Shown here piece after piece: positions 1-64,000 of a DNA stretch of 64,000 nt. The DNA is from Acidihalobacter aeolianus. GTDB lineage: Bacteria; Pseudomonadota; Gammaproteobacteria; DSM-5130; Acidihalobacteraceae. Below the pieces are notes generated by a model, which saw nothing but the letters and a program-made list of their open reading frames with translations, was not told the origin of the DNA and searched no databases. A program made the position numbers and the translations under genes. Numbering within the stretch: the first letter of the stretch is position 1; the number at the start of each line of letters is the position of its first letter. The stretch is taken from contig NZ_CP017448.1 in assembly GCF_001753165.1 (NCBI RefSeq), positions 886,462 to 950,461 on the forward strand, given 5' to 3'.

Positions 1-2
1 AA

Positions 3-161
3 CTGTCGGAAACGCTGGACGTGCCGGTCGGGACGTTGAAGTCGAGATTGTTTCGGGCGCGTCGCGCGCTCAAGGACAGCCTGATGGCCCGCAAGGTGGG
101 ACAGAGGGATCTCTATTTTTTGGACGAGGTGATGACCGATGAACTGCCCAGTCTATCGTAG
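3..161 (+). CDS. RNA polymerase sigma factor, ECF-like (3' end only)
   Basis: The reading frame is open from the window edge and ends with TAG at 159-161. The last 52 residues contain the second half of a sigma-70 region 4 helix-turn-helix (DVPVGTLKSRLFRARRAL), typical of ECF sigma factors. Its stop overlaps the start of the following zinc-finger anti-sigma gene by about 20 bp, the usual translational coupling of a sigma/anti-sigma pair. The promoter-recognition part lies outside the window, so the subgroup cannot be assigned. Confidence 0.8.
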   Translation: MSETLDVPVGTLKSRLFRARRALKDSLMARKVGQRDLYFLDEVMTDELPSLS

Positions 162-780
162 GCGTTTTGATCGGTATCTGGATGGCACGCTGGCGGCCGA
201 GGAGCGTCGCGACGTCGATGAGCATCTGGCCTTTTGCCCCGCCTGCCGTGAGCATCTGAGTTGGGAGCGGCGGGTGTGGAACGAACTCCGTCAGCTGCCT
301 GTGCCGCCGATGCGCAAGGCTTTTGCCAGTGAGGTCCTTGCCGCTGCCGTGAAGCAGCAGCCGCAGCGTAAACCGCTGCGCCAGCGGATGATGGGCTTGG
401 CCATCGCCGCTAGCCTGTTGGCCGGTATTGGCATCGGCATCGGCGTGCAGCGTGAGGCCCAGCACAATAGTGCTTCTGTGGTTCAGCTCGCCGAGGGTAA
501 GGATACGATCCGACTCGTGTTCAATGCCTCCAAGCAGGTGGAGGGCGTGCGCTTTACGGTCATTCTCCCGGCGGGCGTCGAGATTGCAGGCCATCCCGGC
601 GAACGTGAGATCGTCTGGCACGGTCGGCTTAAACAGGGCAGGAACCTGTTGAGCCTGCCGTTGGTTGCGGACCGACCTGGCCATGGTGTCTTGAGGGCTG
701 AAGTGCAGTACGGACAGTATGCGAGGGAAATCCAAATCGGCGTGCACGTTAAGGGGCACAGCACATTGTCGAAGATTTGA
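139..780 (+). CDS. anti-sigma factor, zinc-finger (zf-HC2) type
   Basis: 213 aa. The N-terminus has the zf-HC2 pattern H29-x3-C33-x2-C36, which in this family coordinates zinc and holds the partner sigma factor. One predicted membrane segment lies at about residues 85-105 (alternating G/I stretch), followed by a C-terminal domain of about 100 residues that would be periplasmic. The ATG at 139 overlaps the end of the upstream sigma gene, so the two are co-translated. The probable role is to sequester the ECF sigma factor until an envelope signal arrives; the signal is unknown. The two downstream genes for exported proteins are candidate regulon members. Confidence 0.8.
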   Translation: MNCPVYRRRFDRYLDGTLAAEERRDVDEHLAFCPACREHLSWERRVWNELRQLPVPPMRKAFASEVLAAAVKQQPQRKPLRQRMMGLAIAASLLAGIGIGIGVQREAQHNSASVVQLAEGKDTIRLVFNASKQVEGVRFTVILPAGVEIAGHPGEREIVWHGRLKQGRNLLSLPLVADRPGHGVLRAEVQYGQYAREIQIGVHVKGHSTLSKI

Positions 781-821
781 TACGGCGCTGAGGGTGGCGG
801 TGGATTGGAAGGGATTAAGGA

Positions 822-1241
822 ATGGGTTTGATGCATCATTACACTAAGAATTCACATCGACCGCACCATGTCGCCTGCTTGCTACTGCTTGGTGGGGCAT
901 TGGTGTACGCATTACCCTGTTTTGCTGCTGGCCAGGGACTAGATGTTACGATAAGCGTCGCCGGACCATCGCAGGATCTTCCAGCAATGATCGAGCATGA
1001 AATTGCACTACCTGAATCGGCAAGGCGGGTGCAAGGTGATTTGCTCCATAGAGACGGTCACCATGAAGGGGGAGATGTGCGTGGTGATGCCGGTTCCGAT
1101 GCCGATCCGTCAAAAGTAATCGGGCAATCTGAAAGCCTGCATCAGGAAACCGGCCCAGTGGAGCAACAATCACAGGAATTGCTGAACCAGGCTCAACAAA
1201 GTGCACAGACGATGGATGACCAGGGAGGTGATTCAGACTAA
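822..1241 (+). CDS. small exported protein of unknown function
   Basis: 139 aa, not recognised. A hydrophobic signal-like segment lies at about residues 18-36, ending ALPCFAAG, which suggests export. The rest is hydrophilic, rich in His, Asp, Glu and Gln, with no clear domain. An AAGGA precedes the ATG at 822 very closely; the ATG at 831 (MHHYTK) has better spacing and may be the true start. It sits between the anti-sigma gene and an outer-membrane-type protein on the same strand, so it may share their envelope role. Coding status is likely but not certain. Confidence 0.5.
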   Translation: MGLMHHYTKNSHRPHHVACLLLLGGALVYALPCFAAGQGLDVTISVAGPSQDLPAMIEHEIALPESARRVQGDLLHRDGHHEGGDVRGDAGSDADPSKVIGQSESLHQETGPVEQQSQELLNQAQQSAQTMDDQGGDSD

Positions 1242-1350
1242 GCTGCAACAGTTGAATATAATCAAAGCTTAGTCTAAACATGGCCGGGCGGATCGAATGC
1301 GGTCAGATTTCCGTGTTTGCGTGCCAGTCCGTCTGCACAGGGAGTGTTTA

Positions 1351-2664
1351 ATGCGCCTCAAGCTTGCGTCGGCAGCTTTGTCGATTTGCATGTTACTGTC
1401 GGTAGATGCTGCGCAGGCATCGACGATAGGTATGAATGCCTTTAGTAAAGGTGTCACGGCGTTTCGTTCTGGAGACTACCAAATCGCGTTGTCGGAATTT
1501 CTGCATGCGCGTGTTGCGGGTATCCAGTCGAATAACCTTACCTATGATCTTGGCTCGACCTATTTCAAGCTTGGGCGGTATGACGAAGCCGCTCGTGAGT
1601 TCGAGTTATTGGGCCGAGATCCATCGCTAACAGCTCTGGCCCACTACAATTTGGGCCTGATTGCCTTGCGCAAGGGTGTAAAACCAAAAGCCGAGACTGA
1701 ATTTAAGCTCGCCGCAAAAACGGCTACCTCGAGCAAGATTCGTGCGCTTGCTTACGAGCAGTTGCAGCGCATCCATCCTACCTCAGCCCCTGTTGCGCGC
1801 TGGGTGGGTTTCGCCAATCTGGGCGGCGGTTACGACAACAACGTGTCTTTGTTGTCACGTTCGAGCTTGATCGCAGCGGCCGGTCAGGGTTCTTCCTTCG
1901 TACAATTCCTGGCTGGGGCGATAGGTCAGATCACAGGGACACCCGATCATGGTTTGAAAGTGATCGGGACGGTTTATCATGTCAGCTATCCCGCACTGAA
2001 TACCTACAACCAGACGCTATTGCGCGTAGGCTTGGCGTATCGCCAGCCGTTATCGGGCTGGATTACCGAAGGGGCTGGGTACGTTAATTACAGTTATTTG
2101 CATGGTGCGGCATTCGAACAATTCAACTCGCTGGAATTAAAAGGGTGGCATGTATTGCCCAATCATTGGCGATTGGGGTTGAAGTATCGATATAGTCGTA
2201 TTACAGGTATGTCCACCTATGCTTATCTGTCCGGCAGCCAACAACAGGCAAGGGTGGAGTTGCGCTGGCACGCGAATGGGTTGGATTTGCGTACAGGATA
2301 CGAGATCGAGTGGAATCAAAGATCGAACCTTGCGATAGGCACCCAGTTCTACAGTGCTTCGCCGACTCGCAATGAGTTGTATTTGAGAGCTGATTGGCCC
2401 GTGACAGCGCGTACCAAGTTGTTTACCCATCTCAGCTACCAGCATAGTCGCTACGATTCACCGGACGTCACTTTGCAGGGTGCTACCTTAGTTAGCAAAA
2501 CCCGTGTTGATGACCGCTACCTTGAATCGCTCGGCGCGCAGTATCGACTCTTTCCTCGCTGGTATCTTGTCGGCGAGTATCAACACACCCATGCTAATTC
2601 GACATTCAGTATTTATTCGTACGATAGCGACCGCTATTCGCTACAGATAGAACATTACTTCTGA
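1351..2664 (+). CDS. TPR-containing outer-membrane beta-barrel protein
   Basis: 437 aa from the ATG at 1351, chosen because it begins directly with a signal peptide (MRLKLASAALSICML, cleavage near AQAST); the frame is open further upstream. Residues about 25-150 form tetratricopeptide-like helices (YDLGSTYFKLGRYDEAAREFE). The remaining 280 residues alternate aromatic and polar residues and end in F, as outer-membrane beta-barrels do. This layout matches surface-lipoprotein-assembly-modifier-like proteins. It is the last gene in the direction of the sigma/anti-sigma pair. The cargo or function cannot be deduced. Confidence 0.65.
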   Translation: MRLKLASAALSICMLLSVDAAQASTIGMNAFSKGVTAFRSGDYQIALSEFLHARVAGIQSNNLTYDLGSTYFKLGRYDEAAREFELLGRDPSLTALAHYNLGLIALRKGVKPKAETEFKLAAKTATSSKIRALAYEQLQRIHPTSAPVARWVGFANLGGGYDNNVSLLSRSSLIAAAGQGSSFVQFLAGAIGQITGTPDHGLKVIGTVYHVSYPALNTYNQTLLRVGLAYRQPLSGWITEGAGYVNYSYLHGAAFEQFNSLELKGWHVLPNHWRLGLKYRYSRITGMSTYAYLSGSQQQARVELRWHANGLDLRTGYEIEWNQRSNLAIGTQFYSASPTRNELYLRADWPVTARTKLFTHLSYQHSRYDSPDVTLQGATLVSKTRVDDRYLESLGAQYRLFPRWYLVGEYQHTHANSTFSIYSYDSDRYSLQIEHYF

Positions 2665-2786
2665 ACGCCCCTTGCGTTTCTTCCCGCGCACTTCTATGTG
2701 TGTCGAATATTTAAGCTTGGCGCCGATTGTATGGCCTGCGCATCCCCGATCTTTATACGTTATTCGCAAGGGGATTAGGGTAGGAG

Positions 2787-2827
2787 GCGTGCCGGGAACT
2801 CAGAAATACGCTCCGCTCCCGGCACGC
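2787..2827. terminator. stem-loop between convergent genes
   Basis: An 11-bp perfect inverted repeat (2787-2797 with 2817-2827, GCGTGCCGGGA arm) encloses a 19-nt loop in the gap between the beta-barrel gene and soxZ. No T-run follows on either strand, so intrinsic termination is uncertain; it may stabilise the soxXYZ transcript end. Confidence 0.45.
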
Positions 2828-2836
2828 GAAACTGGC

Positions 2837-3154
2837 TTACGACAGCTTGGTGGTAATCGAGTCCGACTCGCCCTTGTTGTCGACCCAGCTGAGCTTCAGG
2901 CTTTGGCCAGCTTTGCCGCCTTCGACCTTGAATGACAGGAATGGATTGGTGGATATACCAATACTCCAGTTGGCGACGAAAACCTGCTTCCCGTCGAGCT
3001 CGGCCGTCACTTGCTCAATGAAGTGGGCCGGGATGATTTTGCCGGTCTTCTTGTTTTTCTGCAGACCAGTCGTCATTGGATGATTGATCAGGCTTTTGAC
3101 GTCAGTCACGCCGCCGTTGACACTCGCGCGGATTCTGATGGTATTGCTAGGCAT
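2837..3154 (-). CDS. soxZ: thiosulfate oxidation carrier complex protein SoxZ
   Basis: 105 aa, normal SoxZ length. The sequence has the family signature of an immunoglobulin-like fold, with the motif TGLQKNKKTGKIIPAHFI near residue 30 and NPFLSFK near residue 70. SoxZ pairs with SoxY in the periplasm and presents the SoxY swinging arm to the other Sox enzymes. The ATG at 3154 is preceded by AGAGGAAA. It lies 41 bp downstream of soxY in the same operon. A longer in-frame extension exists upstream but would overlap soxY and lacks conservation. Confidence 0.93.
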   Translation of the reverse strand: MPSNTIRIRASVNGGVTDVKSLINHPMTTGLQKNKKTGKIIPAHFIEQVTAELDGKQVFVANWSIGISTNPFLSFKVEGGKAGQSLKLSWVDNKGESDSITTKLS

Positions 3155-3195
3155 TGGGTCGTTTCCTCTCGAATTTGGATGCCGTCGGGCGGAAC

Positions 3196-3681
3196 TTAGC
3201 CGCCGCAACCGCCGATGGTTACCTTGACTTCCTTGCTGGCGCTGTAGAGCTTGCCGTCAGCGGAGCGAACGACGCCCATCACCTTCATCGTCTTGGCCAG
3301 CTTGATACGGGTGGAGACGTACGGCATCGCGCCGTTGCTCAGTTCGTAGCTGGAATTCAGCGGGAAGGGGTTGTCCGGAGTAAAGATGGAAACCGTCTTG
3401 GCACCCTTGAGTTCGGAAGAAATGGTGACCGGCACGACGGCGCCATTTTCAGCGATGTCGGGCGCGTGGACGGTGACATGCCCGCTCGCTACCGCGTCAG
3501 TACCATCGATGATCTTCATGGCTTCCTTCATGTTTTTGGTGTGGAACGCATCCTTGGGCCAGGCAGCAAGGACGGTCTGCGGGGTCAGCAGACCGGCTCC
3601 GACGGCCACGCCGATAGCGCTAGCTGTCAATGAGCCCCGGAGAAAAACTCGGCGTTTCATATTCATGCGTTGATGCTCCAT
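3196..3681 (-). CDS. soxY: thiosulfate oxidation carrier protein SoxY
   Basis: 161 aa ending in the diagnostic swinging arm GGCGG, whose cysteine covalently carries the sulfur substrate. The N-terminus has a twin-arginine-type signal (KRRVFLRG) and a hydrophobic segment ending VLAAW, so it is exported folded, as known for SoxYZ. The start could be 3681, 3666 or 3660; the Tat motif is intact in all. It lies between soxX and soxZ. No soxA, soxB or soxCD is present in this window, so the full Sox reaction would need genes elsewhere. Confidence 0.94.
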   Translation of the reverse strand: MEHQRMNMKRRVFLRGSLTASAIGVAVGAGLLTPQTVLAAWPKDAFHTKNMKEAMKIIDGTDAVASGHVTVHAPDIAENGAVVPVTISSELKGAKTVSIFTPDNPFPLNSSYELSNGAMPYVSTRIKLAKTMKVMGVVRSADGKLYSASKEVKVTIGGCGG

Positions 3682-3687
3682 CTCTCG

Positions 3688-4065
3688 TTACAAGGTGTAC
3701 AGAAAATCGACGATCTTATTGATCTGTGCTTTCGTCAGGATATGGTTGGCGCCGAAAGGAGGCATGGTTGTATTCGGATTTCTGTGGCGCGGATCCCATA
3801 TCTGTGCGAACAGTTTTTCCCGATCAGGGAATCGGTGTTTCATCGCTACTAATGGTGGTCCGATGTCGCCAGGCATGTTGGCACCTTTGATCTGATGGCA
3901 TGCTAAGCAATTGCCTTCCGCGCGATTGAAAGCGAGAGCCTTGCCTGCGGCGATATCGGCGGCCGTAGGTTCGCTGGCGTGAGCTATGCCTGGTATGGTC
4001 CCCAAACATCCGAGCAGTGCTGCCACGGATACCATGTTCGAGAACATTTTTGCGGGATGCCGCAT
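3688..4065 (-). CDS. soxX: monohaem c-type cytochrome, SoxX-like
   Basis: 125 aa from the ATG at 4065, which has a perfect GGAGGC ribosome site. A signal peptide (to about residue 31) is followed by one haem motif CLACH at 53-57 and a distal Met in TTMPPFG (M101), the pattern of SoxX. SoxX pairs with SoxA to couple thiosulfate onto SoxY with electron transfer to cytochrome c. It heads the soxXYZ operon, 7 bp upstream of soxY. Because soxA is not adjacent, a generic small cytochrome c cannot be fully excluded. Confidence 0.82.
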   Translation of the reverse strand: MRHPAKMFSNMVSVAALLGCLGTIPGIAHASEPTAADIAAGKALAFNRAEGNCLACHQIKGANMPGDIGPPLVAMKHRFPDREKLFAQIWDPRHRNPNTTMPPFGANHILTKAQINKIVDFLYTL

Positions 4066-4293
4066 TGTCAGCCTCCTTCGTTCTATAGCCTTGTAATGTA
4101 ACGGTGTTATTGGATGTCGATGCATGCGGGGCGGGTAGATCATCGACCGGTGATCCTAAACCCGGCGCATCTTACTACTATATCTCGGACACCCCGCAAA
4201 GCAAGGAAGACGCTCCGTCTGGAGACACCGTGCAAGGCTAATGGCGCAGGTCTCGTTGAATCGTTGTGCTGGAAGACGTTGGCAGCCGTGCGT

Positions 4294-5748
4294 TTATTCC
4301 ATGTTCGAGATTTTGAGTTCTTGCTCGTAGATGGTTTTCAGCCCATGCAATCGGCTACGGGTGCTTGCATTGGTGTTTGGCGCGCGTAAGGCTATTTCGA
4401 TCTGCTTTAGTGCGGAATTCAGTTCGCCTTGCTTGGCGTAATATCTCGCCAGAGCTTCGTGGCTACCGGCGTCATCGCCTGCCGTCGCCGCAGACTTGGC
4501 GAGCAGGTGGAGCATGTCTGCCGATAATCCGGACTGAATGGCTTGGTTTTGTAGCAATGTCTGGGCTTGGTTTGCCTGCCCGGCTGCCAGAAGACTCTGT
4601 GCCAGGGTTGCGACTATCAGAGGTTGCCCCGGATGCAGTTCGTTGAGAGTACGTAGTAGCGTCACAGCTGCGGCATTATGTCGCGCGGCAGTCCATGCCT
4701 CTGCGAGGCTGATGCTGAGCATGATTGATTTTGGATGAGCGCGATGCAGTTCGGCCAGGTGCAGCGCCGCCTTATTAGCATGCCCGGCTCGCAGGAGTGC
4801 GAGTGCCAGCGCGTACTGTTGGGCCGGCGATTCCTTCCCTGTGTGCGGACCCTCGAGAAGTTCGTCGGGTGGCGTGGTCAAGGCAACGATGCGGGCCTTG
4901 AATAGGCGGAAGCGCCGGCTGTCCCGAGAGAGCCTGCCGGCCCCCGAGATTTGGTTACTGCGATTGCGTGCTTCCGAAATCCTGTGTGAGGTGGCGGGAT
5001 GCGTAAGCAGTAATGCGGGTATGCCGCTCTCACTTTGGTGGCTGTCACGGGCGAGCGTAGCGAAGAAATCGACCATGGCATTGGGGTCCAGATGCGAACG
5101 TGTCAGCATCCTAATGCCTACCTCATCTGCTTCTAGCTCGTGACTGCGTGAGAAATTCAATTGCTGCTGCGCGGCGCCAGCCATAGTCGAGGCGAGCGCT
5201 GCTTGTCCGAGCGTGGGGTCATGGAGGCCTACCAGTACGGCACCTAGGGCAGCCAAAAGGGTGGGGCCGCTCAGGCGTGCGTGCTCGGCCACTGTGCGTG
5301 CGAAGTGCCTTTGTGTGATATGCGCGATCTCGTGCGCCATAACCGCAGCCAGTTCGGCTTCGTTGCTGGCTGCTTTAATGAGTCCCGTATAGATCACTAT
5401 GATGCCGGCTGGCGCAGCGAATGCGTTGATTTCAGGCGAGTCGACGATCAAGAAGCGGAAACGGAAACGGACATTAGGGGCATTGGAAGTGAGTCGGTCG
5501 CCCAAGCTGTTGAGATAAGCGTTCGCGATGGGATCGCTAAGCACGGGCATCTGCTGGCGTATTTCGTGCAATGCGCGTTGTCCAAGACGGCGTTCCTGCT
5601 CAATGCTCAGGGCATTGCTGGCGGTTTCGCCGAGCGAAGGAAGTGCTTCCTGGGTGAGTGGAGGTGATTCTGCCGCGAAGGGAGCGTTTGGACTCGGGAC
5701 TAGAGCCAGGGCGAGCAGGGCGAGCGCTGAGGCGCGTATGGTGCCCAT
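4294..5748 (-). CDS. bepA: M48 family metalloprotease with TPR repeats (BepA/YfgC-like)
   Basis: 484 aa from the ATG at 5748, where a signal peptide begins (MGTIRASALALLALAL). The zinc protease motif HEIAH is at 139-143 and the third-ligand region HELEADE near 203-209. The C-terminal 200 residues are tetratricopeptide helices, with several A/L-rich repeats. In E. coli BepA does quality control of LptD and outer-membrane assembly in the periplasm. Length and domain order match BepA. The in-frame extension upstream to 5877 is basic and Pro-rich and was rejected. Confidence 0.87.
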   Translation of the reverse strand: MGTIRASALALLALALVPSPNAPFAAESPPLTQEALPSLGETASNALSIEQERRLGQRALHEIRQQMPVLSDPIANAYLNSLGDRLTSNAPNVRFRFRFLIVDSPEINAFAAPAGIIVIYTGLIKAASNEAELAAVMAHEIAHITQRHFARTVAEHARLSGPTLLAALGAVLVGLHDPTLGQAALASTMAGAAQQQLNFSRSHELEADEVGIRMLTRSHLDPNAMVDFFATLARDSHQSESGIPALLLTHPATSHRISEARNRSNQISGAGRLSRDSRRFRLFKARIVALTTPPDELLEGPHTGKESPAQQYALALALLRAGHANKAALHLAELHRAHPKSIMLSISLAEAWTAARHNAAAVTLLRTLNELHPGQPLIVATLAQSLLAAGQANQAQTLLQNQAIQSGLSADMLHLLAKSAATAGDDAGSHEALARYYAKQGELNSALKQIEIALRAPNTNASTRSRLHGLKTIYEQELKISNME

Positions 5749-5806
5749 TGGTTTTCTTTCCGGAGCGCCCGGGTAGTCCTGGCGCTCCGGTGCAGGGTGG
5801 GATGCT

Positions 5807-6112
5807 TTACTTGCCGACGCGCGGGCTGGAGCCGTACGCCTGCATGGAGGTGCGTCCCTGCCAGGTTTTTGCGGCAAGCAGGATCTCGGGCACGAAGAAT
5901 CGCGCTTTGGGGTCCACTTCGGTGGACTTTACGATCTTGGTTACGTCGCCATAGGCGATCTTGTGCAGTGTGCCTGACTTGTCCGTGAAGCGGGCGACCA
6001 TAAAGTCGTCATGGAGCTTGTATACATAGATATTGGCTGGGCGTACCTTGCCCTTCTCGTCCTTAAGGGCTATGGCGTAGCGGGTGTTTTCGCGGAAGCT
6101 GCTCTTGTCCAC
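5807..6112 (-). CDS. conserved hypothetical protein
   Basis: 101 aa, not recognised. No signal peptide or membrane segment. The N-terminal two thirds look like a small beta-rich domain (RYAIALKDEKGKVRPANIYVY; FMVARFTDKSGTL), ending in a basic tail. It begins 59 bp upstream of the BepA-like gene on the same strand and may be its cotranscribed leader. Composition matches the neighbours, so coding is likely. Function unknown. Confidence 0.6.
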   Translation of the reverse strand: MDKSSFRENTRYAIALKDEKGKVRPANIYVYKLHDDFMVARFTDKSGTLHKIAYGDVTKIVKSTEVDPKARFFVPEILLAAKTWQGRTSMQAYGSSPRVGK

Positions 6113-6237
6113 TGCCTAGACTCCTGCAAAGTTGGGATAGTTGAGCCTGGCGGCGCAGCGTATCGTTGCCGCGCCCACCAAAGTAAACTAGAGTAACACC
6201 AGATTCTAATAAGCGACAATCCTACGAGTCCAAGGGC

Positions 6238-6267
6238 TTGACCTGAATTCGGTCTGCTAAGCAGAAT
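6238..6267 (+). promoter_or_regulatory. possible sigma-70 promoter for the rhodanese gene
   Basis: TTGACC at 6238-6243 and CAGAAT at 6262-6267 are separated by 18 bp, in an AT-rich gap about 25-45 bp upstream of the rhodanese start. Judged by eye against the sigma-70 consensus only. Confidence 0.35.
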
Positions 6268-6287
6268 GTGTTAATATTCTTAATTCC

Positions 6288-6653
6288 ATGCCGATGGAGC
6301 GAGGCGGTATGTACGGATTTCAAGAGGTTGATGCCGGTACCTTGCAACAGTGGATGGCAAACGGTGAGTCGTTGTGCCTAGTGGACGTGCGGACTCCTGC
6401 TGAGATGTCACGTGGTGTGATTGAAGGTGCGAAGCTGATTCCGTTACACCTGCTGCCCGTCAAACTTGATGAGCTCATGGTGTCGGAGCGCCCTAGGGTC
6501 GTGTTTTATTGCCAAAGCGGAGCCCGCTCCGCTCAGGCGTGTGCTTTCGTGGCGCAGCGCCAGGGGGGCGAGGTGTACAATCTGCGTGCTGGCGTAATGG
6601 GCTGGGTTTCGGCTGGTAATCGATTGGCGTCGCCGGAGTTGGTGTCAGGTTGA
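6288..6653 (+). CDS. single-domain rhodanese (sulfurtransferase)
   Basis: 121 aa. The active-site loop CQSGARS (Cys near residue 75) and the CH2A-like motif LVDVRTPAEMSRG identify a rhodanese, which moves sulfane sulfur through a cysteine persulfide in the cytoplasm. The ATG at 6309 (MYGFQEV) is an equally plausible start. It lies immediately before the hdr operon on the same strand; in known sHdr clusters a rhodanese feeds sulfur to TusA and DsrE carriers. Here no tusA accompanies it. Confidence 0.85.
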   Translation: MPMERGGMYGFQEVDAGTLQQWMANGESLCLVDVRTPAEMSRGVIEGAKLIPLHLLPVKLDELMVSERPRVVFYCQSGARSAQACAFVAQRQGGEVYNLRAGVMGWVSAGNRLASPELVSG

Positions 6654-6764
6654 AAGTATCAAGGAACCCACCCGTGTGTGTCGTTGTCACCAAAGTTATG
6701 TGTGGGGGCCAATCGGGCCGTCGGGAGCGCAGACAGTCAAATCATGTCCAGTGAGGAGCTGGCC

Positions 6765-6782
6765 TATAATCCGTAAGTGAGG
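6765..6782 (+). promoter_or_regulatory. -10 element and ribosome site ahead of hdrC1
   Basis: A perfect TATAAT at 6765-6770 lies 20 bp before the hdrC1 ATG, and GAGG at 6779-6782 is the ribosome site. A -35 box at the expected distance is poor (TCATGT), so an activator may be involved. If used, the leader would be only about a dozen bases. Confidence 0.4.
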
Positions 6783-6789
6783 TGCTTGT

Positions 6790-7476
6790 ATGGCGACATA
6801 CGCTGAAATGCAGCAAATCTACGATGATATTCGTGGGGATTTTCGGTACGACAACGAGCTCAATGGGTGTCTCAACTGCGGTATATGCACCGCGACCTGC
6901 CCTGCGGCACACTTCTACGACTACAGCCCTCGTGAGATTGTCCAGTTGCTGTGGACCGAGAACGTCGAGCAGATCTACGATGCCATGCAGGAAAAAATCT
7001 GGGCCTGTGCGCAGTGCATGACGTGTGCCGCCAGATGCCCCTTTAAGAATTCCCCGGGTGGCCTAGTCGCAATCATGCGTGAGGTCGCCATCAAGCACGA
7101 GATGCAGTCCGCCAAGGACGTTTTGCGCCCATTCGGTCGTGTGATGCTCAAGCTCATCACCACGGGCAATCAGCTCTCTCCCGATATGATCCAGCCTGAC
7201 CATTTCCCTGACTGGGGCCCAAATATCCAGAAAGTGGAAGGTGATCTGACTGTTCTGCGTAAGGCGATTCCCGTCAAGACTCTGCAGACAGTGGAAACAG
7301 CTTGGGAAGTCTCCCTCAAGACCTCGGTAGAGATGTACACCATCTGGGAAATGACCGGAGTGCTCAAATCCCTCGAGCTGATGGACGAGAATCTCTTCGA
7401 CGTCATCGACGACTTCATTGATGAGAAGCGCGAAGAGTACGACGAGTGGCTCGAAGAGCAAGAAGACGACGATTGA
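6790..7476 (+). CDS. hdrC1: sHdr complex subunit HdrC1 (iron-sulfur protein)
   Basis: 228 aa. Two four-cysteine motifs, CLNCGICTATCP near residue 27 and CAQCMTCAARCP near residue 73, bind two [4Fe-4S] clusters. The C-terminus is strongly acidic. It is homologous to the HdrC subunit of heterodisulfide reductase, and the order C1-B1-A-hyp-C2-B2 is that of the sulfur-oxidising sHdr complex, which is proposed to oxidise carrier-bound sulfane sulfur to sulfite in the cytoplasm. It is the first gene of the operon proper. Confidence 0.92.
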   Translation: MATYAEMQQIYDDIRGDFRYDNELNGCLNCGICTATCPAAHFYDYSPREIVQLLWTENVEQIYDAMQEKIWACAQCMTCAARCPFKNSPGGLVAIMREVAIKHEMQSAKDVLRPFGRVMLKLITTGNQLSPDMIQPDHFPDWGPNIQKVEGDLTVLRKAIPVKTLQTVETAWEVSLKTSVEMYTIWEMTGVLKSLELMDENLFDVIDDFIDEKREEYDEWLEEQEDDD

Positions 7477-7545
7477 ACCACGTCCGCTCTGCCTGTGCAT
7501 GGCGCGCGGGTGAGAGGTGAAGACCTTATTTTAAGGAGTGTCGTT

Positions 7546-8895
7546 ATGAAACCTACTGATCAGAATGGCAGCCCTGACTCCGGTATCGCCGGCCACGGCT
7601 CTTTCTTCCAGGAAACCAATCTGTCCCGCGAGGAAGCCGTGCGCGCCACGGATTGGGTACGCAAGCACGTCGATCGTCGCACGGTCGATCTCGGCGAGCG
7701 GATGGATGACGTCCGCGAACATATGTATGAGCTCGAGAAGGAAGGCGAGATCATCATCCATCGCATCGGCGACGAGCACGATCCCAAGATTGTGAAGACG
7801 CTGTTTGGGTGGGAGAAGAAGGTGCCCACCAAGCAGTTGTGGCATCACAAATCCTGCGGTCAATGCGGCAACATTCCCGGTTATCCGACTTCGTTGATGT
7901 GGTTTATGAACGAGTTCGGCTACGTGCCCGGCAAGGATTACCTGGACGAGACCGATCAGACCTCATGCACGGCCTGGAACTATCACGGTTCCGGCATCGG
8001 CAATGTTGAGTCACTGGCGGCCGTATTCCTGCGCAACTTCCATCAGGCGTATGTGTCCGGCAAGCAGCACGGCTTCGAGCTGGGTCACTTCTTCCCGCTC
8101 GTCCACTGCGGGACATCTTTCGGCAACTACAAGGAGATCCGCAAGTATCTGGTCGAGTCTGCAGAGCTGCGCGAGAAGGTGACCAAGATCCTCGGCAAGT
8201 TGGGGCGTCTGGTCGACGGCAAGCTGGTGATCCCCGAAGAGATCGTGCACTACTCCGAGTGGGTACATGTGATGCGTAACCGCATTGCGTCCGAGCTTCA
8301 GAAGATCGACGTTTCCAACATCCGCGCGACCGCCCACGTCGCTTGCCACTATTACAAGATGGTGCACGAGGACGCGGTGTACGATCCCGAGGTGCTCGGT
8401 GGCAACCGTACCGCGATCATCACTTCCGTGGCGCAGGCGCTTGGCGCGCAGGTTATCGATTATTCGACCTGGTACGACTGTTGCGGCTTCGGTTTCAGGC
8501 ACATCATTTCCGAGCGCGAGTTTACCCGTTCGTTCACCATGGACCGCAAGATTCGCGTGGCTCGCGAAGAGGCCAACGCCGACGTGATGCTGGCGAACGA
8601 TACCGGTTGCGTGACCACCATGGACAAGAACCAGTGGATCGGCAAGGCGCACGATCAGAACTTTTCGATCCCGATCGTGGCGGACGTCCAGTTCGCGGCT
8701 TTGGCCTGCGGTGCAGACCCGTTCAAGATCGTGCAGCTGCAGTGGCACGCGTCCCCTTGCGAAGACCTGGTGGAGAAGATGGGGATCTCCTGGTCGGATG
8801 CGAAGAAGAATTTCCAGGAATATCTCAAGGAAGTCGAGCAGGGCAACATCGAATATCTCTATAACCCCGAGTTGGCATACGGAGGACAGGCATAA
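7546..8895 (+). CDS. hdrB1: sHdr complex subunit HdrB1 (CCG-domain protein)
   Basis: 449 aa from the ATG at 7546, preceded by AAGGAG; the upstream extension to 7495 lacks a site. It carries CCG-type cysteine motifs: KSCGQCGN near residue 105, HVACHYY near residue 265, and DCCGFGFRH near residue 308, the pattern that holds the non-cubane clusters of HdrB. It is longer than HdrB2, as in known sHdr operons. The stop overlaps the hdrA start in TAATG, indicating translational coupling. Confidence 0.9.
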   Translation: MKPTDQNGSPDSGIAGHGSFFQETNLSREEAVRATDWVRKHVDRRTVDLGERMDDVREHMYELEKEGEIIIHRIGDEHDPKIVKTLFGWEKKVPTKQLWHHKSCGQCGNIPGYPTSLMWFMNEFGYVPGKDYLDETDQTSCTAWNYHGSGIGNVESLAAVFLRNFHQAYVSGKQHGFELGHFFPLVHCGTSFGNYKEIRKYLVESAELREKVTKILGKLGRLVDGKLVIPEEIVHYSEWVHVMRNRIASELQKIDVSNIRATAHVACHYYKMVHEDAVYDPEVLGGNRTAIITSVAQALGAQVIDYSTWYDCCGFGFRHIISEREFTRSFTMDRKIRVAREEANADVMLANDTGCVTTMDKNQWIGKAHDQNFSIPIVADVQFAALACGADPFKIVQLQWHASPCEDLVEKMGISWSDAKKNFQEYLKEVEQGNIEYLYNPELAYGGQA

Positions 8896-9944
8896 TGCAG
8901 GATACAGTGCTGATAGTGGGGGCGGGGCCGGCTGGCCTGTCTGCCGCCGCAACGGTGAGCGCGGCCGGATATAAGGCCGTCATGGTGGAAAAAGAGGAAA
9001 CCCTGGGCGGTGCTCCCATCCTTTCCGGTTATGCCAAGCTCGTCCCTTCCGGTGAATGGGCCAAGGATGCTATTGGTCGTATGGTTAGCCGCGTCGAAGA
9101 CGATGCGTCGGTTGCCATCCACAAAGGTGTCAAGGTTGCTCAGCTGGAAGGCGAGGTCGGTAACTTTACGGCTACGCTGAGCAACGGCGAAAAGGTACAG
9201 GCAGGGGCTGTCGTGCTTGCGACAGGGTTCACGCATTTCGACTCGATCAACAAGCCGGAATGGGGCTTCGGTACCTTTGAGGACGTGCTGACCACCACTC
9301 AGATGGAGCAGATGGTCTCTGCCGGCAAGATAGCCTGTCCTTCCGATGGCCGCGTGCCTGAGCGTGTTGCGATTCTGCTCTGCGTTGGCTCCAGAGATCG
9401 TCAGATCGGACGTGAGTGGTGCTCCAAGATTTGCTGCACCGTCTCTGCCAATCTGGCGATGGAGATCAAGGAATTGTCTCCGCAGACCGACGTGTTTATT
9501 TACTACATGGACATCCGCACGTTCGGCTTGTATGAGGATCGCTTCTACTGGCGTTCGCAGGAAGAGTTCAAGACCAAGTTCGTCAAGGCGCGTATCGCTG
9601 AGGTGACTGCGTCCGGTGATGGTCGACTGCTGGTCAAGGGCGAGGACACGCTCGTCAAGCGTCCGATCATCATTCCTTTCGACATCGTTGTGCATGCGAT
9701 CGGTATGGATCCGAACGAGGAAAATCCGGAAATTTCCTCAGTGTTTGGTGTGGCGCTAGAAAAGCATGGCTTCATAGAACGTGCTGAACATTACACCAAT
9801 ACCTGCGGAACCACCCGACGTGGCGTATATGCTGCGGGCGCAGCCTACGGGCCTGAGACGATCGACGACTCGATCTCGCAGGGTGCGGCGGCAGGTTCGC
9901 GTGCGGTTGCCGATCTCAATGCTCTGGTACAAAAAGCAGGCTGA
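8895..9944 (+). CDS. hdrA: sHdr complex subunit HdrA (FAD-binding)
   Basis: 349 aa, the short form typical of sHdrA, about half the methanogen HdrA length. The N-terminal dinucleotide fold is VLIVGAGPAGLSAA (residues 5-18), followed by MVEKEETLGG; a second segment VAILLCVGSRD and the cysteine-containing WCSKICCTVS (near 176) match the HdrA cluster region. The C-terminal GVYAAGAAYGPETIDDSI closes the FAD site. It is the flavin core of the complex. Confidence 0.92.
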   Translation: MQDTVLIVGAGPAGLSAAATVSAAGYKAVMVEKEETLGGAPILSGYAKLVPSGEWAKDAIGRMVSRVEDDASVAIHKGVKVAQLEGEVGNFTATLSNGEKVQAGAVVLATGFTHFDSINKPEWGFGTFEDVLTTTQMEQMVSAGKIACPSDGRVPERVAILLCVGSRDRQIGREWCSKICCTVSANLAMEIKELSPQTDVFIYYMDIRTFGLYEDRFYWRSQEEFKTKFVKARIAEVTASGDGRLLVKGEDTLVKRPIIIPFDIVVHAIGMDPNEENPEISSVFGVALEKHGFIERAEHYTNTCGTTRRGVYAAGAAYGPETIDDSISQGAAAGSRAVADLNALVQKAG

Positions 9945-9951
9945 TGGCGCC

Positions 9952-10773
9952 ATGCGCAGCACCGGTAGCGGCGAAATAATCGCTGCCGGTGAGCTTTCCG
10001 TGGAGTTCGATAAGGAAATAGCCGGCAGCAAATTGAAGACGCTGCTCGAACATGCGGAGGAAGTTGGCGGTATAGAGCGGTTGATCGATTCGCTCGAGGC
10101 CAAATCTCTGTTGTTCAAAACGGCATTCCCGGTCGATCGCTCGACGGATTGGAGGCTCGATGCGCAGGCATTCGATACGGTGACGGGAGCTATATTCCCC
10201 GTCCGACGTAAGATTGCGGCAATTGCCAATCTCTTGGGTCGTGAGAAATTGACGGATGAACTCATCAAGCTCGTATATGGAGCTGGTGGGTTGTCCGATC
10301 GAATGCTGACTTTCGCTGAACTGGTGCCTGAGGAATCGAAAAAAGAAAGGCGTGCCATGCGGGATTTCGCGGCAGAAATATTGCACTTTCGCGACCCTGA
10401 TGGTGTGCCGCTGATGACGCGTTGGGTTTGGGACGAGTCAACCGCGAGTGGTGCTTTACGTGAATTCATTCGCGGTAATGACGGGTTGCCGGAAATCGCA
10501 ATAGACAGCCAGCCGCCTACCTTCCAGGGTGCCCGGGCATGGTTTGCTGAAATGCTGGCGGAATCCGGTTTTTACCGTGGTATGCCTATGTTGATTGACT
10601 TGTTGCTGGCTCAGGCATATTCGGATTACGTGAAGGCAATGTCCAGCGGATTAGGACTGGCCCAGGCGGAATTCGGGAACTCGCATCATCCTATAGAGTT
10701 ACTGGTCAAACTGCTTGGCATAGACCCCAAGTCCGGGCGTGGTAGCAAGACCAGGGAGCCGACGCTGCATTAG
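9952..10773 (+). CDS. sHdr-associated protein (Hyp/orf2)
   Basis: 273 aa from the ATG at 9952, 7 bp after the hdrA stop; the frame is open further upstream but overlaps hdrA. No cofactor motif or membrane segment is visible; it looks mostly helical. A gene for a hypothetical protein lies at exactly this place, between hdrA and hdrC2, in characterised sHdr operons of Hyphomicrobium and Acidithiobacillus. The family is known by position, its biochemical role is not. A weak ribosome site leaves the exact start open. Confidence 0.8.
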   Translation: MRSTGSGEIIAAGELSVEFDKEIAGSKLKTLLEHAEEVGGIERLIDSLEAKSLLFKTAFPVDRSTDWRLDAQAFDTVTGAIFPVRRKIAAIANLLGREKLTDELIKLVYGAGGLSDRMLTFAELVPEESKKERRAMRDFAAEILHFRDPDGVPLMTRWVWDESTASGALREFIRGNDGLPEIAIDSQPPTFQGARAWFAEMLAESGFYRGMPMLIDLLLAQAYSDYVKAMSSGLGLAQAEFGNSHHPIELLVKLLGIDPKSGRGSKTREPTLH

Positions 10774-10807
10774 TCACCGGCTAATGTGATTGTTACGGAG
10801 AGGCATA

Positions 10808-11524
10808 ATGGCAATTCATGAAAAATCACTGATTGAACCAGAGCGCTTGTTGTCCGAAGAGAAGCTCGTGGTCGATGGGGTCGACGTATCTGGCTCGTGG
10901 AACACGATGATTACTCCCCGTTATCTTCGCGACTATGACGATGATTTTGAAGAGGTAATCCAAAAATATGGCGGCGGCGAGAACGTTCACCGCTGCTGGC
11001 AGTGCGGCTCGTGTACAAACTCGTGCACTATGTACGCGCAGAATGTACAGTTCAATCCGCGCTACTGGATCTACCTTACCCGCCTTGGTCTGAAAGACGA
11101 AATCGTCAAAGACAAGGACATCATTTGGCAGTGCGTATCCTGCAACCGCTGCACGAATATCTGCCCGAAGGATGTGCGTCCAGAAGGTGTGATGAAAGCG
11201 TTGGCGCACTGGATGGAAGATCAAGGTATTACTGAAAAAACGCCTTCCTCGCATTTCGATGAGACCTTCTGGGAGGAAATTTATCATACGGGTCGAATTG
11301 AAGATGCCAGTGTAATGATGAATTTCTTCAAGAAAACGAATCAGCCACTGATGCAGGAATGGTTGGTCGAGTTCGGCAAGAGGATGATGAAGTATCTTCC
11401 AGTCGCGCAAATGATGAAGATGGGTTTGAATTTCGTCGCCAAGCCAAAGACCAAATCCTGGGGGCGTACTGGCGAGGTTCTGAAGGCATACGTGCAAGAA
11501 CAGAAGGAGGCCGCCCATGGGTAA
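10808..11524 (+). CDS. hdrC2: sHdr complex subunit HdrC2 (iron-sulfur protein)
   Basis: 238 aa from the ATG at 10808 with GGAGAGG before it. Two ferredoxin-like cysteine motifs, CWQCGSCTNSC near residue 62 and CVSCNRCTNICP near residue 110, bind two [4Fe-4S] clusters. It differs from HdrC1 by its N-terminal extension and lack of an acidic tail. It overlaps hdrB2 by 8 bp, so the C2-B2 pair is translationally coupled. Confidence 0.92.
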   Translation: MAIHEKSLIEPERLLSEEKLVVDGVDVSGSWNTMITPRYLRDYDDDFEEVIQKYGGGENVHRCWQCGSCTNSCTMYAQNVQFNPRYWIYLTRLGLKDEIVKDKDIIWQCVSCNRCTNICPKDVRPEGVMKALAHWMEDQGITEKTPSSHFDETFWEEIYHTGRIEDASVMMNFFKKTNQPLMQEWLVEFGKRMMKYLPVAQMMKMGLNFVAKPKTKSWGRTGEVLKAYVQEQKEAAHG

Positions 11525-12428
11525 GGTCGCTTATTATCCCGGATGTGCACTTGAGGGGTCCGGCGGACCTTACGACAAGTCCACCCGTGCACTCGTCAAG
11601 GCACTGGGTCTGGAGATGGAAAATCTCCGTGATTACAACTGCTGCGGTGCGATGGAAGTAAAAAACATCCATCCGATGCTGCAGACCTATCTGTCTGCCA
11701 GAAATATGGCTATTGCCAGTGAGCAGATGGGATTGGATGCGGTGATGGCGCCCTGCAATGGCTGCTATCACAATCTGAAGAAAGCGGAGTACGAGACTGC
11801 AACTTCAGAAAAAGCAATGCAGACGGTACAGGACCTTGCCAAGAAGGCCGATGATCCAGTCTACAAGGGTGACGTGCGTACCCTGCATCTGCTCGAGTGG
11901 TTGATGGAAGAGCTCGGCACCGAGGGCATCAAGCAGCGCATCAGCAAGAGCCTGAATGGCATCAAGATCGCTAACTATTACGGTTGCATGTATGTGCGGC
12001 CGCGTCAGATCTTCCCCGAGAAGGATCAGGGGCCGGATTCTGAGTCCAGTTATAAACCACACTTCATGGATGATCTGCTGGGTGCTGCAGGTGCGGTCAA
12101 TGTCGACTTTCCGCTGAAAACCGCTTGCTGCGGTGGTGCACACACGCTTTCAGATTCCGATACATCGACCCAGTTGGTTCTAAACATCATCCAGGCGGCT
12201 GAAGATGCAGGAGCCGAGGTTATCGCCACGGAATGCCCGACCTGTCATTCAGGTCTGGAAATGCATCAGATCCGTGCCGAGACGGAGTTCGGCATCAAGA
12301 GCAACGTGAAGGTGCTGTATTTCACTCAGTTGCTGGGTCTTGCTTTGGGATTGTCGCCGAGAAAATTGGGTATCCATGAGAACATCAGCGATTCCATCGG
12401 ATATCTGAAGGAAAAAGGCGTCATCTGA
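11517..12428 (+). CDS. hdrB2: sHdr complex subunit HdrB2 (CCG-domain protein)
   Basis: 303 aa, close to classical HdrB length. Two CCG domains are visible: YYPGCALEG with YNCCGAME and APCNGCYHN in the N-terminal half, and NYYGCMYVRP with TACCGGAHT and TECPTCHSG in the C-terminal half, the motif for the paired non-cubane [4Fe-4S] clusters that cleave disulfides in HdrB. It is the last gene of the hdr operon and is followed directly by a strong terminator. Confidence 0.93.
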   Translation: MGKVAYYPGCALEGSGGPYDKSTRALVKALGLEMENLRDYNCCGAMEVKNIHPMLQTYLSARNMAIASEQMGLDAVMAPCNGCYHNLKKAEYETATSEKAMQTVQDLAKKADDPVYKGDVRTLHLLEWLMEELGTEGIKQRISKSLNGIKIANYYGCMYVRPRQIFPEKDQGPDSESSYKPHFMDDLLGAAGAVNVDFPLKTACCGGAHTLSDSDTSTQLVLNIIQAAEDAGAEVIATECPTCHSGLEMHQIRAETEFGIKSNVKVLYFTQLLGLALGLSPRKLGIHENISDSIGYLKEKGVI

Positions 12429-12441
12429 TATCTGTCGAGCT

Positions 12442-12479
12442 ACAAGGGCGGGATTGTTCCCGCCCTTGTTTCTTTTTTT
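12442..12479 (+). terminator. rho-independent terminator after hdrB2
   Basis: A 12-bp perfect stem (12442-12453 with 12458-12469) with loop TTGT is followed by a T-rich run to 12479. It separates the hdr genes from the lbpA-dsrE-lbpA genes, so the carrier genes either have their own promoter or depend on read-through. Confidence 0.93.
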
Positions 12480-12526
12480 GACGAACGGGACAGTTGTTCC
12501 GTCCGACACGCGGACAGAGCAGGCAT

Positions 12527-12973
12527 ATGGAGTGCAACGGCTGCGAATTCCATTCCGAGTTGTATTACGACTCCGAATACCAGATTTGGCTGAGACGCGA
12601 GCACGACGATTCGCTGACGGTCGGCATGACAGATATCTCGCAAACCATCGCCGGGAAGATTCTGCATGTTCGGGTTCGTCGGCCGGGCACCGTGAGAGAA
12701 CCGGGAAAGCCGGTGGCAACGATTGAAAGCGGGAAATGGGCGGGCCCGATACCGAATTTCATCCATTGCGTGATCGTGGAAGGGAATATCGAGGTGCTGG
12801 AAAACCCAGTGCTGTTGAATAGCGACCCTTACAATGCCTGGATCGCCAGAGTGGAGGCAAGTGCTGGTGTCGATGCCGCGCTCGATACGTTTTTGACGGG
12901 TGATGCGGCTCATGAAGGTTATTGTCGCCGTGCCCGAGAGGAAGATATCCACTGTCAGCGAAAGGTCCGCTAG
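12527..12973 (+). CDS. lbpA: lipoate-binding protein, GcvH-like (LbpA, first copy)
   Basis: 148 aa from the ATG at 12527. It has the H-protein fold signature, with the lipoyl-lysine in ESGKW near residue 68. LbpA proteins of sHdr clusters resemble glycine cleavage H proteins but carry sulfur intermediates on dihydrolipoamide for the sHdr complex. This copy has a CxxC pair at its N-terminus (MECNGCEFH) that the second copy lacks. The ribosome site is weak. It is 3 bp from the dsrE-like gene. Confidence 0.85.
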   Translation: MECNGCEFHSELYYDSEYQIWLRREHDDSLTVGMTDISQTIAGKILHVRVRRPGTVREPGKPVATIESGKWAGPIPNFIHCVIVEGNIEVLENPVLLNSDPYNAWIARVEASAGVDAALDTFLTGDAAHEGYCRRAREEDIHCQRKVR

Positions 12974-12976
12974 CCA

Positions 12977-13381
12977 ATGGCTGATAATATGGATCATTAT
13001 CTCGATAACGATGAGAAAACCGTCGTCATATTGATGACCAGCGGTCCTTCTACGCCTCATCGCTGCGCCACGCCGTTCTACTTGGGGGCGATCATGGCGT
13101 CGATGGACGTCGAGGTACATGTGTTCTTCACTATGGAAGGCGTTCGGTTGATGCAACGCGGTGTGGCTGAGTCATTCGCGGCAATGGAAGGGGGCAAGAA
13201 AATCATAGATTTCATTCGTGATGCCAAGCGGGCGGGCGTCACTTTGCATGTTTGCCAGCCCGCTTTGCCGGGCTATAAAATCGATGAGGATAACGACCTG
13301 ATCGATGAAGTTGACGAGGTCTCCAGGGCAAGCGTGCTGGCAGATCTAGTCTTGCGTAGCGATAACGTCATAACTTTCTGA
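12977..13381 (+). CDS. dsrE: DsrE-family sulfur carrier (DsrE2/3-like)
   Basis: 134 aa. The fold begins with a beta strand KTVVILMTSGPST; conserved residues include ATPFYLGAIMASMDVEVHVFFTMEGV and a candidate sulfur-accepting cysteine in HVCQPA near residue 95. DsrE proteins accept sulfane sulfur as a cysteine persulfide or thiosulfonate and hand it on in the cytoplasm. Its position between two lbpA copies and after hdr genes supports a role in delivering sulfur to the sHdr system. Confidence 0.85.
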   Translation: MADNMDHYLDNDEKTVVILMTSGPSTPHRCATPFYLGAIMASMDVEVHVFFTMEGVRLMQRGVAESFAAMEGGKKIIDFIRDAKRAGVTLHVCQPALPGYKIDEDNDLIDEVDEVSRASVLADLVLRSDNVITF

Positions 13382-13439
13382 CCTTTTCGACTCAACTGTA
13401 AAGGCGAGTCATTGACCATACGAACTTAGGAGGAAATCC

Positions 13440-13877
13440 ATGGGCGCCGTGCGTGGTTGTAATGTTCCTGAAGATTTGCTGTATAGCGTGGAAAACAATG
13501 TTTGGGTGCGTCAGGAAAGCGATGGGTCTGCAACCGTCGGCTTTACCTCCTATGCCTGTTCCCTGGCCGGCCAGATCGTTTCTTATACGCCGAAAAAAGT
13601 GGGTAAGGACGTCAAGAAAGACAAGTCCTGCGCCACCGTCGAATCCGGCAAGTGGGTAGGGCCCGCCAAGGCGCCTGTAGCTGGCGAAGTCGTTGCGATT
13701 AATGATGCTGTTGCAGCTCAGCCTGGTCTGATCAACGAAGACCCCTATGGCGAAGGCTGGCTGGTCAAGATCAAGCCCACTGACTGGGCCGGCGACACGG
13801 GGGATCTAAAGACCGGTGCGGATGCCCTGTCCGCATTTGAGGCCAAGATGGAAGCAGACGGCTTCGGCGGCTGCTGA
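13440..13877 (+). CDS. lbpA: lipoate-binding protein, GcvH-like (LbpA, second copy)
   Basis: 145 aa. The lipoyl-lysine sits in VESGKW near residue 71, flanked by GFTSYACSLAGQI and the downstream GPAKAPVAGEV, a GcvH-type domain. The C-terminus ends in FGGC, giving a terminal cysteine. A strong AGGAGG precedes the ATG at 13440. Its sequence clearly differs from the first copy, so the two probably arose by an old duplication. Expected partner of the sHdr complex; lipoylated by the ligase encoded downstream. Confidence 0.9.
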   Translation: MGAVRGCNVPEDLLYSVENNVWVRQESDGSATVGFTSYACSLAGQIVSYTPKKVGKDVKKDKSCATVESGKWVGPAKAPVAGEVVAINDAVAAQPGLINEDPYGEGWLVKIKPTDWAGDTGDLKTGADALSAFEAKMEADGFGGC

Positions 13878-13888
13878 TCTATCCCTTT

Positions 13889-13921
13889 CTTCCCGCTCTG
13901 CTGGATATGCAGAGCGGGAAG
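13889..13921. terminator. stem-loop after the second lbpA gene
   Basis: A 13-bp perfect stem (13889-13901 with 13909-13921) with a 7-nt loop follows the lbpA stop by 11 bp. No T-run follows on the plus strand, so it may be a partial terminator or an mRNA-stabilising hairpin that keeps lbpA transcripts high relative to the lip genes. Confidence 0.55.
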
Positions 13922-14034
13922 TGAAGAGTTGCCACATCAGACGGCGCTTCTGCAGCACACCGACCGGTAGGCTGGCGCCTTCTAGCAGAATTCAGGAACC
14001 GTCTCTGGCTCCGCGTTAAGTGAGGTTTGCGCAC

Positions 14035-15225
14035 ATGTCCGATTGGCTCGACCGTTTGCGTCATGTAGAACCCCTAGAGGACATCGCTGTCGACGACACG
14101 CTTGTCGAGAAGATGGAGCGGTCACGTGCGAGTACGGGGAGTGGGGTGCATGGAATCAATTTCTATACTCCCACTTTCAAAGTGTTCCAAACTTCGGAGC
14201 TCAAGGACTGCGGCAAGAGCGCATGGCCGGCCGTTTCGATTACCGGAGGGGGCTGCAAGCTCCAGTGCGATCACTGTAAGGCCAAGATTCTTGAGCCGAT
14301 GATGCCAGCCCGTTCGCCCGAAGAATTGTGGCGGGTGGTCAATGGCATTATCGAGGACGGCGCGCAGGGCATGCTGCTGACCGGCGGTTCGAATCACCAG
14401 AATCAGGTGGAATACGACCGTTACTACGGCACGATTCGGCGCATCAAGGACGAATTTCCCGGATTCAAGATCGCCATGCACACCGCATTGGTCGACAGGG
14501 ACATTGCGAAGTGCATGGAGCAGTCCGGGATAGATGCGGCCATGATGGACGTGATCGGTGCGCAGGATACGATCACCCAGGTTTATCACCTGCGACGCAG
14601 CGTGGACGATTTCGAAGCGACGCTCGAGCATCTTGTGACCACCGATATGAAGGTGGTCCCGCACATCGTGATCGGCTTGCACTATGGGCGCCTGCTCGGC
14701 GAATGGAACGCTTTGGAGATGATCCAGCGACACCTGCCCGACGCAGTGGTGCTCGTGGTCGTGATGCCGTTCTACGCCCCGGAGAGTCGCCCCTTCGTGA
14801 CGCCGGACGCACATGAGGTCGGGCGTTTCTTCATGGACGCACGCGAGGCGTTGCCGGGTACACCGCTCCTGCTGGGCTGCGCCCGCCCGCCGGGCTCGGT
14901 CAAGTCTCAGATCGACACCTATGCCGTGATGGCCGGTTTGAACGGCATCGCGCATCCTGCAGACGGCGCGGTCGAACTGGCGGCTCGTCTCGACCGTCAG
15001 GTTCGGGTCACGCCTGCATGCTGCTCGATTGCGGTGGGCGATGAGGTCATGGCTCTGGATGGAACGAACGCCGGCCTCGATATCGATCTGGACTCGATTA
15101 TCGAACAGGAGCGGAGCCGCCGGCGGATGGCCAAGTTGGCCACGCATGGCCTGCACGGCATACGCGTGGTGAGCGAGCAGTCGGAAGGCGCTTCCGCGCC
15201 GGCCGGCGGGTGCTGTTCGGCGTGA
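14035..15225 (+). CDS. lipS1: radical SAM lipoyl synthase component (LipS type)
   Basis: 396 aa from the ATG at 14035, preceded by TGAGG. The radical SAM motif C-x3-C-x2-C is GGGCKLQCDHCKA near residue 80, followed by a TIM-barrel-like chain; the C-terminus ends GGCCSA, with extra cysteines that could hold an auxiliary cluster. Two LipS proteins together insert the two sulfur atoms into octanoyl groups in the LipS1/LipS2 pathway found in archaea and in sHdr clusters. Which of the two LipS proteins here is LipS1 cannot be settled by eye; the symbol follows gene order. Confidence 0.75.
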   Translation: MSDWLDRLRHVEPLEDIAVDDTLVEKMERSRASTGSGVHGINFYTPTFKVFQTSELKDCGKSAWPAVSITGGGCKLQCDHCKAKILEPMMPARSPEELWRVVNGIIEDGAQGMLLTGGSNHQNQVEYDRYYGTIRRIKDEFPGFKIAMHTALVDRDIAKCMEQSGIDAAMMDVIGAQDTITQVYHLRRSVDDFEATLEHLVTTDMKVVPHIVIGLHYGRLLGEWNALEMIQRHLPDAVVLVVVMPFYAPESRPFVTPDAHEVGRFFMDAREALPGTPLLLGCARPPGSVKSQIDTYAVMAGLNGIAHPADGAVELAARLDRQVRVTPACCSIAVGDEVMALDGTNAGLDIDLDSIIEQERSRRRMAKLATHGLHGIRVVSEQSEGASAPAGGCCSA

Positions 15226-16337
15226 AGCAGGCAACCCCGGCAACCTGGCGGATTCTGGACACCGGCGTGCGTCGGGCGGCAGAGAATTTCGCCATCAACC
15301 GGGCGTTACTGGAATCGCACCAGCAAGGCGCATCCCCGCACACACTTCGCTTTCTTCAGTTCAAGCCCTCGGCGCTCATCGGATTTCACCAGAATGTCGA
15401 CCAGGAACTGCGCACCAACTATTGCCATGCGCACGGCATCGATATCCAACGCCGGCTGACGGGCGGTGGAGCGCTTTATTTCGACGAGACCCAATTGGGC
15501 TGGGAACTCTACCTCGACAAGAAGGTGCTGGGCACCGCAGACATGGGCGTCATCGCCACGAAGATATGCACGGCAGCCGCTGCAGGCATATCGAGCCTGG
15601 GCGTGGATGCGCGGTTCCGGCCCAGAAACGATATCGAAGTCGCCGGCCGCAAGATCTCGGGGACGGGCGGTGCCTTCGACGGCGATTCCATCCTCTATCA
15701 GGGCACATTGCTCGTCGAGTTCGACGTGGAACGCATGTTGAGGGTCTTGCACATACCGGCCGAAAAGCTCTCCGACAAGGCGATCAGTTCGGCCAGAGAG
15801 CGGGTGGTCGATTTGCGCGAACTGCTGGGAGCGGTGCCCGAGATGGGACGAGTCCGCGAGGCCATGGCTCATGCGTTCGCGGAGGCCTTTGGGGTTGAGT
15901 TCGAACACGCGACGGAAATGAATGCCGTCGAGCGTGCCGCCTATGCCGAGGCACTGGAGGAAATCGATTCGCCCGAGTGGATCTACCAGCACAATCGCCC
16001 CGCCAGCGAGGCGCCGATGCTTGAATCCGTCCGCAAGACGGAAGGTGGGCTGATGCGTGCCTGTGTCTGGGTGGATCGTGCCCGCAACCATCTCAAGCAG
16101 GTATGGATCACCGGAGATTTCTTCGTCTCACCCAATCGGCTCGTGCTGGATCTCGAAGCCGCGCTCAAGGATACCCCCGCTGATGCGCTCGAAAGTAATG
16201 TGGAAACGTTTTTCGAACGCACGGGAGCCCAGATGTTGAGGCTTAAGCCGGCGGACTTCAGCGGCCTGATTCGCGATGCGCTCGCCCTGGCCGAGCCGGG
16301 TGTGGATGCTCGCCGGCCCGCGGGAAAAATCGGATGA
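15210..16337 (+). CDS. lipoate-protein ligase, sLpl(AB) type
   Basis: 375 aa from GTG at 15210; GTG at 15222 is an alternative start. It has the LplA/LipB fold signature QRRLTGGGALYFD near residue 88 and the substrate lysine region RKISGTGGAF near residue 150, plus a C-terminal accessory domain. It would adenylate lipoate or octanoate and attach it to the LbpA lysine. Ligases of sHdr clusters form their own group, sLpl(AB), with specificity for LbpA. It overlaps the upstream radical SAM gene and, by 4 bp, the next gene. Confidence 0.87.
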   Translation: MLFGVKQATPATWRILDTGVRRAAENFAINRALLESHQQGASPHTLRFLQFKPSALIGFHQNVDQELRTNYCHAHGIDIQRRLTGGGALYFDETQLGWELYLDKKVLGTADMGVIATKICTAAAAGISSLGVDARFRPRNDIEVAGRKISGTGGAFDGDSILYQGTLLVEFDVERMLRVLHIPAEKLSDKAISSARERVVDLRELLGAVPEMGRVREAMAHAFAEAFGVEFEHATEMNAVERAAYAEALEEIDSPEWIYQHNRPASEAPMLESVRKTEGGLMRACVWVDRARNHLKQVWITGDFFVSPNRLVLDLEAALKDTPADALESNVETFFERTGAQMLRLKPADFSGLIRDALALAEPGVDARRPAGKIG

Positions 16338-17404
16338 AGCACGTACAGGTTCTGATTGTCGGGCTTGGCCCGGGCGGCGGTTCGGCTGCCCGGATCGCCG
16401 CGCAGGCTGGGTTGAGCGTGATGGCGGTCGAGCGTAATCGTGCCGTGGGCGAACCCGTGCAGTGCGCGGAGTTCGTGCCCATGCCGATGGGGGCGTATAC
16501 CCGCCCGCAGGGGGTGCTTTACCAGCGGATTGCCGGCATGAAGAGCGTGCTGCCTTCCGGACTGGAACATCATTCGGATTTCCCAGGCTACATGATCGAC
16601 CGCGCCAGATTCGACCAAGCGATCGCCGAAGCGGCCGCCGAGGCGGGTGCCGAGTTGCGCTGCCACACGCGTATCGTCGCCTTGCACGAGGACGCCAGGG
16701 TTGCGCGCGTAAGTCGCGAAGGGCAGGACGAGGAGATCAGCTACGACGTTCTGATCGCCGCCGACGGACCGCATTCCACCGTCGCGCGGCTGTTGGGCCT
16801 GCCCGCGCTGGAAACCGTGAACACACGACAATACACCGTGCCGCTGCGGCGGGAGTATTTCGATACGGATATCTGGCTGTCAGACGATTATCCGGGCGGT
16901 TATGCGTGGCTGTTCCCGAAGCAGGATCGGGCAAATCTGGGCCTGGGGGCGGATCGGGCATTCGAGGACGATCTCAAGACCCCCCTGGAAGCGCTGCGGC
17001 GGCAGTTGATCGATGAAGGACTGATCGGCGAGGAGATTTTCTATCGCACCGGGGGCGCGATTCCGGTTGGCGGTTTGCGCGACGGCCTGACTCACGGTCG
17101 TTGTCTTTTCGTTGGCGACGCAGCGGGATTGACGCATCCCATTACCGGAGGTGGCATATCGGCGGCGGTGGTTTCTGGTGAGAGGGCGGGCGAGGCGTCC
17201 GTAGCCTATCTCGCAGGCGCGGCCGATGCATTCGAGGATTACGAGGAGGATGTGCGTGATCAATTCGAGGCAACAATCTCGCGGGCGGTCGAGCGCCGGG
17301 AATTCCTCAATCGTCACTGGCGTACGCAGGCGGCTCGCCAGGACGAAACGATGCGACATGGCTGGATCGCTTTTCCAGAATATTTTTCACCTACAGGGAT
17401 TTGA
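16334..17404 (+). CDS. lipT: LipT-like FAD-dependent oxidoreductase (geranylgeranyl reductase family)
   Basis: 356 aa. The N-terminal FAD motif is VLIVGLGPGGGSAARIA (residues 6-22); GDAAGLTHPITGGGI near residue 257 is the second FAD-contact motif of the geranylgeranyl reductase family. In sHdr-linked lipoate assembly clusters a flavoprotein of this family, LipT, lies with lipS1, lipS2 and the ligase; its exact reaction is unproven, and a redox role in sulfur insertion is proposed. It overlaps the ligase gene by 4 bp (ATGA). Confidence 0.83.
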   Translation: MKHVQVLIVGLGPGGGSAARIAAQAGLSVMAVERNRAVGEPVQCAEFVPMPMGAYTRPQGVLYQRIAGMKSVLPSGLEHHSDFPGYMIDRARFDQAIAEAAAEAGAELRCHTRIVALHEDARVARVSREGQDEEISYDVLIAADGPHSTVARLLGLPALETVNTRQYTVPLRREYFDTDIWLSDDYPGGYAWLFPKQDRANLGLGADRAFEDDLKTPLEALRRQLIDEGLIGEEIFYRTGGAIPVGGLRDGLTHGRCLFVGDAAGLTHPITGGGISAAVVSGERAGEASVAYLAGAADAFEDYEEDVRDQFEATISRAVERREFLNRHWRTQAARQDETMRHGWIAFPEYFSPTGI

Positions 17405-17489
17405 AGCCGAAAGTCCTGAAGGTAGTTATAAAAGGGCGGCCAGGGCGGCTTCTCGAGCATGAATCGACAAACGGTTTGGAGGCTTTGAA

Positions 17490-18641
17490 ATGAGTGCGAG
17501 TGCGGAAAACTTGACGGTGCCGGTGAATTTCTATCGACCCGATTACCATGTGAAAACGCCCGAAATGCGATCGCCCGCGTACGTGCAGCTGTCCACCGCC
17601 GCGGCCATCACCCTGGGATTGGTGCCGGGCAGTATGCACCGGACGTCCTGCACCCACTGCCTGAACTTGCTGGTCACGTATCCGGAAGGCTGCAGGGCGA
17701 ATTGCAGCTATTGCGGACTGGCGCGCCACCGTGAGGAGTCGCGCGACTATGCGGACCGGAATTTCATCCGGGTAGACTGGCCGACGGTGAGCTACGACGA
17801 TGTGATCCAGCGCGTGCTGGGCAATGCGGACAAGGGGCAGTTCGAGCGGATGTGCATCTCGATGATCACGCACCCGAATTCGGACTACGACACCCTGGTG
17901 TTGCTGCGGAAGTGGATGCAGGCAGTGCCGCATATCCCGGTCTCCATCCTGTCCAATCCGACCACCATGAAATACGAAGATCTGGTCACCCTGCGTGACG
18001 AGGGTGCGGATATTTTCACCGTGGCACTCGATGCGGTGACCCCGGAAATTTTCGAGCGGACGCGCGGAAAATCGGTCGACAGCCCGCACCGCTGGGACAA
18101 GTACTGGCAGGCAATCGAATGGGCTGCGGAAATTTTCGGCCCGGAGAAATTCGGCGCCCACCTGATTGCCGGCATGGGCGAAACCGAGCAGGAAATGATG
18201 GCCGTGTGCCAGAAAATGCGCGACATGGGCGGACACAACCACATGTTCGCCTTCTTCCCCGAGCAGGGCTCGCTGATGGAGGACTGGCCGCCAGTGCCCA
18301 AGGATCAGTGGCGGCGGGTGCAGCTGGGACGCTTCATCATCGATTATGCCGGCGGCCGCATCGACGACATGCGCTTCAACGAGCAGGGGCAGATCATCGA
18401 TTTCGGCCTGGATGCGGATGAGCTTGAGGCATTGATCGCCTCCGGCAAGCCGTTCCAGACGTCCGGCTGCCCCGGCAAGTCCGACGAGGAAGTCTCGGCC
18501 TGCAACCGGCCTTACGGCGATTCCAGCCCGACGGACATCCGTTCCTTCCCGTTTGCCTTGAATGCCGAGGATGTGGGCTTCGTTCGCCGCCAGATGGGCG
18601 GCGAGGATGTCGGTACCATCGATCACGATCAGATCGATTGA
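17490..18641 (+). CDS. lipS2: radical SAM lipoyl synthase component (LipS type, second)
   Basis: 383 aa. The radical SAM motif is C-x3-C-x2-C in EGCRANCSYCGLA near residue 71, resembling biotin synthase, with conserved downstream MITHPNSD and LIAGMGETEQE. Further cysteines near the N-terminus (TSCTHCLN, residues 51-56) and C-terminus (SGCPGKSDEEVSACNRP) probably bind auxiliary clusters that donate sulfur. A GGAG site precedes the ATG. It closes the lip operon. LipS1/LipS2 numbering is provisional. Confidence 0.77.
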   Translation: MSASAENLTVPVNFYRPDYHVKTPEMRSPAYVQLSTAAAITLGLVPGSMHRTSCTHCLNLLVTYPEGCRANCSYCGLARHREESRDYADRNFIRVDWPTVSYDDVIQRVLGNADKGQFERMCISMITHPNSDYDTLVLLRKWMQAVPHIPVSILSNPTTMKYEDLVTLRDEGADIFTVALDAVTPEIFERTRGKSVDSPHRWDKYWQAIEWAAEIFGPEKFGAHLIAGMGETEQEMMAVCQKMRDMGGHNHMFAFFPEQGSLMEDWPPVPKDQWRRVQLGRFIIDYAGGRIDDMRFNEQGQIIDFGLDADELEALIASGKPFQTSGCPGKSDEEVSACNRPYGDSSPTDIRSFPFALNAEDVGFVRRQMGGEDVGTIDHDQID

Positions 18642-18686
18642 TATCCGCTTTGCCCCGGTTCGCCGACATGGCGGGCTGGGGCTGTA

Positions 18687-18709
18687 GGGCTCGGCTTTGC
18701 GCCGAGTCC
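18687..18709. terminator. stem-loop between convergent lipS2 and fdxA
   Basis: A 9-bp stem with one G-U pair (18687-18695 with 18701-18709) and a 5-nt loop sits in the 100-bp gap between convergent genes. No strong T-run, so it is only a candidate bidirectional terminator. Confidence 0.4.
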
Positions 18710-18741
18710 TATCTAATCGAAAATCTGACTAAGGGCTGCGC

Positions 18742-19065
18742 TCAGCGCTCCAGATACTGCTTCTTGCCGGGTTTGCCGTCCCACTCCTCTGCGTCAGCCG
18801 GCGCTTCCTTGCGCGTCGTCAACACCGGCCAGCTACGCGCCAGTTCCGCATTGATCTCCAGAAATTCCTCCTGTCCTTCAGGCAGATCGTCTTCCGGATA
18901 AATCGCTTCAGCAGGGCATTCGGGTTCGCACAGGGTGCAGTCGATGCATTCGTCCGGATCGATGACGAGGAAATTCGGACCCTCATGGAAACAGTCGACC
19001 GGACAGACTTCCACGCAGTCTGTGTATTTGCACTTGATGCAGTTTTCGGTGACTACGAAGGTCAT
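18742..19065 (-). CDS. fdxA: 7Fe ferredoxin FdxA
   Basis: 107 aa. The first motif, [17 protein letters not shown], has the spacing of a mixed [3Fe-4S]/[4Fe-4S] ferredoxin and the second is [12 protein letters not shown]; the C-terminal half is the alpha-helical extension typical of Azotobacter-type FdI/FdxA. Electron carrier in the cytoplasm; the partner is unknown. It is transcribed toward the lip operon from its own promoter in the 118-bp gap upstream of it. Confidence 0.93.
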
Positions 19066-19183
19066 GATGGACTCCCCATTCTACTGTGTCGTTGAGTCAT
19101 ATAGGTCGGCTGACTTCCATCAGCAAAGTGCTATGATAATACCAAATAACACCATCCAGTCTTGCCCAGTGGAATAGCCAAAC

Positions 19184-21775
19184 TTACTTTGGCATGAGTG
19201 TCTTGAGTCGATACAACACATCCAATGCTTCCCTGGGACTCATCTCGTCAGGATTGATTTCAGCCACGGCCTCCGCCAACGCGGCATGCTCTGGGTTTTC
19301 GGGCGCGGGCGCTTCGGGCGGGAACAGGCTGTACTGCTGGCGTTCGCCGCCTGCGGCGGACTGTGCCTCAAGTTGCGCCAGACGCTGCTTGGCGCGACGA
19401 ATCACGGTCTGCGGTACGCCGGCGAGGCGGGCGACCTGCAGACCGTAGCTCTGGCTGGCCGGCCCACTGCGTACCTGATGCAGGAACACCACCTGGTCGC
19501 TGTGCTCCATCGCCTCGGTATGCGCGTTGGTCACGCCGGCGCATTCGTCCGGTAGCGTGGTGAGTTCGAAGTAATGCGTGGCGAACAGGCTGAACGAGCG
19601 ATTGTGTTCCGCCAGATGCTGAGCGCACGCCCAGGCCAGCGACAGGCCGTCGAAGGTGCTGGTGCCGCGTCCGATCTCGTCCATCAGCACGAGGCTTTGC
19701 GGGGTGGCGTTGTTGAGAATGTTGGCGGCCTCGGTCATTTCGACCATGAACGTGGAACGCCCCGAGGCGAGATCGTCGGCCGCGCCGATGCGGGTGAATA
19801 TCCGGTCGATGGGGCCGATGACCGCGCGCCGGGCTGGGACATAGCTGCCGATATGGGCGAGCAGCACGATGAGGGCGGTCTGGCGCATGTAAGTCGATTT
19901 GCCGCCCATGTTCGGGCCGGTGATCACCAGCATGCGGTTGGCGTCGTCGAGTTCGAGATCGTTGGGTACGAAGGGTTCGTCGAGGACCTGCTCGACGACC
20001 GGGTGCCTGCCGCCCTCGATGCGCAGCATCGGCGTGTCGCTGAGCTCCGGCGCGGCATAGTCCAGTTGCTGAGCCCGTTCCGCGAGGGCGCAGAGCACGT
20101 CCAGTTCGGCCAGACCGTCGGCCAGGGTGCGCAGCGAATCCAGCTCGGGGTTCAGGCGGTCGAAGAGCTCCTCGTACAGAGCCTTCTCGCGGGCGAGGGC
20201 GCGTTCCCGTGCGGATAGCACCTTGTCCTCGAAGCTCTTGAGTTCGGGCGTGATGTAGCGCTCAGCGCCCTTGAGGGTCTGGCGGCGGGTGTAGTCGATC
20301 GGCGCCTTGTCGCTCTGTCCCTTGGAGATTTCGATGTAGTAGCCGTGGACGCGGTTGTAGGCGACCTTGAGTGTGGCGATCCCGGTGCGCGCGCGTTCTC
20401 GGACTTCCAGGTCGATCAGAAACTGGTCGGCGTTCTCCGACAGGTCGCGCAGTTCGTCGAGTTCGGCGTCGAAGCCGGTGGCGATGACTCCGCCGTCGCG
20501 GATGGTGACCGGCGGTTCGTCGACCAGGGCCCGATGCAGCAGTCCGGCCGTCTCGGGGTGTTCGTGCAGCCGGGTGGCGATCTCACTCAGTAGTGGGGCA
20601 TCCAGCGGCGCTAGTGACGCACACAGCGCCGGCACGGCGTCCAGCGCGGCGCGCAGCGTGGTGAGGTCGCGGGGTCTGGCTGAGCGGAGGGCGACGCGGG
20701 CGAGAATGCGTTCGATATCGCCGATGCCGCGCAAGCGCTCGCGCAGGGCGTCGTAGGCGCCGGTGTCGATCAACGTGCCGATAGCCTGATAGCGGCCGCG
20801 AAGGATCGCCGTGTCGCGCAGCGGGCGATTGACCCAGCGACGCAGGCAACGGCCGCCCATCGGCGTAACGCTTTGATCCAGCACGCTGACCAGTGTGTGT
20901 TCGTCGCCGCCGGACAGGTTGCGTTCCAGTTCGAGGTTCTGCCGCGTGGCCGCGTCCAGGATGATCGCCTCGTCGCGACGTTCGACTACCAGGCCGGTGA
21001 TGTGCGGCAATGCCGTGCGCTGAGTGTCGCCGGCATACTGGAGCAGGGCGCCCGCGGCACCGACTGCGTCGGGCATGCCCGCGCAGCCGTAGCCGCTGAG
21101 ATCGCGGGTGCCGAACTGGCGCGTGAGCTGGGTGTGCGCGGTTTCCGGGTCGAAGTGCCAGGGCGGATAGCGGGTCAGGCCGCGGCGTTCCGGGCCGGGC
21201 AGGCCTTGTCCCTCGGGGACGAGCAGCTCGGCCGGGTGCAGGCGTTCGAGTTCGCTGAGCAGGGCTTCGTCGTCGTCCAGCAGCGAGACGCTGAAACGCC
21301 CGCTGCCGAGATCGAGCGTCGCCAGTCCGTAGCCCGTGCGGCCGCGCCTGACCGCTGCGACGAGATTGTCGGTGCGTGCATTGAGCAGGGCGTCATCGGT
21401 CACCGTGCCTGGCGTCACGATGCGCACGACCTCGCGATCGACCGGTCCCTTGCTGGTGGCTGGATCGCCGATCTGTTCGCAGATGGCGACCGACTCCCCG
21501 AGCCGGACCAGGCGGGCGAGATATTGCTCCGCCGCGTGCACCGGAACGCCCGCCATCGGTATCGGCTCGCCGGCCGACTGGCCGCGCGTGGTCAGGGTGA
21601 GGTTGAGCAGTTTCGCCGCGCGGCGCGCATCGTCGTAGAAGAGTTCGTAGAAGTCGCCCATGCGGTAGAACAGCAGCCGGTCGGGCTGTTCCGACTTGAT
21701 GCGCAGGTACTGCTGCATCATCGGCGTATGCGCTGCCGTCGCTGATCCGTTCGCCGCGTCCTGTGAGCGTGCCAT
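19184..21775 (-). CDS. mutS: DNA mismatch repair protein MutS
   Basis: 863 aa, normal for MutS. The mismatch-reading motif [11 protein letters not shown] is at about 37-47, where the Phe stacks on mispaired bases; the ATPase has the Walker [10 protein letters not shown] and [12 protein letters not shown] in the C-terminal third. Length and all domains look intact, so mismatch repair is expected to work. GC content and codon use are those of the housekeeping genes. Confidence 0.97.
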
Positions 21776-21864
21776 GTCTTCCTGCCGAGCCTGCGTGCCC
21801 GTCGTCGATGGATGGAGCGCGCCATGGTAGCGGCTCGTCGCGGTTGCGGGTAGACGTGGAGCGT

Positions 21865-22611
21865 TCAGCCGGCCGGTGCGGGCAGGACATCGTCGACCAG
21901 GAAGGTGCTGCGTTCGAATTGGTAGCCCTCGACGTCGTGGGCGGCAACGAAGACCACGCGTTCTGCGGTCGCGGTGCAGTGCCAGGTACGCAGATCGCGC
22001 GGTGGCCCAGTGAAAAAGCGTGGTTCGAAGATCACCAGATTGCGCCCCCGCCGCACGTCGCGGGCGGAAACGTAGCGCGCTGCTTCGACGCCATCATGGC
22101 GCATGGCTTCGCCCAGGCTCTGTGGCACTGCATAGTCCGTCGGCGACGAGATCGTCGCCTCGAAGGCCGCGAACGGAGGTCGGTCCAGGCAGGCGGCGCG
22201 TTGTGCGCGTACGCCGACACGGAAGCTGCTGAAATCCATGCCGATGCCTTCCGTCGGCGCTGCCGTCATGCCGGCGATGAAAACGAAACGATAGAAGGCG
22301 GTTTCAGCCATGGCGGTTGCAATCTGTAGGCTGGCGTAGAAAAGCCCGCCCTGTTCACGGCTGCCGAAGCGCGAGCCGTGATGCAGCGGCGGATAGCGAA
22401 ACGGGCTCTGCAGGAGATAGGGCAGATGGGCGGCCGATGACGGCAGCGGGGGCTTGCTGGTTTCGAGCAGTTCTTCGAGCAGGGCTTGTTCGTCCAGCGA
22501 GTCGACGAGATCGAGCGTGGCGGCGCGGGTCTGGGTTTCGACCAGTCGATAGACGGACACTTGCAATGCGCAGAGGTGTTCCGCGCCGCGGCACTCGCGC
22601 CACAGATCCAT
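21865..22611 (-). CDS. RES-domain toxin
   Basis: 248 aa from the ATG at 22611, two bases after the antitoxin stop. The RES family takes its name from conserved Arg, Glu and Ser residues: here VYRLVE near the start, [14 protein letters not shown] and the downstream AETAFYRF. Characterised RES toxins degrade NAD+ and are held by Xre-type antitoxins. The gene directly upstream is such an antitoxin, forming a two-gene type II operon. A longer frame upstream overlaps the antitoxin and is not coding. Confidence 0.87.
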
Positions 22612-22613
22612 TC

Positions 22614-22982
22614 TCAGGTTTTGCCCCGCATCGCGTCCAGATAGGCCAGCACGGCGGTCAGCCCCTCGACGCGCGCCAGCATTTCGCGCGGTATCGCGTG
22701 CAGATGGAGGTTCTCGGTATTGAGCCAGTGCTGCATGTGTGCGCGTTGCCCGCCCATCAGCGCGAACAGGTCGCGGTAGACGCGGATCAGCAACAGCGAC
22801 AGCTCGCCGCTCTTGCTCGCGGGATCCAGACCGCCGTTGCGCCGATGTCGCTGCAGCGTGGAACGGTCGCAACCGAGGATCTGCGCGAGTTCGCCGACCT
22901 TGAGCCCCAGGCAGGAGGCAGCATTGAACACCGCCTTGGTCAGCACGGCCTTTTCACCGAGATGATGCTGCTGTTGGTTCAT
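22614..22982 (-). CDS. Xre/MbcA-type antitoxin of the RES pair (DUF2384)
   Basis: 122 aa from the ATG at 22982. The N-terminal half contains a helix-turn-helix (LGLKVGELAQILGCDRSTLQRHRR, residues about 25-48) and the C-terminal half the MbcA/ParS toxin-binding domain (RVYRDLFALMGG; MQHWLNTENLHLHAIPREML). It should neutralise the RES protein and repress its own promoter, which would lie in the 85-bp AT-richer gap upstream. Confidence 0.87.
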   Translation of the reverse strand: MNQQQHHLGEKAVLTKAVFNAASCLGLKVGELAQILGCDRSTLQRHRRNGGLDPASKSGELSLLLIRVYRDLFALMGGQRAHMQHWLNTENLHLHAIPREMLARVEGLTAVLAYLDAMRGKT

Positions 22983-23068
22983 CGCGGGATTCCTGGCGTC
23001 GGGTTTATGTAGCAATTGCCTCGACTTCTGTTTAATTGTAGCAAATGCCTCTTCCCGATGCCCCGTCT

Positions 23069-23911
23069 TCAGCTCAGTAGGTGCTTGGCTGCGATGCGCA
23101 CGGCGGGTTCTGCAAGGCGTCTTGCCGGTTCGGGCAGCATCAGCGGTTTGAGTCCCATGTGTACCGCCATCCGGTAGGGGTAGTGGCGACGTGCAAGCTG
23201 TCTGGCCTCGCGATTGAAGTCGCGGTAAGCCCGCGCGTTGAAGCTCTTGCCGGGATGCCGTGCCAGAAAGGCATGCTTGAAGGCGTAGTAGGCATCCTCG
23301 CTGCCGATTTCGCGCACGCGTCCCAGCAGGGTTCTGAGTACCGCGCGACGCGGCGTCGCTTCCTGTGCGCGGTAGCGCAGGAAGGCGGCATGGAAATGCT
23401 GGTAGTGATAGGCCTCGTCGGTGCGGATGCGCTGAGCCAGATCGCGCAGTACCGGTTCGGGCGCGGCGCGGTGCAGCATGGCGTAGAGCGAGGAGGTGCC
23501 CGTTTCGACGATGCAGCGTGAGGCCATTTCCAGCCCGCGCGTGGGGCCGAGTAGCTCGGTTTTGCAGAACTTCTCGTAATCCGCGTAAAAGCCGCGGTAG
23601 GCCGATTCCCAGTCGAATTCCGGCCATACCTCGCCAACGTAGCGGCGCAGCGCGTGCCCGTGCTGCATTTCCTCGGGCGACCAGTGTTCCAGCAGCCAGC
23701 GTTGCAGGGCCACGTCGCCTGCGAAATATTCGACCAGATTGCGGGTGTACAGCTCGGCCGTGATTTCCACGAAAGAGGCCGATACCAGTAGGTGAAAATA
23801 GAAATCCCGGTCGGCGATGCGTTCGCGGCCGATTTCGCCGAAGGGGATGTCGTCGATTTGCCAGCGCAGTGCCGGCTGTGCTTCAGACGGTTCATTCAAG
23901 TGACGTTGCAT
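23069..23911 (-). CDS. ferritin-like di-iron protein
   Basis: 280 aa from the ATG at 23911 with GGAGG before it. Di-iron motifs of the ferritin-like/acyl-ACP-desaturase superfamily are visible: E in VEITAELYTRN, EEMQHGH (ExxH) near 80, E in VETGTSSLY near 135 and DEAYHYQH (DExxH) near 165. The four-helix di-iron core should oxidise an organic substrate or handle oxygen. It is not ferritin itself by length. Function and substrate unknown. Confidence 0.7.
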   Translation of the reverse strand: MQRHLNEPSEAQPALRWQIDDIPFGEIGRERIADRDFYFHLLVSASFVEITAELYTRNLVEYFAGDVALQRWLLEHWSPEEMQHGHALRRYVGEVWPEFDWESAYRGFYADYEKFCKTELLGPTRGLEMASRCIVETGTSSLYAMLHRAAPEPVLRDLAQRIRTDEAYHYQHFHAAFLRYRAQEATPRRAVLRTLLGRVREIGSEDAYYAFKHAFLARHPGKSFNARAYRDFNREARQLARRHYPYRMAVHMGLKPLMLPEPARRLAEPAVRIAAKHLLS

Positions 23912-24011
23912 CGCAATGCCTCCGCAATGCCCACATCGAGGGGTTAACGCTTGCAGTATATTCCACAAGGTATGACCGCGACTTTCGCGGGGGGTTCGTG
24001 AGGAGGTGCGC

Positions 24012-24497
24012 ATGTGCGGTGAACGGGATCTGGCCCTGCGCGTGGGCCATGCGCTTGCCGAACGCGGCATGCGGGTGGTGACCGCGGAATCCTGCACCGG
24101 CGGCTGGGTGGCCAAGCGGATTACCGACGTGGCCGGCAGTTCGAGCTGGTTCGACGTCGGCTACGTGACCTACAGCGACGCCGCCAAACAGCGCCTGCTG
24201 GGCGTGCCCGAGGAGGTGTTCGAGCGTCACGGCGCGGTGAGCGCCGCCTGTGTGCACGCGATGGCCGCCGGGGCGCTCGAACGGGGCGGCGGTGACGTCG
24301 CGGTAGCGGTCAGCGGCATCGCCGGCCCCGGCGGCGGTTCTCCGGACAAGCCGGTGGGCACGGTCTGGTTCGGCTTTGCGCGGCGGGGCGGCGAGGTGGA
24401 AACCGAGCTTTGCCATTTCGAGGGCGACCGCGATGCGGTGCGTCGGGCCGCGGTCGACTTCGCCCTCGGCGGGGTGCTGGCGCGTGTCGCGCGATGA
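24012..24497 (+). CDS. pncC: nicotinamide-nucleotide amidase PncC (CinA C-terminal domain)
   Basis: 161 aa from the ATG at 24012, with AGGAGG 5 bp before it. It is the stand-alone CinA C-terminal domain: TAESCTGGWVAKRITDVAGSS with the catalytic Ser, and VAVSGIAGPGGGSPDKPVGTVWF. The enzyme deamidates nicotinamide mononucleotide in NAD recycling. It precedes thpR and recA on the plus strand, the common order in gammaproteobacteria, and overlaps thpR by 14 bp. Confidence 0.94.
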   Translation: MCGERDLALRVGHALAERGMRVVTAESCTGGWVAKRITDVAGSSSWFDVGYVTYSDAAKQRLLGVPEEVFERHGAVSAACVHAMAAGALERGGGDVAVAVSGIAGPGGGSPDKPVGTVWFGFARRGGEVETELCHFEGDRDAVRRAAVDFALGGVLARVAR

Positions 24498-25044
24498 TTC
24501 GCAGCGGGTGTTCTTCGCCCTGCTGCCCGATGACCGCGTCCGCGAGGCGCTCGCGGCGGTGGTCGCACGCTTGCCGCCAGGTGCGGGACGCAAGGTGCCG
24601 CCCGCCAACAGGCATCTGACCTTGGCATTCATCGGCGATGCCGATGCCGGGCGGCTGGCCTGCCTGCACGAACGCGTGTCGGCGACGTCCATGCCGGCGC
24701 TGACGCTGTACCTGGACCGGCTCGGCGGCTTCGAGGGCAGCCGCGTGTGGTGGTGCGGTCCGCAGGCGGTCGACGAGCCGCTGCTGAGCTGGGTGCGGCA
24801 GCTCGAAACGGCGCTCGAACCCTGCGGCTACCGGTCCCGCCAGGCCTTTCGCGCACACGTCACCCTGATCCGCGGGGCACGCGGACAGCCGCCCGCCGAG
24901 ACCATCGATCCGATTCGTTGGGAGGCGCATTCGTATGCGCTCATGGCGTCGCGCCCGACGCCCGCAGGCGTACGCTACGAAGTCCTTGCCCGCTATCCGG
25001 AAGATGCCGGCATGCCTTTGTCGGCGGGGGCATCTGTGGGATAA
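24484..25044 (+). CDS. thpR: RNA 2',3'-cyclic phosphodiesterase ThpR
   Basis: 186 aa from GTG at 24484, in frame with RVFFALLPDD. The two HxT motifs that define the 2H phosphoesterase family are HLTLAF near 41 and HVTLIR near 128. The enzyme opens 2',3'-cyclic phosphates of RNA. It overlaps pncC by 14 bp and lies just ahead of recA. Confidence 0.92.
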   Translation: MSRDDSQRVFFALLPDDRVREALAAVVARLPPGAGRKVPPANRHLTLAFIGDADAGRLACLHERVSATSMPALTLYLDRLGGFEGSRVWWCGPQAVDEPLLSWVRQLETALEPCGYRSRQAFRAHVTLIRGARGQPPAETIDPIRWEAHSYALMASRPTPAGVRYEVLARYPEDAGMPLSAGASVG

Positions 25045-25095
25045 TCGCGGCCTTTCGGATATTGGCCGGCGGCGCCGGCGGGGAGAGGGGTCAAC

Positions 25096-26136
<1,041 letters not shown>

Positions 26137-26607
26137 GGCGTCGGCGCGCGCGGTTGCGCTGGACCTGCTCGCGCGGCGCGATCACGGCCGCGCGGAGCTG
26201 AGCCGGAAGCTCGTACAGCGCGGATACGCCGACGAGGAAATCGCGCCGCTGCTGGACGCGCTGGAGGAGAAGGGCTGGCTCAGCGAAGCGCGCTACGTGG
26301 AGGCCTACGTGCGCGGGCGCAGCGAACGCGGCTACGGCCCGCTGCGCATTCTGGCCGAACTGCGTCAGCGCGGCGTCTCCGACGGCGACGCGCGCGCGGA
26401 ACTGGATGGCTGGAAGGGGCGGTGGCGCGAGCTGGCGCGGCGGTATTACCAGCGACATTTCAGCGGACCTCCGGCGGACTACCGCGAACGCGCGCGGCGC
26501 TGGCGGCATATGCAACAACGCGGATTCGACGCGGATACCCTGGCGACCGTTCTCGACCACGAGGGCGACGGGGATGACGACTAGACCTCAATCATCAATG
26601 GACCGAC

Positions 26608-29244
<2,637 letters not shown>

Positions 29245-29294
29245 TCATTTCTTCCTAATGCGCCGGCAGCGGCCGGTGCCCTTGCGGAAACGAT

Positions 29295-30542
29295 ATGGCA
29301 CTCATTGTTCAGAAATACGGCGGCACCTCGGTGGGCTCGGTGGAGCGCATCGCGGCGGTGGCCGACAAGGTCAAGCAATTTGCGGAACAGGGGCATCAGC
29401 TCGTGGTCGTGGTGTCCGCCATGTCCGGCGAGACCAACCGTCTCATCGAACTGGCCAAGGGGATCGACCCCAAGGCGCGCGGGCGCGAGCTCGATGTGCT
29501 GCTCGCCACCGGCGAACAGGTCACCATTGCGCTGCTGAGCATGGCGCTCGAACAGCGCGGTTGTGCCGCACGCTCCTACACCGGCGCGCAGGTGCGCATT
29601 TTGACCGACAGCGCCTATAACAAGGCACGCATCATCGACATCGACCGCGAGCGCGTGCGCGACGATCTGGATGCGGGACGTGTCGTCGTCGTTGCCGGTT
29701 TCCAGGGTATCGACGGGGACGGTCACATCACCACCCTCGGCCGCGGCGGTTCGGACACCACGGCCGTCGCGCTGGCGGCCGCGCTCAAGGCCGACGAGTG
29801 CCAGATCTATACCGATGTCGACGGCGTCTACACCACCGACCCGCGTGTGGTCGCCGACGCGCGCCGGCTGGATCGCATCACCTTCGAAGAAATGCTCGAA
29901 ATGGCGAGCCTGGGCTCCAAGGTGCTGCAGATCCGCTCCGTCGAGTTTGCCGGCAAGTACAACGTGCCGCTGCGCGTGCTATCCAGTTTTAAGGAAGGCC
30001 CCGGCACACTGATCACCTTCGAGGAAAATCCCATGGAAGACGCCCTGATCTCCGGCATTGCGTTCAGCCGCGACGAGGCCCAGCTCACGATCACCGGGGT
30101 ACCCGACGAACCGGGTATTGCCTACCGCATTCTCGGTGCAGTGGCCGACCTGAACATCGAGGTCGACATGATCGTGCAGAACGTCAGTGCCGAAGGAATG
30201 ACCGATTTTACTTTCACTGTCCACCGCAACGACTATGATCGTGCCATGGAGTGTTTGCAGGAGGTCGTCAAGGGCCTGGGCGCGCGCGAACTGGTCGGCA
30301 ACACGCGCATCGCCAAGATTTCCCTGGTCGGCGTCGGTATGCGCTCTCATGCGGGCATCGCCAGCAAGATGTTCGGCGTGCTGGGCCAGGAGGGTATCAA
30401 CATCCTGATGATCTCCACCTCGGAGATCAAGGTCTCGGTCGTCGTTCAGGAGAAGTACCTTGAGCTGGCCGTCCGCGCGCTACACGACGCGTTCAACCTG
30501 GCAGGGCATCCTGAGGAACGTACCGACCTCCCGAATGCCTAA
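29295..30542 (+). CDS. lysC: aspartate kinase
   Basis: 415 aa. The kinase begins with [13 protein letters not shown], continues through [17 protein letters not shown] and [16 protein letters not shown], and carries two C-terminal ACT domains ([37 protein letters not shown]). It phosphorylates aspartate, opening lysine, threonine and methionine synthesis. The ACT domains imply feedback control. Internal start for a separate beta subunit is possible near 30032. Confidence 0.97.
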
Positions 30543-30709
30543 GCCTCAGGTGGCCCGCGTTTCGTGTCCGCTCGGAGCCTTCGGGCGGACGTGCGGACGA
30601 GGCCGTACGGTTAGCTCGGGGACAGAAGGCTGATACGGGGAGTGTCCTGACCTCAGCACAGCAACGAGCCGCACCCGACGCGCCGGCAGGCCGTCCGTCG
30701 ACGGATGAA

Positions 30710-30729
30710 TGTCCGGGGGTTCCCGGACA
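30710..30729 (+). promoter_or_regulatory. hairpin in the csrA leader
   Basis: An 8-bp stem (30710-30717 with 30722-30729) with a GGTT loop ends 11 bp before the csrA ribosome site AGGAGG. CsrA family members bind GGA motifs in or near hairpins and repress their own translation; the site overlaps this arrangement. Autoregulation here is inferred. Another 12-bp palindrome (30694-30705) lies just upstream. Confidence 0.45.
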
Positions 30730-30748
30730 CTACGAGCAGGAGGCTGAG

Positions 30749-30952
30749 ATGCTGATATTGACGCGTCGGGTGGGTGAAACGCTGGTGATCGGTGACGCCA
30801 TCGAGGTGACCGTTCTCGGGGTCAAGGGCAACCAGGTGCGTCTGGGCATCAAGGCGCCCAAGGATGTGACCGTGCACCGCGAGGAGGTCTACCAGCGTAT
30901 CCACGGCGAAACCGTTCATCATGATACGGACGGTTCTGGAGATGGGGGTTGA
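30749..30952 (+). CDS. csrA: carbon storage regulator CsrA
   Basis: 67 aa. [16 protein letters not shown] and [27 protein letters not shown] are diagnostic of CsrA, a dimeric RNA-binding translational regulator. The ATG is preceded by AGGAGG. It is followed by tRNA-Ser and tRNA-Arg, the same order as in many gammaproteobacteria. Confidence 0.97.
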
Positions 30953-31047
30953 TCCCAAAGCCAGAGCGCTATTCCGGCATCGTGCGGCTTTACCAATTCC
31001 GACCCGGCGGGTATCCTTACGCGCTCTTGAGCACTAGTGCAGCACAC

Positions 31048-31140
31048 GGAGAGATGGCCGAGAGGCTGAAGGCGCTCCCCTGCTAAGGGAGTATGGGGTC
31101 AAAAGCTCCATCGAGGGTTCGAATCCCTCTCTCTCCGCCA
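31048..31140 (+). tRNA. tRNA-Ser (anticodon GCU)
   Basis: A 93-nt cloverleaf with long variable arm: acceptor GGAGAGA pairs with TCTCTCC; anticodon loop CTGCTAA reads GCU; T-loop GGTTCGAATCC; CCA is encoded. Serine class II tRNA, reading AGC/AGU. Confidence 0.97.
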
Positions 31141-31204
31141 TTTCAAGCCGGTATGACCGGCCTTGACGGCGATCAAAAGCTTCACCATAATTCGCCACCT
31201 TTAC

Positions 31205-31281
31205 GCGCCCGTAGCTCAGTTGGATAGAGTACCTGGCTACGAACCAGGTGGTCGGAGGTTCGAATCCTTCCGGGCGCGCCA
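31205..31281 (+). tRNA. tRNA-Arg (anticodon ACG)
   Basis: A 77-nt cloverleaf: acceptor GCGCCCG pairs with CGGGCGC; anticodon loop CTACGAA reads ACG, the wobble A becoming inosine; CCA is encoded. Its 3' end (31259-31281) is repeated imperfectly at 31489-31510, so this gene has served as an integration site. Confidence 0.97.
31259..31281 (+). repeat. att-like repeat, copy in the tRNA-Arg 3' end
   Basis: The last 23 nt of tRNA-Arg match 31489-31510 with one deletion and one substitution. This is the pattern of attL/attR flanking DNA inserted by a tyrosine recombinase. Confidence 0.7.
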
Positions 31282-31290
31282 TTAAAAAAC

Positions 31291-31318
31291 AAGGGCTTAC
31301 GCTTAAGGCGTGAGCCTT
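31291..31318 (+). terminator. stem-loop after tRNA-Arg
   Basis: An imperfect stem of about 10 bp (AAGGGCTTACGC pairing with GCGTGAGCCTT, with one bulge and one G-U pair) begins 9 bp after the tRNA. A short T-run follows only loosely. It probably terminates the tRNA transcript. Confidence 0.45.
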
Positions 31319-31326
31319 ATGTGTTT

Positions 31327-31488
31327 CTAGCGTAGGAGAATCGTAGAGTTGGACTCTACGGACTCCCACCGCCGCTCGACCCGCGCCGCCGCCTGGGACA
31401 AATGCTCCGGGGCGAGATGCGCATATCGCAACACCATCTCGAAAGACTTCCAACCGCCCGGCTCCATCAACTCCTGCAAGCTTGTGCC
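31327..31488 (-). pseudogene. tyrosine recombinase (phage-type integrase), C-terminal fragment
   Basis: The minus strand from 31488 to a TAG at 31327-31329 reads GTSLQELMEPGGWKSF, then EMVLRYAHLAPEHL and a basic helix. This is the end of a phage/XerD-like integrase, including the region of the catalytic tyrosine (RYAHL) and the GGWKS motif. Everything upstream of about 53 codons is missing; the fragment stops exactly at the second tRNA-like repeat. It is the scar of an integrated element that was deleted, leaving the integrase tail beside tRNA-Arg. Confidence 0.8.
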
Positions 31489-31510
31489 TTCAATCCTTCC
31501 AGGCGCGCCA
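31489..31510 (+). repeat. att-like repeat, distal copy
   Basis: TTCAATCCTTCCAGGCGCGC and the next two bases copy the tRNA-Arg 3' end (31259-31281) in direct orientation, 207 bp away. Together with the integrase tail between them it marks the far end of a decayed genomic island. Confidence 0.7.
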
Positions 31511-31689
31511 ATCGCTGGAATGAAGGATTAGGGATTTCGATTCTGCCGCATTTTTCGCTCTGTGGCGGCGCAGTAACCTGCCCAGGCACTGCAGATTTCG
31601 TCTGCATGCAAACCCTCGTGTACGGGCCATTCCAAAGCACACCACGCCGCCGGAGCATTGCTTCGCCGGTACCCGAGCGTGCGCACGAC
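31511..31689. other. stretch without a recognised gene, beyond the att-like repeat
   Basis: Between the distal att-like repeat and the small open frame at 31690 I see no convincing gene, RNA or repeat. Together with 31903-32000 it forms the unannotated part of the 719-bp gap between tRNA-Arg and draT. Confidence 0.5.
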
Positions 31690-31902
31690 TTACGTAATGA
31701 AATGATCGGCGACGAGGTAGCTGTCGAAAATCCTGTCGCATTCGAGATTGGCGGCCAGCATCGCCCGATGGAGTCGCGCACATTGCGGCCCGGCTCCGTG
31801 TTCCCGCACGCATTCGATGTATGCGGCTTCCCGTTCTCGTAGCCGCGCCTCTGCCTGCCTGAGTTGTTCAAGCAACCGGGCGCGATCCGTTTGCCCTGTC
31901 AT
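31690..31902 (-). CDS. small hypothetical protein, coiled-coil-like (doubtful)
   Basis: 70 aa, not recognised. The first 30 residues are charged and heptad-like (LLEQLRQAEARLREREAAYIECV), which fits a short coiled coil; CARLHRAMLAANLECDRIFDSYL follows. No ribosome site precedes the ATG at 31902, and the region is a decayed island edge, so this may be a remnant or a chance frame. Confidence 0.3.
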   Translation of the reverse strand: MTGQTDRARLLEQLRQAEARLREREAAYIECVREHGAGPQCARLHRAMLAANLECDRIFDSYLVADHFIT

Positions 31903-32000
31903 GTGGTTTGGTGGATCGCCGGAATAGACCTTAAAGATAGTGCGTAATTAGGCGCGCCGCCAATGGGCTTCCGTCGGCGTACTTCCCGTCGATGCGGGCT

Positions 32001-32861
32001 CTAGTGCCAGGCGAGTTCGACCTCGTACAGGCCGCCGATCACCATGTATTCGTCCTCGCCCTGCAGCTTGCCCGGCAGCAAGTCGCTGCTGAACACGACC
32101 TTGGCCACGGGGACGTCGGTGCTGAGGATGTAGTCACCGAATTCGTCGGCGCGTTCGCGGGTGGCGGTAAAGGAGTTGAGGTTGTTGAGCAGCAGGACGG
32201 CGTGCCGCCTGTCGAGCCGGGCGACGATTTCGTGTTCCCGAACGCGGCTGACGCCGCGGTAGAGGCGCAGGTGCCGGGTGCCGGGCTGGCGCCGGGCGAA
32301 TTCGTACTGGGTGTAGGCGTAGAGCAGGTCAAGCTGGGCTTCCATGGCATTGGTGCCGTAGAGGCCGGCCGCGCGGGCCTGGGCGTAATGGCGGTAGGCG
32401 TCCTCATCCTCGTCGCGCAGGGCATCGACATGGTAGCGGGCGAGCAGACCGAAGCGGGATTCGACCCAGCCCTTGAGCGCGGCCGCCTCGCGCCCGTCGG
32501 AATCGAAGCTCCAGCCGCGGATGACGCGCAGGTAGGTGGCGTGCCGGCGCTTGCGGCCGGAGAGGCCGGCCTCCTCGGGGTGTTCGAGCGAGAAGCACGC
32601 CGACATGTAGGCGGTGAACTGGCGCGCACGCTCCTCGGCGGCTCCCTCGATGTCGAGTCGCTCGAAGAGCTGGGCGTGAAGCTCGCGCACGCCGTCGATC
32701 TCCAGCGGTATGGGGTGTCGCTGGTACTCCAGGCCGCCGAGGATGTCGGCCGGCAGGCTGCAGTGATTGATGGATTGGCGGGCATGGGCGGGGATTGACG
32801 GGGCGGCCGTTTCGTTGTCGGTATCCTCACATGCTTTGTGGTGTTTTGTCGGCTCGGCCAC
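32001..32861 (-). CDS. draT: NAD+-dinitrogenase-reductase ADP-ribosyltransferase DraT
   Basis: 286 aa if translated from GTG at 32861; the frame stays open to 32996 but that would run through the nifH promoter. ADP-ribosyltransferase elements are visible: LRLYRGV (Arg), LNNLNSFTATRERADEFGDYI (Ser-type strand) and QGEDEYMVIGGLYEV (ExE). DraT switches off nitrogenase by modifying an arginine of NifH; the target residue is intact in the adjacent nifH. The gene diverges from nifH. The partner hydrolase draG is not in the window. The NifA site at 32816-32831 falls inside its 5' end, so the start may be further downstream. Confidence 0.85.
   Translation of the reverse strand: MAEPTKHHKACEDTDNETAAPSIPAHARQSINHCSLPADILGGLEYQRHPIPLEIDGVRELHAQLFERLDIEGAAEERARQFTAYMSACFSLEHPEEAGLSGRKRRHATYLRVIRGWSFDSDGREAAALKGWVESRFGLLARYHVDALRDEDEDAYRHYAQARAAGLYGTNAMEAQLDLLYAYTQYEFARRQPGTRHLRLYRGVSRVREHEIVARLDRRHAVLLLNNLNSFTATRERADEFGDYILSTDVPVAKVVFSSDLLPGKLQGEDEYMVIGGLYEVELAWH
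32816..32831 (+). promoter_or_regulatory. NifA upstream activator site for nifH
   Basis: A perfect TGT-N10-ACA motif, 100 bp upstream of the -24 element, the usual distance for NifA. The stretch between them (32880-32930) is A/T-rich and should bend easily. Confidence 0.8.
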
Positions 32862-32901
32862 GCGCTTCCATGCCTCGTGAGAAATCAATAAAAAACAATA
32901 A

Positions 32902-33894
<993 letters not shown>

Positions 33895-33908
33895 ACGGCA
33901 TGAAAGGA

Positions 33909-33932
33909 CGCCGGCCCCGCCTGGGGCCGGCG
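33909..33932 (+). promoter_or_regulatory. hairpin in the nifH-nifD gap
   Basis: A 10-bp GC-rich stem (33909-33918 with 33923-33932) lies 15 bp after the nifH stop with no T-run. Such hairpins are known to protect the nifH message, giving more NifH than NifDK. Confidence 0.55.
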
Positions 33933-33991
33933 CATCTTGTTCGCGTTGATCCGCGGATGGGCGGTCGGCGCGGTGCATGGAGATTGAAACG

Positions 33992-35473
33992 ATGACCCTG
34001 ATCAATCGAGAAGAAACCGAGGCCTTGATCCAGGAGGTGCTCGAAGTCTATCCGGAGAAGGCGCGCAAGGATCGCGCCAAGCACTTGGCGACCAACGACC
34101 AGTCGTTGGAGAAGTCCAACAAGTGCATCACCTCCAACCGCAAATCGCTGCCCGGTGTCATGACGATCCGCGGCTGCGCCTATGCCGGCTCCAAGGGCGT
34201 GGTGTGGGGTCCGATCAAGGACATGATCCACATTTCCCACGGCCCGGTGGGTTGCGGCCAGTATTCGCGTGCCGGCCGACGCAACTACTACGTCGGTACC
34301 ACCGGCGTGAACACCTTCGGCACCATGAACTTCACCTCGGATTTCCAGGAGAAGGACATTGTGTTCGGCGGTGACAAGAAGCTGGCGAAGATGATCGAGG
34401 AAATCGATCAGCTGTTCCCGCTGCACAAGGGCGTGTCGATCCAGTCCGAGTGCCCGATCGGTCTGATCGGCGACGACATCGAGGCGGTGGCCAAGAAGAC
34501 CTCCAAGGAAATCAACAAGCCGGTCGTGCCGGTGCGTTGCGAAGGTTTCCGCGGCGTGTCGCAGTCGCTGGGTCACCACATCGCGAACGACTCGATCCGC
34601 GACTGGGTTCTGGGCAACCGCGACAACGACAACAGCTTCGAGACGACGCCTTACGACGTGGCGATCATCGGCGACTACAACATCGGCGGCGACGCCTGGT
34701 CCTCGCGCATCCTGCTCGAGGAGATGGGTCTGCGCGTGGTGGCCCAGTGGTCCGGCGACGGCACCCTGGCCGAAATCGAGCTGACCCCCAAGGTCAAGCT
34801 GAACCTGCTGCACTGCTACCGCTCGATGAACTACATCTCGCGTCACATGGAAGAGAAGTACGGCATTCCATGGGTTGAGTACAACTTCTTCGGCCCGACC
34901 AAGATCGCCGAGTCGCTGCGCAAGATCGCCAGCTACTTCGACGACAAGATCAAGGAAGGCGCCGAGCGCGTGATCGAGAAGTATCGCGCCGAGTACGACG
35001 CGGTCATCGCCAAGTACCGTCCGCGCCTGGAAGGCAAGCGCGTGATGCTCTACGTCGGCGGCCTGCGTCCGCGTCACGTCATCGGCGCGTACGAGGATCT
35101 GGGCATGGAAGTCGTGGGTACCGGCTACGAGTTCGGTCACAACGACGACTACGACCGCACGATCAAGGAAATGGGCAACGCCACACTGATCTACGACGAC
35201 GTCACCGGCTACGAGTTCGAGGAATTCGTGAAGAAGGTGAAGCCCGACCTGATCGGTTCCGGCATCAAGGAGAAGTACATCTTCCAGAAGATGGGCATTC
35301 CGTTCCGCCAGATGCATTCCTGGGATTACTCGGGTCCGTATCACGGCTACGACGGCTTCGCCATCTTCGCCCGGGACATGGACATGACCCTGAACAACCC
35401 CTGCTGGGCCTTCGTGAAGACCCCGTGGGCGGCTTCGGATGATGCCGAGACCGCGCTGGCGGCCAACGCGTAA
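33992..35473 (+). CDS. nifD: nitrogenase molybdenum-iron protein alpha chain NifD
   Basis: 493 aa from the ATG at 33992 (GGAG 9 bp before); an upstream ATG at 33977 is less likely. P-cluster cysteines lie in [20 protein letters not shown] and [11 protein letters not shown]; the FeMo-cofactor ligands are the Cys of [10 protein letters not shown] and the His of [11 protein letters not shown]. All are present, so it should be a functional Mo nitrogenase. Confidence 0.99.
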
Positions 35474-35484
35474 GACTGCGGGCC

Positions 35485-35510
35485 GTGCCCGGGACACGAG
35501 TCCCGGGCAC
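35485..35510 (+). promoter_or_regulatory. hairpin in the nifD-nifK gap
   Basis: A 10-bp perfect stem (35485-35494 with 35501-35510), loop CACGAG, no T-run. Probably an mRNA-stabilising or attenuating element like the one after nifH. Confidence 0.5.
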
Positions 35511-35580
35511 GCAACCCGGAACACGATTTTCCCATTGAGCCGTCTGTCCACAGATGAGTGGCGCGGCGAGGAGAACCCCG

Positions 35581-37152
35581 ATGAGCCAAGATGTCGAGAA
35601 TATACAGCCGTCGTACCCTTTGTTCCGTAATGAGGAATACAAGAAGGTCATCGGCGAGAAGCGTGCGAAATACGAAGAGATGCACCCCGCGGAGAAGATT
35701 CGCGAGGTCTTCGAATGGACCACCACGAAGGAATATCAGGAACTCAACTTCCAGCGCGAGGCGCTGACCGTCAACCCGGCCAAGGCCTGCCAGCCGCTCG
35801 GCGCCGTGCTCTGCGCGCTGGGCTACGAGAAGACCATGCCCTACGTACACGGTTCACAGGGTTGCGTGGCCTACTTCCGCACCTACTTCAACCGTCACTT
35901 CAAGGAGCCGATCGCCTGCGTGTCCGACTCCATGACGGAAGATGCGGCGGTGTTCGGCGGCCAGAAGAACATGTTCGACGGCCTGGAAAACGCCAAGGCG
36001 CTGTATAAGCCCGACATGATCGCGGTCTCCACGACCTGCATGGCCGAGGTGATCGGCGACGACCTCAACGCCTTCATCAACAACTCGAAGAAGGAAGGGC
36101 ATATTCCGCAGGAATACCCCGTCCCCTTCGCGCATACGCCGAGCTTCGTGGGTTCGCATACCACCGGCTGGGACAACATGCAGGAAGGCATTCTGCGTTA
36201 CTTCACGCTCAACTACATGGAAGACAAGCAGGTCGGCTCCAACGGCAAGCTCAACGTCGTCCCTGGCTTCGAGACCTATCTCGGCAACTTCCGCGTGATC
36301 AAGCGCATGCTGGGAGAGATGGGTGTCGAGACGACCATGCTGTCCGACCCCACGGAAGTGCTCGATACGCCTGCCGACGGCAAGTTCCGCATGTATGCGG
36401 GCGGCACCACGATGGATGAGGTCAAGGATGCCCCCAACGCATTCGACACCGTCTTCCTGCAGCCCTGGCAGTCCGAGAAGAGCAAGAAGTTCGTGCAGAA
36501 CACCTGGAAGCACGAAGTACCCAAGCTCAACATCCCGATGGGCCTGGAGTGGACCGACGAGTTCCTGATGAAGGTCTCCGAGATCACCGGCAAGCCGATT
36601 CCGGAGTCCCTGACCAAGGAACGCGGTCGCCTGGTCGACATGATCACCGACTCGCATGCCTGGCTGCACGGCAAGCGCTATGCGCTGTACGGCGATCCGG
36701 ACTTCGTGATGGGCATGACCAAGCTGCTGCTTGAGCTGGGTGCCGAGCCGATCCACATCCTGGCCAACAACGCCAACAAGCGTTGGAAGAAGGCGATGGA
36801 CAAGATCCTGGCCGACTCGCCATACGGCAAGGGTTGCGAGGTCCACAACGGTCGCGATCTGTGGCACCTGCGTTCTCTGGTGTTCACCGACAAGCCGGAC
36901 TTCCTGATCGGCAACTCCTACGGCAAGTTCATCCAGCGCGATACGGTCCACAAGGGCGAGGAATTCGAAGTGCCGCTGATTCGCTTCGGCTTCCCGATCT
37001 TCGACCGTCATCACCTGCACCGCGACACCACGCTGGGTTACGAGGGTGCCATGCACGTCCTCAAGACCCTGGTGAACGAAGTGCTGGCGCGTCTGGACGA
37101 CGACACTCGCGGAATGGGCACGACGGACTACAACTACGACCTGATCCGCTGA
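35581..37152 (+). CDS. nifK: nitrogenase molybdenum-iron protein beta chain NifK
   Basis: 523 aa from the ATG at 35581, preceded by GAGGAGA. P-cluster cysteines are seen in KACQPLGAVLCALG, HGSQGCVAYFRTYF and STTCMAEVIGDD. The N-terminal extension typical of the long-form NifK is present (VENIQPSYPLF). It forms the alpha2-beta2 tetramer with NifD. Confidence 0.99.
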   Translation: MSQDVENIQPSYPLFRNEEYKKVIGEKRAKYEEMHPAEKIREVFEWTTTKEYQELNFQREALTVNPAKACQPLGAVLCALGYEKTMPYVHGSQGCVAYFRTYFNRHFKEPIACVSDSMTEDAAVFGGQKNMFDGLENAKALYKPDMIAVSTTCMAEVIGDDLNAFINNSKKEGHIPQEYPVPFAHTPSFVGSHTTGWDNMQEGILRYFTLNYMEDKQVGSNGKLNVVPGFETYLGNFRVIKRMLGEMGVETTMLSDPTEVLDTPADGKFRMYAGGTTMDEVKDAPNAFDTVFLQPWQSEKSKKFVQNTWKHEVPKLNIPMGLEWTDEFLMKVSEITGKPIPESLTKERGRLVDMITDSHAWLHGKRYALYGDPDFVMGMTKLLLELGAEPIHILANNANKRWKKAMDKILADSPYGKGCEVHNGRDLWHLRSLVFTDKPDFLIGNSYGKFIQRDTVHKGEEFEVPLIRFGFPIFDRHHLHRDTTLGYEGAMHVLKTLVNEVLARLDDDTRGMGTTDYNYDLIR

Positions 37153-37159
37153 GCCCTCG

Positions 37160-37189
37160 AACCGCGCCGGGAAGATACCCGGCGCGGTT
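37160..37189 (+). terminator. terminator-like hairpin after nifK
   Basis: A 12-bp perfect stem (37160-37171 with 37178-37189) with a 6-nt loop, followed by a pyrimidine run CTCTCTCTTG. It probably reduces transcription into nifT and nifY. Confidence 0.7.
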
Positions 37190-37227
37190 CTCTCTCTTGT
37201 CGGCGCCTGGCGCCAAGGAGTATTGCC

Positions 37228-37440
37228 ATGCCGAACGTGATGATCAGACGCGACCCCAGCGGGAAGCTGTCATTCTACGTGGCCAAGAAGGATCTCGAGG
37301 AAACCATCGCCAGTCTGGAATTCGACGGCCCCGACGGCTGGGGCGGCGAGGTCGAGCTCATGGATGGTTCGCGTTATTACCTGGAGCTGATGCCGGCGCC
37401 ACCGGATCTGCCGGTGACGTTGCGCGCCAAACGCCTCTAG
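37228..37440 (+). CDS. nifT: nitrogen fixation protein NifT/FixU
   Basis: 70 aa. MIRRDPSGKLSFYVAKKDLEE and WGGEVELMDGSRYYL are the family features. NifT lies next to nifK in many diazotrophs; it is not essential in those tested and its role is unclear. The ATG at 37228 follows CAAGGAG. Confidence 0.93.
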   Translation: MPNVMIRRDPSGKLSFYVAKKDLEETIASLEFDGPDGWGGEVELMDGSRYYLELMPAPPDLPVTLRAKRL

Positions 37441-37457
37441 GCGGGAGGGGCACGACG

Positions 37458-38168
37458 ATGAAAGCACCTGCCATGCTGGAACGCGAGGCCGCGCTTTGCA
37501 TCGGTCTTGCCGCCCGCGCGCTGCCGGAAATCGGCGTGCGCGGTTTACTGGAAGTGCTCTTGGGCCGCTTCGGCGCCCCCCTGAGTCAGGCTGCACTGGC
37601 CAAAGTCACCGTGGCAGACCTCAAGACCCTCCCCGGGCTCGAGGACCTGTCGGTCGAGCAGCTGACCGCCGCCGCCGCATGCCTGCGCGGAGAAGGCGAG
37701 GAAGCCGAACTCGAACCCCCGATCCAGCCTTACGCCGAGGGCGACATGCCCGGTTCGATCCGCGTCGCCTGCGCCTCCAATGGCGGCGACCACGTCGACG
37801 GCCATTTCGCTTCCTGCAGCCGATTTCTGATCTATCAGGTCCTGCCCGACGAACTTCGGCTGATCGCCGTACGCGAAGCCGTGCCTGAGGAGCCGGAGCC
37901 CGGCGAGGACAAGCACGCCAAGCGTGCCGCGCTCATCGCCGACTGCCATCTGCTGTACCTGCTCTCGATCGGCGGACCTGCCGCCGCCAAGGTGGTCAAA
38001 CGCGGGGTGCATCCCGTCAGGCTGCGCGAGGCTCGCCCGGCCGAGGCGCTGCTCGGCGAGCTGCAGGGCGTCATGCGCGGGGCACCGCCGCCCTGGCTGG
38101 CCAAAATCATGGGACAACCGCCCGAGGCGCGCGTGCGCTTCGAGCGCGAAACGGAGGCGCCGCAATGA
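37458..38168 (+). CDS. nifY: NifX/NifY-family cofactor-binding protein, NifY-like
   Basis: 236 aa from the ATG at 37458. The C-terminal half is the dinitrogenase iron-molybdenum cofactor domain (RVACASNGGDHVDGHFASCSRFLIYQV), and the N-terminal half a helical domain as in NifY. NifY holds apo-NifDK ready for FeMo-cofactor. It overlaps the next gene by 4 bp. Confidence 0.87.
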   Translation: MKAPAMLEREAALCIGLAARALPEIGVRGLLEVLLGRFGAPLSQAALAKVTVADLKTLPGLEDLSVEQLTAAAACLRGEGEEAELEPPIQPYAEGDMPGSIRVACASNGGDHVDGHFASCSRFLIYQVLPDELRLIAVREAVPEEPEPGEDKHAKRAALIADCHLLYLLSIGGPAAAKVVKRGVHPVRLREARPAEALLGELQGVMRGAPPPWLAKIMGQPPEARVRFERETEAPQ

Positions 38169-38440
38169 TCGATCCCAATCTGCCTGCTGCCGTCGCCGCC
38201 CAGTTGGACGGGCGCGGCCTGGATGGGGATTCGCTGAGCGCGCTGCGCAAGGCCTATCCGGACATCCACTTCACCGCCTGCCTCGACGACGATGTCGTCG
38301 ATCTGATTCACCCGTACGTCACGCAGCCGGGTCTGAACATCTACCTTGTGGACGGCAATGACCACTGCATGACCCTCACCACTGACACCGAGTCCGCCAC
38401 CGGGCTGCTGCTGGCCGAAGTGGTGGACGAGGACGAGTAA
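38165..38440 (+). CDS. small nif-cluster protein (DUF6129-like)
   Basis: 91 aa. Not matched to a characterised function. The N-terminal half is helical (VAAQLDGRGLDGDSLSALRKAYP) and the C-terminal half acidic, ending EVVDEDE. Its place between nifY and a hemerythrin gene, with a 4-bp overlap to nifY, is shared by small DUF6129-type proteins of other diazotrophs; that name rests on recall. Confidence 0.65.
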   Translation: MIDPNLPAAVAAQLDGRGLDGDSLSALRKAYPDIHFTACLDDDVVDLIHPYVTQPGLNIYLVDGNDHCMTLTTDTESATGLLLAEVVDEDE

Positions 38441-38482
38441 ACGCTGGCGCTGCCCCGATTCACGATGCTGGAGGTCAGAGAC

Positions 38483-38983
38483 ATGACGATGCCATCGATC
38501 CAACCCGCGTGGTCTCAGGACTACTCGCTGGGCATCGAGGAAATCGACGAGCAGCACCGCATCGTGTTCGAGCAGATCGACGCCCTGCGAACCGGGATCG
38601 TCCGCGGCGAGACCCGGCGCGAGATCGCCGGCCGCATCGAGCAGTTGATCGAATACACGCGCGTACACCTCGTCATGGAAGAGTCCACGATGCGCCTCCT
38701 CGCCTACACGGACTACGCGGCGCACAAGCGGCTGCACGACGCCGCCCTGATCGAGATGGATGTCTATGCCCAGCGCCATCATGCCGGCGAGACCCTGGTT
38801 GCCGAGGCGTTTCTTGCCTATGCGGATAACTGGTGGCGCCAGCACATCCTCGATGGCGATGCCCGCTACGTGCGCAGCCTCACGGGCGGCAAGGGCGTTC
38901 CCAAACGCTGGCTACCCGACCTGGGCGGACTCCTGCGCCGTCGGCGCAAGGCGGGCGGCCACCACAACCTGCCGGGTGCCTGA
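38483..38983 (+). CDS. bacteriohemerythrin
   Basis: 166 aa from the ATG at 38483, preceded by GGAGG. Oxygen-binding di-iron ligands are visible: IDEQHRIVFEQID near 25, HLVMEESTMR near 65, AHKRLHDAAL near 82 and WWRQHILDGD near 117. Hemerythrins bind O2 reversibly; inside a nif cluster the likely role is to buffer oxygen near nitrogenase, an inference from position. Confidence 0.9.
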   Translation: MTMPSIQPAWSQDYSLGIEEIDEQHRIVFEQIDALRTGIVRGETRREIAGRIEQLIEYTRVHLVMEESTMRLLAYTDYAAHKRLHDAALIEMDVYAQRHHAGETLVAEAFLAYADNWWRQHILDGDARYVRSLTGGKGVPKRWLPDLGGLLRRRRKAGGHHNLPGA

Positions 38984-39760
38984 ATGGGCGGCGCGCCCAC
39001 CGCCATCGTCGAGCGGGGGAGGTACGGCCCCTCCGCAACCTCGCAGATGGACTGCGAGACCTGTGCGCATGGCGCACGCTTCGCGGCCGGTCGCTGCCGT
39101 CCCGACGATGCCTGCGTGATGGCCTGCAGCGGCCGGCGCATCGACCGCTTTTTCCGCAGCAACCCCGAGCTGGCCCCGGCCTACATCGAAGACCCTTTCT
39201 GGGAAACCCGCGCGATCATCGTGCGCTATCTGCCCGACGAGATGGTGCTGGAGCTGATCGACGACGACGACGAAGCCGTGCGCCGCGCGGTGGCCGTCCG
39301 TCTGCCGTCTGAGCGACTCAGCGAACTGATGCACGACCCGGATCGCGAGGTGCGCATCACCGTGGCCGCGCGTCTGCCCGAGGCCGATCTGCCCGCCTTG
39401 ATCGACGACCCCGACTACTCGGTGCGCACCTGGCTCGCGCGGCGCCTTCCTCCCGCGCAGCTCCTGCCCCTGGTGCGCGACCGCGACCGTCAAGTGCGCC
39501 AGGCCGTTGCCGAGCGCCTGCCGGAATCGCTGCTTCCCCAACTCGCCGCCGACCCGGCCGCCGAGGTGCGCGCCGCCGTAGCCGCCCGCTTGCCGGCCGA
39601 GGCAGCGGTACGCATGCTGACGGACCCAGACTGGACTGTCCGCCTCGCCGCCGTACCCCGCGTCCGCCGCCAGGCCCTGCGCCGCCTGCTCGACGACCCG
39701 GTGGAAGATGTCCGCGCAGCTGCCGAGGAACGTCTGGGGCGACTCGCCAGCGTGAGCTAG
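38984..39760 (+). CDS. 4Fe-4S leucine-rich-repeat-variant protein (LRV type)
   Basis: 258 aa. The N-terminus has a cysteine-rich cluster C-x2-C-x9-C-x5-C-x3-C (MDCETCAHG...CRPDDACVMAC) as in the Azotobacter LRV protein, which binds a [4Fe-4S] cluster, followed by about seven helical repeats of 23-25 residues with pattern VRxxVAxRLP. It starts directly after the hemerythrin stop. Found in nif clusters; role unknown. Confidence 0.85.
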   Translation: MGGAPTAIVERGRYGPSATSQMDCETCAHGARFAAGRCRPDDACVMACSGRRIDRFFRSNPELAPAYIEDPFWETRAIIVRYLPDEMVLELIDDDDEAVRRAVAVRLPSERLSELMHDPDREVRITVAARLPEADLPALIDDPDYSVRTWLARRLPPAQLLPLVRDRDRQVRQAVAERLPESLLPQLAADPAAEVRAAVAARLPAEAAVRMLTDPDWTVRLAAVPRVRRQALRRLLDDPVEDVRAAAEERLGRLASVS

Positions 39761-39853
39761 CCGGGAAACCCGAAGCGCATTTCCGCGCGATTCGTTAGTC
39801 ATTGGGTCGCGATGGCGTTCCGTCGCGTCCGGGGCGCGTGAAGAGAGTTTCCT

Positions 39854-39876
39854 GGCGATAAGAATAAACTATCGCC
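39854..39876 (+). promoter_or_regulatory. inverted repeat upstream of the GAF gene
   Basis: A 7-bp inverted repeat (39854-39860 with 39870-39876, GGCGATA) encloses an A-rich 9-nt loop 20 bp before the GAF start. It could be an operator or a hairpin; no factor can be named. Confidence 0.35.
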
Positions 39877-39896
39877 TGGCATGCCACGGGAGGCCT

Positions 39897-40732
39897 ATGC
39901 TGATAGACGGGAGCCGTGCAGGGGCACACCGCCTGCATGGCGAATCCGGCGACACGATAACGGCGAGCGACATGTCCTACGATGCGGATTTCATATCTCG
40001 TCTGATCGACGCCTCCGCGTTGATCGAAAGGCATAAAAGTCTGGACGACGCCATGGGCGAACTGGCGAAGATGACGGCCCAACTGCTGTCGGCCGAACGC
40101 TCCTCCATCATGCTGCTGGGCGAGGATGAGGCGCAGGACGACATCCCCGCCGAGGCGACCCTGCGTGTCTACGCCCATTATGGAACCATGCCCAAGGTTG
40201 CCTACGAGGTCGCCACCCGCATCAACGAGGGCGTTTCGGGCCATGTCGCCGCGACCGGCGAGCCCCTGCTGATCCCGGATATCGCGCAATCGACCTTTGC
40301 CGGCAAGTCGCGACGGCGTAGCGGCCGGGGCGGTAGCCTGATCTCCGTGCCGATTCGCCTCGGCGGCAAGATCATTGGCGTGATCAACGTTTCCGACCGC
40401 ACGGGCGCGGCTCGTTCACCACGCGGGACCTGGATTTGCTCAACGTATTCTCGATGTTCATGGGACAGTCGATCCACGTAGCCCAACTGCAGAACGTGCT
40501 GCGCTCGCGTTTCCTGCAGCTTGCCCTGGCCCTGGAACAGAAGAGCGGCGATTCGCGAGACACGCCGCTGAGCCCCGACCCGGCGCATCTCGCCAAGATC
40601 GTCGCCAAGACGATCTACCGGGAACTCACGGAGGGCGGGTTCGGTGCCAGCCAGATCGTCGGGGTGGCCACCGAGGTGATCGGCTTGCTGAACGAACGGC
40701 TGGAGCGCGGGGAACTGCGGCCCAGTCGCTAG
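39897..40732 (+). pseudogene. GAF-domain protein with a frameshift
   Basis: The first frame (39897 or ATG 39972) runs through a GAF domain: SSIMLLGEDEAQDD, EGVSGHVAATGEPLLIPDIA, LISVPIRLGGKIIGVINVSDRTG, then loses similarity near 40400-40414 and stops at 40481. The next frame resumes at once with FTTRDLDLLNVFSMFMGQSI and continues to 40732. One base gained or two lost in the GC run there would join them into about 278 aa. It may be a real mutation or a sequence error. GAF proteins of this type sit in nif clusters, possibly as sensors. Confidence 0.75.
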
Positions 40733-41203
40733 AGCCATCGATGGGCTGGGCGTCTCACCCGGGCTGGACTTTCACACCATATATGTGCAGGGATGACAAG
40801 CAACGATATTCATCACGGTGAAAGACGTTCGACTTTGCCAGAAGACCTCGTGTTTCTCGGCACGCTACTGTTCGCGCTTGTTGTACTGCGCAACAGCGGG
40901 AGCCGTAAAAGGATTCTGTAGGGCTGAAATCGGCCACATCCGGTCGTTTATGCTCATTCCATATCAACCCGTTGGACGGCAGGATTACAGCGGGAACCAG
41001 TCGTTAGCCTTACTCTGATGGGCGTCAGCGTGGTGTCCCCGTTTCCACACATGCATGTATAGACAGAGAGGTAACGTAATGCATCGAAATCAAAGGGTTA
41101 TAGTCGATTCCCTCGCGTCTCTATATTAAAGAATGTCCGGACCCGTCGGTCTCTATATTTACTGTTATTCGCAAAAGGATGAGAACCCGTGGCTAAAGTT
41201 TAT
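40733..41203. other. gene-free stretch before the insertion sequence
   Basis: About 470 bp of mixed composition, turning AT-rich near the insertion sequence. No convincing gene was seen; a 70-codon minus frame (40755-40967) has no ribosome site. An 11-bp direct repeat GTCTCTATATT occurs at 41117 and 41149. It is probably remnant accessory DNA. Confidence 0.5.
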
Positions 41204-42695
41204 CCTGAATCCGTAACTTAGCAGGCCATTATGATGTGATAAATACCGTAATTTATAGGCTATATTGCTAAAATAGATGCTCTCGAAAAGGTCACTCAGT
41301 CAGTGAAAAAATGAAGCGCTTAAAAATTGAACAATCAGATGCAGATATCATCAGCCACAGTGGCCTGGCACTGATCGGTCAGGCCATAAAACGCCACACG
41401 AAGCTGAGTAGCCAGCTGGATGCAAGCATCCCGTTACGCCATGGCATCAAGCATTCTGATGTCATCAAGAGCTACCTGGCATTACTGAGTATCGGAAAAA
41501 GCGATTTTGAGGCCATCAATACCATTGAGAGTGAATTCTATTTCATGAGCGCGATGGATATCAATGACATCCCTTGCGAAGCGACACTGCGCCAACGCAT
41601 GGATAAACATGCGGAACACTTTTTGCCCATCGTCGAGAGAGCCAGCCGGGATTTTCTGAGCAATATCCAACCTACGCTACGGCCCTTGCCCACCGGACAT
41701 ATTCCGATCGATGCCGATGTGACCCCGATGGATAATTCGGGCAGCCACAAAGAAGGCGTATCGAGAACCTATAAGGGACATGACGGGTTTGCCCCCATGG
41801 CGGTATACCTCGGCCAGGAAGGCTATTGTATCGGCTTTGACTTTCGTGAAGGCAAGCAGCATTGCCAGAAAGACACACCGGCCTTGCTGGCAAAGACCTT
41901 GCGACAGGCCCGGGAAATCACAACGCAGCCCCTTTTGCTCAGGCTCGATGGTGGCAACGATTCCATCGAGAACATCGACGTCATCCTCGAGCACAGCGAA
42001 GACCATAAAACCCAGTCCCCTGTTGATTTCCTCATCAAATGGAATCCCCGCAAACAGGATAAAGCCTATTGGCTTGGGCTTGCGGAACAAAAAGGACGAT
42101 GGGAAGAGCCACGGGAAGGCAAGCGGATAGCCACTTTCAGTCTGCAGGTTTCGCGGCAATGGCAAGGTGATGAGTATTCGGTACGGCAGGTCATTCGTCT
42201 CACTGAAAGAACCCTTGATAAACAGGGGCAGATATTGCTGGTTCCCGAGATTGATCTTGAAGGATGGTGGACAAGCCTGGACATCAGTGAAGGCGATATC
42301 ATTCAGCTTTATGCGGATCATGGTACATCGGAACAGTTCCACAGCGAATTTAAAACTGACATGGATATCGAACGCTTGCCCTCCGGGAAATTCGCCACCA
42401 ATGCGTTGGTATTGGGAGCCAGTGTGCTGGCCTACAATATCCTGCGCTGGATTGGGCAAAACGGCTTGTTGGGTCCAACGTCTCCGAAACGCAACAAAGC
42501 GAAAAGGCGACGGATCAAGACAGTGATGCAAGAGCTGATGTATGTTGCCGCACGCATCATCCGAACATCGCGCTACATCAAGATAGGCTTTGGCAAAGGT
42601 TGCCGTGCACTTCAGGCCTTTGAAACGGTGTATCAGAAACTGGCCTACGGATAAAGAAAGGCCGATAAGCGTGGCCAAACGGGCGTAGTTACAGG
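41204..42695 (+). mobile_element. IS1380-family insertion sequence (ends approximate)
   Basis: The transposase gene is flanked by imperfect inverted ends: CCTGAATCCGTAACTTAGC from 41204 and, read inward on the minus strand from 42695, CCTGTAACTACGCCCG. Alignment needs a 6-base gap, and no matching 4-bp target duplication is seen (TTAT against ATCA). Boundaries are therefore tentative. GC is lower than in the nif genes around it. Confidence 0.6.
41311..42654 (+). CDS. IS1380-family transposase
   Basis: 447 aa, the family length. DDE-type segments are visible: IDADVTPMDNSG near 133, LLRLDGGNDS near 210, and YADHGTSEQFHSEFKTD with ERLPSGKFATN near 345-365, the most characteristic IS1380 stretch. 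The frame is intact, so the element may be active or recent. Confidence 0.92.
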   Translation: MKRLKIEQSDADIISHSGLALIGQAIKRHTKLSSQLDASIPLRHGIKHSDVIKSYLALLSIGKSDFEAINTIESEFYFMSAMDINDIPCEATLRQRMDKHAEHFLPIVERASRDFLSNIQPTLRPLPTGHIPIDADVTPMDNSGSHKEGVSRTYKGHDGFAPMAVYLGQEGYCIGFDFREGKQHCQKDTPALLAKTLRQAREITTQPLLLRLDGGNDSIENIDVILEHSEDHKTQSPVDFLIKWNPRKQDKAYWLGLAEQKGRWEEPREGKRIATFSLQVSRQWQGDEYSVRQVIRLTERTLDKQGQILLVPEIDLEGWWTSLDISEGDIIQLYADHGTSEQFHSEFKTDMDIERLPSGKFATNALVLGASVLAYNILRWIGQNGLLGPTSPKRNKAKRRRIKTVMQELMYVAARIIRTSRYIKIGFGKGCRALQAFETVYQKLAYG

Positions 42696-42892
42696 ATCAG
42701 TGTGCGCAGAATACGTTGAATCGACATCATTTCCGTCTGCCAACAATAATGATGTCAGTTTTTATTCAAAAAACACAACCGTTGCAGCTTATTCATGTGG
42801 CGATACGAAATGTTAACGAACCATGTTGAAGGCTGCATGCGAAAATACGGATTCAGGTTTATGTCATAAACAATGATGGAAGCACAGAGGCA

Positions 42893-43987
42893 ATGTCAGG
42901 AATCCACTGCAAGAACGAAGACCTGGAGCTTCAGCGAATATTGGAGAGTAATCCTGACCTAATACCTGGCGATCAGATAAATCCATCAGATCCACGACGA
43001 TGGTTAGTTGTTAAACGTGAAATGCCGGTTCCTGATCCAAGTACAGGCGATAATAGATGGAGCATTGATTTATTTTTTGTGGATCAAGATGCTATGCCAA
43101 CTTTTATTGAATGTAAAAGATATAACGATACTCGTGCTAAAAGGGAAGTTGTAGGTCAAATGCTCGAATATGCGGCAAATGGTCATTACTACTGGTCTAA
43201 GGATGAGATGCGTACGTATGCCGAGCAAGCTGCTGAGAAAAATGGTATATCCTTGGAGGAAGAAATCAAACGCCTGCAGCCTGATGAGCCTGAATCTGTT
43301 GATGGGTTCTTTCAGCATGTTCAGGATAACTTGAGAGGGGGTCAAGTTCGTTTGGTTTTCTTCATGGAGGAATCCCCTCCGGAACTAAAAAGTGTAGTAG
43401 ATTTTCTTAATAAGCAAATGGAGCGGTCAGAGGTGCTTCTGGTAGAGGCTCGTCAATATGAACATAAAGGAACCAAAATAGTAACTCCCATCTTGTTTGG
43501 CTTTACTGAAGAAGCACGGCAGGTCAAGAAGACTGTGTCTGTAACTACAGGACAAAGAAGGAAATGGGACAAAGAATCTTTCTTTAACGATGCAAGGGAG
43601 CGCTTGATAGAAAAAGAAGTTTCAGCCATCAAGCAACTTTTTGACAAATCACAAGAACTAAAATGTGAGCTTTCGTGGGGCACAGGGAAAATCAGCGGAT
43701 CTTTCTCCGCTAAATGGCCGCACTTAGGTACATACTCAGTTTATTCGGTATTTTCGGATGGCTCAATCGCGATCAATTATGGTAGTTTCAAAAACACGCC
43801 TGAGCAAAAAGAATTTATCGCGGTGCTAAAAAATGAATTAGTAAGTCATGTGGGCTTTTCTGCGCCTGATGACTATGAAAGGCGTTACCCAAATTACAAA
43901 ATAAACGAATGGTCAGAAAAGGTTGATGGTTTACTCACGGTGTTAGATATAATAAATGAAAAGTTCCCTGCGCCAGAAAGCGTATAA
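42893..43987 (+). CDS. PD-(D/E)xK nuclease-like protein in an integron-type cassette
   Basis: 364 aa, not assigned to a named family. Residues 59-89 have the restriction-endonuclease-like pattern: D59 in SIDLFFVD, E73 and K75 in FIECKRY, Q89 in GQMLEYA. The rest is mixed alpha/beta. The gene is AT-rich against its GC-rich surroundings, and its TAA lies inside the attC site at 43983-44068, as in integron cassettes. It may act in defence against foreign DNA; that is inferred from the fold only. A ribosome site is not obvious. Confidence 0.7.
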   Translation: MSGIHCKNEDLELQRILESNPDLIPGDQINPSDPRRWLVVKREMPVPDPSTGDNRWSIDLFFVDQDAMPTFIECKRYNDTRAKREVVGQMLEYAANGHYYWSKDEMRTYAEQAAEKNGISLEEEIKRLQPDEPESVDGFFQHVQDNLRGGQVRLVFFMEESPPELKSVVDFLNKQMERSEVLLVEARQYEHKGTKIVTPILFGFTEEARQVKKTVSVTTGQRRKWDKESFFNDARERLIEKEVSAIKQLFDKSQELKCELSWGTGKISGSFSAKWPHLGTYSVYSVFSDGSIAINYGSFKNTPEQKEFIAVLKNELVSHVGFSAPDDYERRYPNYKINEWSEKVDGLLTVLDIINEKFPAPESV

Positions 43988-44068
43988 CAATCACATGCAC
44001 TCGGACAGCAAAAAGCGCCGCTCCTTTGTCGCTCTACTTTTTACTGCCGGTGATGTGCGGCGTTAGCT
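43983..44068 (+). repeat. attC site of the first cassette
   Basis: 86 bp of imperfect inverted repeat: ATAACAATCACATGCACTCG on the left pairs with CGGTGATGTGCGGCGTTAGC on the right, and CAGCAAAAAG pairs with CTTTTTACTG inside. The right core is GTTAGCT, one base off GTTRRRY. This is how integron attC sites are built. Confidence 0.75.
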
Positions 44069-44085
44069 GCTCAAGGAGATAGTCC

Positions 44086-44649
44086 ATGGGACTTCATGTA
44101 CACAATCTTGGGAATCTACCGAACACAGACGATGGAAGGGACTATTTCATCTACGTTCTCGATTATGGCTGGAAGGAACCATTAACGGATGCGCTCGTGG
44201 CAAACTTCACCAATATGGCCCGAATGGCATCACAAACAAGATCGGTAGTAGTGGCCGGAATCGAACCCATCCATTTTGCAAATGACGTTTTTTCATGGCA
44301 CGGAATAAACGGTGAAGATGGTGAGCGCATTTTGCCCGCCATCCTAATTACAACACTCACGCCTTCGTATTTCAGAGAACACAACGAAGAGCATCAAAGG
44401 TCTGGTGAAATTAATGACAAGCTATTGTTGATCCCGCTTAAGGCTGCGTGTAAAACAACAGACGATGTGATCCAATTGATAAAGTCCATTTTCAACGACA
44501 TTAAGGAAAAGAAGAAGCTATCTGGTTTTTCTATTGCCAAGACAATTAACAAAAATGGTTTGCGTCGGCTTGCAGACGCAGTAATTCTTGAGCCGAATAT
44601 TTCGGGGGTGGGCATTGATCTTCGCAAGTTATTCCAGCCAGGCAGCTAA
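44086..44649 (+). CDS. cassette-encoded protein of unknown function
   Basis: 187 aa, not recognised. AT-rich, no signal peptide. YFIYVLDYGWKEPLTDALVANF and RSVVVAGIEPIHFANDVFSWHGI suggest an alpha/beta fold; ILPAILITTLTPSYF follows. AAGGAG stands 8 bp before the ATG. The gene fills a complete cassette, starting 17 bp after one attC site and ending with its TAA inside the next. Function unknown. Confidence 0.65.
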   Translation: MGLHVHNLGNLPNTDDGRDYFIYVLDYGWKEPLTDALVANFTNMARMASQTRSVVVAGIEPIHFANDVFSWHGINGEDGERILPAILITTLTPSYFREHNEEHQRSGEINDKLLLIPLKAACKTTDDVIQLIKSIFNDIKEKKKLSGFSIAKTINKNGLRRLADAVILEPNISGVGIDLRKLFQPGS

Positions 44650-44715
44650 CCAGCCCATCAAGCCGACGCTCACTTCGCTGCGCTTCGTTCGCGCGGCTTA
44701 TGGGCGGCGTTGAAC
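44644..44715 (+). repeat. attC site of the second cassette
   Basis: 72 bp: CTAACCAGCCCATCAAGCCG pairs imperfectly with CGGCTTATGGGCGGCGTTGA, with an inner CGCTCACTTCGCTGCGCTTCG segment. The right core GTTGAAC fits GTTRRRY exactly. Confidence 0.85.
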
Positions 44716-44841
44716 GTGAACGACCGCTGTTGGCTCTGGAGCTGACAGCGTGTCACGTACAAGCGACTGGCAGCTGGGGTCGTTTTCTGCCTGAGTAGCA
44801 CGGCATTTCAGGTTCTGTTTTCAGAAACGTTCTAGCTTAAT
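44716..44841. other. possible cassette remnant after the second attC
   Basis: The 126 bp up to the SulP gene hold AACGACC at 44718 and GGTCGTT about 60 bp on, a weak inverted pair around GCTG/CAGC blocks. It may be the remains of a further non-coding cassette. No gene seen. Confidence 0.3.
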
Positions 44842-46371
44842 TCAAGCCAGTGCATTATCCGCCACGTGATAATGCGGGTCTTCGCTGATGTTGACCTCGA
44901 CGAGATTCCCCGCCTTTTCGAGCAGTACCCGGCATTCCTGGCTCAGATGCCGCAGGCGCAGCGATTTTCCGGCGTCTGCGTAGCGGGTGGCCAGTGTGTC
45001 GATGGCCTCGATGGCGGAGTGGTCGGCCACTCTGGAGTGAGCGAAATCGACTACCACGTCCTTGGGATCGTTTTCGGGTTTGAACAGTTCTCCGAAGCGG
45101 TGCGTGGACGCGAAAAACAGAGGGCCGTGCACTTCGTAGATGCGGGTGCCGTCGGCTTCGTCGCGGGCTTGCACGTAGATGTGTTTCGCCTGTTTCCAGG
45201 CGAACGTCAGCGCGCTGGCGATGACGCCGACGACGACGGCAATCGCAAGGTCCGTGAAAATGGTGATGACCGTGACCAGCATGCCGACGAAAATATCCTC
45301 GCGCGGGATTTTGTTCAGCAGGTTGAAGCTGCCCCATTCGAAGGTCTGGATCACCACCATGAACATCAGGCCGACCAGCGCGGCCACCGGCACCAGATTG
45401 ATCAGGCCGGAGGCGAACATGATGAACGCCAGCAGCGACAGCGCCGCGACGATGCCGGACAGGTTGCGCTGACCGCCGGAGGTGACGTTGATCATGGTCT
45501 GGCCGATCATGGCGCAGCCGCCCATGCCGCCGAAGAAGCCGTTCACCATGTTGGCGGCGCCCTGGCCGATGGACACGCGATTCCCCTGGCCGCGCGTGTT
45601 CGTCACCTCATCCACGACCGTCATCGTGAGCAGCGATTCGATCAGACCCACGCCGGCCAGGATGACCGCGTAGGGCAGGATGACCTTGAGCGAATCCAGC
45701 GTGATCGGCACGCTCGGGATGTGGAAGCTCGGGAACCCGCCGCGGATGTCGGCAATCGAGCTGACCAGCGGCGTGTGCAGCCCGGCCAGATGTACCAGCA
45801 GGGTCAGTGCAATGATCGCGGCAAGCCCTGCGGGAAAGGCGCGGGTGATCTTGGGCAAGACGTACATGATCGCCATGGTGAGTGCGGTCAGGCCGAGCAT
45901 GACGAACATCGGTGTGCCCGACAGCCAGTGTGCGGTGCCATCGGCACCCTGCACCTTGAAGTGGTTCAGTTGGGCCAGAAAAATGACGATGGCCAAGCCG
46001 TTGACGAAACCGAGCATCACGGGTACCGGGACGATGCGAATATATTTTCCGAATTTCAATAAACCGAAAATAATTTGCAGCAGCCCAGCCACGATTATCG
46101 TGGCGAACAAATACTGCACGCCGTGCTTGGCCACCAGCGCGACCATCACCACGGCCATCGATCCGGTGGCGCCCGAAATCATTCCGGGGCGCCCGCCGAC
46201 CAGCGAAGTCACCAGCCCCATCATGAAGGCGCCGTAGAGCCCGACCAGAGGATTGACGCCGGCCACGAACGCGAAGGCGACGGCTTCCGGCACCAGGGCG
46301 AAGGCGACGGTCAGGCCTGAAAGAATATCGTCCCTGGCCTTGGCCACATGGGCGTAATACAACTGGAACAC
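44842..46371 (-). CDS. SulP-family anion transporter with STAS domain
   Basis: 509 aa from GTG at 46371, which has GGAG 6 bp before it; an ATG at 46464 in the same frame is less likely. Ten or more membrane segments, with the SulP signature GLTVAFALVPEAVAFAFVAGV near the start and GGMGGCAMIGQTMINVTSGG in the middle; the C-terminal 110 residues are a STAS domain (YEVHGPLFFAST; VVVDFAHSRVADHSAIEAID). Members carry sulfate, bicarbonate or other anions; the substrate cannot be told here. It separates the accessory block from nifENX. Confidence 0.9.
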   Translation of the reverse strand: MFQLYYAHVAKARDDILSGLTVAFALVPEAVAFAFVAGVNPLVGLYGAFMMGLVTSLVGGRPGMISGATGSMAVVMVALVAKHGVQYLFATIIVAGLLQIIFGLLKFGKYIRIVPVPVMLGFVNGLAIVIFLAQLNHFKVQGADGTAHWLSGTPMFVMLGLTALTMAIMYVLPKITRAFPAGLAAIIALTLLVHLAGLHTPLVSSIADIRGGFPSFHIPSVPITLDSLKVILPYAVILAGVGLIESLLTMTVVDEVTNTRGQGNRVSIGQGAANMVNGFFGGMGGCAMIGQTMINVTSGGQRNLSGIVAALSLLAFIMFASGLINLVPVAALVGLMFMVVIQTFEWGSFNLLNKIPREDIFVGMLVTVITIFTDLAIAVVVGVIASALTFAWKQAKHIYVQARDEADGTRIYEVHGPLFFASTHRFGELFKPENDPKDVVVDFAHSRVADHSAIEAIDTLATRYADAGKSLRLRHLSQECRVLLEKAGNLVEVNISEDPHYHVADNALA

Positions 46372-46712
46372 GTGCAACTCCGGCGTGCAAAAGGGTGGGG
46401 ATTCTACGCGATTCGGCCGGCGCGACAAGCGAGTGCCGCGGGCGTTGAAATGGCCGAATTTCACGGCGATGGATTTGTTCAGGCGATGAAACTAAGGGTT
46501 TCGTCGGCGTCTGTCCACTCTAGCCGGGGCTTGTCACATGCGGATTACGCTGCGCACCGACCCGATCCGAGAATCGATACGGCAGGTTCGAATCGAGGCT
46601 AAAATGCCAACCCTGCGTGCGGCGAGAACGCGGGCGCCGAGGGGGCGGCTGCATCTGTCGGCCGTTTGAAATGCCGCACGCTATATCCTCCATGACCGCA
46701 TCGGAAAGGGCT
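46372..46712. other. gap between divergent SulP and lipoprotein genes
   Basis: 341 bp with promoters presumably for both neighbours. I see no gene, strong hairpin, NifA site or sigma-54 motif in it. Confidence 0.4.
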
Positions 46713-47087
46713 ATGAACGAACCGATCAAGATTCTCCTGCTCTCGCTGGCGATGGTCTCGACCGCCTTCGCGGGCTGCAATCCGGCCGAGCTCGGCAAGC
46801 GGGTGGGCGAGGGGGCATTCGTCGGCCAACCCGCGATCAAGAGCGGCCAGCCGCTGGGTTACCTGTGCACGCGGACCGTGGCCGTCGCGAGCGAGCGCTA
46901 CCGCTTCGATGTCGTCGCCGGATCGTTCTACGAGAGCGAGATCAATTACTGCACGACGCATCCGGTGGGCAGCGTTGCACTCTACGAACCGGAGCCTGGC
47001 CGCTTCGTCGTGTATCTGCGGCACAGGAAGCTGCGTCTGCGTTCCTGCTACCCGGCGATGCGGGTCGCGCCGTCGCCTACCCGGTAG
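46713..47087 (+). CDS. small exported protein, possible lipoprotein
   Basis: 124 aa from the ATG at 46713, preceded by GGAAAGGG. A signal segment (KILLLSLAMVSTAFAGC) ends at a cysteine close to a lipobox, suggesting a lipoprotein. Two further cysteines (YLCTRTVAV; INYCTTHP) could form a disulfide in the periplasm. Function unknown; it lies ahead of nifE but is probably not part of that operon, since nifE has its own promoter. Confidence 0.6.
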   Translation: MNEPIKILLLSLAMVSTAFAGCNPAELGKRVGEGAFVGQPAIKSGQPLGYLCTRTVAVASERYRFDVVAGSFYESEINYCTTHPVGSVALYEPEPGRFVVYLRHRKLRLRSCYPAMRVAPSPTR

Positions 47088-47185
47088 CCGAACACGCCGC
47101 GAATCTGAGTCTGCGGTCGCCTATCCGGCGTCGACGATGCGGCCTTCGCCGGGTTTGTCGCAGCCCCTCCGGAGCTGTCTCCCTG

Positions 47186-47201
47186 TGTCGCGTTTGCGAC
47201 A
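47186..47201 (+). promoter_or_regulatory. NifA upstream activator site for nifE
   Basis: A perfect TGT-N10-ACA motif, with palindromic interior CGCGTTTGCG, 148 bp before the -24 element. Confidence 0.78.
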
Positions 47202-47348
47202 AAGCCATTGACCCTTCCTGGGTTCGATCCCACATGCCCGAAGCATATCGTGTGTGGCTTCATATTAGTCTGAATCAAAAGGAAAAATCGTTTTCATGGC
47301 GAGTCTTCCCGGGGCAGCGTAGGCATGGCGGTGCACGCCTTCGGGCCG

Positions 47349-47364
47349 TGGCATGACGGTTGCA
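47349..47364 (+). promoter_or_regulatory. sigma-54 promoter of nifENX
   Basis: TGGCAT-N5-TTGCA with 10 nt between GG and GC. Transcription would start near 47375, about 40 bp before nifE. The rest of the 326-bp gap 47088-47413 holds only the NifA site. Confidence 0.88.
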
Positions 47365-47413
47365 ACATGGCCCGTGTGTCGCTCTCTGCGGCGTCTTTCA
47401 GGGGACTGCCAAG

Positions 47414-48823
47414 ATGATGAAGCCGGAAGAACTCAAGGCCATGCTCGACGAGCCGGCCTGCAGCCACAACAAGAAGTCGAAGTCGGGGTGCTCCAAGCCC
47501 AAGCCGGGTGCCACCGCCGGCGGCTGCGCCTTCGACGGCGCGCAGATCGCGCTGCTGCCGATCGCCGACGTGGCACATATCGTCCACGGTCCCATCGCCT
47601 GCGCCGGCAATTCGTGGGACAACCGCGGCACGCGTTCCTCCGGGCCGACGCTCTACCGCCTGGGCATGACCACCGACCTGACCGAACAGGACGTGATCAT
47701 GGGGCGCGGCGAGAAGCGGCTGTTCCATTCGATCAAGCAGGCGGTGGAGTCATACGATCCTGCTGCCGTGTTCGTGTACAACACCTGCGTCCCGGCGGTC
47801 GCCGGCGATGATGTCGGCGCGATCTGCAAGGATGCCGCCGCGCGCTGGGGCGTGCCGGTGGTACCGGTCGACGCGGCCGGGTTCTACGGCACCAAGAACA
47901 TGGGCAATCGCCTGGCCGGCGATGCGATCTGCAAGCACGTCATCGGCACGCGCGAGCCCGATCCGGTGCCCGAGTCGCTACAGCGGCCGGGTATCCGTGT
48001 GCACGACATCAATCTGGTCGGCGAATACAACATCGCCGGCGAGTTCTGGCACGTGGCGCCGCTGCTCGACGAGCTGGGTCTGCGCATCCTCGGTTCCCTG
48101 TCCGGCGACTCGCGCTTCCGCGATATCCAGACCATGCATCGCGCCGAGGTGACCATGGTGGTGTGCTCGAAGGCGCTGCTCAACGTCGCGCGCTATCTCG
48201 AGGAGCAGCATTCGGTGCCGTGGTTCGAGGGCAGCTGGTACGGCGTGGACGATACCTCGAAGGCACTGCGCGATTTCGCGCGGGTGATCGGCGACGAGGA
48301 TCTGATCGCGCGCACCGAGGCCGTGATCGCACGCGAGGAGGCGAAGACCGTCGCGGCGCTCGACCCCTGGCGCGAACACCTCGACGGCAAGCGTGTGCTG
48401 CTCTATACCGGCGGCGTGAAATCCTGGTCCGTGGTCTCTGCGCTCAAGGATCTGGGCATGGACGTGGTCGCCACCGGCACCAACAAGTCCACGGAAGAGG
48501 ACAAGGAACGCATCCGCGAGATCATGGGCGAGAAGACCAAGATGATCGAGGACGGCAGCCCGGCCAACCTGATCGGCATCGTGCGCGAATACGGCGCCGA
48601 CATCCTCATCGCCGGCGGACGCAACATGTACACGGCGCTCAAGGCCCGCGTGCCGTTTCTCGACATCAACCAGGAGCGCGAGTTCGCCTACGCGGGATAC
48701 GACGGCATGGTGGAACTGGCCCGTCAGCTCGCGCTGACCATCGAATCCCCGGTGTGGGAGTCCGTGCGCCGCGCCGCGCCGTGGCATCCGGCCGAGCCGC
48801 TCGCGGAGGCGGTCAATGGCTGA
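47414..48823 (+). CDS. nifE: FeMo-cofactor scaffold protein NifE
   Basis: 469 aa from the ATG at 47414. Cysteine-rich N-terminus ([20 protein letters not shown]), [19 protein letters not shown] and [17 protein letters not shown] match NifE, a NifD relative. With NifN it forms the scaffold on which the NifB product becomes FeMo-cofactor. It overlaps nifN by 8 bp. Confidence 0.97.
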
Positions 48824-50240
48824 GATCATCAAGCGCAAGAAGGCGATGTCGGTCAGCCCGCTGAAATCCAGCCAGCCGATCGGCGCCAGCCTCGCATTTC
48901 TCGGGATCAACCAAGCGATGCCGCTGATGCACGGCTCGCAGGGCTGCACGGCCTTCGCCAAGGTGTTCTTCGTGCGCCACTTCCGCGAGCCGATTCCGCT
49001 GCAGACCACGGCGATGGATCAGGTCAGCACCGTGCTCGGTGCCGACGAGAGCATCGTCGAGGCGCTCGACACGATCTGCAAGAAAAGCGCCCCCGCGATG
49101 ATCGGGCTGTGCACCACCGGCCTTTCGGAAACCCAGGGTGCCGACATCCGGCGCATGGTCAAGGTGTTCCGCGAGCGCCATCCGGAGCACGCCGGAACGG
49201 CGGTGGTCGCGGTGCCCACGCCGGATTTCACCGGCTGCATGGAGTCCGGATATGCGGCCGCCGTGCACGCGATGATAGAGCAGCTGGTGCCGGACGTGCA
49301 CGAGGTGGGGCCGGAGCGCGGCGAAGGGGCGACCCAGGTCAACGTGCTGCCCGGCTCGCTGCTCACGCCGGGCGACGTCGAGACTCTCAAGCTGCTGATC
49401 GAATCCTTCGGCCTGCAGCCGGTGATGATTCCGGATCTGTCCGGTTCGCTCGACGGCCACCTGGGCGACTCTCCGTTCAGCGCGGTCACCACCGGCGGGC
49501 TCGACGTGTCCGCCTTCCGCGGGTTGAGCCGCGCGGCGGCGACGATCGTCGTGGGCGGCTCCATGAACAAGGCCGCCGACCTGCTGCGCGAGCGCACCGG
49601 GGTGCAGGATTTCCGCTTCGAGACCCTGATGGGGCTGGAGCCGGTCGATCGTCTGGTGGCCAAGCTGGCGCAAATCTCCGGACGCTCTGTGCCGGACATC
49701 CTGGAGCGTCAGCGCCGCCAGCTGCAGGACGCGATGCTCGATACCCACTTCATGCTGGGTCTGCGTCGCATCGCGATTGCCGCCGATCCCGACCATCTGC
49801 TGGCGCTGACTGCGCTGCTCAACGGCATGGGCGCCGAGGTCGTGGCGGCCGTCGCACCGATGCGCACGCAGCGGCTGACGGAGGCCCAGTCGCCGGCAGT
49901 GGTACAGATCGGCGATCTGGAGGATCTGGAGCGCATGGCGCGCGAAGCGGGCGCCGAGGTGCTGGTCGGCAACTCGCATCTGGCCGAGTCCGCTCTTCGT
50001 CTGAACCTGCCGCTGCTGCGCGCCGGGTTCCCTCAATACGACCATCTGGGCGGCTACCAGCGCACCTGGATCGGCTATCAGGGCACCCGGCAGATTCTGT
50101 TCGATCTGGCGAACCTGCTGCTGGCCGAGCACGGCCACCACGAGATTCGCCCTTACCGGTCCATCTACGCCCAGCCGGGCGACGCGGAGATCGCGCATGG
50201 TGCTGCAACGCCGACTCAGACTTGTACACCCGTCCACTGA
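48816..50240 (+). CDS. nifN: FeMo-cofactor scaffold protein NifN
   Basis: 474 aa. A NifK relative: [21 protein letters not shown] near 36 and [15 protein letters not shown] near 100. Forms the NifEN tetramer. Starts inside the nifE end and is followed at 13 bp by nifX. Confidence 0.97.
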
Positions 50241-50253
50241 AAGGAAGACAGGC

Positions 50254-50688
50254 ATGAACGGCAAGCGTTACCGCATCGCCTTCGCCACCTCCGACATGGC
50301 TACGGTCAACCAGCACTTCGGTTCGGCCGGGGCGTTCGCGATCTACGAGATCGAGGACGGCCAGGCCAGTCTCGCCGAGGCCCTGGAGTTCGGCAGCCTG
50401 GCGCAGGACGGCAACGAGGACAAGCTGGACGACAAGCTGTGCGCGCTGACCGGCTGCGACGCGGTCTACTGCCTGGCGGTCGGCGGCTCGGCGCTCAAGC
50501 GCCTGATTGGCGTGGGCGTGGGCGCGGTCAAGGTCGACAAGGGCACCTCCATCGCCCAGCAACTGGTGCGTATCCGCGAGTCGCTGCGCGATGGCGAGAC
50601 GCCCTGGCCGACGGTGCCCGCGGTCAAGCAGCGCGACAACGATCCCACCCGTTTCGAACAGATGGACGCGGAAGGTTGGGATGAATGA
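50254..50688 (+). CDS. nifX: nitrogen fixation protein NifX
   Basis: 144 aa from the ATG at 50254, with AAGGAAG upstream. Cofactor-binding domain RIAFATSDMATVNQHFGSAGAFAIYEI and CDAVYCLAVGGSALKRLI. NifX carries FeMo-cofactor precursors between NifB and NifEN. Confidence 0.95.
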   Translation: MNGKRYRIAFATSDMATVNQHFGSAGAFAIYEIEDGQASLAEALEFGSLAQDGNEDKLDDKLCALTGCDAVYCLAVGGSALKRLIGVGVGAVKVDKGTSIAQQLVRIRESLRDGETPWPTVPAVKQRDNDPTRFEQMDAEGWDE

Positions 50689-50754
50689 AACACCCTCACG
50701 GCACGCGCGCTGCGGCGACGCGTGCATTCAAGAGCCAGCAGTGGAGTCGAAGTC

Positions 50755-51225
50755 ATGAGTGAAACAGCCGCATTGCAAGCAGATACCGAGGTCCTGGAGA
50801 CCGATTTCATCAAGGAAATGGTGCGCCAGATCCGTGCCCTGGACAGCTATGGCACCTGCGACGACTGGCCGGCCGAGCGCCTGCTGGCACCGCTGGTTCT
50901 GACCCCCGAGCGCAAGCGCGAGATTCCGGTGGTGGGCGATCCGGACGAGGTCACGGTGTCGCGCGTGGTGGCCTTCTACAACGCCATCGCGGTGTCGATC
51001 GAGAAGGAATGCGGGTTGATGGCCGTGCCGATGGTGCATCTGTCGCACGAGGGCTTCGGCCGCGCGCTGATCACTGTGGGCAAGCTTGTGGTCCTCGACC
51101 GCCCGCTGCGCGACGTGCACCGCTTCGGTTTTGCCAGCCTGAGCAAGCTCAAGGACGAGGGCGACAAGTATCTGTCCGTGGCCCTGGAGATCGTGGGCAA
51201 GTACTCGGAAGTGGCCGGACTCTGA
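50755..51225 (+). CDS. NifX-associated nitrogen fixation protein (DUF269)
   Basis: 156 aa from the ATG at 50755. FIKEMVRQIRALDSYGTCDDW and the C-terminal DVHRFGFASLSKLKDEGDKYL are the features of the NifX-associated family. No cofactor motif. Lies in the nifENX operon; role unproven. Confidence 0.9.
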   Translation: MSETAALQADTEVLETDFIKEMVRQIRALDSYGTCDDWPAERLLAPLVLTPERKREIPVVGDPDEVTVSRVVAFYNAIAVSIEKECGLMAVPMVHLSHEGFGRALITVGKLVVLDRPLRDVHRFGFASLSKLKDEGDKYLSVALEIVGKYSEVAGL

Positions 51226-51240
51226 GAGGAGGGATGAAGG

Positions 51241-51465
51241 ATGGATGCCGAGGAGCTCAAACGCCTCGAAAAGGATGTGAAGAAGTGCAAGCGCATCGCC
51301 ACCGAGTGGGCCTCGCAGCTGCACGACCTGGTGGAGGACCGCCTGCCGGCCGGCTATGAGGAGCTGCCCGGCATAGCCGATTCCACCTATGCGGCCTGCA
51401 TCGCGTGGCGTGATGCAGTGGCGCGGCTGGAAGCGGCGCAGGCGACCGAGGAGGAAACCCCATGA
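51241..51465 (+). CDS. CCE_0567-type small metalloprotein (DUF683)
   Basis: 74 aa, a helical hairpin: LKRLEKDVKKCKRIATEWASQLHDLVEDRLP then YEELPGIADSTYAACIAWRDA. The family is confined to nitrogen-fixation clusters; a metal-binding role is reported for a cyanobacterial member. It overlaps fdxB by 4 bp. Confidence 0.88.
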   Translation: MDAEELKRLEKDVKKCKRIATEWASQLHDLVEDRLPAGYEELPGIADSTYAACIAWRDAVARLEAAQATEEETP

Positions 51466-51776
51466 GCCTGGTACACGGCACCACGCGCGGCGGCGAAGCC
51501 TGGACGCCGCAGTTCATCCAGACGTTGGACCAGAAGAAATGCATCGGTTGCGGCCGCTGCTTCAAGGTCTGCCCGCGCAACGTATTCACCCTGGTGGAAC
51601 GCGGCGGCGATGAAGACGACGATTACGACGATGATGATCGCGCCATGGTGATGGCGATCGAGGACCGTCTCGACTGTATCGGCTGCGGAGCCTGCGCGCG
51701 GGTCTGCCCCAAGAACTGCCACAGCCATGCGGCGGTGGACGAGGGTGAGATCGGCGCCGCGCTGGCGGAGGTATGA
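51462..51776 (+). CDS. fdxB: nif-specific ferredoxin III
   Basis: 104 aa. Two 4Fe-4S motifs, CIGCGRCFKVCP near 27 and CIGCGACARVCP near 68, separated by an acidic insert (DEDDDYDDDD). This is the ferredoxin III layout of nif clusters; an electron donor, perhaps in cofactor synthesis. It overlaps the next gene by 4 bp. Confidence 0.92.
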   Translation: MSLVHGTTRGGEAWTPQFIQTLDQKKCIGCGRCFKVCPRNVFTLVERGGDEDDDYDDDDRAMVMAIEDRLDCIGCGACARVCPKNCHSHAAVDEGEIGAALAEV

Positions 51777-52249
51777 ATGCAGCGGAAGCGCCGTGCGACG
51801 GGGTTTCGCCCGAGGCTGACGAAAATTCGCTGAGCGACAAGGTGCGTCTAGTGGTCTGCCACAAGCAGTCCACCAGTGCGCGCCTGCGCTTTTTGCGTCT
51901 GCCCTGGGGCGCGACCCTGTTTTCGCCTCTGCCGGAGGGAGCTACCTTGAGCGAAGCGGAGGATGCGCCGCTGCGAGCCCATCCCGCCGCCTGTGCGCAG
52001 GCGGCAGCTAGCTGGCTGGATCTGCCGGCGGCATCGCTGTGCACGGAAACCGACTTCTGCCGTCTGGTGCAACTGCCCGATGGCGGCACGCTCGAGATGC
52101 TGCTGCTGCGGGTGACGGAGGTCGATCCGCCTTTCGCCGCGGCCGAGCGGCGCGAGGCACGTTTCGTCGACCTGCTCGATGCGCGCGACCTGCGGCCGAT
52201 CGAACTCGATTTGCTGCGCGAGAGCTACGCCTATCTGCTGGGGGGATGA
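51773..52249 (+). CDS. nif-operon protein of unknown function
   Basis: 158 aa, not recognised. Five or so scattered cysteines (LVVCHKQ, AACAQAA, SLCTETDFCRL) but not the NifQ spacing. The middle resembles a two-strand/helix domain (VRLVVCHKQSTSARLRFLRL). It is the last gene before a terminator and is coupled to fdxB by a 4-bp overlap, so a role in nitrogen fixation is likely. Confidence 0.65.
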   Translation: MNAAEAPCDGVSPEADENSLSDKVRLVVCHKQSTSARLRFLRLPWGATLFSPLPEGATLSEAEDAPLRAHPAACAQAAASWLDLPAASLCTETDFCRLVQLPDGGTLEMLLLRVTEVDPPFAAAERREARFVDLLDARDLRPIELDLLRESYAYLLGG

Positions 52250-52262
52250 CGCCTTCGGGGAT

Positions 52263-52278
52263 TGTCGCAAATCCGACA
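52263..52278 (+). promoter_or_regulatory. NifA upstream activator site for fdxN
   Basis: A perfect TGT-N10-ACA motif 82 bp before the -24 element of the next promoter; it lies just after the preceding gene and before that operon's terminator. Confidence 0.75.
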
Positions 52279-52285
52279 AAGTCGG

Positions 52286-52319
52286 CGTGAGTCGGGAAAC
52301 CTCACTCGGCCTGTTTTTT
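52286..52319 (+). terminator. terminator of the nifENX operon
   Basis: A short stem GTGAG/CTCAC (52286-52290 with 52300-52304) extended imperfectly by GGC-rich arms, then a run of seven T at 52313-52319. Confidence 0.65.
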
Positions 52320-52360
52320 TAACTAATTGAATTTTAAGGATGTTATCCGGCTTCGGTCGG

Positions 52361-52376
52361 CGGCATCCGATTTGCA
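52361..52376 (+). promoter_or_regulatory. sigma-54 promoter of fdxN
   Basis: CGGCAT-N5-TTGCA with GG and GC 10 nt apart; one mismatch at the first base. It is 43 bp before the fdxN ATG, with a NifA site at the right distance. Confidence 0.8.
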
Positions 52377-52418
52377 GAGCTGTCGTTGCAGCCAACGCCT
52401 ACCTATGGAGAGAAAGTC

Positions 52419-52613
52419 ATGGCCTACAAGATCATCGAGTCACAATGCACGGTTTGCGGCATGTGCGAACCGGTTTGTCCCAACGAAGCCATCTACGAGA
52501 AACGCGGGATGTTCTACATCAACCCGGATCTGTGCACGGAGTGCGACGGTTTCTTCGAAACCGCACAGTGCGCGGACGTCTGCCCCGTTTCCAATACCTG
52601 CGTTCCGGCCTGA
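52419..52613 (+). CDS. fdxN: 2[4Fe-4S] ferredoxin FdxN-like
   Basis: 64 aa from the ATG at 52419 with GGAGAG before it. Motifs [12 protein letters not shown] and [18 protein letters not shown], the latter with the insertion between cysteines typical of nif and Chromatium-type ferredoxins. Likely electron donor to nitrogenase or to NifB. It has its own NifA/sigma-54 promoter. Confidence 0.9.
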
Positions 52614-52620
52614 GAAGCAG

Positions 52621-52655
52621 CGGCGGGACTGGGTGCAACACCCTTAGTCCCGCCG
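52621..52655 (+). terminator. hairpin after fdxN
   Basis: A 10-bp stem (52621-52630 with 52646-52655) with an inner GGGTG/CACCC continuation follows fdxN by 7 bp; it overlaps the end of the convergent apaH gene. No T-run. Confidence 0.6.
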
Positions 52656-53486
52656 GCCACCGCGCGGTCGGCGCGCCTGCGGGCAGTCGACCGCGACCAC
52701 CGGTCTTGCGGGCGCGTCCAGACGCACCGCGCTCAGCTTCCCGCCCCACACGCAGCCGGTGTCGAGTGCGACCACGCCGTCTTCGTCCACCAGGCCTAGC
52801 GTTGACCAGTGTCCGCAGACGATACGCTCGCCTGCGCTGAGCCGTCCGGGCGCCCTGAACCAGGGCACCAGCCCGGCAGGCGCGTTGGCGGGAGTCTCCT
52901 TGCAGTCATGGTCCAGACGGCCCGCGGCGTCGACGTAGCGCATCCGGGTGAAGGCGTTGAGGCAGAAGCGCAGCCGTTCGGCCCCGCGCAGTGCGTCCCT
53001 CCACAGGTCTGGCTGATCCCCGTACATCTCGGCGAACAGTGCGGCGGGCGTTTCGCGTAGAGCGCGTTCGACCTCAGCGGCGCAGGTTCGGGCGAGCGCC
53101 AGGTCCCACTGTGGCGGCAGGCCGGCGTGAACCATGCTCCAGCCGAGCGCGGCATCGTGGTGGAGCAGGGGACGCCGGCGCAGCCAGTCGAGCAGTTCGC
53201 CCGCGTCGGGTGCATCCAGGATTTCCTGCAGCGTGTCGCCGCTGCGCAATCCCTGTCCGGTCTCGGCCACCGCCAGCAGATGCAGGTCGTGGTTGCCGAG
53301 CACGCTGACCGCGGTCTCGCCCAGGCCATGCACGAAGCGCAGGGTGGCGAGCGATTGCGGTCCCCGATTCACCAGATCGCCCACCAGCCAGAGCCGGTCG
53401 GCGGTCGGGTCGAAGGCGATCTGCTCCAGCAGGCGTTGCAGCGGATCGAGGCAACCTTGCAGGTCGCCTACGGCGTAGACGGCCAC
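52644..53486 (-). CDS. apaH: bis(5'-nucleosyl)-tetraphosphatase ApaH
   Basis: 280 aa from GTG at 53486 (VAVYAVGDLQGC), the same length as E. coli ApaH. Metallophosphatase motifs GDLQGC, GDLVNRGP and GNHDLHLL are intact, with HAGLPPQW later. Splits Ap4A to ADP. The frame upstream of 53486 runs into an inverted repeat and is not likely translated. apaG lies two genes upstream. Confidence 0.93.
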   Translation of the reverse strand: MAVYAVGDLQGCLDPLQRLLEQIAFDPTADRLWLVGDLVNRGPQSLATLRFVHGLGETAVSVLGNHDLHLLAVAETGQGLRSGDTLQEILDAPDAGELLDWLRRRPLLHHDAALGWSMVHAGLPPQWDLALARTCAAEVERALRETPAALFAEMYGDQPDLWRDALRGAERLRFCLNAFTRMRYVDAAGRLDHDCKETPANAPAGLVPWFRAPGRLSAGERIVCGHWSTLGLVDEDGVVALDTGCVWGGKLSAVRLDAPARPVVAVDCPQARRPRGGRRD

Positions 53487-53490
53487 TTGG

Positions 53491-53670
53491 CTAGGGCCTG
53501 GCCACGCGATTGCGCGGCTGCTGGCGCGCGGCCCTCCGGGTTGAGGCTGAAAGGCCGTCACTCCGCGTTGATCGTCGTCTATTTGGCATTACCAAACTGC
53601 ACTCCTCGCGCCCTGATTGGCGGCTTTCAGTCACAACAGCATCTTGCTCGATCGCGTGGCCAGGCCCTAG
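53491..53670. repeat. 180-bp element with 20-bp perfect terminal inverted repeats
   Basis: 53491-53510 (CTAGGGCCTGGCCACGCGAT) is the exact reverse complement of 53651-53670. The 140 bp between have no gene. The element exactly fills the gap between apaH and the methyltransferase gene, its right end overlapping the latter's stop. It looks like a non-autonomous mobile or repeat unit, or a very long stem. Confidence 0.65.
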
Positions 53671-54266
53671 ACCCGCTCCAGGGTGATTTCGCGGAACCAG
53701 CCGGAAGCGGCCACGGGCGTGTCGTCCAGCAGCCGCAGTTCGGGTACGGCGGCGAGCACGTCCTCGAACACCACGTCGGTGCGCGTCGCCAGGCGGCGCA
53801 GCAGCGGATTGATCAGGCGGCGCAGCGGCGCGGTCTGGCCGGGGCGCAGAAACTTGTCCAGCACGAGCAGCCGCGCGCCGGGGCGCGCGATGCGCGCGGC
53901 CTCGCGCAGGCAGGCGCTCGGATCGGGCACCACGGCCAGGATCAGATGCAGGACCACGGCATCGAAGCCGGCGTCGGGTAGATCGAGTTGCTGCACGTCG
54001 CCGGTCCGCAGGGTCACGTCGAGACCGAGCGAGGCGGCACGGCGGCGTGCGCGGTCGAGCATGGCCGGGGTGAGGTCGATGCCGAGATAGCGATTGCCGG
54101 GCGGCAGGTGTGGGAAGTCGAGGCCGGTGCCGACGCCGAGCAGGGCGACGTCGCGCTCGCCCTGGGTGCCGAGTCGGGCCAGGCTATGCGCGCGCCAGGC
54201 ATGCGTCCCCGCGAGGATGCCGTCGTAGATCGGTGCCCAGAGGGTGTAGGCGCCGCGCAGCGACAT
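53667..54266 (-). CDS. class I SAM-dependent methyltransferase
   Basis: 199 aa. SAM motif I is LLGVGTGLDFPHLP near 42; LDLPDAGFDAVVLHLILAVVPDP is the post-motif. Similar to UbiE/phospholipid methyltransferase types; the substrate is not evident. It lies between apaG and apaH, an unusual guest in that pair. Its last codons fall within the inverted-repeat element. Confidence 0.8.
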   Translation of the reverse strand: MSLRGAYTLWAPIYDGILAGTHAWRAHSLARLGTQGERDVALLGVGTGLDFPHLPPGNRYLGIDLTPAMLDRARRRAASLGLDVTLRTGDVQQLDLPDAGFDAVVLHLILAVVPDPSACLREAARIARPGARLLVLDKFLRPGQTAPLRRLINPLLRRLATRTDVVFEDVLAAVPELRLLDDTPVAASGWFREITLERV

Positions 54267-54271
54267 GCGCG

Positions 54272-54655
54272 TCAGTGCAGGGTGCGCGGGGCGGCGAGGA
54301 CGAAGGGCTTGATCTCGGCGTCGAAGCGCGTGCCGTCGTCAGCGATCATCTGATAGCTGCCGCGCATGCTGCCGACGGCGGTGGGCAGTTGTGTGCCGCT
54401 GGTGTAACGGAAGGCCTCGCCGGGGCGCAGATAGGGATGCTCGCCGACGACGCCGGGGCCGCGGACTTCCTGCACGGTGCCGTCGGCGTCGGTGATCAGC
54501 CAGTGCCGCGTTAGCAGGCGCGCGGGATGGGCGCCACGGTTGAGAATGGTGATGGTGTAGGCGAACACGAACCGGTTGCCGGCGGGGTCGGATTCGCCTG
54601 CCAGGTATTCGGTTTCGACGTCGACATCGATGGAGTAGTCGGGGGGCGTAGTCAT
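54272..54655 (-). CDS. apaG: ApaG (Co2+/Mg2+ efflux-associated protein)
   Basis: 127 aa from the ATG at 54655. The fibronectin-like domain signature NRFVFAYTITILNRGAHPARLLTRHWLITDADG and VVGEHPYLRPGEAFRYTSG is complete. The biochemical role is uncertain. Normally next to apaH; here one gene intervenes. Confidence 0.95.
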   Translation of the reverse strand: MTTPPDYSIDVDVETEYLAGESDPAGNRFVFAYTITILNRGAHPARLLTRHWLITDADGTVQEVRGPGVVGEHPYLRPGEAFRYTSGTQLPTAVGSMRGSYQMIADDGTRFDAEIKPFVLAAPRTLH

Positions 54656-54662
54656 GCGCGCA

Positions 54663-55676
54663 TTATACCTGTTCCAATGTATCCGCGAGCCGCCGTGCAC
54701 ATTCCAGGGCGCCGGTCAGGCCGGCCGCCTGGTCGAGCACTATGCGCAGCGGCATGGCCTCGAGCAGGGCGCGCATCGGCGGGCGATCGGTGAACGCGGT
54801 GATCACGTCGGGCTCACGCAGGCGTGCGAGGATCTTGGGCGCGATGCCGCCGGCGAGATAGACGCCGGCGAAGGGGAGTACCGCGAGTGCGAGGTCGGCG
54901 GCCTGCCCGGCATAGATGCGCACGAACAGTCCCAGCGCCTCTGCAGCCAGCGGGTCGTCGCCGGTCAGACCCAGTTGCGAGATCGCGGCGGGCGGATCGG
55001 CGGCGCCGCGGATCGCAGCCGGCTCCTGCCCCGCCTCTTGGCAGACGAATTCGTAGATGCGTTGCAGACCGATACCGGAGAGCAGGTGCTCACGCGTGCA
55101 GTGTCCTTCGCGTTCGCGCACGATGCTGGCGAGGCGGGATTGCTGTTCGTCGGCCGGCGAGAAGTTGGCGTGCCCGGCCTCGGCCGCGAGCAGGCGGGGT
55201 GCGCCGCCCGGTACCGGGCAGAGGGTGCACACACCGAGTCCCGTGCCGGCGCCGAGGACGAGGCTGGGCGCGGTCGGATCGGGCTGTCCGGCCTGTAGCG
55301 TGGTCAGCGCGGCGGGTGGCAGCGCGCCGATACTGTAGCCGACACCAGCAAAATCGTTGATCAGGCGGATGCGCGGAATTTCGAGCGCGCGTTCGAGCTG
55401 ATGGCTGTCGAGTTGCCAGGGCAGGTTGGTCAGGCGTGCGCGCTGGCCGCCGCCGGAGTCCTGCACGGGGCCGGCGAGGGCGAAGCAGGCCGCCGCCATG
55501 CTGTGCGGCCCATCCGGTGCGCGGGCGAGAAAGTCGCGCACGATGGGCGCGAGATCGGCGTGCTCGGCGCTGGGGTAGCGCGCCTCGTGGAGCGTGGCCA
55601 TGTGGCGATCCGGGCCGGTTTCGCTGAGCCGGAGCAGCGTCTTGGTGCCGCCGATGTCGCCTGCCAGCAGCTTCAT
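54663..55676 (-). CDS. glk: glucokinase
   Basis: 337 aa from the ATG at 55676 (MKLLAGDIGGTKTLL). DIGGTKT is the phosphate motif, and LVLGAGTGLGVC and HANFSPADEQ are conserved in bacterial Glk. Phosphorylates glucose. It overlaps pgl by 4 bp; glk-pgl-tal form an operon for sugar-phosphate interconversion. Confidence 0.94.
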   Translation of the reverse strand: MKLLAGDIGGTKTLLRLSETGPDRHMATLHEARYPSAEHADLAPIVRDFLARAPDGPHSMAAACFALAGPVQDSGGGQRARLTNLPWQLDSHQLERALEIPRIRLINDFAGVGYSIGALPPAALTTLQAGQPDPTAPSLVLGAGTGLGVCTLCPVPGGAPRLLAAEAGHANFSPADEQQSRLASIVREREGHCTREHLLSGIGLQRIYEFVCQEAGQEPAAIRGAADPPAAISQLGLTGDDPLAAEALGLFVRIYAGQAADLALAVLPFAGVYLAGGIAPKILARLREPDVITAFTDRPPMRALLEAMPLRIVLDQAAGLTGALECARRLADTLEQV

Positions 55677-56404
55677 GCGCTGCCCCTGGCCGCGGCGTCG
55701 AGGTACCACTCGGTGTGCGGATTGGAGACGCGTTCCGCGGGCAGCGGAGACTCGCCGGCGGCCGGGCCGCGCAGCAGTCGCGTGAGAATCTCGCTCTTGC
55801 CGGCGCCTTCGGCGACGAAGATCAGCTGGCGTGCGTGCGCCAGTGCGGGCAGGGTCAGCGAGATGCGCCAGGCGCCGAGGCGCGGCACGTAGGCCGCGGC
55901 CACCGGCGTGTCCTGCACGTCGAGAATGCCTGTGCCAGGGAACAGCGAGGCGGTGTGCCCGTCCGGTCCCAGCCCGAGCAGCACCACGTCGAGGATCGGC
56001 CAGCCGGCACGCAGCGGCAGGTGCGCACTCATTGTGTCGGCGTAGTCGGCCGCGGCTGCCTCGGGCTCGAAGCGCGCGTGCGGGATGATCGGGTGCACCT
56101 GCTCGGGCGGGATGGCGACATGTTCCAGCAGGGTCTCGCGCGCCATGCGGTAGTTGCTGTCGGGATGGTCCGGTGGCACGCAGCGTTCGTCGCCGAACCA
56201 GATTTCCCAGCGGTCCCAGTCTGCGGAATCCAGGGCCGCCAGGCGTTCGTATAGTCGCCGCGGGGTGTTGCCGCCGGCGAGGGCGAGATGAAAGCGCCCG
56301 CGCGCGGCGATGGCCGCGTCGGCCAGATGCAGCAGGTGTTCCGTCACCGTGACGTAAAGTTGTTCCGCGTCGGGCAGAACATGGCAGTCGCCGTTGGATT
56401 TCAT
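55673..56404 (-). CDS. pgl: 6-phosphogluconolactonase
   Basis: 243 aa from the ATG at 56404, overlapping the tal stop (ATGA). HLALAGGNTPRRLYERLA, WFGDERCVPPDHPDSNY and LLGLGPDGHTASLFPG are the family motifs. Opens the lactone of 6-phosphogluconate in the oxidative pentose phosphate pathway. zwf is not in the window. Confidence 0.95.
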   Translation of the reverse strand: MKSNGDCHVLPDAEQLYVTVTEHLLHLADAAIAARGRFHLALAGGNTPRRLYERLAALDSADWDRWEIWFGDERCVPPDHPDSNYRMARETLLEHVAIPPEQVHPIIPHARFEPEAAAADYADTMSAHLPLRAGWPILDVVLLGLGPDGHTASLFPGTGILDVQDTPVAAAYVPRLGAWRISLTLPALAHARQLIFVAEGAGKSEILTRLLRGPAAGESPLPAERVSNPHTEWYLDAAARGSA

Positions 56405-57531
56405 GCTTCGGCCTTGATGTGTTCGAGCCGCTCCTCGATGGTGGCGAGCAGGTGGTGGAAGGCGTCGGCGAAGGCGGCTACGCCGTCGCGTTCCAGGCGG
56501 TCGGTGGCCGCTTCCAAATCGATGCCGAGCTCGCCCAGGCTCGCGATGTCGGCACGTGCGGCTTCGACGTCGCCCGGTAGTGCGGCAGGCGGCACCTCGC
56601 CGCGTTTCAGAAATGCTTCGTAGGTGGCAGGCGGCAGCGTGTTTACCGTCTGCGCGCCGATCAGTCCGTCCACATAGAGCAGCGGCGGGTAGTCCGGGTT
56701 CTTGGTGCTGGTGCTGGCCCACAGCAGGCGCTGCGGGTTGGCCCCGGCCGCGGCCAGCGCCTGCCAGCGCGGGCTGGCGACGATGTCCATGAAGTGGGCA
56801 TAGGCGAGCTGCGCGTTGGCGATGGCGCAGCGTCCGAGCAGGCTGTTTGCGGCCGGGTCGGAGAGGGCAGCGAGTTCGCCGTCGAGCAGGGTATCCACCC
56901 GACTGATGAAGAAGCTCGCGACCGAGCTGATGCCGTCGAGCGGCAGGCCCTCGGCAAGCCGCGCCTCCAGGCCGTCGAGATAGGCCTCGACCACGTCGAC
57001 GTAGCGCTGCACGGAAAACAGCAGGGTGACGTTCACGCTGATGCCAGCCTCGGTGAGATGCCGGATCGCCTGTAGTCCCGCACGGGTGGCCGGTACCTTG
57101 ATCATCAGATTGGCGCGGTTGACCCGGGCATGCAGTGCCTGCGCCTCGTTGACCGTGGCATCGGTGTCGTCGGCGATATCGGGGGAGACCTCCAGGCTGA
57201 CGAAACCGTCGTGTCGGGCGTTGTCGCGGTAGACCTCGGCGAAATGGTCGGCGGCGTCGCAGATGTCGTCCACCGCCAGGCTGAAGAAAAGTTCCTGCGG
57301 CGTTTGCTCCGGGTCGCGGCGGTATTCCGCGAGCAAGGCATCGTCGTAGATATGGCCCGCGGAAATGGCCTTGTCGAAGATGGACGGGTTAGAGGTCATG
57401 CCGCGCAGACCCTCGCGCGTGACCATGCGGTGCAGGTCCCCGGAGGTCATCAGGTCGCGGCTGATGTAGTCAAGCCAGATGCTCTGCCCGCGCTCAGTGG
57501 CGAGGGTATGCAGGGGGGTGGGATTCGGCAT
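56401..57531 (-). CDS. tal: transaldolase
   Basis: 376 aa, the long form. QSIWLDYISRDLM and GMTSNPSIFDKAI at the N-terminus; the Schiff-base lysine is in NLMIKVPAT near 146. Moves dihydroxyacetone units between sugar phosphates. First gene of the tal-pgl-glk operon. Confidence 0.95.
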   Translation of the reverse strand: MPNPTPLHTLATERGQSIWLDYISRDLMTSGDLHRMVTREGLRGMTSNPSIFDKAISAGHIYDDALLAEYRRDPEQTPQELFFSLAVDDICDAADHFAEVYRDNARHDGFVSLEVSPDIADDTDATVNEAQALHARVNRANLMIKVPATRAGLQAIRHLTEAGISVNVTLLFSVQRYVDVVEAYLDGLEARLAEGLPLDGISSVASFFISRVDTLLDGELAALSDPAANSLLGRCAIANAQLAYAHFMDIVASPRWQALAAAGANPQRLLWASTSTKNPDYPPLLYVDGLIGAQTVNTLPPATYEAFLKRGEVPPAALPGDVEAARADIASLGELGIDLEAATDRLERDGVAAFADAFHHLLATIEERLEHIKAEA

Positions 57532-57641
57532 GCTGCGAGTCTCCCTTTTGGTGGTGGCTGCAAGTCTAGCAGTCCCTTGGGTGTATCCGGTCGATACATG
57601 GCCGACCGGGCCGGGTCAGCGTTTGCCGGCCCTTAGTATTT

Positions 57642-58439
57642 CTAGGGATTATGACCCGTGGCGGCGGCCGGAGTTCGCGCCGCGTCGGCAAGACGCACGA
57701 ATTCGGCGACCGCGAGCGTTTCGGCACGGCGCACGGGGTCGATGCCCGCCTGCGCGAAGCTTTCCTCGTTGGCCAGTCCGCGCAGCGCACGGCCCAGGGT
57801 CTTGCGGCGCTGGGCAAAGGCCTGCGCGACGATGCGCGCGAACAGCGCCTCGTCGGCAGCGGGATGCGGCAGCTCTGGCCAGGGGGTGAGCCGCACGAGT
57901 GCGGAGTCGACCTTCGGTGGCGGGGTGAAGGCCCCGGGACCGACCTCGAACAGCGCTTCGGCGCGGCAGCGGTATTGCACCATCACCGACAGCCGGCCGT
58001 AGGATTTGCTGTCCGGGGCCGCTGCCAGCCGCTGCACGACCTCGAGCTGCAGCAGGAAGGTCATGTCGCGAATGTGCGGGGCGGCTTCGAGCAGGTGGAA
58101 AATCAGCGGGGTCGAGATGTTGTAGGGCAGGTTGCCGACCACGCGAAGACCCTGCGGCGGGGCGAGTGCGGCGAAGTCGAAGCGCAGGGCGTCCGCTTCA
58201 TGAACCTGCAGCCGGTCGCCGAAGCGTGTGCGCAGGCGCGGCACCAGGTCGCGGTCGAGTTCGACCACGTCGAGCCGCGGGATACGCGCCAGCAGGGCGG
58301 TGGTCAGCGCTCCTTGGCCGGGGCCGATCTCCACCAGCGCCTCCTCCGCACGCGGGCCGATCGCATCGGCGATGCGCGCGATGACACGGGCGTCGTGCAG
58401 GAAGTGCTGACCGAAGCGCTTGCGCGGGACGTGACTCAC
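57642..58439 (-). CDS. rsmA: 16S rRNA dimethyladenosine transferase
   Basis: 265 aa. [11 protein letters not shown] at the N-terminus, [11 protein letters not shown] as SAM motif I, and the catalytic NLPYNIST. Dimethylates two adenines near the 3' end of 16S rRNA. Overlaps pdxA by 4 bp, in the standard surA-pdxA-rsmA order. Confidence 0.97.
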
Positions 58440-59428
58440 GGCCCGGCGTTCCGCCTGCGGAGTTCGAGCGCGAGTTCGATGGCAGCGGCCAGGCTGCCGG
58501 TTTCCGCGCGTCCGCTGCAGGCCAGATCGAGGGCGGTGCCGTGATCGACCGAGGTGCGCACGATGGGCAGGCCCAGAGTGATGTTCACGGCCCGGCCGAA
58601 GCCGGCGTACTTGAGTACCGGCAGGCCCTGGTCGTGGTACATCACGAGTACCGCATCGGCGTGTTCCAGATGGCGTGGGGTGAACAGGGTGTCGGCGGGC
58701 AAGGGGCCGACGAGCCGCATGCCCCTGCTGCGCAGCGCTTCCAGGGTCGGGGCGATGGTCTCAATTTCCTCGCGCCCCAGGTGCCCGCCTTCGCCGGCGT
58801 GGGGGTTGAGACCGCAGACCAGGATGCGCGGATGAGCGATGCCGAAGCGCACGCGCAGGTCGGCGTCGAGGATGTGCAGCACGCGGTTCAGGCGTTCGGC
58901 GGTGATCGCAGCGCTGATCTGGGCAAGCGGCAGATGGGTGGTGACGAGCGCGACGCGCAGGCTTCCGGCGGCCAGCAGCATCACCGGGTGTGCGCCGCCG
59001 CAGCGTTCGGCGAGGAATTCGGTGTGCCCGCTGAACGGCACGCCGGCATCGTTGATCACGCCCTTGTGCACGGGGCCTGTGACCAGGGCGGCGAACTCGC
59101 CGCGCAGACAGCCGTCGGTCGCCACGCGCAGGGTGTCGAGCACGTATTCGGCGTTGGCGGTGTCGAGCCGTCCTGGCGTTTCAGTTCGGCGCAGGGGCAC
59201 CGGCAGCACGCGCAGCGCGCCCTGGCGTGCGGGTGGGAGCGGCGCGTCGGGGTCGACTGACTGGATGTCGAGCGCAATGCCGAGCCGTTCGGCTCGGCGT
59301 GTCAGCAGCCCGGGATCGGCGACCGCGACCCACTCGTCCGCGGGTCGCTCGCACGCGAGCTGGACGACGATGTCGGGACCGATGCCAGCCGGTTCCCCGG
59401 GCGTGATCGCGATTGGCGCGGCGTTCAC
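58436..59428 (-). CDS. pdxA: 4-hydroxythreonine-4-phosphate dehydrogenase
   Basis: 330 aa. [13 protein letters not shown] at the N-terminus, [26 protein letters not shown] in the middle and [11 protein letters not shown] near 270 are diagnostic. Makes a precursor of pyridoxal phosphate. 5 bp after surA. Confidence 0.97.
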
Positions 59429-59433
59429 GTGCG

Positions 59434-60804
59434 TCAGGAAGCGGCCGCGCCCGGGGTTTTGTCCGCAGCCGCGCCGGGCAGGCGGATGTCGACGTAGGCC
59501 TCGTCGCGCAGACGGCGCAGCCAGATGTTCAGCGCTTCGGCGCGCTTGCGCTGGAACAGGATATTTCGCGCCTGCGCGCGCACCATCTGTTCGCTGTTGT
59601 CCACCTCACGCTTGCCCATGACCTGAATCAGATGCCAGCCGAAGGGCGAGTGAAAGGGTTGACTAAGCTGGCCCACCTTGAGCGTTACCATGACCTTGGT
59701 GAACTCGGGCACGAGTTGCGCCGGGTTGAGCCAGCCGAGATCGCCGCCGTCGGCCGCGCTGCCAGGGTCCATGGAGTTGGCCTGAGCGAGCTTGGCGAAG
59801 CTGGCGCCGTTCTTGATTTCATGGCGCAGGCGCTCGAGCTTGGCTTTGGCCGCCGCACTGCTCAGGGTGGCGTTGGGGGTTAGCAGGATCTGGCGGACCT
59901 TGTACTCGGTGACCTTCTCCTGCTTGCCGCCGCGTGTGCCCAGCAGCTTGACGAGATGGTAGCCGCTCGGGCTGCGGATTGGTCGGCTGACTTCACCCAC
60001 GCGCAGGACGTTGACCGTGTGCACGAAATAGGTCGGCATCTGATCGGCGGTCATCCAGCCGAGGTCGCCGCCCTTGAGGGCGTTCTGACCCGCCGAATCG
60101 GCGATCGCCAGCTTGCTGAAAGGCGTTCCGCTCTCGGCCTGCTTGCGGATCGTCTCCGCCTTGTTCAGCGCATGCTCGACCTGCTTGGGGTCGGCCGCAC
60201 CGGGGATTGGGATCAGGATCTGAGCCAGATGGTAGTCGACGCCGGGGTCGATCTGGTTGGCATGCTGCGCCAGGAAGTCGCGCACCTCCTGGTGGGTGAT
60301 GTGTACCCGGTCGTTGACCTCGCGCTGCTCCAGCTTCTGGATGGTGAGTCGGTCGCGGATGCTGGCAACGAACTGCGGCCACGGCTGGCCGCTGGCGACC
60401 ACGCGCTCGTGCAATTGCTTGAGTGTCAGGTTGTTGTTGCCTGCGATCGTGTTCAGGGTGTCGTTCAGGGTCATGTCATCGATATGGATACCCATTCGCT
60501 TGGCCGTTTCCAGCTGCAGCTTGTCGATGATCATGCGGTTGAGAACCTGATGTTCCAAGGTCTCCCGGCCGGGCAGCGAGTTGCCTGCCGCTTGTAGCTG
60601 CTGGCTGACCTCCGCGGTTTTCAGATCCAATTGGCGCTGGGTGATGACGCCGTCGTTGACCACCGCGACGATGCGGTCGATGAGTTGAGGCGTTGTGGCG
60701 CTATCGGCAGCCTGCACGACCGGCGCGGCGATCAGCGCGAAGGCGGTGGCGAGGGTGAACAGTGCGGCGAAAAGGCGGGGAAATGCTTCAGGCAAGCGGT
60801 ACAT
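59434..60804 (-). CDS. surA: periplasmic chaperone / peptidyl-prolyl isomerase SurA
   Basis: 456 aa from the ATG at 60804; signal peptide to about residue 33 (VVQAADS). Then the SurA N-terminal domain ([18 protein letters not shown]) and two parvulin domains ([33 protein letters not shown]). Helps outer-membrane proteins fold. It overlaps lptD by 17 bp. Confidence 0.96.
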
Positions 60805-62974
60805 AGTCAGGAATGGTCCGTTGTAGATAAGTGCCGATCGGGGAGCCGAGATTACCCAGCCCCTTGAGGACGAGTTCGAAGGAAATGCCCTCATTGTAAC
60901 TGCCGTTGAGGGTGGTGAGGTAGCGCTGGGCGAGCAGACGGAACGCCCAGCAGCAGCTGTCGTACTGCAAACCGGCGAATGTTTGCAGCATCTGCCGGGT
61001 CTGCGGGGAGTAGCTCCAGCTGCCGGCCAACTGCCAGTGCCGACTCAGCGGCCAGGCCAGAGACAGACTGACCTGATCGTACTGGCCACGGTAATACTGA
61101 TAGCCGACGTTGACCAGTTGGTTCTGCGTCAGGCGGTATTGCGCGACCAGGCTGCCGGTATCGACCTGATGCGTAGTCGGGTTCAGATTGATGCCGGCGG
61201 TGGTCCACCAGTGGCGGGCGATGGCGACGTTGAGCTGGCTGACGTAGTCCGAGCGCTTGGCGGTGTCCAGCGTCTGCCCGGGCAGAGCCACCTGTTGAGG
61301 CTGGAAGTAGAAGATCTGTCCGAGGCTGGCGCTCATCAGCTGCCGGCCGGTGTCGGTGTCGACAAAGCGCGTGGTGACGGCTGCGGTGAGCTGGTCGGCA
61401 TTGCTCACGCGGTCGGCACCGACAAAACGGTTGTCTGCGAACAACTGGCTGAAGGTCAGCGGGAAGACGGTGGTGTCGAAGACCGGCAGCGCCTGCTGGT
61501 CGCGGTAGGGCACATAGAGATAGAACAGGCGGGGTTCGAGGATCTGCAGGGTGCGCGCGCCGGCGTTGCGTTCGAAGTACAACCCGCTGTCGAGGCTCGC
61601 AATCGGCAGGCTGCGACTCGGTGTGGTGGGTTCACCGGGAACCTGGTTCTGCAGCTGGTAGGCGGTATAACGGTAGGCCAGCTTGGGGGTGAGGAACCAG
61701 GCCGGCCCGCTCAGCGGCAGGCGCAGGCTGGGCATGACGTCCAGGCGGTTGCCGATGACGCTGTTCTGGCGCGTGAAGCGCGCCCACTGGGTCTGCACGC
61801 TGAACTGCAGACGGTCCGGCGCGTAGGGCAGATGGGCGTCGAGATTGACCTGCGGCAGGATGGCATAGGGTTCAGCGGATGCAGGTAGCGACGGGTCCAG
61901 AACCTGATAGCGTTGCGCGAAGGCCGACAACGACCAGTCCTCGCCACCATAGCTCGCGCCGGCGCCCTGGCCGAGGAACGTGGTATCGACATTCTGCAGG
62001 GTGGTGCCGAAGTCGTTGAAATAATTGGGATCCGACACGCGGTTGTAGTCGATGTAGGTCGACACCCGCGGCACGGGATTGGCCTGCTGGCGGAACGAGA
62101 ACAGGTAGCGGGCACCGCCGAACTGGCGGTCGTAGGGGATGTAATCGGTATTGAGCTCGCTGTGACTGTGCGGGCTCAGATAGCGTAGCTGGGTGCCGAG
62201 GCCGAAGCCGCGAGTCGAAAAGAGCTCGGGGATGAAGGTCGCATCCGCCTGCGGGGCGATGTTCCAGTAAATTGGCTGGCGGAACTGGAATCCGGCGTTG
62301 GTGGTCTGGCCGATCATCGGCGGCAGCAGACCGGACTTGCGCCGGTTGCTGAGCGGGAAACTCAGGTAGGGCGTGTAGAGAATGGGCACGCCCTTGAAGC
62401 GGATCAGCACGTTGCGCGCGGTGCCCTCGTCGTCGGCCTGGTCGAGGTGCACCTCGCTGGCGGACAGCTGCCAGGCGCGGCGGCCGATCGGGCAGGTGCT
62501 GTAGGTCGCCTGCCTGAGGGCGGTCTGGTCGGGGCCCTGGCGGTCGATACGCGCGGCCTGGCCGTGCGCATGCGCCGGGAACAGGCGGTATTTTGCCAGG
62601 TCGAGGGTGCCGGTCTGCCTGGCGAGGTCGTACTGACCGCTGGCGCCGGTGAGGCGCATGTCCGGCGTTTCAAGGGTCAAGGGTCCCGGCGAGACCGCAA
62701 GCTGCGTGGCGTTGTCGAAATCCATGGCCTCGGAGAGCAGGGTCTGGTCGCCACGGGTCAGCTGGACGTGGCCCTCGAGGCGCGACACGCCGCGCGGGTC
62801 GAGGAAGGCGCGGTCGGCGAGGACGTGGATCAGCTTGTCGCCGTAACGGGGCACCGCCGGCGGCGTTTCAATCGGGCAGAGATCCCACTCGCCCGGGGGC
62901 GGCACGTCCGCGGCCACCGCGGCGCGCGCCAGCAGCACCCCCACGCACCCCGCGGCTAGAAGCCTCAGCCGCAC
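60788..62974 (-). CDS. lptD: LPS-assembly protein LptD
   Basis: 728 aa from GTG at 62974. Signal peptide, then the OstA jellyroll (LTRGDQTLLSEAMDFDNATQ; YDLARQTGTLDLAKYRLFP) and a beta-barrel of about 500 residues. Cysteines in LCPIE near the N-terminus and DSCCWAFRLLAQRYL near the C-terminus match the disulfide pairs of LptD. Inserts lipopolysaccharide in the outer leaflet. The exact start is uncertain. Confidence 0.94.
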   Translation of the reverse strand: MRLRLLAAGCVGVLLARAAVAADVPPPGEWDLCPIETPPAVPRYGDKLIHVLADRAFLDPRGVSRLEGHVQLTRGDQTLLSEAMDFDNATQLAVSPGPLTLETPDMRLTGASGQYDLARQTGTLDLAKYRLFPAHAHGQAARIDRQGPDQTALRQATYSTCPIGRRAWQLSASEVHLDQADDEGTARNVLIRFKGVPILYTPYLSFPLSNRRKSGLLPPMIGQTTNAGFQFRQPIYWNIAPQADATFIPELFSTRGFGLGTQLRYLSPHSHSELNTDYIPYDRQFGGARYLFSFRQQANPVPRVSTYIDYNRVSDPNYFNDFGTTLQNVDTTFLGQGAGASYGGEDWSLSAFAQRYQVLDPSLPASAEPYAILPQVNLDAHLPYAPDRLQFSVQTQWARFTRQNSVIGNRLDVMPSLRLPLSGPAWFLTPKLAYRYTAYQLQNQVPGEPTTPSRSLPIASLDSGLYFERNAGARTLQILEPRLFYLYVPYRDQQALPVFDTTVFPLTFSQLFADNRFVGADRVSNADQLTAAVTTRFVDTDTGRQLMSASLGQIFYFQPQQVALPGQTLDTAKRSDYVSQLNVAIARHWWTTAGINLNPTTHQVDTGSLVAQYRLTQNQLVNVGYQYYRGQYDQVSLSLAWPLSRHWQLAGSWSYSPQTRQMLQTFAGLQYDSCCWAFRLLAQRYLTTLNGSYNEGISFELVLKGLGNLGSPIGTYLQRTIPDYVPLA

Positions 62975-63016
62975 CGGAGCGCTGCGGCGTGTCCGTGACG
63001 CCGGGACCGCATCGCG

Positions 63017-63685
63017 CTAGCGGGCCGGCTGCTGGGACAGCTTGGCGTCGATATCGGCGATGATGGCGGCGAAGATGGTGTCGACGTCGCCGACGCCAGC
63101 GATGCGCCGCAGGCGGTTGTCGCGTGCGTAGTATTCGATCAGCGGCGTGGTCTGGGCCTCGTACACCCCGAGCCGCTTGTCGATGGTTTCCTCATTGTCG
63201 TCGGCGCGGTGCGCCAGCTCGCCGCCGCACAGGTCGCACACGCCGCTGCGACGCGGCGGCGAGGTGAAGCTGTTGAACACCGCGCCGCAGCTCTTGCAAG
63301 TCAGCCGGCCCAGCAGGCGTTGCTTGAGGGTCGGTATGTCGACGTCGATGAGCAGGGCGAGGTCGAGCGGCAGGTCGGCGTCGGCCAGCATTTCGTCCAG
63401 GGCCACCGCCTGGGTCTGGTTGCGCGGGAAGCCGTCGAGGATGTAGCCCTGGGCCGCATCCGGCCGCGCCAGGCGCTCGCGGATCATGCCCAGCACGACG
63501 CTGTCGGGCACCAGTTGGCCGGCATCCATGTAGCCCTTGGCCTCGTGTCCCAGCTTGCTGCCGTCGCGTACGGCGGCGCGCAGCAGGTCGCCGGTCGAAA
63601 CCTGCGGGATGTTGTAGCGCTCGACCAGCCTCTGGCCCTGCGTGCCCTTGCCGGATCCGGGAGCCCCCAGGAGTACGATCCTCAT
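63017..63685 (-). CDS. adk: adenylate kinase
   Basis: 222 aa from the ATG at 63685. P-loop GAPGSGKGTQ; DGFPRNQTQA; the LID has a four-cysteine zinc site (CKSCGAVFN and CDLCGGEL), seen in many but not all bacterial Adk. Interconverts AMP, ADP and ATP. Confidence 0.97.
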   Translation of the reverse strand: MRIVLLGAPGSGKGTQGQRLVERYNIPQVSTGDLLRAAVRDGSKLGHEAKGYMDAGQLVPDSVVLGMIRERLARPDAAQGYILDGFPRNQTQAVALDEMLADADLPLDLALLIDVDIPTLKQRLLGRLTCKSCGAVFNSFTSPPRRSGVCDLCGGELAHRADDNEETIDKRLGVYEAQTTPLIEYYARDNRLRRIAGVGDVDTIFAAIIADIDAKLSQQPAR

Positions 63686-63867
63686 GTCGCGCCTCTGCCG
63701 TTTCAATCGTGGATGGTGGGCGCAACTTATACCGGCTGGCCGCAGGGCGCGCAAGCAAGCGGCGGGGAGTATAATGCGCCGAGTCGTGGGGAGCGGCTGC
63801 GGCGGGCGCCACGGACGCCGCTTTGGCCAATCCCCGTCATTCGTCACCCCTTGCCTTGAGGACAATC

Positions 63868-64000
63868 ATGAATCTCGCCAAGCTGCCGGCCGGAGAGGCC
63901 TTGCCCGACGACTTCAACGTGGTCATCGAAATCCCCGCGCTCGCGCCGCCGGTCAAATACGAACTCGACAAGGACAGCGGCGCGCTGATGGTCGACCGCT
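63868..64000 (+). CDS. ppa: inorganic pyrophosphatase (5' part)
   Basis: The first 44 codons are in the window. [28 protein letters not shown] is the family I inorganic pyrophosphatase start, including the conserved KYE. The ATG at 63868 follows TTGAGGACAATC. It diverges from adk across a 182-bp gap. Confidence 0.93.

Follow-up and report, generated by a model that had tools for sequence, protein, structure and literature searches.

The window analysed here is a 64 kb stretch (C1:886462–950461) of a genome that has the contigs C1 (3.36 Mb) and C2 (162 kb). Within it, a complete tRNA-Arg(ACG) gene, with a complete tRNA-Ser(GCT) gene at 31048–31140 to its left, is followed by a hairpin, the end of a tyrosine recombinase gene, a partial second copy of the tRNA end, draT, a block of nitrogen-fixation genes and apaH (Table 1). 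The draT open reading frame runs from 32001 to 32996 on the minus strand and encodes a DRAT domain; the region containing most of it (31511–32840) gives only two short matches, with E of about 0.007, in four genomes of the same family, and a small open reading frame at 31690–31902 has no Pfam hit and no plasmid match. The nif block holds nifHDK, genes for a hemerythrin-like protein, an LRV/FeS protein, a GAF protein and an IS transposase, and then nifEN, nifX, a gene for a NifX-associated protein and a ferredoxin-like open reading frame (fdx). The IS element (41205–42865) encodes a DDE_Tnp_1_4 transposase and is present in the genome in three further full-length copies and one split copy at 99–100% identity, as well as once in the family genome G003 at 98%.

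Table 1. Features at and around the tRNA-Arg(ACG) locus, in window coordinates.
Feature	Position	Strand	Basis
tRNA-Arg(ACG), complete; putative integration target	31205..31281	+	ARAGORN
Terminator-like hairpin and putative element end (attL side), to int stop	31282..31329	+	homologous to phage attP flank and G047
Tyrosine recombinase C-terminal 53 codons and stop (int tail), truncated pseudogene	31327..31488	-	homology
Putative attR remnant: last 19 nt of tRNA-Arg with one mismatch (31492–31510), plus TTC	31489..31510	+	repeat search
Segment without counterpart in four family genomes; holds most of draT ORF	31511..32814		genome comparison
nif block	32815..52613	+	families; colinearity and third positions against G002
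Right junction of presumed inserted block, no att copy	52614..52643		sequence comparison
apaH, next after tRNA-Arg locus in two congeners	52644..53561	-	family, comparison

The 3′ end of the tRNA gene (31263–31281) is directly repeated at 31492–31510, where the distal copy is truncated and matches at 18 of 19 positions. The preliminary description had likewise recorded an imperfect repeat, although the spacing that it gave, 207 bp, needs correction, as the distal copy starts 211 nt downstream of the final tRNA base. With up to three mismatches the 19-nt pattern occurs at only two places in the 64 kb (0.11 expected by chance), and a direct count in the window gives two places with up to four mismatches and four with up to five. 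Four of the six occurrences of the octamer GGCGCGCC in the window are at 31273, 31502, 31951 and 52670.

The coding part of the int tail between the two copies lies on the minus strand at 31330–31488, with its stop codon at 31327–31329, a position that agrees with the C-termini of its closest relatives, and it includes the RYAHL motif. A Pfam search with the isolated 53-residue tail gave no hit; the tail is 79% identical over 38 amino acids to the C-terminus of a full-length frame with a Pfam Phage_integrase domain and, in its best match, 75% identical over all 53 residues to the integrase of a phage on the IMG/VR contig IMGVR_UViG_3300032255_000005. The earlier identification of a recombinase tail between two tRNA-end copies thus holds. 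The homology to integrases stops at 31488–31491. A breakpoint codon shared by the window and the genomes G047 and G087 was considered and dropped, since the G047 homology may extend further once the phage sequence is aligned.

The IMG/VR contig is an intact temperate phage of 42.6 kb with a full-length integrase frame of 358 amino acids, and it also encodes a repressor-like protein and tail proteins. Inspected by eye, the sequence 3′ of its integrase consists of a terminator-like hairpin and then, in reverse complement, the tRNA-Arg 3′ half from the anticodon loop onwards, and in the alignment its attP has in common with the tRNA gene the segment 31237–31281, from the anticodon loop to the 3′ end. 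The phage and the window are thus alike in having an attP that corresponds to this tRNA half, in the same hairpin, and in the orientation of int beside att. Because 31237–31488 aligns throughout, with small gaps only, with the attP–int end of this intact phage (and with G047), the lost element was most likely a prophage. Unlike the intact phage, the window keeps only the int tail and what appears to be a truncated attR, and there are no phage structural genes in the 211 nt left between the att copies, so that the locus is a remnant and not a prophage. A point against this reading is that the nearest intact phage is 75% identical to the window in the int tail.

Two other origins deserve weighing. 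An integrative island or integrative and conjugative element (ICE) with a phage-like integrase could have left the same scar, and islands with other integrases do occur at tRNA-Arg in relatives (that in G002 has an Arm-DNA-bind_3 integrase), while an attP-like copy is present on C2, the 162 kb replicon of the same genome. We consider this unlikely, as the best match to the tail and att together is a contig with tail and repressor-like genes, and other matches in the viral collection are of phage-genome size. A search with a strict motif for the att repeat near the integrases of other viral contigs found it in 0 of 40, a result of little weight because the same motif also missed the L256 attP, which was recognised by eye. 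The second possibility, that the tRNA end was simply duplicated in tandem and the 19-nt copy is no att remnant, has a parallel in a Nevskia metagenome-assembled genome (MAG), where the tRNA-Arg end is duplicated in tandem with no integrase (L178:9111–9500). There the downstream hairpin is duplicated along with the tRNA end, whereas in the window an integrase tail homologous to the phage attP–int end sits between the copies, and a plain duplication seems to us highly improbable.

The attP-like copy on C2 (L002:1501–1565, corresponding to G000:C2:54214–54278) comprises the final 47 nt of tRNA-Arg(ACG) with flanking sequence, and in G003 the chromosomal tRNA-Arg is followed by a gene similar to the one downstream of this copy. 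The same att-like sequence, 48–50 nt at 98% identity, is also present on plasmids of Legionella adelaidensis and Piscirickettsia salmonis. C2 may be an integrative plasmid.

Other genomes show how widely tRNA-Arg(ACG) is used by related elements. Among 95 genomes, including that of the window (G000), an intact or near-intact related integrase directly follows a tRNA-Arg(ACG) confirmed by ARAGORN in G008, G045 and G047; a related frame is found there in G056 by coordinates alone, and a decayed copy in G087. In G047 (contig C18, L086:2171–11107) there are tandem elements: one integrase, intact, adjoins the tRNA, while an older att half that still carries a decayed int tail is found 8.6 kb further on, and it seems that a newer element displaced the older tRNA half and its int tail by that distance. 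The site is not a universal hotspot, because none of 80 named aspartate-kinase loci (mostly Pseudomonas) carries a related integrase, with a full tRNA-Arg match present in 70 of the 80. A class-wide DNA search returned matches at E ≤0.01 in 28 of 369 genomes; only six are convincing (G000, G047, G266, G157, G080 and G092), and the other 22 are short.

Closer relatives carry other things at this position. The preliminary description looked to them for a full-length integrase, and related ones do occur at tRNA-Arg in the three genomes named above, but the same element was not found intact at the same locus in the close relatives G001–G004, which hold other contents there; the island at tRNA-Arg in G004 has a distant recombinase homolog. 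It had also been pointed out that relatives lacking an insertion might share the whole of 31282–31510, which would make the repeat and the integrase fragment ancestral. None of G001–G004 has the whole stretch: G001 has in common only the first 70 nt after the tRNA (31282–31351, 82.5% identity over 63 columns), and neither the int tail nor the distal copy is seen after its tRNA-Arg. The shared 70 nt may be part of a phage end, or a host terminator, that is older than the species or ancestral to the genus.

The form of the scar itself suggests how it arose. The distal att copies in G002, G004 and G047 and the copy on C2 are about 45–50 nt long and run from the anticodon-loop sequence CTACGAACC, or a few bases before it, to the end of the tRNA, while that in the window begins only in the T arm. 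Because the att repeats in relatives span this length from the anticodon loop, we interpret the window copy as a probable truncated attR that would have lost its first 25–28 nt. Where this remainder meets int, the gene is truncated at about codon 301 (in the numbering of the 346-amino-acid frame of G080). A single deletion would account for both truncations, so that the proposal of a cut made exactly at the distal copy is unnecessary; the TTC at 31489–31491 may represent a short microhomology.

To the right of the scar, the position of apaH shows how the locus differs among relatives. In the window its stop, at 52644, lies about 21 kb from the tRNA-Arg locus; in the congener G001 apaH and the genes next to it come 1.3 kb after the tRNA-Arg locus, and in the congener G002 a 9 kb island separates them from it. 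The sequence 32815–52613 is colinear with G002:C1:312787–335600 at 89–93% identity, save for 40935–44709 around the IS element, and past the nif block G002 runs after 175 nt into a block found at C1:2738381–2745618 in the window genome. In G001, the segment C1:1849362–1853942 (L122) contains colinear relics of nifH, a SulP-like gene and nifE, which are the remains of a decayed nif cluster.

Comparison of third codon positions with G002 separates the block from its surroundings: seven nif-associated genes are 87.4–97.3% identical, the eight genes from apaH rightwards are 53.0–67.5% identical, and ask is 66.7% identical. Because the nif values lie far above those of ask and the right-flank genes, the nif block has, on codon-level comparison, probably been exchanged recently by horizontal transfer, a signal that supports transfer but not any particular route. 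The high similarity to G002 is not confined to nif, for alaS (26608–29244), on the left of the site, reaches 93.9% at third positions and encodes a protein that is 98.5% identical (the adjacent ask protein is 89.6% identical); alaS has apparently been exchanged by recombination.

That the nif block is a newcomer at this locus can be questioned. It might be ancestral here and have been moved or lost in G001 and G002; in G004, of a sister genus, apaH is not next to tRNA-Arg, so the polarity cannot be read from the outgroup, and in the right-flank genes the window genome is no closer to G002 than to G001. Since tRNA-Arg is followed by apaH in two congeners, with nif genes or their relics at two other, unlike loci, and since the nif similarity to G002 requires transfer in any case, we allow this explanation a small share of the probability and favor arrival of the block in the window genome.

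The preliminary description had further suggested that the neighbouring nif region could have come or moved through the tRNA-Arg site. Its position between tRNA-Arg and apaH and its horizontal acquisition agree with this, but its passage through att does not find the same support, as the block is placed outside the two att copies and the partner att copy sought beyond it is absent from its right end and from elsewhere in the window. PF00589 gives no hit in the nif block among its 15 matches in the genome, and tblastn with five related integrases finds no match besides the int tail. The longest repeat joining the ends of the block is 10 nt and inverted, and in a direct comparison 52% of right-end shuffles reach at least 10. 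Passage through the att site is therefore unproven and not favoured.

A variant of this idea makes the nif block the cargo of a second, tandem element whose left att would be 31492–31510 and whose right att and integrase were lost, an arrangement for which the tandem elements of G047 provide a precedent. The block does start about 0.5–1.3 kb past the distal copy, in the interval from the tRNA locus to apaH, and it has been horizontally exchanged; set against this are the absence of an att copy around 52613 and in the rest of the window, the absence of an integrase hit from the block, and its location elsewhere in G002, where the 40 kb fetched around it contain neither a tRNA nor any att copy above chance. 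We regard such an origin as quite improbable, and the broader notion that the tRNA-Arg(ACG) hotspot serves as a landing pad, with nif spreading in the genus on tRNA-targeted elements of which this one lost its right att and integrase, as very doubtful.

We favor an account in which two separate events shaped the locus, and place its probability, taken as one joint reading, at roughly 0.87. A temperate phage would have entered tRNA-Arg(ACG) at the anticodon loop through site-specific recombination, its attP rebuilding the 3′ half of the tRNA and the terminator, and its int being placed tail-first against the tRNA, as the match to the intact phage shows. A later deletion, reaching from about codon 301 of int into attR, would have taken out all else of the prophage together with the first 25–28 nt of attR, so that the int tail was joined to the 19 nt with which attR ends, as judged from repeat lengths in relatives. 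Separately, the nif block and draT came to lie between the scar and apaH, a placement that is observed, as is the transfer signal of the nif genes; the route was probably horizontal transfer followed by a recombination that presumably left no att site or integrase. The earlier view of an element that entered at tRNA-Arg(ACG) and was then lost, leaving its integrase tail, is thereby supported, and can be refined to a temperate phage with the distal copy as a truncated attR.

Prophage scars at tRNA genes are common, and the one in the window offers a fairly clean view of how they can form; the scar is ordinary, and its neighbourhood is the more informative. Two species that are much diverged in ask and the right-flank genes have nif genes near-identical at third positions, and among three congeners no two carry these genes at the same location, one having only relics of them. 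The window nif block is thus a workable case for how diazotrophs exchange nitrogen-fixation genes.

Among known systems, the symbiosis ICEs of Mesorhizobium and Bradyrhizobium also place nitrogen-fixation traits on chromosomal mobile elements (PMC8627217, PMC9174649); unlike these, the window block has neither an integrase homolog nor a second att site that we could find. The nif islands of Pseudomonas stutzeri are reported to show none of the features of a mobilizable island but to have short flanking repeats (PMC4174501), and the window block differs from them in that its ends have no repeats above chance. It resembles the P. stutzeri island described there in being set between two housekeeping genes; that island lies between cobS and gshP, and the window block lies beside a tRNA gene that carries a phage scar.

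Follow-up and report, generated by a model that had tools for sequence, protein, structure and literature searches.

The nif region of Acidihalobacter aeolianus carries two genes that sequence comparison has confirmed as genuine integron gene cassettes, and the array that they form is a CALIN by definition, with two attC sites less than 0.7 kb apart in a genome from which complete intI is absent. This integrase-less pair probably occupies one of several dispersed attI-like docking units of the family, into which an integron integrase, now lost, would have placed cassettes in trans. The array goes further than a plain CALIN in belonging to a set of family-specific units, which have a common head and a common tail and whose contents are replaced between species.

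Two integron cassettes in a nif region

The window, that is, the whole 64-kb stretch of DNA that was analysed, contains a first attC site (attC1; 43982-44068, + strand, 87 bp) with the R'' core GTATAAC and the R' core GTTAGCT (44062-44068), and a second (attC2; 44644-44715, + strand, 72 bp) with the cores AGCTAAC and GTTGAAC (44709-44715). A sequence-only reading of the window had placed two genes and two inverted repeats with these right cores at just these positions, each gene ending within its repeat, which proved correct, the TAA of gene 1 (43985-43987) and that of gene 2 (44647-44649) both lying in R''. Because Rfam holds no matching model (a search of the region gave no match), a covariance model (R1) was purpose-built from 46 attC sites of arrays adjoining complete intI genes elsewhere in the class, a few of them from main integrons of the same genus and none from the window. 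The arms of this training set (n = 46) align gap-free, the 17 pairs expected are present in 76% of cells, and the covariation of these pairs is 0.360 vs 0.150 when shuffled. Both sites were matched at full length on the + strand, attC1 with 25.9 bits (E value 6.3e-4) and attC2 with 28.2 bits (1.7e-4), while a second covariance model (R2), also run on the window, gave 29.8 and 44.0 bits, respectively; no further attC was found in the 64-kb window by R1 at E<=5. With these full-length matches to R1 and R2, the R'', L'', L' and R' arms, the G|TT crossover and a strand facing the gene are present at both sites, and the attC sites that the earlier reading had proposed are confirmed. In addition, attC1 is ~80% identical to two attC sites of an array in a same-genus genome (L138 in G263), and GC content is 40-49% over the cassettes vs about 57-70% in flanking DNA outside the insertion sequence (IS) described below. 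Single-strand folding was set aside as evidence for attC, being too weak alone: the bottom strand folds slightly better than the top (-17.0 v -14.2 and -18.0 v -16.8 kcal/mol), with unremarkable energies (z -0.6 to -2.0).

Cassette 1 (41165-44062, + strand), bounded by the GTT of a left element described below and the GTT of attC1, consists of a gene for a nuclease-like protein and attC1, and is split by an IS1380-family element. The latter had been read as a neighbour of an array starting at 42893; in fact the array starts at 41164 and the IS lies inside cassette 1 (41204-42857, + strand), with a transposase gene (41311-42654; NCBIfam transpos_IS1380, 338.8 bits), terminal repeats and the target-site duplication TTTAT (41199-41203 / 42858-42862). 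The IS severed the first five codons of the gene (GTG GCT AAA GTT TAT; 41189-41203, + strand). Read across both IS flanks, the frame gives VAKVYVINNDGSTEAMSG, in register and resembling the N-termini of cassette-1 homologues; the cut thus falls after codon 5 of the gene, of which the 364-aa open reading frame (ORF) at 42893-43987 (+ strand) is the remainder. Its product matches the PADLOC defence candidate PDC-S11 weakly (E 4.5e-9) and belongs to a recurrent plasmid-borne family (plasmid homologues with 33-42% identity), one member of which adjoins brxL. No attC was found near the relatives of this protein on plasmids and in two genomes (G247 and G163), and neither cassette protein has a match in Pfam, NCBIfam or PDB.

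Cassette 2 (44063-44709, + strand) is a single ORF of 187 aa (44086-44649, + strand) followed by attC2 and bounded by crossover points, and it recurs in another context, which is what defines an integron gene cassette. Proteins 93, 83 and 67% identical to its product occur in three further families of the class, and in the genome that encodes the 93% one (G170) a blastn match spans 44064-44711, from GTT to GTT. The G170 copy is a solitary cassette and has an attC of its own (36.6 bits with R1); the core at its left end is not a clean GTT. Searches of PADLOC and of plasmids gave no match to the protein, and a structure predicted from the single sequence (mean pLDDT 41) was set aside.

As for the surroundings, the nifE/nifN neighbourhood that had been assigned to the array is borne out by profile searches, which found nifE (47360-48823, 691 bits) and nifN (48816-50240, 619 bits) downstream. 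Between these genes and the cassettes lies a gene for a SulP transporter, and an LRV Fe-S protein is encoded upstream.

A common head and a common tail

The array is headed by a left element (LE) of ~230 bp (40936-41167, + strand), which ends in TTTACTGTTA with a GTT crossover triplet at 41164-41166. In an alignment of LE from six loci, conservation reaches as far as GTTA(G), the point at which a cassette would join. The LE in the window contains two direct copies of GTCTCTATATT (at 41117 and 41149), 32 bp apart, and the stretch between them is lost in 2 of the 6 aligned copies. Three genomes together contain 11 near-full-length copies, and for eight of these copies the attC model supports a site on the same strand no more than 4.1 kb away. 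Judged from its attI position, its repeats and its GTT end, LE is a putative attI-like recombination site, which is only loosely similar to the attI found beside argH in the genus. No sigma-70 promoter was found in LE by consensus. LE and an attC are also seen on the 162-kb plasmid C2 of the window's own genome, hereafter G000 (L136, 6646-7251), so a unit of the LE kind exists on a plasmid as well. The LE end motif gave 19 matches in a set of 84,980 species genomes (from which G000 and its very near relatives may be absent), all of them the bare motif alone in unrelated, mostly AT-rich genomes, which were read as chance.

Directly after the last attC sits a right element (RE) of ~73 bp (44718-44789, + strand; GAACGACCGCTGTTGG...GGGTCG; 79.1 bits with its model R3), and the same sequence stands at other array ends. 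R3 finds 14 copies of at least 38 bits in four genomes of the family (G000, the same-genus G263 and G274, and the same-family G275), and outside the family, in a sample of 274 genomes of the class, only two weak matches (<26 bits) in two genomes. Most copies start right after the GTT or ATT of an attC; the attC model backs this neighbouring site at six of them, the arms at the others being eroded as judged by eye, and about half of the RE copies retain nothing but such remnants, unscored by the model. Compared with other RE copies, the window has GAACGT inserted or doubled between attC2 and RE (44709-44723).

LE and RE recur in the same order at seven loci in three genomes (three in G000, three in G263 and one in G274), and in the class sample they surround other arrays in this family only. 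No target-site duplication was found in any of the seven units. The outer ends of LE and RE form weak inverted repeats in three units (at or beyond the 2% tail of shuffles; consensus p 0.026), and three units show no inverted similarity above shuffles. A cassette-free LE-RE unit was not found; since all three same-genus genomes have a gltX locus that is either occupied or remodelled, neither an empty site nor a target duplication can be read there. Two units (L137 at 6157 and L202 at 7950) share 30-50 bp past the LE and RE ends used here, although their wider flanks do not correspond, so the true unit, whose outer ends are uncertain, may be longer.

An integrase lost here and kept in sister genomes

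The sequence-only reading saw a CALIN layout without intI, which holds for the whole genome: with the profile TIGR02249 (cut-off 265 bits) no complete intI was found in G000, where the best matches are partial, reach at most 87 bits and none spans the profile, and Xer proteins in control genomes give similar partial matches. Complete intI genes lie beside argH in both G263 and G274 (474 and 473 bits). The argH of G000 is 98% identical to that of G263, and behind it there is no intI and no array. The sole IntI-type trace in G000 is a 55-aa ORF (L004, 1474-1641; C1:530690), a C-terminal integrase remnant that is 71% identical to the IntI of the genus over 35 aa. Because the integrase is now absent, current activity in G000 is excluded. 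Next to ispF in G274 (L079, 5752-6057) lies the fossil C-terminal part of a second integron integrase, which shares 63% identity with the argH IntI and was possibly the former partner of LE. The literature searched contains no description of integrons in Acidihalobacter.

Orthologous loci with exchanged contents

Four loci are common to species, with flanks that are 87-98% identical and contents that have no blastn similarity except for one 75-bp match. (i) At nif/SulP, G263 shares the flanks (90-93%) and RE with G000 but carries different genes and different IS elements. (ii) Between apbC-dcd and amt (flanks 93-98%), G000 has three small cassettes of unknown genes and G263 has one Shedu SduA gene (382 bits; L196, 1478-2647), the sole cassette of its unit. 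(iii) At gltX (flanks 87-97%) the contents differ, the unit in G000 holding ordinary-looking genes without attC. (iv) An attI-headed array at 2.98 Mb (flanks 87-95%) is orthologous in three species and differs in contents. The genes found in units elsewhere include a Shedu defence gene, and also an HNH nuclease. Nor does the gene-repeat-gene block of the window turn up as a normal operon in relatives that lack the repeats, for the G263 locus holds different genes and the cassette-2 homologue in G170 has its own attC.

Five integrase-less arrays in G000, G263 and G274 start with a copy of the argH attI, so both LE sites and remote attI sites carry cassettes in this genus. L084, L138, L139 and L208 are headed in this way; L084, L138 and L208 are orthologous with different cassettes, and L138 has ~11 attC sites. 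At two loci a group II intron reverse transcriptase gene adjoins attC (L137, G000:C1:500000-515000, at 6769-8124; L084 at 5498-6361), and from this position we suspect that the introns belong to the IIC-attC class. Because 922 bp are 99.6% identical between the two loci, recent movement of the intron between attC sites is suggested.

How the array may have arisen

In the docking unit that we favour, LE would come first, as the attI-like site, followed by exchangeable cassettes each ending in attC, and then by RE. An integrase made elsewhere (either the one that sister species keep beside argH and G000 has lost, or a relative of that enzyme, likewise lost) would act in trans, recombining the folded bottom strand of the attC of circular cassettes at the GTT of LE. 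Cassettes would be added and removed in this way, leaving orthologous units of different species with different, sometimes defence-type, genes. In G000 the array would now be frozen, with intI gone and the first gene cut by IS1380 after codon 5. We infer the role of LE as a recombination site, the action of IntI in trans and any expression or function of the cassette genes. Capture by an integrase in trans, which had been proposed from the window alone, gains in likelihood from the intI genes of two sister genomes and is still put forward as an inference. Contents could instead have been replaced by homologous recombination in the flanks. A broader idea, to which we lean slightly less than to its opposite, is that a single integron integrase supplies several dedicated and conserved docking sites of an attI-like kind (LE...RE units together with remote copies of attI) on chromosome and plasmid. 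This would amount to a distributed integron, with cassettes traded in trans at many loci instead of in a single array next to intI.

Several other accounts deserve consideration. That an integrase inserted cassettes at arbitrary attG-type sites (GTT-like triplets), LE and RE being incidental neighbours, would make this a plain CALIN, an account for which there are published attC x attG insertions outside integrons (Loot et al. 2024, as cited in PMC11023631) and, closer to home, the cassette 2 of G170, which stands alone with neither LE nor RE. We think it improbable, because arbitrary sites would not share both flanks, whereas LE and RE flank arrays at seven loci and are missing elsewhere in the class sample. 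Much the same low likelihood attaches to LE...RE being a non-autonomous, MITE-like transposon (compare integron mobilization units), which picked up cassettes and was spread by a transposase in trans. Its many dispersed copies, the left element on a plasmid and the weakly inverted outer ends of three of the seven units would fit such an element; however, target-site duplications were found in none of the units, three units show no inverted similarity beyond that of shuffles, a cassette-free copy was not seen among them, and units at orthologous places in two or three species give no sign of recent jumping.

Scattering of one large ancestral integron by rearrangement, with the arrays as its relic fragments, would agree with the loss of intI in G000, with the 35-aa IntI/Xer-like remnant at C1:530690 and with the frequent intI inactivation that PMC12444791 describes for other genera. 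It is very unlikely all the same, for one array would leave at most one head and one tail, whereas each of the seven loci has a separate LE and RE, always in the same order, and contents differ at orthologous loci. As for ordinary genes followed by terminator-like inverted repeats rather than attC, only the folding energies, unremarkable when taken alone, speak for them, and to this account we give practically no credence, as it is already refuted by the attC model matches, the GTT boundaries and the recurrence of the cassettes. The attI-like docking unit with exchangeable cassettes is the reading that we retain as probable.

Significance and comparison with known systems

In the usual picture, an integron is one platform in which the integrase lies beside attI and the array, and integrase-less arrays are taken for relics or for products of chance insertion. 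Should LE/RE units and remote copies of attI be dedicated landing pads, (i) some CALINs would be working parts of a multi-site system, (ii) standard searches would miss the heads and tails of such arrays and (iii) cassette exchange, including that of defence genes such as Shedu, would be possible at many loci and under different neighbour genes. Among known arrangements, integron mobilization units (MITE-flanked defective integrons) consist of a defective integron between two repeated sequences; LE...RE differs in having no target duplications, weak inverted repeats and no evidence of recent movement.

The array resembles the CALINs defined with IntegronFinder (Cury et al. 2016) in its two tandem attC sites, its ORF-attC layout and the lack of intI nearby, and departs from them in being bounded by recurring family-specific LE and RE, with contents replaced at orthologous sites. 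A parallel is found in Xanthomonas, for which PMC12444791 reports, in the sections used here, CALINs at conserved non-ilvD loci and loss of intI in some lineages. There too, integrase-less arrays sit at conserved places in the chromosome, apart from the intI locus; however, these sections locate the arrays by their neighbour genes and say nothing of an attI-like element common to their heads or tails. Cassettes outside integrons also result from insertion at attG sites (Loot et al. 2024, Nat Microbiol 9:228, as cited in PMC11023631 and discussed in PMC12444791), but attG sites are, in these secondary accounts, dispersed and loosely specific, whereas the same left and right sequences recur in Acidihalobacter. 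Finally, the Delta-attI-type cassettes of PMC12901181 are alike in that attI-derived sites stand in unusual places; as outlined in the portion of that paper cited here, attI fragments replace attC within mobile-integron arrays, whereas LE heads whole arrays.
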